From an uncultured Candidatus Saccharibacteria bacterium (GTDB lineage Bacteria > Patescibacteriota > Saccharimonadia > Saccharimonadales > Saccharimonadaceae): a stretch of DNA of 41,260 bases. Below, one piece after another: positions 1 through 41,260 of the stretch; within the stretch, counting starts at the first letter, position 1, and the number at the start of each line of letters is the position of its first letter. Position numbers and translations under genes: made by a program. The stretch is taken from NCBI GenBank assembly GCA_947367565.1, contig CANBEI010000006.1, positions 1 to 41,260 on the forward strand. The letters are read 5' to 3'. The notes beneath the pieces were generated by a model. That model made no database searches. It was not told the origin of the DNA and saw nothing but the letters and a program-made list of their open reading frames with translations.

Positions 1-97
1 AACCATACGCAACAGTAGATGAATTTGCCGTGCGTGACCATCCATAACCATATTCACCAACAACTCGACCCTGACCAGAAGAAACGATAACGACCCC
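1..97 (-). pseudogene. Fragment of a host surface protein with a WSxTAxSSTxAYG motif (reads GVVIVSSGQGRVVGEYGYGWSRTANSSTVAYG, runs off the window)
   Basis: Minus-strand reading frame open from a TAG at 98-100 to the window edge; GYGWSRTANSSTVAYG resembles the YWSST..SSTNAY motif of paralogous bacterial surface proteins; no start codon inside the fragment. Confidence 0.35.
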
Positions 98-255
98 CTA
101 TTAAGTAAAAAGTTAAAAATCACTTATTGATACTTCCATTATACCTGATTTTCAAAAATTATACAATACCAAAATGCAACATTTTTCAGAAAGTCGCTGC
201 GGATGCCCAAGTCGCCATCTGGTCGCCAAATCCTGCCTAAAGATCCAGCACATTC

Positions 256-300
256 AATAAAAATATCCCTAGCCTTGCAGGATCTAGGGATATTTTTATT
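256..300. terminator. Bidirectional intrinsic terminator after the integrase
   Basis: Perfect 17-bp inverted repeat AATAAAAATATCCCTAG (256-272) / CTAGGGATATTTTTATT (284-300) with an 11-nt loop, 12 nt from the integrase stop. Confidence 0.85.
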
Positions 301-311
301 GACACCACACC

Positions 312-1406
312 TTAAACGCGTGCCATAATACGGTCGTGAGTGAGTTGTAGTTTCGGACTGGACACATGAGTATAGAGTTGAGTAGTTTGTAAGTTTTCGT
401 GGCCGAGAAAGTTCGCGATAGACACAATATCAACCCCTTTTTCTAGCAGATAAGTCGCGAACGAATGGCGCATAGTATGCGGATGGATTTTACAGAAGTC
501 AGAGTCACGGCAAGCCTTTTTGAAGAAGTGGCGCACAGATTGGTCGGTCATCCTCTTATCTTCTTGCGTAGAGATGAACAGTGCCGGGCAGTGGTCGACC
601 CGTGTCGCCAGATATTCATTAAGGGCTTTTTCGGCACGTTTAGAGATAAAACATGGCCGCGAGTTTTTACTCTTACCGCTAATCACGAACTTGCGATTTT
701 TAATACTATCGCGGTCTAATTTTATCAATTCCGACACGCGAATACCGCTACTAAATAATACTTCGCAAATCGCTACATTCCGCAGTCTTGCCTGTTCGCA
801 GAGGTTTATTCTCGGCATTTTCACGATGTCTATAAAATCGCGCACTTCCTCGCGTGATAACCATTCTATCTGTCGCTTCTCGTGTTTAGGAAGTCCGATG
901 AAGCCGGGATTTAATACCTCAAAGCCGCGCATATCTAGCCACTGCAATAATTTCCGTAGCGCAGTCAATGCTTTGCGTACCCCATCCTGTCGTATCCACT
1001 GGCAAAGATACTCGCGATATTTTATTACATCGTCTAGTTCAAGGTCTTGGATCGCTTCAATTTTCTTGCCGATAAACCCATGTCGATTTGGCTCGCCGCT
1101 ACAATAGTTGACGGCTAGTAGTTTCATATATCGCCAGTGTTTGACGGTGTTCGCCGCCATGCCAGAGGGGATGACTTCCGCGTTAATATATTCATCAAAA
1201 GCCTTCGCGACCGTCATGCGCTCGGTCTTTGGTTTTGCTACCTGCACCAGCTGAAACTGCGGTGCAACTGTGCCATTATTAGGCATAGACACTTGCATTG
1301 CTTGTATAATCTGCATACATTGAGCAAAAGTATTAGGGTCTATATTGAGGGTTTGCGCTAAAGTGTTTGTTTGAATTGTGGTTGGTTCCGCGACCGCTGT
1401 CGTCAT
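312..1406 (-). CDS. Tyrosine recombinase / phage integrase
   Basis: C-terminal catalytic pattern ...[12 protein letters not shown]...[42 protein letters not shown]-terminal SAM-like domain; SD GAGGAG upstream. Confidence 0.95.
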
Positions 1407-1412
1407 TTTTAC

Positions 1413-1440
1413 TCCTCTATACTTATTACTTTATAGAGGA
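1413..1440 (-). promoter_or_regulatory. Hairpin sequestering the integrase Shine-Dalgarno
   Basis: 9-bp perfect inverted repeat TCCTCTATA/TATAGAGGA; on the minus-strand mRNA its 3' arm contains the AGAGGAG SD next to the integrase ATG at 1406. Confidence 0.6.
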
Positions 1441-1450
1441 AGAACAGAGT

Positions 1451-1852
1451 CTATTTATAGATACCGAGTTTCACCAATTTCTTTGTGCAAATTCTCCCAA
1501 AATAAGCCGGAGGACTCTTGATTGGCTTATTTGTGCGGAGAGTTGTAGCACTCCGAATCGCTTGAATGATGGAATCTCTGCCTATGTGTCGTGCACAGTC
1601 GCAGTAGAATGCCTTGCTTCTCGGTGAGTTAAACACCGCTACTAAGTATTCTGCCGCCTTGTCCACATCTAACTCCGTGGCAACTTCGGGATAGCCGTCA
1701 GCAATATCCGTCTGCGCCGTTGAGTGCGCACAATCCGCCGCGCGTTTTATATGTTCCGCGCGTATCGCGTCCAATCTATTTGTTAATAGTTGATTCATTG
1801 GCAATGAACTTTCCTTTACGGAAAGGCCAATGTCATTGTGCGAATTTGACAT
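1451..1852 (-). CDS. Hypothetical protein in the integrase operon
   Basis: ORF with start chosen at 1852 (MSNSHND...) because AAGGAGG lies just upstream. Confidence 0.6.
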   Translation of the reverse strand: MSNSHNDIGLSVKESSLPMNQLLTNRLDAIRAEHIKRAADCAHSTAQTDIADGYPEVATELDVDKAAEYLVAVFNSPRSKAFYCDCARHIGRDSIIQAIRSATTLRTNKPIKSPPAYFGRICTKKLVKLGIYK

Positions 1853-1878
1853 CTGTTCCTCCTTAATTTTTGCCACGA

Positions 1879-1902
1879 AAAACTCTCCGCTTACAGAGTT
1901 TT
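1879..1902 (-). terminator. Attenuator/terminator-like hairpin in the integrase operon leader
   Basis: 8-bp stem AAAACTCT/AGAGTTTT followed by T on the minus strand, between promoter and SD. Confidence 0.5.
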
Positions 1903-2021
1903 AAGCGACTGATGTTAGAGTATTCTGCTTTCAGCCAAGCGCCGCCGTCAGCATAATACAGTGATAGAGCCTTGCTTATTACACAGTCGGTTCATGACTT
2001 CCGACCATTACCGTTTCAAGC

Positions 2022-2070
2022 AAAAATCCCGTATCTGTTGGCGCACGAACGCGCACTCAGATCGGGATTT
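2022..2070 (-). terminator. Intrinsic terminator in the integrase operon leader
   Basis: Minus strand AAATCCCGATCTG...CAGATaCGGGATTTTTG: 13-bp stem with one bulge, U5 tract. Confidence 0.7.
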
Positions 2071-2109
2071 ACCAATGACTTGTCTAGGGTCACTACAAAT
2101 GTTAGTCTT

Positions 2110-2138
2110 ATTATACTTTACCGCAATGAGAATGTAAA
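2110..2138 (-). promoter_or_regulatory. Sigma70-type promoter driving leftward (integrase) transcription
   Basis: Minus strand TTTACA-N17-TATAAT. Confidence 0.75.
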
Positions 2139-2376
2139 GCACTTTATAGGGCTATTTACTTTCTACCTCCATAATCTCAATGATGGGTGATGGTTTACGC
2201 GCTGCTGCGCGCCGTATTATAAAAGATTAGCCCACCATAGTCATGTTTAAGATTTTTATATTTACCTCTTATCATTACTTATATATTATACTCCTATATC
2301 TGTTGATATGCGAGCATAAGAGATTAAAACTATATGTGAATAACTATAGTTTTACGACTCACTTGCAGAATAATTT

Positions 2377-3723
2377 TTACATATTCTCATATGTTGCCTG
2401 CTTCAATCTTTTGTTATTAACAATCATGCAGACAAATGACATTACTAGCATAGCGATAACGATAGCAAATGTACTGACATTGGTGCCATACCAAATTTCC
2501 TCTGATGTAGTTGCTAAGTTGAATCCAAGTGCTGACTGTATGCCAATAAGTTCTCGATTAAGCACACTAAATGCCGCAACAAGCATGCTCGCCATACAAA
2601 ATGCTAATATAACCGCTCCAATCATTAGTTCCAAGAAATAAAACAAATAGATCATGCGGACTTGCCCAGCAGTTGCCCCAAGACTATAATACAGTGCGAT
2701 GTTTCTCTCGTCTTGATCGACTAGCCTAATACTCGTAAATACTACTACGATTGCTGCAATTAGCCCAAGTGCTATGGATGCTATATTGATGACGAGCTTT
2801 ATGTTCTTTATAATGTATATAGTTTCAGGCGACACTCCTGCTATGATATTTACTGAATATTCTCGATTTGGCAAATTAACATTCATGAATCTACCCTTGC
2901 CGTGCTGAAAGTAGTCATATGCGCTCACATTATCGTCAAAGATTGCAATTAATGATTCGCTTTCTGTTTTTATGCCAGTTAAGTCCTCTAGGGAAGCGCT
3001 TTCGTCCTTTTGCCAATTTTCGCTTTTGCCATTATCTATTACTATCGGTATGCCTTCCGGTGTCGTGATGAACTCAAGAAGTGGATTTAGTATATTGTTA
3101 CTATTGCGCTCTAATTGTTTGAATGAAAGATTCCCGACATGAAAGTTTCCAGAGTTCAGTCCCACGACATAGTATTTTGCGCCGTACGCGTCTGTAAAAG
3201 TCTTGCCGATAATTTCGTTGCGATATTCTTCGTAGTCTTTTTGCTTCTGGGTGGCATTTGTATATTCGGATGGAAAACTTTTACCAAGTAACTGCTCTCC
3301 GAGAAAAGTTGATACTAGCACCGGCGCAGCATCGGCAGGAACTTTATTCATATCAACTTCTACTGCATTTTCTACTAATTCTTTTGGTAAAATTACACTC
3401 CCAAATACACCATATTTCTCTGCATCGCCAAGCACCTTGCCGCCGTACGTCTCGATATCTTCTTGCATCGCTTGATGCGTTACTTGTGGCATAGTATCCT
3501 CTACTACCATGCCTTCCATACTATTCGTTGCTTCAATTATTACTTTACCGTCCGTTATCCGGCTTGCGAGTTTCATATAAGCATTCTCCATGCCCTGAAA
3601 CCATAAATTAATTGTTAAAATAAGCCCAAAAATTACACCCATAACTGCCATAATAATCAAGTTGCGCTTAAAATATATTCTGATGTTTTTTGCGCTAATA
3701 TGTAAAATATCTTTTATTCGCAT
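2377..3723 (-). CDS. FtsX-like ABC transporter permease
   Basis: N-terminal TM, large extracellular domain, three C-terminal TM segments; adjacent to a second permease and an ATPase. Confidence 0.8.
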   Translation of the reverse strand: MRIKDILHISAKNIRIYFKRNLIIMAVMGVIFGLILTINLWFQGMENAYMKLASRITDGKVIIEATNSMEGMVVEDTMPQVTHQAMQEDIETYGGKVLGDAEKYGVFGSVILPKELVENAVEVDMNKVPADAAPVLVSTFLGEQLLGKSFPSEYTNATQKQKDYEEYRNEIIGKTFTDAYGAKYYVVGLNSGNFHVGNLSFKQLERNSNNILNPLLEFITTPEGIPIVIDNGKSENWQKDESASLEDLTGIKTESESLIAIFDDNVSAYDYFQHGKGRFMNVNLPNREYSVNIIAGVSPETIYIIKNIKLVINIASIALGLIAAIVVVFTSIRLVDQDERNIALYYSLGATAGQVRMIYLFYFLELMIGAVILAFCMASMLVAAFSVLNRELIGIQSALGFNLATTSEEIWYGTNVSTFAIVIAMLVMSFVCMIVNNKRLKQATYENM

Positions 3724-3724
3724 A

Positions 3725-4618
3725 TTAATCTCCTTTCAGTTTTTGTGCTATCTTTTTACTTGAGAATTGGTCAAGACAAAGTAAGAATGAAACTGGTGCT
3801 GCCAAAAACATACATAATATTACTTCGACGCACTGTAGATTAACTCCAATTAATATCGGCCAAAAGTTCGGAGCGCTAGGATATATTGTGGCAAGTTGTA
3901 TTAGTAACTGCTTCCAACACACTGCCGTGGCTATTCCGGCTAGCACAAGTGCTAAAGCTATTGCAAAAATTGCCGCCCATACGCAAAGTTCCAATAAATA
4001 AGCAAAGTAAATTAGCAAAAGTTGCCCCTTGGATGCTCCGATTGAACGATATAATACAAAAGTTTTCGTGCTACTTGCGATTAAGTGCGCCATAGTGAAG
4101 GCCAAAATAAATGCCGACACCGCCACTAACACTAGACTAATCGGACGAATAAAGTCTTTGTTTTTATCACGAAAATACTTATACACACCAATCTGATTAC
4201 TAAACAATTCAACTATTTGATAATCGTCGGAATTGTAGTGTAGGTCTTTTTTATCTGATTTACTATAATACTCATAGGCTTTATCTAAGCTAGAGAACTT
4301 TGCTATGATGACGGATTCTGGTATTTCTTCACCAATTTCCGCTTTTTGTTCGTCATTTAGAGTAGCAACCACTCCGCCGAATTTCTGGATGCGATCTGAA
4401 ACTAAAGAAGCCTTGTCATAGCTACTTGCTAGATATACTTCTCCGTTTGTTGCATCTTTTGCGTATTTTAGGGTAGTATTTTCTAAACCTTGGAATATCA
4501 ATAGCGCCGCTAACAATACACCAAACAATATACCGATAGTTACTATTGTTGCTCGGCTACGCGTCTTATAAACAGTAAACTCTCGGTGCGACAGTCTAAA
4601 TAGTTCTTTGAACGTCAT
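3725..4618 (-). CDS. FtsX-like ABC transporter permease (second subunit)
   Basis: Same topology; FVLYRSIGASKGQLLLIYF resembles the FtsX/MacB permease motif; overlaps the ATPase gene. Confidence 0.8.
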   Translation of the reverse strand: MTFKELFRLSHREFTVYKTRSRATIVTIGILFGVLLAALLIFQGLENTTLKYAKDATNGEVYLASSYDKASLVSDRIQKFGGVVATLNDEQKAEIGEEIPESVIIAKFSSLDKAYEYYSKSDKKDLHYNSDDYQIVELFSNQIGVYKYFRDKNKDFIRPISLVLVAVSAFILAFTMAHLIASSTKTFVLYRSIGASKGQLLLIYFAYLLELCVWAAIFAIALALVLAGIATAVCWKQLLIQLATIYPSAPNFWPILIGVNLQCVEVILCMFLAAPVSFLLCLDQFSSKKIAQKLKGD

Positions 4619-5321
4619 TTGTTGCTTTCTGGTTATCCTGCATCGCTGCCGTATTCGATAGTTCGCTTGTAACTATACCGCCACGCACCGTTACGACTTG
4701 TGTTGCGAACTCCAGCACATCGCGACTATGGCTAGCAATGATAATTGTTACCCCCATTTGCTGACGGACATAATTCAAAATCTCCAAAACCGTTTTCGCA
4801 TTATCTTCATCGAGATTACTAGTTGGCTCGTCTGCTAGAATAATTTTAGGACTCAATAGTAATGCTCGTGCGATACAAGCTCGCTCTGCTTGTCCACCCG
4901 ACACTTCTTTGGGTAGATATTTCAAATTATCGGATATACCTAGCATCTGCGCCAGCTGTTCAGCTCTCGTTTTTCTTTCCGCTTCAGGCATACCAGCAAA
5001 AACTCCCGGTAAGGTAATGTTTTCCAGTAACGTGAATTGCGGCTGAAGATATGATCCCTGAAAAATAATTCCAATCTCATGACGATAAAAATTCGTGCGA
5101 TCTTTTGCCGTCAAATTGCCGACATCTTTTCCGTCGACGATGATCTGCCCACTAGTCGGCATCTCCAATCCACCGATTAGATTAAGCAGTGTAGATTTTC
5201 CGGCACCACTTTCGCCACGCAAGACCGTAAAAAAACCGGCGGAGATATTTAGGTTTACGTCCTGAAAGACAACCTTCTCGCCGTAGTGTTTTTTGATGTT
5301 TTGTAATTGAATGATTTCCAT
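4596..5321 (-). CDS. MacB/LolD-like ABC transporter ATP-binding protein
   Basis: Walker A GESGAGKST, signature SGGQAERACIARAL, Walker B IILADEPTSNLD. Confidence 0.95.
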   Translation of the reverse strand: MEIIQLQNIKKHYGEKVVFQDVNLNISAGFFTVLRGESGAGKSTLLNLIGGLEMPTSGQIIVDGKDVGNLTAKDRTNFYRHEIGIIFQGSYLQPQFTLLENITLPGVFAGMPEAERKTRAEQLAQMLGISDNLKYLPKEVSGGQAERACIARALLLSPKIILADEPTSNLDEDNAKTVLEILNYVRQQMGVTIIIASHSRDVLEFATQVVTVRGGIVTSELSNTAAMQDNQKATNDVQRTI

Positions 5322-5347
5322 ATTCTTGCCTTTTTATTTTGGGGTTG

Positions 5348-5369
5348 GGGTGCTCACTACGGAGCACCC
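5348..5369 (-). promoter_or_regulatory. Intercistronic hairpin between secreted-protein gene and transporter genes
   Basis: 8-bp stem GGGTGCTC/GAGCACCC with a 6-nt loop. Confidence 0.5.
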
Positions 5370-5465
5370 ACTGTTTTTTGAGAGAGTTGAATTGATGCGC
5401 GCCAGAACAAAATGTTACAGATATTGCTTAATCTATATTCAGTTGTCTACGAAATAGCGCTTACA

Positions 5466-5942
5466 TCAGTAGGCCCATGCCTCCACTCGTGTAAAACCGG
5501 TTGCCTGTGGCGCTGTGGCATTTTCCAAGATTATCCGATACTCCCCGGACTGGTCTGTTGACCACGTTAAAAGGCTCGGCTGACCGTTGACATACCCGCC
5601 ATTTCTCGGGTCGTATTTGCGCTCAGAAGTCTGATTGCAGGTATAACGATTTCCGACATTCTGCCAAACACCTAAAAATCCTTTGCGCTGAAGTACAACC
5701 TGATATGTTCCGTTTGACGGAGATGTCGCTACGCAGTAGAACTTGATCCCACTCGTATTGATGTTGGTACCGGGGCTCATCTGCCCTAAGTCGATTACTT
5801 TTCTGCCGGTACTCTGCATCCATGTAAAATCATTGATGTTCTTTGCGAATGCCGTTGTTGCCATTACAGTGCACAACATTAATACAGCCATTATGGCTGT
5901 AAACAGGCGCTTGGCGCCTGTTTTTCTTTTTGTAGCTGTCAT
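5466..5942 (-). CDS. Small secreted protein with Sec signal peptide, ABC-transporter partner
   Basis: Start at 5942 (MTATKRKTGAKRLFTAIMAVLMLCTVMATTAFAKN) has SD AAGGAGG at 5958-5952; signal peptide ending AFA-K; mature domain looks beta-rich. Confidence 0.8.
   Translation of the reverse strand: MTATKRKTGAKRLFTAIMAVLMLCTVMATTAFAKNINDFTWMQSTGRKVIDLGQMSPGTNINTSGIKFYCVATSPSNGTYQVVLQRKGFLGVWQNVGNRYTCNQTSERKYDPRNGGYVNGQPSLLTWSTDQSGEYRIILENATAPQATGFTRVEAWAY
5883..5923. repeat. Two abutting perfect palindromes within the signal-peptide codons
   Basis: TACAGCCAT-T-ATGGCTGTA (5883-5901) and AAACAGGCGC-TTG-GCGCCTGTTT (5901-5923). Confidence 0.85.
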
Positions 5943-5999
5943 ATAGGAAAACCTCCTTGCTAAAGGGCACGCAATATCAATCACTCTCTCGTAAAGATC

Positions 6000-6049
6000 G
6001 TGCGTCACCGCACATATCGAATTATACTCGAATATTCGATATAAATCAA
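6000..6049 (-). promoter_or_regulatory. Cargo operon promoter with nested palindromic operator and 5'-terminal hairpin
   Basis: TTGATT-N17-TATAAT on the minus strand; palindrome TCGAATATTCGA (6028-6039) and IR ATATCGAAT/ATTCGATAT (6014-6022/6034-6042); GTGCG-GTGA-CGCAC hairpin (6013-6000) at the predicted 5' end. Confidence 0.65.
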
Positions 6050-6068
6050 TGGCATTTTTATTTATCCA

Positions 6069-7313
6069 TTAGACCTTCTTCACATCCTCCAGTCGCATCG
6101 CTGCCCAAATCTGCCCACGTGCACCTAACACCACTCTATCCTGTCCTTCTTCTACATCTTGTACAACATAGTAAACATCGTCATATTGTTTAAGGTGCCG
6201 TCCGTCATAATCTACTAGACGCAGTGGCCGGACATTCTCGCCCTTATGAAAAATCAGTGACTTGTTGGGACTATTGCTTGGTTGTGTTGCTGGCTTGGTG
6301 GCAGTGTTTGGAGTCGCCGTATTTTGCGGTTTATTCGCCGTCTGCGCTGGCTTGGTGGTCGTAGTGGTATTCTGGGTTAGCATGGCTTTCGGGCAGGCAT
6401 AGCGCGCTCCTACTGCGTCTAGGTTGAGATAGTGCGTGCCGGTGGCGAGTGGTTGCCAGTTCGCGTCATTGACGAGGTTTTGCACTGCGTTTTTTACTAG
6501 ACCTGTATGTCCATATTGCCCGGATTTATAGGAGAAAATCGCGCCGTCCATCTTCGTGCATTCCACCCAGCCGAGTTTCTGGATCAGGTAGTCCACCATC
6601 TTATCGCCGTTGCACGGTCCGTAGTCGGGGTGTGGTGCATAGTTCATTCGGATACCAGTCGCGAGATACCACGCGTATTTGGAACATTGCCAGCCTTTGC
6701 CATTATCTTTGTCGCCATCGGGAAGAATACGGTTTATCGGCAGAGTTTCCGACCCTTGCCCGACTTCTATTGCTTCGGCTCCCGCCACGATTTCCGCAAC
6801 TTCTTCCGCGCTTGGTTCGGCAGCCGTTTCAGTCTGCTCCTCATCCGTGGTGTGCTTCGGAGTAATGGCTTCGGCAAAGGCGCGGAAGTTCTCCTCTACA
6901 TCCTGTGCGATACCTTGCCAATCAATTCCATTCGGGTCTATCTCTAGTTCTATCGGTTCAGTATGGAGTGTATCGATGAAGTTCTTAAAGTTATTGTAGG
7001 CTTTGCTTGCATAGCCAGCACTAGCTTTTGCAGTCAGTACCGCCACTCCGCCGACACTAAATATGTCAGCCAGTTTAGACACATCTGCGCCCAGCCTAGC
7101 GCAATACCAGTCTATCAGGTTGATGGCGATAGTAATCGCACCAAGAAATCCCAGTCGCAGGATAACTTTCAGCAAATCTTCCCAGAACCTCCGCCAACTC
7201 CACTCGCGCGTTTTAGAATAAGCCACATTAAACGCACCGCTAAGCAGCCACGCGACATAAGTGACTCCAATAATCGCCGCTCCGATATAAACTGTAATAA
7301 GTTGCTCTATCAT
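6069..7313 (-). CDS. Membrane-anchored (holin-like N-terminus) CHAP endolysin
   Basis: N-terminal TM helices; GWQCSKYAWYLATG...GQYGHTGLVKN typical of CHAP; C-terminal wall-binding-like GENVRPLRLVDYDGRHL...VVLGARGQIWAAM. Confidence 0.75.
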   Translation of the reverse strand: MIEQLITVYIGAAIIGVTYVAWLLSGAFNVAYSKTREWSWRRFWEDLLKVILRLGFLGAITIAINLIDWYCARLGADVSKLADIFSVGGVAVLTAKASAGYASKAYNNFKNFIDTLHTEPIELEIDPNGIDWQGIAQDVEENFRAFAEAITPKHTTDEEQTETAAEPSAEEVAEIVAGAEAIEVGQGSETLPINRILPDGDKDNGKGWQCSKYAWYLATGIRMNYAPHPDYGPCNGDKMVDYLIQKLGWVECTKMDGAIFSYKSGQYGHTGLVKNAVQNLVNDANWQPLATGTHYLNLDAVGARYACPKAMLTQNTTTTTKPAQTANKPQNTATPNTATKPATQPSNSPNKSLIFHKGENVRPLRLVDYDGRHLKQYDDVYYVVQDVEEGQDRVVLGARGQIWAAMRLEDVKKV

Positions 7314-7370
7314 ATTTTTCTCCTTTTGTGGGAACGAAATCCCGATTTATTTAACATTTTGTTCAATAAC

Positions 7371-7766
7371 TCATACTTTCTTCATCGCTACCTCTGGATT
7401 CTTCATATAAAACTCCAAGTCGTTATGTTCGGTATAAAGTTTGCTAATGTCTATGCGGTGCGTTAGCGCCCAGACCGCGAATGGTCGGCTAGCATACGAG
7501 TTTCCGCCGAGATCTAAGAAATAATGCTTCGCGATATTCATAATTTCTTCGGTATTGTCGCTATCCGTCCGAATCGCCGTCAGCAGGTCATTGCGTTCAC
7601 TAATCAAGGCTTCGCATGCTTGTCGTTGTTCTACTCGCGCTAATCGCTCCATAATCTCTTGATTTTCCGCCTTGCTTCGCGTGCCGACTTTCGCGACCGC
7701 CACTGTGCCGGCCGCCGTAATCGCCGCACAAATAATCGTTGCTAACCACCTTTCTGCGCCTTGCAC
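7371..7766 (-). CDS. Small TM/coiled-coil phage protein (holin/lysis accessory candidate)
   Basis: N-terminal TM followed by coiled coil, between portal and endolysin. Confidence 0.5.
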   Translation of the reverse strand: MQGAERWLATIICAAITAAGTVAVAKVGTRSKAENQEIMERLARVEQRQACEALISERNDLLTAIRTDSDNTEEIMNIAKHYFLDLGGNSYASRPFAVWALTHRIDISKLYTEHNDLEFYMKNPEVAMKKV

Positions 7767-9145
7767 TCCTCGCCGCCCGTCGTGGCTTCGCCACTCTCAC
7801 CTGCGTCGCTCGGAATCGTCCGCACAAGTGCGTCCGTTTCACTCGCTTTCCTCGGTGCTGCACTCGCCGCGCGTTCCGCGGGGCTTCGTCGGTCGGCTTC
7901 GTCGCGACCCCCGACAACCTGTTTCGCGCTTTTTGTCGTTTCTTTTTTCATCTCCAACCTCCGGAAACTCTCCGGCAGTCGTAAGGCTTCCACCGCGCTC
8001 TCGTGCGTGAATCCAGCTTCTATCATAGTTTTCAGGGCTTCGGCTTGGAGTTTCCGCGTATCGGTCAGCATCGGCAGTTCATAGTTAAATGATAGTGCGA
8101 ACCCCATACCGCCAAAAATGCGATTAAACTCATGTGTCAGTCGACTATAAATCTTAACCAACTTCGGATAGACTACGCGCCTTGCGAACACATAGTCAGC
8201 CACTTCCGCGCTAGCATAATTACTGTTGGAGAGGTGCCCCTTAATTTCTTCCGGCACTCCAAAGATGGTGTCTATTTTATGGTTGGCTTGATTATAGACA
8301 GCTTCCAACGTCAGCTCTTTGTTGGTTTGGGCGAACGGTGTCCATTCAATCGCTGCCGATTCCGGCTTGCCGTCTATACTGGATGTCGGGCGGTGCACAT
8401 ACATAATGTTGCCAGCCTTTCTCGCACCCCGGAATTGTTCCTGCATCCTATCTACGATGTCGTTATAGATCGCGACACTCGGTGCAGTGATAGTAAATTG
8501 ACCAGCCGGCACTGCGCCGTTGCGGAACTGCGCGTTGTGGTATTCGGCGATAAAATCGTCCGTGGTCGCCCACTTCTTGCTCGCGATACTAGGCGAATAG
8601 CCGTCATTGATACGATACGGATTGACTGCCAGTGAGAGGGTGACTACTTCCTGCTCGCTATATGTCTTTCCGCCCATGCGATAGGTTGATACCCCATCTA
8701 CGACTGATTCCGCCACATTTTCCATAAAGGTCAGCCCGGCAAAATTATCAAGGTTTGCCCCAGTCGCGAGTTCCGTGCCGTTCCGGTGCCAGACCAAGAG
8801 ATAGACTTTCGGATGGACGAGTAGCATTGTGGCTAGGGTTTCCATGAAATCCGTGCCGCTCATTTCACGATTCGGCCGTGCTAGGATTTGTAGTAGTCGT
8901 GGCGCAGGGTTGATTTCTTCACCCCTGCTATTAATCGCTATGGGGTTAATCTCAGCAATCGCTTCCGCAATCCGTGCAATGTTGGGGTAAGTATTGTCGT
9001 AGCTGCCATTACGCAAGGCAAAACTGCCGCCGTATTGGTGAATGGCATTTTCTATGAATCTATCTTCGGGGTCGTGTTCCTGTATTTGATTGGTTGCTCC
9101 GATTTCACTTTTCCCAAATATCTTTTGTCGTAATTTCTCAAACAT
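7742..9145 (-). CDS. Phage portal protein (HK97-type)
   Basis: N-terminal PNIARIAEAIAEINPIAI...LLQILARPNREMSGTDFMETLATMLL...VHPKVYLLVWHRNG; central GVPEEIKGHLSNSNYASAE. Confidence 0.85.
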   Translation of the reverse strand: MFEKLRQKIFGKSEIGATNQIQEHDPEDRFIENAIHQYGGSFALRNGSYDNTYPNIARIAEAIAEINPIAINSRGEEINPAPRLLQILARPNREMSGTDFMETLATMLLVHPKVYLLVWHRNGTELATGANLDNFAGLTFMENVAESVVDGVSTYRMGGKTYSEQEVVTLSLAVNPYRINDGYSPSIASKKWATTDDFIAEYHNAQFRNGAVPAGQFTITAPSVAIYNDIVDRMQEQFRGARKAGNIMYVHRPTSSIDGKPESAAIEWTPFAQTNKELTLEAVYNQANHKIDTIFGVPEEIKGHLSNSNYASAEVADYVFARRVVYPKLVKIYSRLTHEFNRIFGGMGFALSFNYELPMLTDTRKLQAEALKTMIEAGFTHESAVEALRLPESFRRLEMKKETTKSAKQVVGGRDEADRRSPAERAASAAPRKASETDALVRTIPSDAGESGEATTGGEECKAQKGG

Positions 9146-9156
9146 TTTTACTCCTT

Positions 9157-11088
9157 TTATGATTCCAGTTCCGCTCCGTGAATACTGGTGCTCGGTAGGC
9201 TAGGGTCGATTTTGTCCGCGTGGAAAGCTGCCAGCGAGAAATACACCATATAGCCATCCCATGCAAAATAAGGTTGCGTAGTAGTGTTCGTCATAGCAGT
9301 TGAGCCGTTAGCGGCTGTGTTCATGCAGGCGACGCGGTTGGAAATTGTGGCATCATAGCTATCGGACGCGTAGTTGGCTGGGGTGCGTGTCGGGACTTTC
9401 TTAGTTGTAGTATCCACAGTCGTTTTGAAGTTTGGATTATAGCCAATTTTGTTATAGGTATGCGAAGTCATAGCAGTGCGCCAGTTATCCTCGGCGCAGA
9501 ATGAATTATTTCCGTATTCTATCTCGCCATATTCGCCCATAAAGTAATACTCGCCGTGTACTTGTTCATCTACGGCTACGCGTGCCATTTTACGCGTCGA
9601 TACAGTATTGGTGTAGCCCAGTTGTGTCATCGTCGGTAACCCCACCCAGTCGCGCACTATACCGACAGCACAGGTGTTGTTAATAATACGATTGGCATCG
9701 CCAGAAGGATAAAGCATTTCGGTCTTGGCAAGATTATTACGCAGCAGGGTAGAAATGTAGCGGAGATAGGCATAAACACTACTAGAAGTAGATGAAAACA
9801 CATCATAATCATGTTGCGGTTTAGCCCACTGACCATTAGACTGTGCCGGAGTAGTAAGGTAGGCGCGTGCGTTAGACTGTCCGTAATTAACGCGGCCATA
9901 TTGTCTTTCAAAAGCATTCGGATTACTGGCTTCGGGATAGTCATAATAGTAGCAATATGGTTTAAACATATACTGGCGGCGCAAAATAACAATAGGTGCA
10001 AGGTGCGAAAGATCGCCGTCCGGGTCGGCAATTAGACCATAGCCGGTGCCGGTGGTTAGGAGTGGGTCATTTACTGGACTGTAATATATACTGCTATTGC
10101 CGGGGTCAACCGTCATATCGGGTATTAAGCCGTTCAATAGTCCGCGCTCATTTAATGCGTTTTGGACGGCGATACTCACTTGCACCTGTCCAGCATAAGT
10201 CCACGGTTGCCATTCTTCCGTGCCGTATTTAGGGTCAAGCATCACTTTAGCCAGTGCTTGGCGCACTTGGCAGATAGGGTTTGGTAATAGTTTGAATAGC
10301 TGAGTGGCGCGTTCCGTAAAGAACATATCGCTATATCTTGGGTCATAATAGTCCGCTTCTTCGCCATTGCCGCCTTGCTCCGTTGGCAAGCAATCTGCTA
10401 GCTCGGTGCGCAAATGGTCTATCTTAACCATATATGTAATAACAGATATAAAATCATACACGGCTTTTTCTCGATTGGACTGAAAAGAACTTTTCCATGC
10501 CGTATCGCCACAAAAAACGCAGTTTGGGTTATTAGACATGATACCGTTACGATCACTGTCAGCATATTCGCCGCCAGTGCTACGCGGATGTCGCCAAAAA
10601 CTGCCAAAATTAATTCCAATCTTGGAATAATCATTCATGGCGATTTGTGTATAGTTAGTAACGGTGCCGGATTCACTACAAAGTGTAAACGGATAGCGAC
10701 TGGCTGGTAGGTCGTAGCCGTAGAAGTATTGGGCTAGTGTGAGCCAACATCGATAATAATAAGCCGGCACGCGTTGACGGTTGTAACTGTTCATAGCGGA
10801 TTCGGGGTAGCGCGGATAGCTCATATCGTAAGCCGTAATGCCATATGCTTTGACATGACTCGCAATATCGTCTGCTCCAAACATGCCGAGGCAGTCTGTG
10901 CGATTCACCTCGCTGCGTTCGTAGTCATTTTGCTTCTTGAGAAAGAACAAAACCCGCGCGAGTTCCTCAATAAAGTTTTCCGCCACATTGACAATATCCG
11001 GCATACCATAGGTATCAAAATCTTCGTTACTTGGCGGAGTATAGCCATAGCTCCAATTGCTCGCCGTAGTTGTAAATAGATCTGCCAT
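9157..11088 (-). CDS. Large uncharacterised phage structural protein (643 aa)
   Basis: Long ORF within the structural module; rich in Tyr/Asn/Thr; no family recognised. Confidence 0.7.
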   Translation of the reverse strand: MADLFTTTASNWSYGYTPPSNEDFDTYGMPDIVNVAENFIEELARVLFFLKKQNDYERSEVNRTDCLGMFGADDIASHVKAYGITAYDMSYPRYPESAMNSYNRQRVPAYYYRCWLTLAQYFYGYDLPASRYPFTLCSESGTVTNYTQIAMNDYSKIGINFGSFWRHPRSTGGEYADSDRNGIMSNNPNCVFCGDTAWKSSFQSNREKAVYDFISVITYMVKIDHLRTELADCLPTEQGGNGEEADYYDPRYSDMFFTERATQLFKLLPNPICQVRQALAKVMLDPKYGTEEWQPWTYAGQVQVSIAVQNALNERGLLNGLIPDMTVDPGNSSIYYSPVNDPLLTTGTGYGLIADPDGDLSHLAPIVILRRQYMFKPYCYYYDYPEASNPNAFERQYGRVNYGQSNARAYLTTPAQSNGQWAKPQHDYDVFSSTSSSVYAYLRYISTLLRNNLAKTEMLYPSGDANRIINNTCAVGIVRDWVGLPTMTQLGYTNTVSTRKMARVAVDEQVHGEYYFMGEYGEIEYGNNSFCAEDNWRTAMTSHTYNKIGYNPNFKTTVDTTTKKVPTRTPANYASDSYDATISNRVACMNTAANGSTAMTNTTTQPYFAWDGYMVYFSLAAFHADKIDPSLPSTSIHGAELES

Positions 11089-11099
11089 TGCTGTTTTTC

Positions 11100-11915
11100 C
11101 TAGTTCATAACCTGCGTTAAGACCGAGTTGATATTAGTGAGCATAGCTGTAAGGTTAGACGCATTAGCAATCGCGCGTTTCCGTGTATCCATGAGGATGT
11201 CATAGAGGGCTTTCTGATTCCGGAATACCAGTGCTAGCGCTTCAGATGTTAATATATCCTCATCCACTCCCTCTACGGTTTCTGCGAGCGACGGTGCGCC
11301 ACTCATCAATCCATTTTCCGTATCAATACTGCCGGTCGTAATCTCTACGCGCCATCCAGCATAAGTGCCAATTGTTTCAAGTTGCTGTTTAAGCGGTTCA
11401 AGGTCTATCTTTTCCGTTGCGCCTTTGGCTTCTTCGGCTAGACTTTTAGCACTTTCGGCGATGGCCACCACTCCGTTTGCTGCATTCTTGGCTTCTTCCG
11501 CTTTACTCTCTGCCGTTTTCGCCGCAGATGTTGCTTCGGCTACTTTACTTACTGCTTCAGCCGCCTTGTTCTCCGCACTCTGTGCATCGCGGCTCGCCGA
11601 CCCAGCCGAGGCTAAGGCAGATTTGGCGGTTGCGTTCGCGCCCTCGGCTTTTGCCTGCGCGTCGTCAATTTTCTCATCAAACTCATCATGCAAATCGCTA
11701 TTCAGCAAACCAAGCGCGTCAGATACCGCCTTTGCAGTCGGTATTTTCTCGCTTTCATCTACGGTATCAGTATGGGTTTGCGCCGCTATCTGTTGTTTTA
11801 GCCTGCCCCAAGTAAGTAACCGATTTTCCTGATTCGCAATAATCGGCGCACCGTCCTCGTCCGCTAATGGCATCCGGTCGCCAGATGGTAGTTCACTGAA
11901 TTTGATTGCTTCCAT
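11100..11915 (-). CDS. Phage coiled-coil protein, tail fibre/needle candidate
   Basis: Long Ala-rich heptad repeats (KAEGANATAKSALASAGSASRDAQSAENKAAEAVSKVAEATSAAKTAESKAEEAKNAA). Confidence 0.6.
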   Translation of the reverse strand: MEAIKFSELPSGDRMPLADEDGAPIIANQENRLLTWGRLKQQIAAQTHTDTVDESEKIPTAKAVSDALGLLNSDLHDEFDEKIDDAQAKAEGANATAKSALASAGSASRDAQSAENKAAEAVSKVAEATSAAKTAESKAEEAKNAANGVVAIAESAKSLAEEAKGATEKIDLEPLKQQLETIGTYAGWRVEITTGSIDTENGLMSGAPSLAETVEGVDEDILTSEALALVFRNQKALYDILMDTRKRAIANASNLTAMLTNINSVLTQVMN

Positions 11916-11935
11916 TAGTTAAAATTCCTTTCCAT

Positions 11936-12382
11936 TTACACTGTTTCCTTAAATTGCTCCAACATAAACATCCGCCCAGTTTCCGTGACAAGGAACTTTG
12001 CTCGGTCGCGTTCCAAGCAGAACTTCGGTCGCTCATCGGAATAAATTGCTAGTGAACAGTTGAAAGTTAGATGCTCCACTTCGCCAGTATCGTAATTTTT
12101 GCCAATACTCACTCCGTCAATACTGTAATTCCTGCCTTTCCAGCGCACTGCCGAGCCAATAATGTCTTGTGGGTTTGCCACATCATCAAAGTCATTGGGG
12201 TGCGCATGAATTGTCAGATCGCTAGCCGTGCGCCGCAGTTGCGAAGCGCGTTTTAGCCCGGCTTTGAACTTCATCAAGGCCTTGATTTTGCGTTGCCCTT
12301 TGACGGTAGTGCCGTCCACAGGGAGAAAATCTATTTCTTCTTCGCCGTTTAGAAATGCCGTGAATACTGTATTTTTCCGCAT
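11936..12382 (-). CDS. Head-tail connector/virion protein, hypothetical
   Basis: Position in the structural operon only. Confidence 0.5.
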   Translation of the reverse strand: MRKNTVFTAFLNGEEEIDFLPVDGTTVKGQRKIKALMKFKAGLKRASQLRRTASDLTIHAHPNDFDDVANPQDIIGSAVRWKGRNYSIDGVSIGKNYDTGEVEHLTFNCSLAIYSDERPKFCLERDRAKFLVTETGRMFMLEQFKETV

Positions 12383-12391
12383 ATTCTCACC

Positions 12392-12823
12392 TCAAAGCAC
12401 ATAATCTGTCATATCGTCAGTCCGTCCGGCACGCATTTCTCCAGTGCAAGCGGTAAACCTCTTTAACAGGTCTTCATTCTGCCGCACATATTCGGCCAGT
12501 GGAGTATGCGCATTTTTATCGTATTCAATCTTAAAATCTTCTACGGTCTTAGCGACAATTCCACGCGCCTGCGCTTCCGCCTGTTCGTCCGACAAGACAG
12601 CCATCATGCGCGCAATCAGCAGTTTAATCAAAGTCAAATCTTCCGGCGCATCTATTTCCGATATATTACGACTTAACAGATTGTGGAGTCGCGCTTCGGC
12701 TACTTCGCGGAACAGGTCAAAGTTCTGCGCTTCGCGATCCAGCAGTTCTCGCCCAATAAAGGCTTCACATTCGGTCTTGGTTAAACTTATCATTTCCGCT
12801 TGCTCTTGCTTAGTTCTTGACAT
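12392..12823 (-). CDS. Head-tail adaptor-like protein
   Basis: Small, charged helical protein immediately downstream of the capsid gene. Confidence 0.5.
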   Translation of the reverse strand: MSRTKQEQAEMISLTKTECEAFIGRELLDREAQNFDLFREVAEARLHNLLSRNISEIDAPEDLTLIKLLIARMMAVLSDEQAEAQARGIVAKTVEDFKIEYDKNAHTPLAEYVRQNEDLLKRFTACTGEMRAGRTDDMTDYVL

Positions 12824-12848
12824 TATCCGCTCACACTCGCTTGTCTTG

Positions 12849-12986
12849 GGGATAGGCAGAGCCTATCCCATAGCCTGCGCTCGTTGCTCGCTAATCGCTC
12901 CAATGCTCCGTATCGGTTGCGCGTTCCGCGCGCCCATCACTTCGCTATTGTCGCTTTGTGGGGCGGCTACCTGCGGTATCCGCCCC
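12849..12986. repeat. GC-rich palindromic island
   Basis: GGGATAGGC-AGA-GCCTATCCC (12849-12869) and GGGGCGG...CCGCCCC (12960-12986). Confidence 0.75.
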
Positions 12987-13001
12987 AACCCTATCTGCTA
13001 T

Positions 13002-14942
13002 CTACTCGCCGTCTCCGCTTTCGTCATTCTTATTTCCGTCAGTAGTAGAAGCACTGGCATAACCGGCACAGACCTTGCGGCCAAAGAGTGAGCCAGCCAC
13101 CGGCTTTTCGTGAAGCAGGACATCTTGGTTGTAATCGTTATCAAAGGCGGAACGAAGCATGTCGCGACCATTCGGGAACAAATACTTGCCGTCATTAAAG
13201 CCGATTAAGTCCATACCGCAGTCGGTCATGAAATCAAACTCAAAGATTTTCGCGGTCAAGAGTTGCGCGAAGTTGCTACCCGGCGCGAAGACATAGCGGC
13301 CGTCATTGTCCTTTTCTAGCATTAGTCCAGAGATGAAACCCTCTGGCGCGACAAGGATTTTCTCACTACGACCCTTGAGAGCTGAGAGAGTTTTGACAGC
13401 CTTATCATAGGCATTGTCGCCAGCGGTATTGGTGATTTTAGTCGCCACGGCTTTCGCAAACTTAGTTGCGCTATCCGTGCCAGAAGTGGCGGATTTGTTA
13501 ATATCGCCAAGCATACTCCATAGGCCACGCGTGCCGTCAAACATTCGCAGGTCTTTCGCGCCCTCGCTAGGTTCGCCGCGTCCGTCGCTGACGATAATCG
13601 CGCGAACGATTTCGTTGTAGAGTAGATCGGCCAGCAGTTCACCACGCAGAATGGTGAGTTCGCCGGTGGTGTCGTCAATCAGGTCTTGCAAGTCAATCGG
13701 CATCTTGGCGAAGGCAATTTTTGCCTTATAGTCACGGCGAACAGTTTCAAAACCGACATTATCCTTTTTCTCGCCTTTCTTATGCCCAGCACCGCGACCA
13801 GTCGCATAGTAGCCATATACATTACCTTGCAAAAGTTTAGCAGATTTCATGTGTGCGAGAATACCGCGGTCGCTCGTCCAGACTTTGAAGAAGGTCTGTT
13901 CTAGTTGAGAAGGCAAAATCTCGTCCCCGGTGATACCTTTTTCAGCCATCTTTTCCGCCCAAGCCTTAATGACGGCGGTATTAGATTTGCCGTAATTTTC
14001 CGCAATAAACTTGGCGAAGTCGGCATTAGCTTCTTCGGTGGCGAGATAGGCTTTCGCATTGCTGGTCACGGTGATTTTCTGGGTGGGCGTCTGCACCTGC
14101 GCCGCAGCAATCCGTTTTTGATTAGTGGTTTCGTTCATGGGTGTTCCTTTCGTGGGATTAATTTGTGGTGATTCATTGTTGGTTTCTGGTGCATTTTCCG
14201 GTGTCGGGGTTTCAGCCGGAGTAGTTTCTGTATTCTTAATTTCTTCGTCTTGCATTGTCTTTTCTCCTTGTTGATTAATAATTGGCTCAGAGTTCATTTC
14301 TAGTGGATTATTTACGACTGGTGGCGCAGCGCGACTGTTCGGATTTGCGGACTTGATGTCTAAGACGAACGCATCGCGATTACAGCCACGCGTGACAAGT
14401 GATACTTCTAGGATTTCTCCGTCTGTATAAGTCTTGGTGTCCGGCGCATATGCACCACTGCGCCAGCCGATAGAGAACGCATTGTGTAAATGTCCCTCAT
14501 CTATCAAAGTCATGAGGTCTTGGGCATATTTGCGTTTAGAGATGCCGACAGTGAAGACTAGTTTGCCATTCTCATATACGGCGCTTCGCACCGACCCAAT
14601 GACTTTATCTACCTCCCAGCCGTTATGATCGGTGAGCAGGGGAATATCTATGGCAGTATTTTTACCCTCCGCGAGGTCAGCCACGCGCACCAGTCCACCA
14701 TTCTTAGTCGGGAGATAAAAAGTTGAGATTTCTACATGTTCGTGCGCCCGGTCTTCGCTATTGTCGCTTGCAACAAAAACAATCGTCCGCTCCGCGGTCG
14801 TGTCTGTTTCTGCGCTTTTATTTTCATCGGTATTTAGCACCGCAACCGACTTAATTTCTGCCAGTTCCAGCGCCGTATAATGTAAACTATTAGCATTATC
14901 TTCCATGCTTCCGATTATTGGAATACATAAGATAGAGCGCAA
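13002..14942 (-). CDS. Prohead protease-major capsid protein fusion (HK97 fold)
   Basis: N-terminal protease pattern HNAFSIGW...GEILEVSLVTRGCNRDAFV; C-terminal phage capsid (ITVTSNAKAYLATEE...LVAPEGFISGLMLEKDNDGRYVFAPG...). Confidence 0.85.
   Translation of the reverse strand: MRSILCIPIIGSMEDNANSLHYTALELAEIKSVAVLNTDENKSAETDTTAERTIVFVASDNSEDRAHEHVEISTFYLPTKNGGLVRVADLAEGKNTAIDIPLLTDHNGWEVDKVIGSVRSAVYENGKLVFTVGISKRKYAQDLMTLIDEGHLHNAFSIGWRSGAYAPDTKTYTDGEILEVSLVTRGCNRDAFVLDIKSANPNSRAAPPVVNNPLEMNSEPIINQQGEKTMQDEEIKNTETTPAETPTPENAPETNNESPQINPTKGTPMNETTNQKRIAAAQVQTPTQKITVTSNAKAYLATEEANADFAKFIAENYGKSNTAVIKAWAEKMAEKGITGDEILPSQLEQTFFKVWTSDRGILAHMKSAKLLQGNVYGYYATGRGAGHKKGEKKDNVGFETVRRDYKAKIAFAKMPIDLQDLIDDTTGELTILRGELLADLLYNEIVRAIIVSDGRGEPSEGAKDLRMFDGTRGLWSMLGDINKSATSGTDSATKFAKAVATKITNTAGDNAYDKAVKTLSALKGRSEKILVAPEGFISGLMLEKDNDGRYVFAPGSNFAQLLTAKIFEFDFMTDCGMDLIGFNDGKYLFPNGRDMLRSAFDNDYNQDVLLHEKPVAGSLFGRKVCAGYASASTTDGNKNDESGDGE
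14138..14270 (-). promoter_or_regulatory. Two internal in-frame SD+ATG sites in the protease-capsid ORF
   Basis: AAGGAG-8 nt-ATG (MQDEE, ATG at 14255) and AAAGGAA-ATG (MNETTNQ, ATG at 14138). Confidence 0.65.
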
Positions 14943-15003
14943 ATGATTTCAAAAATATGTTATAATAATCTAAATATAAGTTTTTTAACAGGAAGGGCAG
15001 AAG

Positions 15004-15330
15004 ATGTCAGAGCATCATTACCATCTCATCATCAATGACTTGCCGGAAGAATATACCGAAAAATATCCGGATTTTACAAGGTTAATTACAAACAACACTG
15101 ACTACATCAGTGTTAATTTCACGGAACCGCATACGATATCTCTTTGCGGTATTTCCTGTGATAATTATGGCGGGAAAGTTAGTCTTGAAGATGTTGTCGA
15201 GTTTCTTATTACGCAAGTTGCCGGTAGAGCATACGGACACCCTGCGCCTGAAACAATGGAATTCTTACAGTATTGTGAATTAAAAGAAAAACCCGACTGT
15301 GAAGACTATTTGCGAATCAGACAACAGTAA
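15004..15330 (+). CDS. Hypothetical 108-aa protein, a plus-strand gene inside the prophage
   Basis: TGTTATAAT promoter-like element upstream, SD GGAAGGG before ATG. Confidence 0.65.
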   Translation: MSEHHYHLIINDLPEEYTEKYPDFTRLITNNTDYISVNFTEPHTISLCGISCDNYGGKVSLEDVVEFLITQVAGRAYGHPAPETMEFLQYCELKEKPDCEDYLRIRQQ

Positions 15331-15338
15331 GCATAAAA

Positions 15339-15362
15339 AATGACCCCATTACAGGGGTCATT
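15339..15362 (-). terminator. Intrinsic terminator for minus-strand NYN transcription
   Basis: 9-bp stem AATGACCCC/GGGGTCATT; on the minus strand followed by U6. Confidence 0.8.
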
Positions 15363-15368
15363 CCAGTA

Positions 15369-15411
15369 TTGACTTTTGGTAATATGTTTGCTATAATGGG
15401 AGCATATTACC
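15369..15411 (+). promoter_or_regulatory. Consensus promoter embedded in a 9-bp inverted repeat (operator)
   Basis: TTGACT-N17-TATAAT (15369-15397); IR GGTAATATG (15378-15386) / CATATTACC (15403-15411). Confidence 0.8.
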
Positions 15412-15461
15412 ACGCAGGGATGCACTGAACGGAGAAATACCTAAGGCGAACCTGCTTTTTT
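15404..15461 (+). ncRNA. Predicted ~57-nt small RNA ending in an intrinsic terminator
   Basis: Starts just after the consensus promoter; GCAGG (15414-15418) pairs with CCTGC (15451-15455), followed by T6; no convincing ORF. Confidence 0.55.
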
Positions 15462-15468
15462 GTTTGAC

Positions 15469-16002
15469 CTATTTTTGGTTCTTCTTATAAAGAATCTTAT
15501 TCTTGACCGCCTTTTCATCCAGATAGACACGGTAAGTATCGGCTGTGCGCTTCTTATATAGTGATGAGAGCTTTGAAGTGTTCGGAACGAGCAACTTCTC
15601 AAATTTTTCTTTCTTAATTAAATAATCCACCATGCGCCAATAATCGCCGTCGCCAGACACAAGGATGACTTTATCAAAATCTTCTTGATCGGCAATTTCA
15701 CGCATAATTTCAAATACGATGTCTGTATCAACATTGCCTTTCTTGTGGCTAAGTGAAGCGCTGGCATGTTCACGGAAAATCACAACATAGCCATAATTTT
15801 GTAAAGCTTTGTACAAATCCTGATTCTTTGGGTCATATGCCCCCATGAAATAATAAGCTTGCTTTACCTTATATCTTTCTGCAAGGAACACTCGAAATCG
15901 TTTCAAATCAATCGTCCAAGCCGGTTCCGCACTTGTTGTGCCAAGTCGTAGGTTTTGACCGTCAATAAATGCGCGATTATTCATTTCTTTATTTTCTGTC
16001 AT
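15469..16002 (-). CDS. NYN-domain (LabA/DUF88-like, PIN-fold) nuclease
   Basis: RAFIDGQNL...KVKQAYYFMGAYDP...KGNVDTDIVFEIMREIADQEDFDKVILVSGDGDYWRMVDYL; start set at MTENK (16002) with SD GGAGT and extended -10 TGGTATAAT upstream. Confidence 0.9.
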   Translation of the reverse strand: MTENKEMNNRAFIDGQNLRLGTTSAEPAWTIDLKRFRVFLAERYKVKQAYYFMGAYDPKNQDLYKALQNYGYVVIFREHASASLSHKKGNVDTDIVFEIMREIADQEDFDKVILVSGDGDYWRMVDYLIKKEKFEKLLVPNTSKLSSLYKKRTADTYRVYLDEKAVKNKILYKKNQK

Positions 16003-16140
16003 TTTTACTCCAATCAATATATTCTTTTTATTATACCACCTCACCCCTATTTCTTCCAGTGCGATCGCTCCGCTTTCTAGGGCGCGCCGAGGCTTGCTCC
16101 CGGATTTTTCTGCTACTATGCCTTATCGCGACTGCGCCCC

Positions 16141-16283
16141 TGACTTTCTCGCGGCGCGCTCTATTTCAGCGACAATGAAGTCAATACTCCGCGCCACTCG
16201 CCAGTCAGCGAACTGCGTTCGCTTGGCGCGCCCAGTCGCTTCGCGAGTATCGCGCTCTGGATGTGTCGCTTCTCTCCACATCC
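16141..16283. repeat. GC-rich palindromic island
   Basis: TGACTT/AAGTCA, GCGCCA/TGGCGC enclosing AGCGAA-CTGCG-TTCGCT, and GGATGTG-N11-CACATCC. Confidence 0.7.
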
Positions 16284-16293
16284 GCCGCGCACC

Positions 16294-17472
16294 TTAAAAC
16301 CTCACCGCCCCATACTCTACCGCCTTTCTCTCCATATCACGCACCGCATAGGCTAGCGCATCCATACAATGGTCGTTGCCGTCCTCCGGCTCGTCTAAGG
16401 TCTTGCCAGTGGATTTCTGCACGCGCCACGGATAGGTCAGATATTCCTGCTCTAGCGGTTTATCGATGCGCAAATAATGCACTTCGCGCTCCTGCACAAG
16501 GTTGATATTATACTTCTTGCCGTTCACCTTGCCACTAGCCGATTTATTGCAGGGGATAGCACGTAGTCCGGCTTCTACGAGGTCTTGAATCATCTCTGGC
16601 TTGGCATTGTCGCAGACAAATAGCCCCTCCTGTTCCGCATTGATTTTCAAGGCTTCTGCCACGATTTCTTTACTAGTGAGGTGTGTCTGATATAAGCAGA
16701 GTTTCAGATAAATTGCTTTGGTTTTTGGATTCTCCCATACTCCAATAATCACAGTCGGGTCATTGTAGCCAAAATCCACCCCATATCGCCGAAATACTAG
16801 CCTCGGCGGTAGTTCGTCTTCGGCAATCCATCCGGAATAAATGTTGCCTTCCAGCGCGCCAATCTCGCCGAGTCCATACACGCGCCACCAGTTATTCGTG
16901 CCATCGCCCCGGTGTTGCAATAAATCACTCAATACGGCCGGTGGGATGCCTTCGTTATCAAGATAGGTTAGTTTCAGGAACTGCCAGTCGGTGCGCTTCT
17001 GCATTATCTCGGTATGCACCCAAAACTCATTCACCGGATTAAAATCAAGCCAAGCCATGACTTCCGTGCGCAACATCAGTTGGTCAAACACCTTATAATC
17101 CACGCGGTAGGCTTCGTTAATGAACAGATAATCGCGCCCTGCGCCCAGCGCATCGTCCGCTTCGCAGGAAAAGAACTCTATCGTCGTGCCAGTAATCTTA
17201 TTCGTCCATGTATGTTTTACCTTATTGCGCGTAAAATACCGTTCACGGTGAGTGCGCTTCAACAATTTTTCCCAGTCGCGAATTGCGCCTTTCTCCAAGT
17301 TGGGGTAGGTGTCTGATACAACACTAATCAACTTATCTTCTACGGCAAAAGTTAAATCACAAAGCCGAATAATCATAGCAGTAGTCTTTCCGGCACGCGC
17401 ACCGCCTTGTATGATATTGATGCGCGCATCCATCTGTTCTATCTTCTGTAATGCCGTGGTGTCCTGATACAT
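16294..17472 (-). CDS. Terminase large subunit
   Basis: Walker A GGARAGKTT; nuclease-domain motif YGVDFGYNDPTVIIGVW; DHCMDALAYAV. Confidence 0.95.
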   Translation of the reverse strand: MYQDTTALQKIEQMDARINIIQGGARAGKTTAMIIRLCDLTFAVEDKLISVVSDTYPNLEKGAIRDWEKLLKRTHRERYFTRNKVKHTWTNKITGTTIEFFSCEADDALGAGRDYLFINEAYRVDYKVFDQLMLRTEVMAWLDFNPVNEFWVHTEIMQKRTDWQFLKLTYLDNEGIPPAVLSDLLQHRGDGTNNWWRVYGLGEIGALEGNIYSGWIAEDELPPRLVFRRYGVDFGYNDPTVIIGVWENPKTKAIYLKLCLYQTHLTSKEIVAEALKINAEQEGLFVCDNAKPEMIQDLVEAGLRAIPCNKSASGKVNGKKYNINLVQEREVHYLRIDKPLEQEYLTYPWRVQKSTGKTLDEPEDGNDHCMDALAYAVRDMERKAVEYGAVRF

Positions 17473-17647
17473 TCTACCCCTGTTTTATTTAACACTTTGT
17501 TAAGTATTTATTTGGGCGCATCGGCTGCGCCGCCGGGCTATTCGCTACATTGGCCGCAAATTTTCCGCCCCACTAAAAGTTCATAATCTGATCGCGGCCA
17601 ATTTCGCTTCTATCCCTTGCGCAAAAGCACTAGATATTAAGCACCGC

Positions 17648-18307
17648 CTATGGTTGCTCCGCCTTGCTCCTTTCGCGCTTCGGCCCGCTTCGCGTGCGCC
17701 GCGCGGTCGCAGGCTTCGCGCCCGACGGCGGTGTGCTGCGCGCTTCGGTCTGCCGTGGGGTCGCGCTGTCGCGCTCCTTTCCCACGGCCGCGCCCTCCGC
17801 GCGCAGACCCGGCTCTGTCGCACTTCGTGCTTGACTGCCCGTGTCGGCTCGGTCAAAGTCGCAAGCGACTTTTCCGCTCGCACTCCTTGGGCATAACGGC
17901 GCACTCCTCGGACTGAGTGACACTGGTGGTTCAAGATTAGTCTGCTCAATAGACTGCTTCGGTAATCCGTAAGCCTGATTCATGGCACTTTCCCAAACTC
18001 GCCACTCACTTTCCGGCTTCTCGTAATTACTTCTATATAACAGAGTAGCAAGCCGTCGCACTCCGGGCGAGGTTTTTGGGTCGTTTAGCACTTCTTCCAG
18101 CTCGCCGTCGTCTAGGCCATTTATAAGTTTTTCTAATTTATAGCGCAAAGTATCTTCTTTTTTCCATGCGCCAGAGTGCCGCGGATTTCCACCCTCCTTG
18201 CCGAACTGCCGATTTTTGGGTGGCTTTTTGTAACCCACTTCGTCCGGAAATCCCTGCTTTGTGGGAATTTTCCGCCGACTTTTCTTGCGCGTTTTTACGG
18301 CAGACAT
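17648..18307 (-). CDS. Terminase small subunit-like (DUF5681-like N-terminus), C-terminus inside GC-rich palindromes
   Basis: VGYKKPPKNRQFGKEGGNPRHSG motif; immediately upstream of TerL. Confidence 0.6.
   Translation of the reverse strand: MSAVKTRKKSRRKIPTKQGFPDEVGYKKPPKNRQFGKEGGNPRHSGAWKKEDTLRYKLEKLINGLDDGELEEVLNDPKTSPGVRRLATLLYRSNYEKPESEWRVWESAMNQAYGLPKQSIEQTNLEPPVSLSPRSAPLCPRSASGKVACDFDRADTGSQARSATEPGLRAEGAAVGKERDSATPRQTEARSTPPSGAKPATARRTRSGPKRERSKAEQP
17747..17872. repeat. GC-rich palindromic island overlapping the TerS 3' end
   Basis: GGTCTGC...GCAGACC enclosing GCCGTGGG...CCCACGGC; AAAGTCGC-AA-GCGACTTT. Confidence 0.75.
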
Positions 18308-18759
18308 AAAATCTCACCCTGCTCTTTAGTCAAAACTACTTCCACGCGCGGATTACTTTTGCAGACTCCCATTAGTTTGACCTGTATACCGCGCACGGTT
18401 TCTATGCCGTCATCAGGGATAACTTCAGCCTTAACGAGTGCGTCTAGAACAGAAGTAATCTGATTATCAAGATCGCGCCGCTTCATGTCTGGCTCATAAA
18501 TTCTAAACTCTAGCGAACATGGCGACCATTCCTCCGCCTTAAACGCGCCACGCGTCTGTAATCGGAATTGTGCTACCATATCGCTTTCGTTGCGCTTCGC
18601 CATATCGTTGCTCGTGATAAATCTATGTCCAGTGTGCCGGTTATATCGAATAACTTTGTTATTTTTCTTACTGACGACCGCGCCTTTATATTCAATTTGT
18701 AATTGCTGCAACATTTTAGTTTCTCCGTTAATTTCAATTCTTCTGGTTCTGATAATCAT
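18295..18759 (-). CDS. RusA-like Holliday junction resolvase
   Basis: RIYEPDMKRRDLDNQITSVLDALVKAEVIPDDGIETVRGIQVK, the D-x2-N...DAL...DD pattern of RusA. Confidence 0.8.
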   Translation of the reverse strand: MIIRTRRIEINGETKMLQQLQIEYKGAVVSKKNNKVIRYNRHTGHRFITSNDMAKRNESDMVAQFRLQTRGAFKAEEWSPCSLEFRIYEPDMKRRDLDNQITSVLDALVKAEVIPDDGIETVRGIQVKLMGVCKSNPRVEVVLTKEQGEILCLP

Positions 18760-18766
18760 GATTTTT

Positions 18767-19090
18767 CTACCATCTGCCAGCCTCTTTTCTGCTACTACCT
18801 AAGACTTTGATATCTGGCGGAATAGTTAAACCGCCACTATATGACTGCATAGATACCTCATATTTATCTGCTAGACAACAGCACCGCGCCAAAGTCAGAC
18901 CAGCATTACATCGCAAGGCTTGGCAAAACGGCTTCCATGAACTGCTATAGTCGAAATCATGTCGCTCCCACCACCGGTGAAATATCACCATTGTGCTACC
19001 TTGTTTGACTATCACTGTATGTTTATCGCGAAAGAATATCGTCACCGCACCTGCATAGCGCACCGTGGGAACAAAATCAATGCTCGGCAT
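18767..19090 (-). CDS. Hypothetical phage protein
   Basis: ORF in the same operon direction; no motif recognised. Confidence 0.45.
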   Translation of the reverse strand: MPSIDFVPTVRYAGAVTIFFRDKHTVIVKQGSTMVIFHRWWERHDFDYSSSWKPFCQALRCNAGLTLARCCCLADKYEVSMQSYSGGLTIPPDIKVLGSSRKEAGRW

Positions 19091-19177
19091 AACCTCTCCT
19101 TAAATAAATCGCAAACCCACCGTGTCGCTACCAGATGAGGTAAAATAGTAAAAATATACAAAAGTATTAAATCTTAG

Positions 19178-19397
19178 ATTCCGCGCGCGATAGTTTTTAG
19201 ATTGTAGCGGTCCGCGCTCCTCAGTCAAGGTCGCGCTACGCGCTCTCTTGACTGCTTCGCTTGCGTCCGCCTTAGTTCCAACTATCTCGCGCGGCGGAAT
19301 CCTGTAAAAGCAAATCTTGTGGGGGCAGGATGCGTGGAGGTGGCGCGCTTCGCCTATCGGCTTGCGCGCCGATCCTGCCGCCGCAGTATCTGCTTTT
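19178..19397. repeat. Two large nested-palindrome blocks
   Basis: Block 1: ATTCCGCGCGCGATAGTT (19178-19195) vs AACTATCTCGCGCGGCGGAAT (19280-19300) enclosing CAGTCAAG/CTTGACTG. Block 2: AAAAGCA/TGCTTTT enclosing GCAGGAT/ATCCTGC enclosing GGCGCGC/GCGCGCC (19306-19397). Confidence 0.8.
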
Positions 19398-19581
19398 ATG
19401 GTTCGCAACTCGCGTCCATGCGCTCGCATTCTTCTATATATAGTCGTTCCGCTTCTTTGTATTTTATGCGGCCGAAGTATTTCTTCGTTCCGATTGCTCC
19501 GGCAATTATAATTGCGCGCGGGCAGGAATTATATTTTACAAAATATATAGGTGAATACAGTACATTATCTGCTTCGGGCAT
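19396..19581 (-). CDS. Small hypothetical phage protein (61 aa)
   Basis: Overlapping-stop arrangement with the neighbouring small ORF; plausible coding composition. Confidence 0.4.
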   Translation of the reverse strand: MPEADNVLYSPIYFVKYNSCPRAIIIAGAIGTKKYFGRIKYKEAERLYIEECERMDASCEP

Positions 19582-19687
19582 CGTTTTCGTTCTCCTCGTC
19601 TTGATATTTGTTAATATCTGTAATAATTATCGGCACACCCCTGTCGGTCTTAATTGTGCCATCAGGGAAGTGTAGAAGTTTACCCAT
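19565..19687 (-). CDS. Small hypothetical phage protein (40 aa)
   Basis: GGAGAG SD before ATG at 19687, overlapping the stop of the upstream ORF. Confidence 0.4.
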   Translation of the reverse strand: MGKLLHFPDGTIKTDRGVPIIITDINKYQDEENENDARSR

Positions 19688-20000
19688 TTTGTCGCTCTCC
19701 ATCAATCGCTCGGAAATAGTAAAGCCATTCCTTTGCGTGTTTTTCTCTGGATCGATGTGCGCCCAGACTAGTACGTAAAGCCAGCGGTGCGACCGTAAAC
19801 GGACAGAGAAAAGCAGAAACCTGCAGTTCGCCGCAGTCGCCAATCCCGACATAATATCTACTATCAAGAGCCGCCTTGCGTTTGTCGCTCGTGAGATAGA
19901 TTTTATAATCTTCGGAAATATCCCTCCGCAAGATAGTTAGCACCTCTAATAGTTTTAGATCGCCGAGTTTAGCGGTTTTGCTTCTGGAATTTTTTGCCAT
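19680..20000 (-). CDS. Hypothetical phage protein (106 aa)
   Basis: First ORF of the rightmost phage operon. Confidence 0.45.
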   Translation of the reverse strand: MAKNSRSKTAKLGDLKLLEVLTILRRDISEDYKIYLTSDKRKAALDSRYYVGIGDCGELQVSAFLCPFTVAPLALRTSLGAHRSREKHAKEWLYYFRAIDGERQNG

Positions 20001-20162
20001 TTTTTACCTCTCTTATCGCTGGCACGATTCGCCGCACAACCTGAAATGAGTTTAATCTCATATTAAGCAAATACTTGAATAAAGAGTTTTTAACTTTTAC
20101 CAAATTGTAGTGGTGCTACGCGCGCTAATGGGCTTCGCGAGTTAAGCCGTTATGCGGTCAAT

Positions 20163-20215
20163 CGCGCCAGTGATAGTCTTAAATTGTTAATAATTGCACG
20201 GACTATCTTGGCGCG
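20163..20215. repeat. Nested inverted repeat at the right prophage edge
   Basis: CGCGCCA/TGGCGCG enclosing GATAGTC/GACTATC. Confidence 0.75.
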
Positions 20216-20414
20216 CTCGTCCGTTAGGTCGCGCTGGGACTTTTGTAATGAACCCTAGACAAGTCATTTAGTAAGCCCGATTTTTTATCAATAAATAACC
20301 ACCGCCTTTTTACAGGGGTGGTCGTTATCGTGTTCCATAGACAAGATTGACGTTTCCACTACGGACAAAAGCCAACCCGAATAGCCTCAAGCCTTACCGT
20401 GTTATAATTATCAC

Positions 20415-20955
20415 ATGCAAGAAACTTTTGATATTCTCGACACTAAGGGCCGCTATACAGTAAGGTCGCCACTCGCGATGAGTGCCACCAGTCCGGCCAC
20501 TGGCACAAGGCTGTCGCAATTTTTATCATTAACTCCAAAAATCAGGTTCTCCTACAGAAACGTAGCGATTTCAAAAAACTCTGGCCTGGCATGTGGGAGT
20601 CAGCGCCGGCGGCCACGTGTTGGCTGGCGAATTCGGTTTTCAGGCTGTAATGCGCGAATGCGAAGAAGAACTTGGTATTAAACTCGACAAAAACGATATT
20701 ACTTTCATTGGCGCAACTACCTCGACCAATCTAAAAGGCGACGTAATTAATAATCATTTTAATGAATACTATATCGTCCACAAGGATCTCGACCCTTCAA
20801 CTCTCAAGCTCCAGACCGAGGAAGTTTCGGAGGCGGAATGGATTGACCGAGACGAAATTATCCACCGCATCCAAAATCACTACGAGGGAATCACCGACAA
20901 AGAAGGCTGCTGGGAATATCTTATCGAGTACTATAAATGGCAGCAAAATCAATAA
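20415..20955 (+). pseudogene. NUDIX hydrolase (IPP isomerase-like) interrupted by two apparent 1-nt deletions
   Basis: MQETFDILDTKGRYT (frame of 20415) / KVATRDECHQSGHWHKAVAIFIINSKNQVLLQKRSDFKKLWPGMW (frame of 20462) / VSAGGHVLAGEFGFQAVMRECEEELGI (frame of 20593) together form one NUDIX protein. Confidence 0.8.
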
Positions 20956-20997
20956 TCTCTCTCAATTTCAAAAAAGTATGTTATAATAACAACGTGT

Positions 20998-21074
20998 GGT
21001 ACCATAGCTCAGCTGGTTAGAGCGCAGGACTCATAAGCCTGAGGTCGGTGGTTCGATCCCACCTGGTACTACCA
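20998..21074 (+). tRNA. tRNA with CAU anticodon (elongator Met or Ile2), encoded CCA
   Basis: Cloverleaf: GGTACCA/TGGTACT acceptor, GCTC/GAGC D-arm, CTCATAA anticodon loop, GGTGG-TTCGATC-CCACC T-arm, ACCA end. Confidence 0.95.
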
Positions 21075-21132
21075 TCCAAGTTTATCGTGCCGCGAGGCAC
21101 TTTTTTCGTGGCATTGTGTTATAATCAATATT

Positions 21133-21525
21133 ATGAACGACAAAAAAGGTTTTACCCTTATTGAACTTATGATCGTTGGTGCATTTGCAGCACTTCTCGT
21201 GATTATTTTCTTCCTTCAGAAGTCTAACGTTGAGGCTATGGACCGCGACGACGCGCGCAAGACCGCTATCAACGCCATGTATTACGCTCTAGAGGAATAC
21301 TATTACCCGAAGTACGGTTATTATCCAGATACGATTTCCGAGGAAAATCTTCCCGTGATTGATCCAGAGCTTTTCACCGACCCATTTGGTACTAATCTCG
21401 GCATCGAGGGCAGCAATTATACCTACGAAGTCGCGAATTGCAATTCCAAGAACGAATGTCAAGAATATACTCTCCGTGCTCAGCTCGAAAAAGAAGACAC
21501 GTATATCAAAAAAGGTAAAAAGTAG
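21133..21525 (+). CDS. Type IV pilin-like protein with prepilin N-methylation motif
   Basis: KKGFTLIELMIVGAFAALLVIIFFLQ. Confidence 0.85.
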   Translation: MNDKKGFTLIELMIVGAFAALLVIIFFLQKSNVEAMDRDDARKTAINAMYYALEEYYYPKYGYYPDTISEENLPVIDPELFTDPFGTNLGIEGSNYTYEVANCNSKNECQEYTLRAQLEKEDTYIKKGKK

Positions 21526-21537
21526 TAAAGAAGTACT

Positions 21538-22770
21538 ATGATTAAATTTCATTCAGACATCGACGTCACAGTCGATGTGTCACGCATTCGTGAAATTATC
21601 AACGATATTCAATCTGACCCCATGGGCGGCTGGTATGATTTGCCAGAAACTTATGACCACGCAGAATTTGATAAAATTCAAGCCACGGCCAAACAAATTC
21701 AAAATAACTCCAAATACCTTGTCTGTATTGGGATTGGCGGCTCGTATCTTGGCCATCGTGCGCTCATTGACGCACTCCAGCCCAAAAGCCCGACCAAGAT
21801 TCTCTACGCCGGTAACTCGCTTAGTACGCGCGAGCTAAATTGCCTTCTGGACACGCTTGGTGATTCTGATTTTTCAATTAATGTCATTTCAAAATCCGGC
21901 ACTACGACCGAACCGGCTGTCGCTTTCCGCCTATTGAAAGCCAAACTCCAAGAAAAATATGGCAACAAAGCTAGCGAACGTATTTTTGCTACTACCGATG
22001 CTCGAAAAGGTGCGCTTTATGAAGAGGCTGTCGCTGAGGGCTATGCTCGTTTTGTTGTTCCCGATAATATCGGTGGGCGCTACTCTGTCTTGACTGCTGC
22101 CGGCCTCCTCCCGCTCGCCGTTGCCGGAGTAAATATCGATCAGCTAATGTCTGGCGCTGCTACGGAACGTGCCGCGAATCTCGATAATTCTGAATCTGCA
22201 GCTATCCGGTATGCGACCATGCGTGCTGATTTGCTGAAAAAGAACTACGATGTCGAAATTCTGGCGTCTTTTGAGCCTTGCATGCAGTATTTTGAAGAGT
22301 GGTGTAAGCAGCTTTTTGGTGAGTCTGAAGGGAAGGATAAGCAGGGAATTTTCCCAACATCAGTTATCTATACTACTGATCTCCATTCACTTGGGCAGTA
22401 TCTCCAGGATGGTCGTCGTAATATCTTCGAAACCATGCTACGTTTTTCGGAGGAAGGCGCTCCCGCCGTGACAGTCCCGCAGCTCGCAAAAGACCTTGAT
22501 GGTCTGAAATATCTTGAGGGCAAGACTTTAGATTTTCTCAACACAAAGGCACTTGAGGCGACTGTCGCTGCGCATCGCGATGGCGGTATCCCGGTTTCCG
22601 AAATTACTATTCCGACGCTCGACGAAAAATCGCTCGGTGCCTTGGTCTATTTCTTTGAACTATCTTGTGCGCTTTCTGCTAAACTTTCTGGCGTCAATCC
22701 TTTTGACCAGCCCGGCGTAGAAGCCTATAAACGCAACATGTTCCATCTCCTCGGTAAGCCTGGGTTCTGA
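21538..22770 (+). CDS. pgi: Glucose-6-phosphate isomerase
   Basis: IGIGGSYLGHRALIDAL, VISKSGTTTEPAVAFR, GKDKQGIFPTSVIYTTDLHSLGQYLQDG. Confidence 0.95.
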   Translation: MIKFHSDIDVTVDVSRIREIINDIQSDPMGGWYDLPETYDHAEFDKIQATAKQIQNNSKYLVCIGIGGSYLGHRALIDALQPKSPTKILYAGNSLSTRELNCLLDTLGDSDFSINVISKSGTTTEPAVAFRLLKAKLQEKYGNKASERIFATTDARKGALYEEAVAEGYARFVVPDNIGGRYSVLTAAGLLPLAVAGVNIDQLMSGAATERAANLDNSESAAIRYATMRADLLKKNYDVEILASFEPCMQYFEEWCKQLFGESEGKDKQGIFPTSVIYTTDLHSLGQYLQDGRRNIFETMLRFSEEGAPAVTVPQLAKDLDGLKYLEGKTLDFLNTKALEATVAAHRDGGIPVSEITIPTLDEKSLGALVYFFELSCALSAKLSGVNPFDQPGVEAYKRNMFHLLGKPGF

Positions 22771-22860
22771 CACGGAGTCAGCTCCTGCTGCCAGCCCTCA
22801 AAAACGCTTACCAAGCATTAGAGATTTGCCTAAAATTAATTTTTAGCGTATACTTTTTAC

Positions 22861-23802
22861 ATGAGTAAACCACGTGTGGTCATTGCTTTGGGTGGCAACG
22901 CACTTCAAAAAGACGGCGAAGTCACCGCCGAAGCCCAAAAGTCCGTCGCCGAGAAAATCGGCCAAATTATTGCTAAACTTTCTGCGAAATATGAGATTAT
23001 CGTCGCTCATGGCAATGGTCCGCAGGTTGGTAACATCTTGATTCATGAGGAGACCGCTAGCACAGCGACTGCCCCCGCCATGCCTCTTGAGACCGCTGTT
23101 GCTATGAGCCAGGGTCAGATTGGCTACTGGCTTTCGCAGGCGATTGGCAACGCTTTTGCTCGTGAGCATAAACGTAAACAAGTTGCCAGTATTGTCACTC
23201 AAGTCGTCGTCGACCGTAATGATCCAGCCTTCAAGCATCCATCGAAGCCAATCGGGGAATTCTATACTGCCAAGGAGGCAGTCAAGTTAGCTAAAACTCG
23301 CGGCTGGGAAATGCGCGAAGATTCCGGTCGTGGATATCGCCGCATCGTTCCTTCGCCGAAACCGATTGATATTGTTGAACGTCGCGAGATTATGTCATTG
23401 ATGCAATCTGGCGCTATCGTGATTGCAGTTGGCGGTGGCGGTATTCCGGTCGTTCGCTCTAGAGTTCTCAAAACTCTGCGTGGCGTCGACGCCGTTATTG
23501 ACAAAGACCTCGCTGCCGAGAAACTCGCCGAACTCATCAAAGCCGATATTTTCGTCTCAGTCACTGCTGTGCCTAATGCCTACATCAACTACGGTCAGCC
23601 CGACCAAATTGCGCTCGGTATACTGACGCCGACTGAAGCAATGAGTTATATCCGCGATGGCCACTTCGGCGCCGGATCAATGCTTCCAAAAATTCAAGCG
23701 ATTACGCAATTTGCTAGCAAAAAACGTCTCGGGATTATCACTTCGCCCGAAAATCTAGAACTCGCCCTCAAGCGCCGTTCCGGCACAATCGTCCAAGGTT
23801 AA
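22861..23802 (+). CDS. arcC: Carbamate kinase
   Basis: VVIALGGNALQK, VAHGNGPQVGN, VASIVTQVVVDRNDPAFKHPSKPIG, AVGGGGIPV. Confidence 0.95.
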   Translation: MSKPRVVIALGGNALQKDGEVTAEAQKSVAEKIGQIIAKLSAKYEIIVAHGNGPQVGNILIHEETASTATAPAMPLETAVAMSQGQIGYWLSQAIGNAFAREHKRKQVASIVTQVVVDRNDPAFKHPSKPIGEFYTAKEAVKLAKTRGWEMREDSGRGYRRIVPSPKPIDIVERREIMSLMQSGAIVIAVGGGGIPVVRSRVLKTLRGVDAVIDKDLAAEKLAELIKADIFVSVTAVPNAYINYGQPDQIALGILTPTEAMSYIRDGHFGAGSMLPKIQAITQFASKKRLGIITSPENLELALKRRSGTIVQG

Positions 23803-23872
23803 CACTACAGATATAGCCGACCAGAGCGGCTTACGCTCCTATTCTAGCATACCATAAGCTTTTTGTCAACTG

Positions 23873-25237
23873 CTACGCAGCTAAGTCTCGCGCCGCGAGT
23901 CGTACCGCTTCGCTCCAACTCGTTGCTACATGTGGCGTCCCAGCCAGCTCATTCGCCTTCAGGCCATTCCGAATCGCCATCGCAATTTCTTGTATAATGA
24001 TATCCGCTTCCGGCGCTACTACTGTCGCCCCAATAATCTGCCCCTTAGGATTCGCTGTAATCTTTACAAATCCTGCCCGGAAGTCACTTGTATTTGATGC
24101 GCTCACCGCATCTAGCGGCACTAATGCCGTCTTCTGCTTCTGTTTCAACTGCGCGCATTCCATCTCATTCAATCCAACTTTCGCTACGCGCGGCAAAGTA
24201 TTCGTCATACGCGTAAAACCAGTATAATTAATCACATTCCCGGCACCTTTAATCGCGTTCAACGTCGCCAACTTACCTTCATAAGTCGCCTTTTCCGTTG
24301 AACTTTCTCCGCCAATCACATCGCCCGCCGCCCAAATATGGCGACAAGTCGTCTTGAGATTTTGGTCGGTCTGAATGCCGCGATATGAAAACTTCACTCC
24401 CGCATTTTCCAATCCCAAATCTGTCGTCGGTTCTGGCGTAGTTGCGAGTACGATTGCCTCCACTCGCACAGCTTTTTCTTGACCACCTCGAATAAACACT
24501 GCTCGCTGGCTATTTTGTTCTTGCTCCAAGGCAACCACGCGCGAATTTTCCAAAATCTTCACGCCGAACCGATCGCGCAAATGTTTACTGATTACCTCAC
24601 TCGCTTCCGGATCTTCGCGCGGCAAAATCCGGTCTTGCGCTTCAACCATTAAGACTTTTACTCCGAGCGCCCCAAAATACTCTGCCAATTCACACCCCGT
24701 CGAACCACCTCCAACAACCAACAAAACTTTTGGCAACTTCGCCATCCTCAGCGCCGTATCTGGAGACCAACAATTTACTGTATCAATTCCCGAAATTCCA
24801 TTCACTGCAATATTCGTGCCGGTCGCAATCAAAAACTTTTCCGCACTAATTTGCCGATTCCCGAGTGCAATCACATGCGGACTAATAAACTGCGCGAAAC
24901 CATGATGACAATCAATCCCGGCATTCTCAAAAACCTTCCGACTTCCTCCCCCTGATCGCCGCACCGCCGCCGCTTGCCAATTTAACACGGTTGGATAATT
25001 ATATCTCAGCGTCGAGCTTGACATCCCAAAGCGCGAACCTGCCACCGCCTCCGCATATAGCTGTGAAAATTCCAAAGCTGCGCCGTAGGGGATATCACGA
25101 TAATTCAGAGTCGTGCCACCCCAACGATCCGATTCAACGATCGCCGTATGCGCTCCCAGTCCAGCCGCCATCAAAGCCGCCGCGCTTCCAGCTGCGCCGC
25201 TACCAATCACTACATATTGATAGTCAAACTTACTCAT
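23873..25237 (-). CDS. FAD-dependent pyridine nucleotide-disulfide oxidoreductase family protein
   Basis: VVIGSGAAGSAAALMAAGLGA, VVGGGSTGCELAEYF, IWAAGDVIGG; dimerisation domain at C-terminus. Confidence 0.85.
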   Translation of the reverse strand: MSKFDYQYVVIGSGAAGSAAALMAAGLGAHTAIVESDRWGGTTLNYRDIPYGAALEFSQLYAEAVAGSRFGMSSSTLRYNYPTVLNWQAAAVRRSGGGSRKVFENAGIDCHHGFAQFISPHVIALGNRQISAEKFLIATGTNIAVNGISGIDTVNCWSPDTALRMAKLPKVLLVVGGGSTGCELAEYFGALGVKVLMVEAQDRILPREDPEASEVISKHLRDRFGVKILENSRVVALEQEQNSQRAVFIRGGQEKAVRVEAIVLATTPEPTTDLGLENAGVKFSYRGIQTDQNLKTTCRHIWAAGDVIGGESSTEKATYEGKLATLNAIKGAGNVINYTGFTRMTNTLPRVAKVGLNEMECAQLKQKQKTALVPLDAVSASNTSDFRAGFVKITANPKGQIIGATVVAPEADIIIQEIAMAIRNGLKANELAGTPHVATSWSEAVRLAARDLAA

Positions 25238-25260
25238 TACTATTACCCACCATCTTCATC

Positions 25261-25611
25261 TTATATTATTTTACCACGATTTTGATAGACATAAGCTAAA
25301 TCAGCACTATATTTTTCTGTTTCTATTGCTATTCGTCGATAGATATCGTCTACGGTTACCACCGGCCGTTTGGCTGCCCATTTACCAACTTGCTCCGCCA
25401 CCTTAGAAGCGACAACTTCCGCTGTTCCTACTGGCATCTTGAGGGCTTTCGCCTCGCGCAATAGTTCTTCTCTCAACTCCTTTTCGCTAAAGATTACGGG
25501 TTGACTTTTATTGCGTCGTTTTATGCCGGTTGCGGCTATGGGTTGACAAGCACTCCGCTTACGCTTAATTCTAAGACGTTTTTGCTTTTCTTCACTAGAC
25601 TTCTCTGTCAT
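25261..25611 (-). CDS. ATP-cone domain protein
   Basis: AEVVASKVAEQVGKWAAKRPVVTVDDIYRRIAIETEKYSADLAYVYQNRGKII. Confidence 0.65.
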   Translation of the reverse strand: MTEKSSEEKQKRLRIKRKRSACQPIAATGIKRRNKSQPVIFSEKELREELLREAKALKMPVGTAEVVASKVAEQVGKWAAKRPVVTVDDIYRRIAIETEKYSADLAYVYQNRGKII

Positions 25612-26300
25612 ACTAGAACCTCAAAAGTAAACAAGAAGAATCCCAGCGCCAAAAATCCTACACATGTCAACAATCGAAAGAATAATTTATGTTTCACTCT
25701 CCATCTTTGAATGTCTACTACGGTTTGCCCTTTACGTATTGCAAATCGTAGCACAATTGGCGGCACAATAGTGATAATCGTATACATTGCTACCGCAAGA
25801 ATCTGATATAAGTGTGGCAGGACCAAAATGCTATTCGCCGCGACCACGAATAAGACTATTGTAAATGGCATTTCTGCTAGGCTCGTCAAAACTCCCAACG
25901 AGAATGCCTCGGTATTGCTATTGGTCGTCTTCGCACGCTTATCAATAAATCGTGCCACGCTCCGAGGCAACCACAGTTCCGTACTCTTTCCGCGCCGATA
26001 ATAGAAGAACCACGTCGCAATCGCCAGCGCCACTAACATTCCTACTACGATTACAAGCTCCTCAATGTATAGGGGCTTCTCAAAATAACGGTCAAGAACA
26101 AAAATCGTCGCTGCAAGTCCCAAAAACACCAACATTCCCATTCCAGAAATGTAGCTATCTACTAGAAAACGCGTCTTTTTCCGCACATGCTTACCAAGGC
26201 TTGCATGATAAAGCAACAGTAACGCTCCCAAACTAAGCTGTAAAGTCGCGTGAATCACCGCGGCCAAAAACACCTCACTAAAGGGAACTATCATCTCCAT
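25608..26300 (-). CDS. Multi-pass membrane protein
   Basis: About six hydrophobic segments; leaderless promoter. Confidence 0.7.
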   Translation of the reverse strand: MEMIVPFSEVFLAAVIHATLQLSLGALLLLYHASLGKHVRKKTRFLVDSYISGMGMLVFLGLAATIFVLDRYFEKPLYIEELVIVVGMLVALAIATWFFYYRRGKSTELWLPRSVARFIDKRAKTTNSNTEAFSLGVLTSLAEMPFTIVLFVVAANSILVLPHLYQILAVAMYTIITIVPPIVLRFAIRKGQTVVDIQRWRVKHKLFFRLLTCVGFLALGFFLFTFEVLV

Positions 26301-26360
26301 ACCAAAATTATATCACACTTATGCTTGCTAATTTTTTTCATTTTGTGCTATGCTCCGTTC

Positions 26361-27947
26361 ATGAAGAAATTTTTACATCATTTTCGGTTCAGTCTACTGT
26401 TTGGTACTGCGATTTTAAGTTGCTGTGGCTGTCAAATTAGTCCCATTATTGCTTCCTCTTCTCGGCTATTGCAAGAGTATCAGGCAGACAATTCAACAGT
26501 CGATGGGCCTAACCCTGATAATCCTGACTCTGACTTGCCGAAAGAACCAGATGATAGTTTCAAATTCACAACCGATCTCATAATTCAAGCTGTTAATCCT
26601 GGCTATACTATCGATGAGGCTCAAAATGTCGGCGAGCTCATCGAGTTGCAGAAAATTGTCGACACTCCTGATTTTTCGCTCGCTGGTTATGGACTTCGTT
26701 ATACGAACTCCAGCGGTAAAACCACCCTCCTCCTTGACTTTGCGGAGGGAAGCCTTATGACTGGCGAGACTCTCCTCATGCGTTACGCTCGGTCGCCAGC
26801 TAGCGATCGGGCGGACGCGACCTATATGACGACGCTCGCTATGGCGAATGGCCGGATTGAATTAACTTATCATAATGAAACCATCGACCAAGTTTGCTGG
26901 GGGAGCGGCGAGGGTTGTTTATCGAGCTTCAAGAGCGCCAAACCCACTACGCTAGTGCGCAATTCTGATACTGGGAACTTTGAACATATTATTGACTATG
27001 AACCCGATTTCGACCCATCTCAGCCCTCGCTCATCCTTCCGCCGACTCCGGATAGCCCTGACGGATCTAACGACAATTCTACCGAAACCACCTCGCGCTG
27101 CTACGATTTAGAATTTTCTGAAATTCTTGCTTATTATGCGAACGACAAGTCCGAACAATTTATTGAACTTTATAATCCTTCTGGTCAGACAGTTGTCATG
27201 GACCGATGCGCGCTTCGCTATAAGAACAAAACCTATTACCTCTCTGGAGAAATTACCGCCGATGGCTATTATGCCTACTATCCGTCAGCCCAGACTACTA
27301 GCTTTAGTCTGACAAAAAATCCCAATTCCTCTAATACAATAGAACTCATAGACACCAACGGGGCAACCGTCGACACCCTAGTCTATAATCATGGTCAGAA
27401 AAAGTCTACTAGCTATGCTCGTTTCTATACTACTGGTAGTGAAGAAATTTGGGATCTGACCTACGCACCTACTCCGGGCAGCGCAAATGCCTATCAAGAA
27501 TTTCGCACTTGTCCTGCGGGCAAAACTATCAATCCCGACACTGGTAACTGCGTCAACATAACTTCCAGCTCAGGTACCACGGTTTGTCCCGAAGGGAAAT
27601 ATCTCAATCCTCTGACTGGACGTTGTAAGAAAATCGCCGAGTCCAGCGGGGCAAAAGAGTGCAAGGCTGGTTACGAGCGTAATCCTGAAACTAATCGCTG
27701 CCGTAAGATTACCTCTAACAACGATGGCGCGACCTACGCTCTCGTTCCCAATACATCTTCTAGCAAATCGGTCTTCATTGCCGCCGGCATCGTAGCACTT
27801 ATCATTTCGGCTGGAACAGTCTATATTATTTTACAATTCCGTCGTGAAATTGCCCGAACGGCGCGCAAAACTATCCAACGCCTCAATCACGTTCGCAAAT
27901 ACCTGATCGCGCGGCGCATCAGCCTTCACCGGAAGAAGCAGCCCTAA
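26361..27947 (+). CDS. Surface protein with lamin-tail domain, three Cys-rich repeats and a C-terminal TM
   Basis: FSEILAYYANDKSEQFIELYNPSGQTVVM...; CPAGKTINPDTGNCVNI/CPEGKYLNPLTGRCKKI/CKAGYERNPETNRCRKI; TM then basic tail. Confidence 0.8.
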   Translation: MKKFLHHFRFSLLFGTAILSCCGCQISPIIASSSRLLQEYQADNSTVDGPNPDNPDSDLPKEPDDSFKFTTDLIIQAVNPGYTIDEAQNVGELIELQKIVDTPDFSLAGYGLRYTNSSGKTTLLLDFAEGSLMTGETLLMRYARSPASDRADATYMTTLAMANGRIELTYHNETIDQVCWGSGEGCLSSFKSAKPTTLVRNSDTGNFEHIIDYEPDFDPSQPSLILPPTPDSPDGSNDNSTETTSRCYDLEFSEILAYYANDKSEQFIELYNPSGQTVVMDRCALRYKNKTYYLSGEITADGYYAYYPSAQTTSFSLTKNPNSSNTIELIDTNGATVDTLVYNHGQKKSTSYARFYTTGSEEIWDLTYAPTPGSANAYQEFRTCPAGKTINPDTGNCVNITSSSGTTVCPEGKYLNPLTGRCKKIAESSGAKECKAGYERNPETNRCRKITSNNDGATYALVPNTSSSKSVFIAAGIVALIISAGTVYIILQFRREIARTARKTIQRLNHVRKYLIARRISLHRKKQP

Positions 27948-28469
27948 TTCCTGATAATGTTTTAGAACAGGTACGGTTTTCTCGCGATATTCATTGATCC
28001 GCGTCTGAAATATCGCCGGGTCGGCATCATCCGCCCTCAGCCCGCGATCGTTCAAGAGCTTCGCCGCCTCCCAACGCTCAATTGCATCTTGTTCCGAGAG
28101 TTGTAACATGACCACTGCGCGAATCGGATGCCCACTCTCTCGTGCCACGCTCATTACTTGATCCTCTTCGCCTTCCCAGCGCCCAATTGATGACAAAACT
28201 AAAGGGTAGTTTAATAGCTCATTTTTTTCAAAATACGGCAAGACCCATTCATAAAACACATTTGATGGCATTAACTTACCTTCGCCCGTGTGATTCTGCT
28301 GTGTTGATTTTTCTAACGCTCGCACGATAATGCCTGAAGACAAAAATTTCCCCCCAATCGTTTCCGCGAGTCGCACCCCCACCGTATCTTTACCGCTCAT
28401 CGGCAAACCGAAGATATTTATGCTCCCGCGCCCGAGCCAAGTCTTAATATTCTGTATCTGTTCTTCCAT
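27831..28469 (-). CDS. Adenylate kinase-family nucleoside monophosphate kinase
   Basis: NIFGLPMSGKDTVGVRLAETIGGKFLSSG P-loop and NMP-binding pattern. Confidence 0.75.
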   Translation of the reverse strand: MEEQIQNIKTWLGRGSINIFGLPMSGKDTVGVRLAETIGGKFLSSGIIVRALEKSTQQNHTGEGKLMPSNVFYEWVLPYFEKNELLNYPLVLSSIGRWEGEEDQVMSVARESGHPIRAVVMLQLSEQDAIERWEAAKLLNDRGLRADDADPAIFQTRINEYREKTVPVLKHYQELGLLLPVKADAPRDQVFANVIEALDSFARRSGNFTTEL

Positions 28470-28506
28470 ATATTGATTATAGCATAAAATCCAATCTGTC
28501 GCCCAT

Positions 28507-28544
28507 CTAGCACTATTGCGAAAAGAGTGCTAATTTGCTATAAT
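28507..28544 (+). promoter_or_regulatory. CIRCE element overlapping the hrcA promoter
   Basis: CTAGCACTA-N9-GAGTGCTAA; TTGCGA-N17-TATAAT. Confidence 0.8.
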
Positions 28545-28550
28545 GAAAGT

Positions 28551-29306
28551 ATGAGTTTGACAAAACGCCAAGAGGGAATCCTCTTTGCAATTATTGAAGA
28601 ATACGCTGAGTTGGCTACTCCAGTTGGTAGCGTTACTCTGGCAAAACTTTTTGACGTATCTTCGGCTACGATCCGTGCCGAGATGGCTCGCCTCGAAGAA
28701 TACGGCTATATTGCTCAACCGCACACTTCCGCTGGTCGTGTCCCGACTGACGCAGGGTATCGCTATTATGTGAATACTCTGTCGGAAAATCCTGAAGAAG
28801 TCGAATCTGCGATTCCGCTACGTCGCGAAACGCCCGATGACAAGCCTCTTGAGCGGGGGAACCGTGTACTTGAAGTTCGCATTAGCTCGCAGACTCGTGC
28901 CGATTTTGCAATTCGTGGCGCCGTCGATTCGCTAGTTGAGCTGACTGGCAATCTTGGCTTAGCTACGATCGGCGACCAGCTATACATGTCTGGTATCGCT
29001 CGACTTTTTACTCAGCCTGAGTTTCTTGACAATCAGCGCGTCCAGGCCGTCGCGAAGTTGCTCGACAATCTGGAACCTTGGCTTCGTGAGGCTGCACCTG
29101 GTCAGCCGCTCAATATCTTTATTGGCCAAGAAAATCCTATCGGCAAAACTTCTCAAGTTTCTTTAATCGTTAGCCGTTTCCGTTCGCCATATTCCGATCG
29201 GAGCTATATTGGCGTGCTTGGCCCGACTCGTCAAAATTACGCCCGTGTCATGTCGCTCGTGCGTCAAGCTGGTGTCATGCTGGAAAATGCATTATCTCTA
29301 AAATAA
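28551..29306 (+). CDS. hrcA: Heat-inducible transcription repressor HrcA
   Basis: SSATIRAEMARLEEYGYIAQPHTSAGRVPTDAGYRYYV; CIRCE upstream; grpE downstream. Confidence 0.95.
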   Translation: MSLTKRQEGILFAIIEEYAELATPVGSVTLAKLFDVSSATIRAEMARLEEYGYIAQPHTSAGRVPTDAGYRYYVNTLSENPEEVESAIPLRRETPDDKPLERGNRVLEVRISSQTRADFAIRGAVDSLVELTGNLGLATIGDQLYMSGIARLFTQPEFLDNQRVQAVAKLLDNLEPWLREAAPGQPLNIFIGQENPIGKTSQVSLIVSRFRSPYSDRSYIGVLGPTRQNYARVMSLVRQAGVMLENALSLK

Positions 29307-29318
29307 GGAAGGAATTAT

Positions 29319-29849
29319 ATGAAAAAAGTCAAAATCGAAGAAAACTCCCCGGAAGACATTGCTGCGCAGCCTGACGAAATTATAGACTCCACTCGAGTAC
29401 CCGATTCTGCTACTCAATCTGAAGCAGAAACTGTCACTGCGCAAGCTGACACGACGGCCGAATTACTTGGCGATCTCCAGCGCACTCGTGCTGATTTTGA
29501 GAACTATCGCAAGCAAGTCGAAAGCCAGAAAACTCTCGCCATGTCTGCCGCGAAATATGCCACCGTCGAGAAATTTCTTCCGCTTGTCGACGATTTTGAG
29601 CGCGCGCTGAGTGCTTACCCCGAGCAGCTTTCTCCTCTACGCAAGAATTTTGACAAAACTTTAGCCAATCTCGGTCTAGCGCAGATTGATTCTACTCCTG
29701 GCACTGAATTCAACCCCGATCTCCATGAAGCGGTTTCCGTCGAAAATGGCGAGGGTGATACCGAAGTTATCGCTGAAACTCTGCGCCCCGGCTATCTTTA
29801 TGACGGTTCAGTTATCCGCGCGGCGATGGTCAAAGTCAAGCATAAGTAA
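29319..29849 (+). CDS. grpE: GrpE nucleotide exchange factor
   Basis: RTRADFENYRKQVE...VEKFLPLVDDFERAL...FNPDLHEAVS...GYLYDGSVIRAAMVKV. Confidence 0.95.
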   Translation: MKKVKIEENSPEDIAAQPDEIIDSTRVPDSATQSEAETVTAQADTTAELLGDLQRTRADFENYRKQVESQKTLAMSAAKYATVEKFLPLVDDFERALSAYPEQLSPLRKNFDKTLANLGLAQIDSTPGTEFNPDLHEAVSVENGEGDTEVIAETLRPGYLYDGSVIRAAMVKVKHK

Positions 29850-29908
29850 TATCCGCGAAACCATAGACATTTTCCATATTTTCGTTAAAAACTGCTATAA
29901 TAATATAT

Positions 29909-30997
29909 ATGGAAACACATGGGAGCAATCTTGAGACGATTCGTCGTCGCGTCCGCGCCAGCGATTATTTGGTAGTGGCACAGCTTTTCCTCCAAGACAA
30001 TTATCTACTTTCGCGCAAGCTAACTTTTGACGATATTAAGCCTCGTCTTCTTGGTCACTGGGGAACTTGCCATGGCATTGATGTCGCCTACGCTAATCTT
30101 AAGTACTACTTTAGCAAAAGCGCTAATACCGACCATTCCGCTTCTGCTAGTAGTAAGCAGAAGTTAGAAGATTTCGACCCCTTTGCCGTAAAGCAAAAGT
30201 CCCAGGACAATGACGATAGTTATCATTCCGAGCCCCGTATCCCGGATCCGAATTTTTATTTTGTTCTCGGTCCCGGTCACGGTTTTCCTGCGCTCCAAGC
30301 AAATTTATTCCTCGACGGCGAACTTGCTAAAGTCGACGATCGAGCCACCCTTGACGAAAAAGGTATTGCTTATATCTGCCGCAATTTCTCCTGGCCTGGC
30401 GGGTTCCCGTCCCACGCTAGCCCTTTTACTCCCGGCGTGATTTGTGAAGGTGGAGAATTAGGCTATGCTCTTGGCGCAGCTTATGGTTATGTGCTGGGTC
30501 ATCCTGAGCGCACTGTCGCAGTTATGCTTGGCGATGGGGAATTAGAGACCGCCTCCGCTTTAGCTTCGCTAAATCTCGTCAAAACTTCCGGTAGCCACCT
30601 TTATCATGGAAAAGTTTTGCCGATTTTACATCTCAACGGCTACAAAATTTCTGGCCCGACTCTATACGGTCGCAAGTCAGAGCGCGAGCTGAACGAAATG
30701 ATTCGCGGTTTTGGCTATACGCCGGTCGAAATCAACGGCGATAGACCCGAAACTTTTCAAGACGCTCTATCCCGAGCCGAAAAATACGAATATCCATTCT
30801 TTATTTTGCATACCGAAAAAGGTGCGACCGGCCCGACCGAAGTTCATGGTAAAAAGGTTGCCGGCAACTACCTTGCTCATCAGATTCCTTTGCCGAATGC
30901 AAAAGAAGACGCCGACGAGCTTAAAATCCTCGAAGATTGGCTCACGAGCTATCATTTCAATGAACTATTTGATACGAAGAAAGGATTTCGGTTATGA
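29909..30997 (+). CDS. Phosphoketolase N-terminal half (TPP-binding)
   Basis: DIKPRLLGHWGTCHGIDVAYANL, LGPGHGFPALQANLFLDGEL, FSWPGGFPSHASPFTPGVICEGGELGYALGAAYG, MLGDGELETA, LPILHLNGYKISGPT. Confidence 0.9.
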   Translation: METHGSNLETIRRRVRASDYLVVAQLFLQDNYLLSRKLTFDDIKPRLLGHWGTCHGIDVAYANLKYYFSKSANTDHSASASSKQKLEDFDPFAVKQKSQDNDDSYHSEPRIPDPNFYFVLGPGHGFPALQANLFLDGELAKVDDRATLDEKGIAYICRNFSWPGGFPSHASPFTPGVICEGGELGYALGAAYGYVLGHPERTVAVMLGDGELETASALASLNLVKTSGSHLYHGKVLPILHLNGYKISGPTLYGRKSERELNEMIRGFGYTPVEINGDRPETFQDALSRAEKYEYPFFILHTEKGATGPTEVHGKKVAGNYLAHQIPLPNAKEDADELKILEDWLTSYHFNELFDTKKGFRL

Positions 30998-32166
30998 TTG
31001 ACATTGTTGATAACCCCGGCAAGGACAAATTCTCTCCAGCTCGTAGTATCGGTGCTATCATGGCTGATTACATGTCGAAGCACGAAGACTTTTATCTCTT
31101 TTCGCCCGACGAGACCACCAGCAACAAGCTCGACGCAGTCTACGAAGTCTCTGAGCGTGCTTGGAATCTCCCACGCCAAGGATTCGATTTGCCCGAATCC
31201 GCGAATGGTCGGATCGTCGAGATGCTTTCCGAGAATGCCTTGTTTGCTTGTATGGTCGGTCACCTCGTCGCTGGCGAACCTGCCGTCATGACGAGTTATG
31301 AAGCTTTTTTCGCTATCATCACCGCGCAGATTCTCCAGCATCTGAAATTCCTCGACCAATCTGCCGGCGTGAAATGGCGCCCAGATTACCCCGCTGCAAA
31401 TTTCCTCTCGACCAGTACCTGTTGGCGCCAAGATCACAATGGCTTCACCCATCAATCCCCAGCCCTGATTTCTACGCTGCTCAGTATCCCGAGCAATCAT
31501 GCGAACTGTCTCTTCCCGGTTGATGATGTTGCGGCCGAGGCTAGCTTTATCTATATGATGCGTTCGACAAATGTTGTAAATCTTACAACATTTAACAAAA
31601 CCGACCAGCCTCGCTGGCTTGACTCGCACCAGGCTGACGATCAATTTAGCCAAGGTGGTGCTAGTATCTTCGATTTTGCTTCGGACGATAATCCCGATTA
31701 CATTTTTACTGCCGCTGGCGATATTGTCTCCTGCGAAGCCCTAAAAGCCATAGAAATTCTCCGCAAAGACCTTCCGGAAAAGAAATTCCGCTTCGTCAAT
31801 ATCTCAGCTCTGTCTTACGAAGCGATTGGCACGACCGAGTGTAAGCTTAGCCCGAGCAAGTTCCAGGAGCTCTTTACGCCTGACAAGCCGATTATTGCTA
31901 ATTTTCACGGCTACCCGGCAACCCTGAGGCAAATTCTTAGTAATTACACTGATACGAAACGCCTCAAGGTGCACGGTTTTCTCGAAAAGGGCAGCACGAC
32001 GACGCCGTTTGAGATGCTGAGTATGAATCGCGCCTCCCGGTATCACCTCGCGATTGATGTCGCTAAGCTCGAAAAACGCAATGATCTGGTCGAAAAATAC
32101 GAAAAAGTCCTCGCCGAGAACACTAGGTACGCTCGTGAATACGGTGTCGACCAAATTGATGTTTAG
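30994..32166 (+). CDS. Phosphoketolase C-terminal half
   Basis: FSPDETTSNKLDAVYEV, MLSENALFACMVGHLVAGEPAVMTSYEAFF, TCWRQDHNGFTHQSP, ANFHGYPATLRQIL, HGFLEKGSTTTPFEMLSMN; overlaps the previous ORF by ATGA. Confidence 0.9.
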   Translation: MIDIVDNPGKDKFSPARSIGAIMADYMSKHEDFYLFSPDETTSNKLDAVYEVSERAWNLPRQGFDLPESANGRIVEMLSENALFACMVGHLVAGEPAVMTSYEAFFAIITAQILQHLKFLDQSAGVKWRPDYPAANFLSTSTCWRQDHNGFTHQSPALISTLLSIPSNHANCLFPVDDVAAEASFIYMMRSTNVVNLTTFNKTDQPRWLDSHQADDQFSQGGASIFDFASDDNPDYIFTAAGDIVSCEALKAIEILRKDLPEKKFRFVNISALSYEAIGTTECKLSPSKFQELFTPDKPIIANFHGYPATLRQILSNYTDTKRLKVHGFLEKGSTTTPFEMLSMNRASRYHLAIDVAKLEKRNDLVEKYEKVLAENTRYAREYGVDQIDV

Positions 32167-32292
32167 TTTGACATTTTTAAACATGTGTGCTATAATGAGA
32201 GTATAACCTCCTAGAGGTATAGATTTTGACGTACTGTTTTGTCTTTTGCTCGTACATCTGCGCTTGTTATACAATATAAATATAAGGAAAAC

Positions 32293-33042
32293 ATGGATTT
32301 TATAATTTTAATTATTACGATTTTACTTTTAGCCGAGACTAGCATTCTATTGTTAAAATCTCGTCAAAAGCCGCTCCTTAGTAGTCAGAAACGTAAGGTT
32401 TACGTTGACACGTCGGCCTTAATGGATCCGCGGTTGGTCGCGGTCGCGCAGACTGGATTCTTGAGCGATGAAATGATCGTCCCGCGTAGCGTGATTGCCG
32501 AACTGCAACTTCTCGCCGACGGAAAAGATCATGATAAGCGTGTGCGCGCCCGCGCTGGGCTTGATGCTATCCGCGAGCTGGAGCGGGTCGTCTATTTTAA
32601 CCTAACGATTTTGGACGACCCGCTCGACCACACCCCGGTCGACAACCGTCTCCTTGAACTAGCAAAAGCCGGGCGTGGCGCGATTTTGACCAACGACTTC
32701 AATCTTCAAAAAGTTGCCGCCACTGGCCATATCGACGTACTCAATCTCAACGCTCTTGCGCTTGTCTTGCGTAATGAATATTTGCCCGGTGAACGCGCTA
32801 CGGTCAAACTCGTTTCGACTGGTAGCGGTCCGAATCAGGGCGTCGGCTATCTAAAAGATGGTACTATGGTGGTCGTCGACAAGGCTAAGAGCCATATCGG
32901 TAAGGAAGTCGAAGTCGAGTTTGAGCGCCTGAACCAAACTGCCGCTGGCACAATGATGTTCGCCAAACTCACTCCAAACGCCAAGCCCTCCAAGACTCCC
33001 CGCCAGACTAAGACCAAAACTCGCAAAACTAGCCAAAAATAA
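32293..33042 (+). CDS. PIN-TRAM domain protein (YacL-like), N-terminal TM
   Basis: VYVDTSALMDPRLV...ILTNDFNLQKVA...GVGYLKDGTMVVVDKAKSHIGKEVEVEF. Confidence 0.85.
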   Translation: MDFIILIITILLLAETSILLLKSRQKPLLSSQKRKVYVDTSALMDPRLVAVAQTGFLSDEMIVPRSVIAELQLLADGKDHDKRVRARAGLDAIRELERVVYFNLTILDDPLDHTPVDNRLLELAKAGRGAILTNDFNLQKVAATGHIDVLNLNALALVLRNEYLPGERATVKLVSTGSGPNQGVGYLKDGTMVVVDKAKSHIGKEVEVEFERLNQTAAGTMMFAKLTPNAKPSKTPRQTKTKTRKTSQK

Positions 33043-33066
33043 TCATAAGTTTAAACCCACAAACAA

Positions 33067-33094
33067 CTATAGGAGCTCAACTGAGCTCCTATAG
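33067..33094. terminator. Near-perfect palindrome between convergent genes
   Basis: CTATAGGAGCTCA-AC-TGAGCTCCTATAG. Confidence 0.6.
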
Positions 33095-33117
33095 CCATCT
33101 TATAGACTATTTTCTAC

Positions 33118-35832
33118 CTAGTCGTCCTCCCCGCCGCCCAGTTCATACGTCTTGCGCGTCGTGTTCCCCTTGGTATCAGTCACTTCTACGACTACCAATT
33201 TCTCGCCACCAGTCAACGCTTGATGTATCGTTCCAACCGTTGCACTACCACTATCGACTACTTCACCGTCAACCGTAATCTTATAACTCTTCAGATCATA
33301 CGTCCCCTTCGCGAGCGTAATGTTCAGGTACGACGCATCTCCCGACGCCACCTTACTAATGCTCACTGACGGATGCACGTCTGCCGTCGTATTCTCACAA
33401 GGGTCAAACTCATCATAATTATACCCATCCGGCACATTCAGAATCTCCACGCCTGACACCGGGTCTTTTGATCTTGTCACTTCCACCGAAATCCGCTTGC
33501 TTTCGGGGGTACAATCCGCGGCACGCAGACCATTTTCTTTGTTAAAGGCTACACTTTCAGATTGCACCCCAGATTTTTTTGAGTTATACCAACTCGGCCA
33601 GATGTCAGTTACACCATTAATCGTCAGCGTCTGGATACCCGCCGGCTTCACGGGCTGGTCACCCGATTTCCATTTGCCTTCGCTCGCATACAGTTCTTTA
33701 TGTACTGGCTCCATATAATCTGCTATCACTCGCCGCACGACGTTATTCAAGCTACTAGACAACCCCGACCCATCATGTCGACCATTCCAGATCACTGTTG
33801 CAATCGCCGTCGAGAAGCTCGCCATCCAGTTATCCTTCGCCACCGCGCTATTTGTTGTCGTCGTCGTACCAGTTTTGCTGCCCGTCCAGACCCCCGGAAT
33901 ATTAAATCCGAACATGCTTGAAGTGTCACCAAACATAATTCTGCGCGCACTGTGGTCACCCATGATATCAGCAATCTCATATGCTACCTGCTCGTCGACA
34001 ACTCGTTCGCCGTCCTCATCCTCCCATTTTTCGAGGGTCTTACCACTTGAGTCTTTAACCTCTAGCACATACGCCAATTCGCGATATACGCCACCGCGCG
34101 CAATCGAAGCATACGCATTTGCATGTTCAATCGGCTTCACCATACAACCGCTACCGATTGCCATCGACAAACCAGCCGTTGTATTTCCAGCGCAGTAGCT
34201 CTTATCACCTAATCCATGTAGGATTTCTAGCGCGTTATCAATCCCTGCGAGCGCCAATGCTTTCACCGCGCCAATATTCAGTGAGTTACCTAGCGACTGT
34301 CTTGCGGTCAAATTCCCGTAAAATCTACCACTAAAGTTCCTCAACGCACAGTCTCCGCCCGTATAACCTGCACAATATATACTATCAATATTCTCATCTT
34401 TCAGAATCGACCCTGGCCCATACACCTGGTCGCCTGTCAGCGAGAACAGTGGTGTATAATCCAGTAGCGGCTTAATCGACGAGCCTGGCTCAAGGTCTGA
34501 TACTGCCGCATTCACCTCTCCATACACCGGCGTGTTCCAGTCAATTGATCCTACCATTGCCAATACTTGCCCAGTTTCTACGTCCACCGATGCCAGGGCA
34601 ATATTATCGCTATTATTTAGGTAAGTCAACTGTGCGCCATTCGCCACAGCTCGTTCTGCCATCTCTTGCGCGCGGTAGTCCAGTGACGTTGTGATCGTAT
34701 AACCTCCAGTTCGCATGAACTGAATCCCATATTTCTCCTCTAGTTGATCCCGCACCTCAAGCACAAAATGTGGCGCCTTAATGTTGTCATACTGATTCGA
34801 CTCTGGCTGAATCTGGTCTAGAATTGCCACTTCCTTCGCCGCTTTCGCTTCGTCACTGTTAATATAGCCCATCTCAACCATATCATCCAGGACTTTGTGT
34901 TGCCTCTGGATCAACGCCTCATTTCCCGCTTCGTTATACGGGTTCAAAATCGCCGGGTTGTTCGGAATCGCCGCCAGCAACGCCGACTCAGCCAAATTCA
35001 ACTCCTTCGCGCTCTTCCCGAAATACGTCTGTGCCGCACTCTCAATCCCATTCCTGCGCCCACCATACGGCGACTCATTCAGATACATCGTGATGATCTG
35101 TTCTTTGCTGTACATCTTCTCTAGCTCAATCGACAGAATCAACTCTTTTACCTTGCGCGCAATACCACCACGGTTCGCACTCGCTGCCTCATCCGAGAAA
35201 TAAATCTGTTTAATCAGCTGTTGCGTCAGAGTCGAACCACCCTGCACTCCGCGCCCAGTCAGCGTTGACAATGTCGCCCGCATCAAGGCCCCGATATCCA
35301 CACCTGGGTGATTATAGAAATTCCGATCCTCAATTGCCACCGTCGCTTGTCGCGCGTACGTCGCAATATCACCTTCCTCTACGACCAAGCGATAATCCGC
35401 GTCGCCTTTATCTTCCCAGAGTACGATTCCATTTCGGTCAAGATAAGTATTCACCGTCTCCGAGATCGTCAAATCGTTCAGCTGAATCTCTTTCAACTGA
35501 TTTTTATAATAGACAAACAAAGCTCCAACTGCGATAATCCCAATCAAACAACATGCCGCGAAAATCTTTCCAATCCTCTTCGCCCCCGCCTTCGAGAACC
35601 AATACGCCTTAATTCGCTCCCAGCGAAAATGCGCAAAAAAGCGTGCTGGCTGTTCCTTTGGCAACGGCTTCAACTTCGGACTTTCTGTCGCTTTTTTCTT
35701 GCCGCCGTTCTTAACTTTATTACTCGCCGATTTGACCAATTTTTTTGTCCGGTCGGCCACTAAACTAGAATAAACCCCCATGTTTCCTCGCTTTGAGGAC
35801 TTATCTTTCGATTTTTTCGCAGCTTTGTCCAT
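33118..35832 (-). CDS. Class A penicillin-binding protein (GT51 + transpeptidase)
   Basis: VAIEDRNFYNHPGVDIGALMRATLSTLTGRGVQGGSTLTQQLIKQIYF; transpeptidase PGSSIKPLLDY and GSKTGTT. Confidence 0.95.
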   Translation of the reverse strand: MDKAAKKSKDKSSKRGNMGVYSSLVADRTKKLVKSASNKVKNGGKKKATESPKLKPLPKEQPARFFAHFRWERIKAYWFSKAGAKRIGKIFAACCLIGIIAVGALFVYYKNQLKEIQLNDLTISETVNTYLDRNGIVLWEDKGDADYRLVVEEGDIATYARQATVAIEDRNFYNHPGVDIGALMRATLSTLTGRGVQGGSTLTQQLIKQIYFSDEAASANRGGIARKVKELILSIELEKMYSKEQIITMYLNESPYGGRRNGIESAAQTYFGKSAKELNLAESALLAAIPNNPAILNPYNEAGNEALIQRQHKVLDDMVEMGYINSDEAKAAKEVAILDQIQPESNQYDNIKAPHFVLEVRDQLEEKYGIQFMRTGGYTITTSLDYRAQEMAERAVANGAQLTYLNNSDNIALASVDVETGQVLAMVGSIDWNTPVYGEVNAAVSDLEPGSSIKPLLDYTPLFSLTGDQVYGPGSILKDENIDSIYCAGYTGGDCALRNFSGRFYGNLTARQSLGNSLNIGAVKALALAGIDNALEILHGLGDKSYCAGNTTAGLSMAIGSGCMVKPIEHANAYASIARGGVYRELAYVLEVKDSSGKTLEKWEDEDGERVVDEQVAYEIADIMGDHSARRIMFGDTSSMFGFNIPGVWTGSKTGTTTTTNSAVAKDNWMASFSTAIATVIWNGRHDGSGLSSSLNNVVRRVIADYMEPVHKELYASEGKWKSGDQPVKPAGIQTLTINGVTDIWPSWYNSKKSGVQSESVAFNKENGLRAADCTPESKRISVEVTRSKDPVSGVEILNVPDGYNYDEFDPCENTTADVHPSVSISKVASGDASYLNITLAKGTYDLKSYKITVDGEVVDSGSATVGTIHQALTGGEKLVVVEVTDTKGNTTRKTYELGGGEDD

Positions 35833-35961
35833 ACTTTCAATTATAGCACAAATAGCATAAAAACTACTTTTCTGCGCCCAAAGTTCCCAAAAATCACTTT
35901 CCTGTCATAATTGAAGAGCGCCCGCTATAAAAGCCGGACGCTCATATTATTGTTTTGGATA

Positions 35962-36474
35962 TCAAAGTTGCCCACTCAGTTTGAGTGGAATATAACCCAC
36001 GATTTCCCGGAAATACCAGAGGTATTTCTTACGGCACCACCATTGTGCTGCCGTTGGATAGAGATTAGTCGGTAAATTCTTACTTGGCCTTACCTTTAGG
36101 TTAAAAAGCTCAGCCTGCTTCATTACGCGCGGCAGATGTAACTTATGCGCCACTATTTCTACCTCTGTTTCTGCGTAGCTATCGCCTCTTTCCGCAATCA
36201 TTTCACTCGCCCTTTTTAGGACATGATATGAACCACCCTCTTCCAGGCCATTCGTGTTTGACTGTCCGACGTTAATCCTTAATAACTTTCCTTTCGGGAA
36301 CAAGTCGCCTTTCATCAGATGCTCATAAGTGCAAGATTGCGCCAAAACCACAGCGTCATCATCTTTCCAGTAATTTCTCTGCGCGCATTGCGCCAAATCT
36401 GTAATACTGGAAATCTCCTCCGGGTCATTAGGATATCCAAAATCCAAAACTATTGCATACTTCAAAGAACTCAC
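35962..36474 (-). CDS. YdcF/DUF218-like protein
   Basis: ASEMIAERGDSYAETEVEIVAHKLHLPRVMKQAELFNL. Confidence 0.5.
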   Translation of the reverse strand: MSSLKYAIVLDFGYPNDPEEISSITDLAQCAQRNYWKDDDAVVLAQSCTYEHLMKGDLFPKGKLLRINVGQSNTNGLEEGGSYHVLKRASEMIAERGDSYAETEVEIVAHKLHLPRVMKQAELFNLKVRPSKNLPTNLYPTAAQWWCRKKYLWYFREIVGYIPLKLSGQL

Positions 36475-36554
36475 CTCTTTCTCGAGACCCCCAACATGTG
36501 ACTATTCTATTATACATCACTAGCTCAAAATTGTCAACTATGCACCTCCATCCA

Positions 36555-36589
36555 TTGACAAAAATCAAAATCTGTGCTACAATAGAAGT
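36555..36589 (+). promoter_or_regulatory. Consensus promoter directed into the 3' end of tyrS (antisense)
   Basis: TTGACA-N17-TACAAT with TGn extension. Confidence 0.6.
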
Positions 36590-36598
36590 ATGGGCGGT

Positions 36599-37810
36599 CT
36601 ACATTACGACCGCAAACTTATTTTTACCCCGTTTCAGCAACGCTACCTGGTCAACGACCGTATCTTCCGTCACTTTTACTCCGTTTACGCTAATCGCCCC
36701 CGCGCTCGCCAACTTCCGCGCCTCTCCCTTACTGGCGCATAGCCCGGTCTCCACTAGCAAATCAAACAATTTTTGTCCCATCTGCCCCTGTGCTAGATAC
36801 TGTCCCATCTCCGCAATCTCGTCTTCCGCCAGCTCATTTAATCCACCTGTGAACAACCTCTCGCTGAGCGCAATTACCGCTTCCGCTGCCGCATGACCAT
36901 GCACGACTTCCGTTACGCCCTTCGCCAGCGCTTTCTGCGCCATTCTCTTTTCCGGCGCCAAAGCCTGCTCCCGCATAATCTCCTCGACCTCTTCTCGAGA
37001 AAGCAACGTATAAATCTTCATCAAATACTCTACCGAACTATCCGGCTGATTCATCCAAAACTGATAGAAGTCGAACACCGATGTCTTTTTGCTATCCAGC
37101 CACACTGCATTACCTTCCGATTTTCCGAACTTCCTCCCCGTCGCCAGGTCAATTATCAGTGGCGTACTCCAAGCATCCGCTGTCGCCCCCTCTAGTCGCT
37201 TGATTAGATGAATTCCGCTTGAGCAGTTTCCGAATTGGTCCGCCCCGCAGAGCTGCAAATCAATCCCATATGTCCGGTACAAATGCAAGAAGTCATACCC
37301 CTGGATCAGCGTATATGAGAACTCTGCATACGAAATCCCACTTCCACCTTCACCAATCCGATTCTGGACGAACTGCCGGTCGAGGAGTTGCGTCATCGAA
37401 AACACCTTCCCAACTTCGCGCAGGAACGTCAAGTAATTCATCTCCTTAAACCAGTCGTAATTATCGACCATTACCAGATTATCGCTCTTGACTACATTCT
37501 TCATCTGCGCCGCGATGCAGGCCTTATTGTGCTCGACTTCTTCTAGCGACTTCAGATCCCGCTCCCCGTTATCCTTCGGGTCACCAATCTGTCCTGTCGC
37601 TCCTCCGACCAATAGATACGGCTCATACCCGTGCCGCACAAAACACGCGCACATCATCGCTGCCGCCAAGTTCCCAATCGTCAGGGAATCAGCCGACGGA
37701 TCCGCCCCCCAATAAAACTTCTTTGACGCCCTCGTATCAAGTTCTGCTGGGTCTTTGATTGTAGTTTCGGCCGCAAATCCGCGCCAAATAAGTTCTTCTG
37801 ATAATTTCAT
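36599..37810 (-). CDS. tyrS: Tyrosyl-tRNA synthetase
   Basis: YWGADPSADSLTIGNLA, LQLCGADQFGNCSSGI, GRKFGKSEGNAVWLD; C-terminal S4-like domain; leaderless start at 37810. Confidence 0.95.
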   Translation of the reverse strand: MKLSEELIWRGFAAETTIKDPAELDTRASKKFYWGADPSADSLTIGNLAAAMMCACFVRHGYEPYLLVGGATGQIGDPKDNGERDLKSLEEVEHNKACIAAQMKNVVKSDNLVMVDNYDWFKEMNYLTFLREVGKVFSMTQLLDRQFVQNRIGEGGSGISYAEFSYTLIQGYDFLHLYRTYGIDLQLCGADQFGNCSSGIHLIKRLEGATADAWSTPLIIDLATGRKFGKSEGNAVWLDSKKTSVFDFYQFWMNQPDSSVEYLMKIYTLLSREEVEEIMREQALAPEKRMAQKALAKGVTEVVHGHAAAEAVIALSERLFTGGLNELAEDEIAEMGQYLAQGQMGQKLFDLLVETGLCASKGEARKLASAGAISVNGVKVTEDTVVDQVALLKRGKNKFAVVM

Positions 37811-37862
37811 ACCTATAATTATAGCATAAAAACGGCCGCTCATGACAAGCAGCCGGCTGGTT

Positions 37863-38645
37863 TTATTCTTCTGGAAGTTCCAGCAACTTCTCTACTCCAC
37901 GCAGATACTCGAACGCCATCCCCACGGTATCGCCGTGATGCGTCGGTACTCTTGTGATTTTCTGGTCCACAAACACCTGTTCCAGATAATCATTGTCCAG
38001 CAGTTCATCCGCCGTACTCAAGATTACTCCCTGCGTATGAGGAGCATAGATTATTGGAGGCTCATCAAAAGCAATCGTTATATACTGGTCCGCCAGCAAT
38101 ATTAGCGAATATTTGCCGCCAGTCGCCGGAATGAACGGTATGACGCTCAGCCAGCCTATCATATGGCATAATGCCCAGAAAATCGGCGCCGCTACGGTTA
38201 GCAATATCCTCAGCTCTTTGCGCACGGCTCTCCGACATGGGCACGGATTAATCGTGTAGATCTGCAGCTGCGTCAGAGCTGGCGACTCATCAAGATATCT
38301 CGCCACGTGGTCTCCGACCGAAATCGCATACATTGTCACCCGGTTGCCCGGCCAAACTGCCTTCGCGATTGCTTTCGCCGTCTCTCGTGCGCTCCAGCCG
38401 ATCATCTTGAACTCCAAAAACGCATACTGCTTACGCTTCAGCTTCGAATACAAAAACTCAAAGGCTTTGCGCGGCTGCGCCAGATTTCCCGCCGACAAGA
38501 ATATCACTTCACCCTCATCCTCCGTGCGGAATTTCTGCCGCGGGAATACAATCTCCGCACTCAGCTTCCCAGTTAATCGCCAATAAACCCGCATCACCAT
38601 AAAACTCAATGCGTTAATCATTAAAGCAGCAATAAAAATTCTCAT
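37863..38645 (-). CDS. Hypothetical membrane-associated protein, alpha/beta-hydrolase-like
   Basis: N-terminal TM; ORF only, weak similarity by eye. Confidence 0.5.
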   Translation of the reverse strand: MRIFIAALMINALSFMVMRVYWRLTGKLSAEIVFPRQKFRTEDEGEVIFLSAGNLAQPRKAFEFLYSKLKRKQYAFLEFKMIGWSARETAKAIAKAVWPGNRVTMYAISVGDHVARYLDESPALTQLQIYTINPCPCRRAVRKELRILLTVAAPIFWALCHMIGWLSVIPFIPATGGKYSLILLADQYITIAFDEPPIIYAPHTQGVILSTADELLDNDYLEQVFVDQKITRVPTHHGDTVGMAFEYLRGVEKLLELPEE

Positions 38646-38650
38646 CCATT

Positions 38651-39202
38651 TTACCCCCTTCTACGGATTGTCCGATTCTTCACTCTCGTTTTGAACCAGA
38701 TTGCATAAAAACTAACAATAGTTACAATAAAGCCGATTGGCCAGCATGGACCGCCATCATGACGCCAGACCAGAACCACTGTTATTACCATCATGACAAA
38801 CCAGTAATACGTCAGTCCAGTCATTAATACAGTGTACAATTTGCCAGTTGTTCGCCCGCCAACTACGCTCCAAAGTAGCATCACGATTGCCATTCCGATA
38901 AAACAAACTAAGCCCCTGGGCTTATCATCCATAACATGGATGATCCCTCCTCCTACAAGGAAGAAATCCGCAATCGGATCCATTGTGATCGGCAAACGAT
39001 TGAACCAGTGCTGGTATGGTCGCTCTTTCGCAAATTTCCGATAACACCAACCATCCAGGGCGTCACTAATGAACGCCAACGCGAACAACACTGCAAACGC
39101 TACGCTCACCCGAGAAATCAGAGCCAATACTACGCTTACAATAACCCGAAACCAGCAGAGAATATTTGCTGATTCGTATAATAACTTCGATTGCCCTTTC
39201 AA
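38651..39202 (-). CDS. CDP-alcohol phosphatidyltransferase family protein
   Basis: FISDALDGWCYRKFAKE...ITMDPIADFFL degenerate CDP-OH-P motif; TTG start at 39202 placed 8 nt after AGGAGG. Confidence 0.65.
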   Translation of the reverse strand: MKGQSKLLYESANILCWFRVIVSVVLALISRVSVAFAVLFALAFISDALDGWCYRKFAKERPYQHWFNRLPITMDPIADFFLVGGGIIHVMDDKPRGLVCFIGMAIVMLLWSVVGGRTTGKLYTVLMTGLTYYWFVMMVITVVLVWRHDGGPCWPIGFIVTIVSFYAIWFKTRVKNRTIRRRG

Positions 39203-39379
39203 GACAATCACCTCCTTTTAATATGTACTAGGGGAATCCCCCAGCCCTCTACCTTCCATTATAGCACACTTTATCAAAAATGTCAACTATAACCCTGGAA
39301 AAACCATACAAAAACATATTTTTGCAACTTATCAACGGTAGGGGTTTACTTTTATTTTTTGTTCTGCTAGCATGAACGC

Positions 39380-39397
39380 ATGGGCAAGACGAACTAA
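39380..39397 (+). other. Candidate leaderless 5-codon ORF (MGKTN)
   Basis: TTTACT-N17-TAGCAT (TGC extension), then 6 nt to ATG, the same spacing as other leaderless genes here. Confidence 0.3.
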
Positions 39398-39440
39398 GGT
39401 CGATAAAACTTTAGTAAATTAAAATGTGGAAAGGGTAAGT

Positions 39441-39530
39441 ATGAGTAGAGTCAAACTGACTTTCGAGCTCCAATCTGGAGTCTCCGAAATAAAAGTTGTT
39501 CTCAGCCGCAAGACTAAGAACAACAAATAA
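39441..39530 (+). CDS. Candidate 29-aa small protein (MSRVKLTFELQSGVSEIKVVLSRKTKNNK)
   Basis: SD-like GGAAAGGG upstream of ATG; upstream of the HAD gene; below the ORF-track length threshold. Confidence 0.4.
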   Translation: MSRVKLTFELQSGVSEIKVVLSRKTKNNK

Positions 39531-39603
39531 AAACTTATAGTCCCATTTTAACAATACACAAAACATTCGTCAAGCCCATACCAAATTAATTTCGGAGGAA
39601 AAT

Positions 39604-40404
39604 ATGTATCAAACCCCAACCAATCACAAGCGAATTTTAGCATTTGACATCGACCAAACGCTCAATATCGCGAAAACCCCAATTCCGCCCGAAATTGCCG
39701 AAGTTCTGAAAAAATGTCTTAATTATTTTGAAATTTGCCCAATCTCTGGTCAAAAATTTGAGCAATTTCTCATCCAGATTGTCGATGAGCTGAAAAAATT
39801 CGACGTCACCGAAGAGCAATTAACTCATCTCCACCTTTTTGTCGCTCAAGGTACACAGTATTATCGTTACAACCTTGAGCAGCATGATTGGGAACAAGTC
39901 TATAATTATCCGCTCAAGGAGGAAGACGTTGTAAAAATTACAACAACTCTCCAAGCTGCCGCCGAGAAATTGGGCTACTGGGAAGCCGACAAGCTCAAGC
40001 CTGGCGATGAAATCATCGAAAATCGCCTCTCGCAGGTCACTTTCTCCGCCCTTGGTCAAACCGCCGGCACCGAAGAAAAATACTCTTGGGACCCAGATTG
40101 CAAAAAACGCGAACAGATTGTCGCTGAATGTCAAAAAGCCTTACCTGATTTCCTCTACGAAATTGGTGGCACAACTTCTATCAATGTCGCTGCGCCCGGT
40201 ATGAACAAGGAATTTGGTATGACGCACTTGCTTGAAGAGTTAAAAGCTGAGAAGTCCGACGTTCTCTACTTTGGTGATATGACCCAACCCGGAGGGAACG
40301 ATTATCCAGTCGTTCAGATGGGTATCGACACTATTACTGTCCGCTCACACGAAGACACCCTCTACGCTTTGCGTGGAATTCTCGGCCTTGTTTCTACGCA
40401 CTAA
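39604..40404 (+). CDS. HAD-superfamily hydrolase (phosphomannomutase-like)
   Basis: ILAFDIDQTLNIAKTPIP; LYFGDMTQPGGNDYPVVQMGIDTITV. Confidence 0.85.
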   Translation: MYQTPTNHKRILAFDIDQTLNIAKTPIPPEIAEVLKKCLNYFEICPISGQKFEQFLIQIVDELKKFDVTEEQLTHLHLFVAQGTQYYRYNLEQHDWEQVYNYPLKEEDVVKITTTLQAAAEKLGYWEADKLKPGDEIIENRLSQVTFSALGQTAGTEEKYSWDPDCKKREQIVAECQKALPDFLYEIGGTTSINVAAPGMNKEFGMTHLLEELKAEKSDVLYFGDMTQPGGNDYPVVQMGIDTITVRSHEDTLYALRGILGLVSTH

Positions 40405-40458
40405 ACATTTCGCAAAACAATGTCAACCCCAGCCAGATTCTTGTGCTATAATAAAATT

Positions 40459-41229
40459 ATGAAATCATATATCGTGGGCAACTGGAAGATGAATTTCTCT
40501 GTTGGGGAATCATCCGTCTATCTTCATAAACTTTCGCAAAAACTCCGCGCTTCGCGAGGCCTCACCGTGGTCGTTTCGCCGTCATTTGTCGCCTTGCAGC
40601 CTCTATCACTCCAGATTGACCGCAAGAAACTTCGCCTTGCTGCTCAAGCTGGCAATCCACACGATTTTGGTGCATATACTGGCGCTGTCTCGTATACTCA
40701 ACTCCGTGGCATTGTTGATTACGGTATTATTGGTCATTCCGAACGTCGTCAACTCTTCCATGAGAGCGACAAGGATATCCGTGCTTCTGTTGCTGCCGCT
40801 TTGCGCAACCAGATTACCCCGATTCTCTGTGTTGGCGAGACCGAGACCGAGCATACCTTCGGTGAGACTGAAGATGTGATTCGCGATCAGCTCCTTGGCG
40901 GGCTTTCCGAAGTTTCGACCGAAGATATTTCAAAGGTTATCATTGCCTACGAACCGATTTGGGCGATTAGTACGACGACCGACGCTCATCTCGCTTCTCC
41001 TGACGAAATTGGCGACGTCGCTGGGTTTATCCGTCACACTCTGAAAGACACCTACGGCGCGGCGACCGCGAAAGAAATTCCACTACTATATGGCGGCAGC
41101 GTGAACCCGTCGAACGCTGGCGGCTATCTTACTATCCCAGGCATCAACGGCCTACTTGTCGGTAGCGCTAGCTTGATTGGCGAACAATTTACTGATATTA
41201 TCGAAATAGCAAAGCGAGTACGAGATTAA
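40459..41229 (+). CDS. tpiA: Triosephosphate isomerase
   Basis: VGNWKMNF, YGIIGHSERRQLF, IIAYEPIWAI, LLYGGSVNPSNAGGYL, GLLVGSASL. Confidence 0.97.
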   Translation: MKSYIVGNWKMNFSVGESSVYLHKLSQKLRASRGLTVVVSPSFVALQPLSLQIDRKKLRLAAQAGNPHDFGAYTGAVSYTQLRGIVDYGIIGHSERRQLFHESDKDIRASVAAALRNQITPILCVGETETEHTFGETEDVIRDQLLGGLSEVSTEDISKVIIAYEPIWAISTTTDAHLASPDEIGDVAGFIRHTLKDTYGAATAKEIPLLYGGSVNPSNAGGYLTIPGINGLLVGSASLIGEQFTDIIEIAKRVRD

Positions 41230-41260
41230 TGGAGCAGGCACAAAATCAGTCTGGAACGAC

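What the first reader, a model, noticed from the sequence alone, without database searches (positions are those of the whole stretch)
2074..2090. 17-nt perfect repeat at opposite prophage ends, part of a ~40-nt hairpin motif (copy 2 at 20252-20268)
ACCCTAGACAAGTCATT occurs on the minus strand at 2090-2074 and on the plus strand at 20252-20268, with extended similarity (TTTGTA[A/G]TG-[A]ACCCTAGACAAGTCATT..GTAA..CCCGAT). Both copies fold: A[A/G]TGA pairs with TCATT, leaving the 11-nt loop CCCTAGACAAG invariant, with a G-U/A-U change in the stem. Each is next to terminator-like sequence, and TAGACAAG recurs at 20338-20345. This could be an RNA protein-binding motif, an antitermination site, or integrase/excisionase arm sites.
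Basis: partly seen in the sequence, partly recalled or inferred. Interest (0 to 1): 0.7.

Follow-up and report, generated by a model that had tools for sequence, protein, structure and literature searches.

The report
Antisense RNA switch in Saccharibacteria prophages
The two matching sequences at opposite ends of this prophage are the two halves of an antisense RNA pair, which differs from phage to phage but always matches within one phage and probably keeps the integrated virus silent and shuts out relatives; this would be a protein-free lysogeny switch in viruses of ultra-small Saccharibacteria.

Summary
The 17-mer is real, is limited to two inverted copies, and recurs in relatives. It is neither a conserved hairpin loop nor, most likely, an integrase arm site. 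Copy 1 is the 5' part of a short, strongly terminated leader RNA of the operon for a 133-aa (excisionase-like) protein and integrase. Copy 2 lies beyond the attachment site, where RNA of the leftward phage operon would carry its complement. In 11 independent Saccharibacteria elements, plus one imperfect case, the first ~25-40 nt of this leader has an inverted copy on the far side of att. Box sequences differ between elements but match within each: cognate scores 22-28, against at most 17 for 110 non-cognate pairings. One element was found after the rule was formulated. A promoter after int points across att. In attP-type contigs the order is int, promoter, att, terminator, anti-box, a boxA matching the host 16S leader (in most elements), then phage genes. 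Integration separates promoter from operon. Best reading: a leader-derived antisense RNA silences the lytic operon and gives phage-specific immunity, without any recognisable repressor. Which RNA acts on which is inferred. Works like P4 CI RNA immunity, but differs in layout and is not a demonstrated member.

The parts
74..20337 (.). prophage; junctions approximate
   Evidence: homology to G268:C13 starts at window 72 and stops at 20338; flanks differ; L014, L033, L040 diverge at the same right-end base
2110..2138 (-). promoter of leader/xis-like/int operon, TTTACA-17-TATAAT
   Evidence: 11/12 consensus; same position in all 12 elements
2022..2104 (-). leader RNA (predicted ~83 nt): 5' box plus intrinsic terminator
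   Evidence: fold z = -4.3, terminator stem plus U-run; same plan in all related elements
2074..2090 (-). copy 1, core of the leader box (finding)
   Evidence: exact match
2022..2070 (-). terminator of the leader; its 5' arm (ATCCCGAT) belongs to the complementary region
1451..1852 (-). 133-aa protein, excisionase-position gene, no known family
   Evidence: no Pfam or PHROGs hit; homologs beside int in related elements
312..1406 (-). tyrosine integrase
   Evidence: PF00589, E 1.8e-33; phrog_1
138..166 (-). promoter after int, pointing across att (TTGTAT-17-TATAAT); proposed lytic promoter
   Evidence: L022 has TTGCAA-17-TATAAT in the same place
84..95 (-). left att core arm GGTCGTTATCGT
   Evidence: only two copies in genome, at the two prophage junctions
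20320..20331 (+). right att core arm GGTCGTTATCGT
20297..20323 (-). hairpin T1 between att and anti-box (terminator-like)
   Evidence: ACCACC/GGTGGT becomes ACCGCC/GGCGGT in L040; T-run terminators at the same place in other elements
20239..20281 (-). anti-box: RNA complementary to the leader (contains copy 2 at 20252-20268)
   Evidence: RNAduplex -53 to -56 kcal/mol with cognate leader, -16 to -30 with the nine non-cognate leaders tested
20252..20268 (+). copy 2 (finding)
   Evidence: exact match
20182..20190 (-). boxA-like TTAACAATT downstream of the anti-box
   Evidence: present in 9 of 11 elements; same motif ~90 nt before 16S in same-genus hosts
7371..20000 (-). leftward phage operon(s): 106-aa first gene, RusA, terminase, head protease, portal

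Best explanation
The repeat is an antisense RNA pair. The promoter at 2138-2110 makes a short terminated leader RNA whose first ~40 nt are complementary to the 5' leader of the leftward lytic/structural operon. The promoter of that operon lies at the other prophage end (166-138), beyond att, so it reads into the operon only when the genome is circular (attP). Proposed working: (1) in an infecting or excised circular genome this promoter reads across attP into anti-box, boxA and lytic genes; (2) a resident prophage keeps making the leader RNA, which pairs with the anti-box next to boxA and blocks or ends lytic transcription, giving immunity specific to that box; (3) integration itself disconnects the lytic promoter from the lytic genes. 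Because the anti-box also covers the 5' arm of the leader terminator, pairing and termination compete, so lytic RNA could in turn release xis/int expression. Supported by sequence: complementarity, co-variation, positions, and int/promoter/att order. Inferred: expression of both RNAs, direction of control, immunity phenotype.
For: (1) 11 independent elements plus one imperfect case have an inverted, never direct, copy of the leader's first 18-40 nt. (2) Cognate inverted scores are 22-28; own direct and 110 non-cognate scores reach at most 17. The leader x copy-2 matrix is diagonal: 21-25.5 against at most 16. (3) Box sequences differ between phages and both copies change together, e.g. L118 vs G274C21. 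(4) L118 was found after the rule was formulated and showed 25/25. (5) The repeat starts at +1..+5 of a strong promoter's transcript and enters the terminator 5' arm. (6) A forward promoter lies at or after the int stop in all 12: nine at >=10/12 and two at 9/12 (shuffles: 5% and 26% of windows reach these), plus L118 with TTGACA-17-TATAAT overlapping the int stop. (7) In attP-type contigs (L045, G357C1, G391C37, G352C2, G274C21, L118) the order is int, promoter, att/tRNA, T-run terminator, anti-box, genes. (8) boxA matching the host rrn leader follows the anti-box in 9/11; background 19 per 693,510 positions. (9) No recognisable repressor among the prophage proteins tested.
Against: No transcript has been seen. 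Mismatches are not enriched for G:U (9 of 30), so DNA-level identity is not formally excluded. A terminator (T1) sits between the proposed lytic promoter and the anti-box, so read-through or antitermination must be assumed. The window's own post-int promoter has a weak -35 (9/12). boxA is missing in G273C7 and G274C21. Two prophages (G273C7, G391C1) have a promoter-like site 117-240 nt upstream of copy 2 whose origin (host or phage) was not resolved. The regulatory direction cannot be read from sequence alone. Many ORFs have no known family, so an unrecognised repressor could exist.
Confidence: 0.62

Rival explanations
1. Reverse direction: the lytic-leader RNA acts in trans on the xis-int leader. 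By pairing with the 5' arm of the leader terminator it causes read-through, so Int/Xis are made only while the genome is circular and shut off after integration.
For: The complementary region enters the 5' arm of the leader terminator in the duplexes, making pairing and termination mutually exclusive; leader terminators are strong.
Against: Does not by itself explain why box sequences diversify so fast (an immunity-type pattern); the duplex would also affect the lytic RNA.
Confidence: 0.2
2. DNA-level site: a phage protein (Xis, Int or a repressor) binds the same DNA sequence at the xis-int promoter and near attP, with protein and site co-evolving.
For: Two sites, one near the att core (52-68 bp) and one at the xis-int promoter, as with multifunctional excisionases such as P2 Cox (own knowledge).
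Against: Always inverted, only two copies, no common dyad, 18-40 nt long, starts at +1..+5 of the transcript and ends in the terminator arm. In prophages the sites are 18-32 kb apart. Box differs widely even between 62%-identical xis homologs (L118/G274).
Confidence: 0.1
3. cis effect: in the circular genome a read-through xis-int transcript folds back, its 3' anti-box pairing with its own 5' leader, similar to sib-type retroregulation of int.
For: In attP-type contigs box and anti-box lie ~1.7 kb apart on one strand, separated by integration.
Against: In the window a perfect 19-bp inverted repeat with a T-rich 3' side (254-302) follows int, and T-run terminators precede the anti-box in other elements, so one continuous transcript is not the simplest reading.
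Confidence: 0.06

Closest known systems
Satellite phage P4 immunity (CI RNA with seqA/seqC), as described in PMC4825925
   Same: Short RNA from a leader acts as antisense on the leader of the operon needed for phage propagation; immunity set by RNA, not protein.
   Different: In P4 the CI RNA comes from the transcript it controls. Here the RNA is the leader of the xis-int operon, the target is a separate operon, and att lies between that operon and its presumed promoter. No sequence relationship known.
Integration-dependent immunity of mycobacteriophage BPs and relatives (PMC4557955)
   Same: Integration at attP itself changes the regulatory state.
   Different: In BPs attP lies inside a protein repressor gene; here it lies between a promoter and its operon, and no repressor was recognised.
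BTP1 STnc6030 antisense RNA (PMC7067206)
   Same: Prophage antisense RNA that blocks superinfection by the same phage but not by a relative.
   Different: >700 nt RNA antisense to structural genes at the same locus; here ~50-85 nt, encoded away from its target.
P1/P7 C4 antisense RNA and lambda sib retroregulation of int (own knowledge)
   Same: C4: RNA-based phage immunity; sib: an RNA element beyond att that integration separates from int.
   Different: No Rfam match to any such family; a different pair of operons is linked.

Membership tests
P4-type CI RNA immunity | short stable RNA from a leader transcript | tested here: inconclusive
   promoter plus strong terminator predicted 50-85 nt apart in every leader; no expression data
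P4-type CI RNA immunity | RNA complementary to the leader of the lytic/replication operon | tested here: met
   RNAduplex -42 to -60 kcal/mol cognate; non-cognate -13 to -42, each weaker than the matching cognate
P4-type CI RNA immunity | two target sites (seqA and seqC) flanking the RNA gene on its own transcript | tested here: not met
   one long target on a different operon; a short second site only in G274C21 and L118
P4-type CI RNA immunity | pairing causes premature termination and immunity | not testable with these tools
   needs experiment
Integration-dependent immunity (BPs type) | attP inside a repressor ORF truncated on integration | tested here: not met
   att lies in non-coding DNA between int and the leftward operon
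Rfam phage regulatory RNAs | match to a curated covariance model | tested here: not met
   only tRNAs at gathering threshold in window, L045, L118
   stem broken in L022 and L040; box unrelated in other elements
Int/Xis arm-type DNA sites | several copies flanking the att core | tested here: not met
   single inverted copy near att, the other ~2 kb from the left end behind the xis-int promoter

The most novel reading that the evidence does not exclude
A protein-free lysogeny switch: a ~25-40 nt RNA barcode in the xis-int leader sets the immunity group of each Saccharibacteria phage by pairing with the nut-like (boxA) leader of the lytic operon, while integration itself cuts the lytic promoter from the lytic genes. 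Immunity groups could then be read from sequence alone.
Probability: 0.42. Interest if true: 0.9.

Novelty: new variant of a known kind. Interest (0 to 1): 0.8.

Why it matters
No regulatory mechanism of lysogeny in phages of Saccharibacteria/Patescibacteria turned up in the literature searched. This gives a concrete testable one that needs no repressor protein, links int control, lytic control and integration through one base-paired RNA segment, and lets immunity groups be predicted from genomes. It also gives a simple rule (leader box inverted beyond att) for finding and delimiting such prophages.

Tried and rejected
Exact hits to the 14-16-mer in G050 and viral contigs L015-L019 lack the surrounding layout and the extended similarity, and were set aside as unrelated. 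Conserved hairpin rejected (L022, L040). att direct repeat rejected: copies are inverted and the att core is elsewhere (GGTCGTTATCGT). TAGACAAG at 20338 rejected as a third copy (flank sequence). G:U enrichment at mismatches: none (9/30). A second short anti-box after the post-int promoter is found only in G274C21 and L118. Elements without a second copy (L022, G267, G255, G000C52 and most of the GGCTCCGC leader group) have at most ~14 kb of contig upstream of the leader, so they are truncated, not counterexamples; the one long one, G284C22, does show a copy. 16S leaders could not be found in the window's own genome, so same-genus genomes were used. Viral-contig scans with integrase and with the G357 xis homolog found nothing.

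Full report
What was checked. The 17-mer is exactly where stated, has no third copy in the window or genome, and is far beyond chance. Comparing the window with G268:C13, whose public record is titled 'uncultured Candidatus Saccharibacteria bacterium' (L120), and with viral contigs L014 and L040 places both copies inside one ~20.3 kb prophage, about 74-20337. The prophage ends carry GGTCGTTATCGT in inverted orientation, the only two copies in the genome. Copy 2 lies ~50 bp inside the right att core. Copy 1 lies 2 kb inside the left end, behind int and the 133-aa gene.

Local anatomy. Copy 1 is at about +15 to +31 of the transcript from a strong promoter (TTTACA-17-TATAAT) and is followed at once by an intrinsic terminator. 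Then come the 133-aa gene and the integrase. A 55%-identical homolog of the 133-aa protein in viral contig L022 has the same promoter, CCCTAGACAAGTCAT and a different terminator, but not the hairpin stem. More distant homologs keep promoter, ~25-nt box and terminator but with unrelated box sequences.

The key result. L045, a relative in attP configuration, has a different box, yet a perfect 25-nt inverted copy of it lies ~250 bp past int. The same holds for a second prophage of the same genome (G000:C2, 24/24) and for G225C17, G357C1, G391C37, G352C2, G274C21, G273C7 and G391C1. L118, fetched afterwards with a homolog of the G274 protein, gave 25/25. With the window this makes 11 independent elements; G284C22 is an imperfect twelfth. 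All copies are inverted. Cognate alignment scores (22-28) do not overlap own-direct or non-cognate scores (at most 17), and the leader x copy-2 matrix is diagonal. RNAduplex gives -42 to -60 kcal/mol for cognate pairs, and in every row and column the cognate pair is the strongest. The duplex begins within 5 nt of the predicted transcription start and ends in the 5' arm of the leader terminator. This is what selection for RNA-RNA pairing predicts and is hard to explain with a protein binding site.

Architecture. In all 12 elements a forward sigma70-like promoter lies at or just after the int stop. In the attP-type contigs it is followed by att (often tRNA-like sequence), a T-run terminator, the anti-box and then phage genes on the same strand. 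In the window and in G000:C2, G225, G273, G391C1 and G284 the anti-box and phage genes are 18-32 kb away at the other end, so the promoter faces host DNA. Downstream of the anti-box, 9 of 11 elements carry TTAACAATT, the same motif found ~90 nt before the 16S gene in same-genus genomes (GTTTAACAATTTAG) and, from own knowledge, in the E. coli rrn boxA. This indicates that the lytic leader is transcribed in the direction that makes the anti-box RNA and suggests antitermination-dependent expression.

Interpretation. The simplest reading is an antisense switch: leader RNA from the resident prophage silences the lytic leader of an incoming or excised identical phage, and integration separates lytic promoter from lytic genes. 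The reverse action, lytic RNA opening the xis-int terminator, is compatible and may coexist. Neither direction has been shown. The complementarity, co-variation and positions are direct sequence results; promoters, terminators and boxA are consensus predictions with the stated controls.

Comparison. It works like P4 CI RNA immunity (described in PMC4825925) combined with the logic of integration-dependent immunity (PMC4557955), and recalls the BTP1 antisense RNA (PMC7067206). It lacks defining features of each (P4's two flanking targets on one transcript; attP in a repressor gene) and has no Rfam match. It is therefore filed as a new variant of RNA-based phage immunity, not as a member of those families. 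The paper library holds only open-licence papers, so an earlier report elsewhere cannot be excluded.

Weak points. No expression data. The T1 terminator lies between the promoter and the anti-box. The window's own post-int promoter has a weak -35. G:U pairs are not enriched. Several elements are truncated and cannot be tested.

Noticed in passing
window 1-83 and 20338 on; L020/L021, L014, L033, L040: The window-type prophage appears to sit inside genes for a Fib_succ_major-like surface domain, at codons for a GY.W motif, in different gene copies in different genomes. The short flanks have no Pfam hit of their own; a paralogous segment in G268 aligns with a Pfam-confirmed domain protein at 41%.
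   Followed up: partly
window 1853-1920 (-); L026-L032, L067-L085: A second conserved leader element just before the 133-aa-like gene (ACGCTC ... GAGCGgGAGTTTTTG..GC.AAAATT), possibly another regulatory RNA.
   Followed up: no
5' coding part of the 133-aa-like genes, e.g. L030, L068, L072: Long hairpin in the first codons built from CAATGACATTG-like repeats around AGATTTCT/AGAAATCT-type arms.
   Followed up: no
window 15366-15463 (+): Promoter TTGACT-TATAAT followed by a ~60-nt RNA ending in a GCAGG..CCTGC-TTTTTT terminator, beside the only rightward prophage gene (15004-15330): candidate small RNA.
   Followed up: no
window 2377-5321 (-): An ABC transporter (ATPase plus two FtsX-like permeases) lies inside the prophage as apparent cargo.
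   Followed up: no
window 108-128 (+) and 20078-20098 (-): 21-nt 81% inverted repeat AAAAGTTAAAAATCACTTATT on both sides of att, candidate integrase arm sites.
   Followed up: no
L056 (G255:C17) 12300-12389 and 12450-12539: The whole leader (promoter, box, terminator) is duplicated in tandem, 150 bp apart.
   Followed up: no
G274C21 and L118, between int and anti-box: A complete tRNA-like sequence on the opposite strand, plus a short second complement to the leader box that differs between the two in step with their boxes.
   Followed up: partly
L045 6781-7581 (+): Phage contig encodes its own Fib_succ_major-domain protein (PF09603, E 1.2e-9).
   Followed up: no
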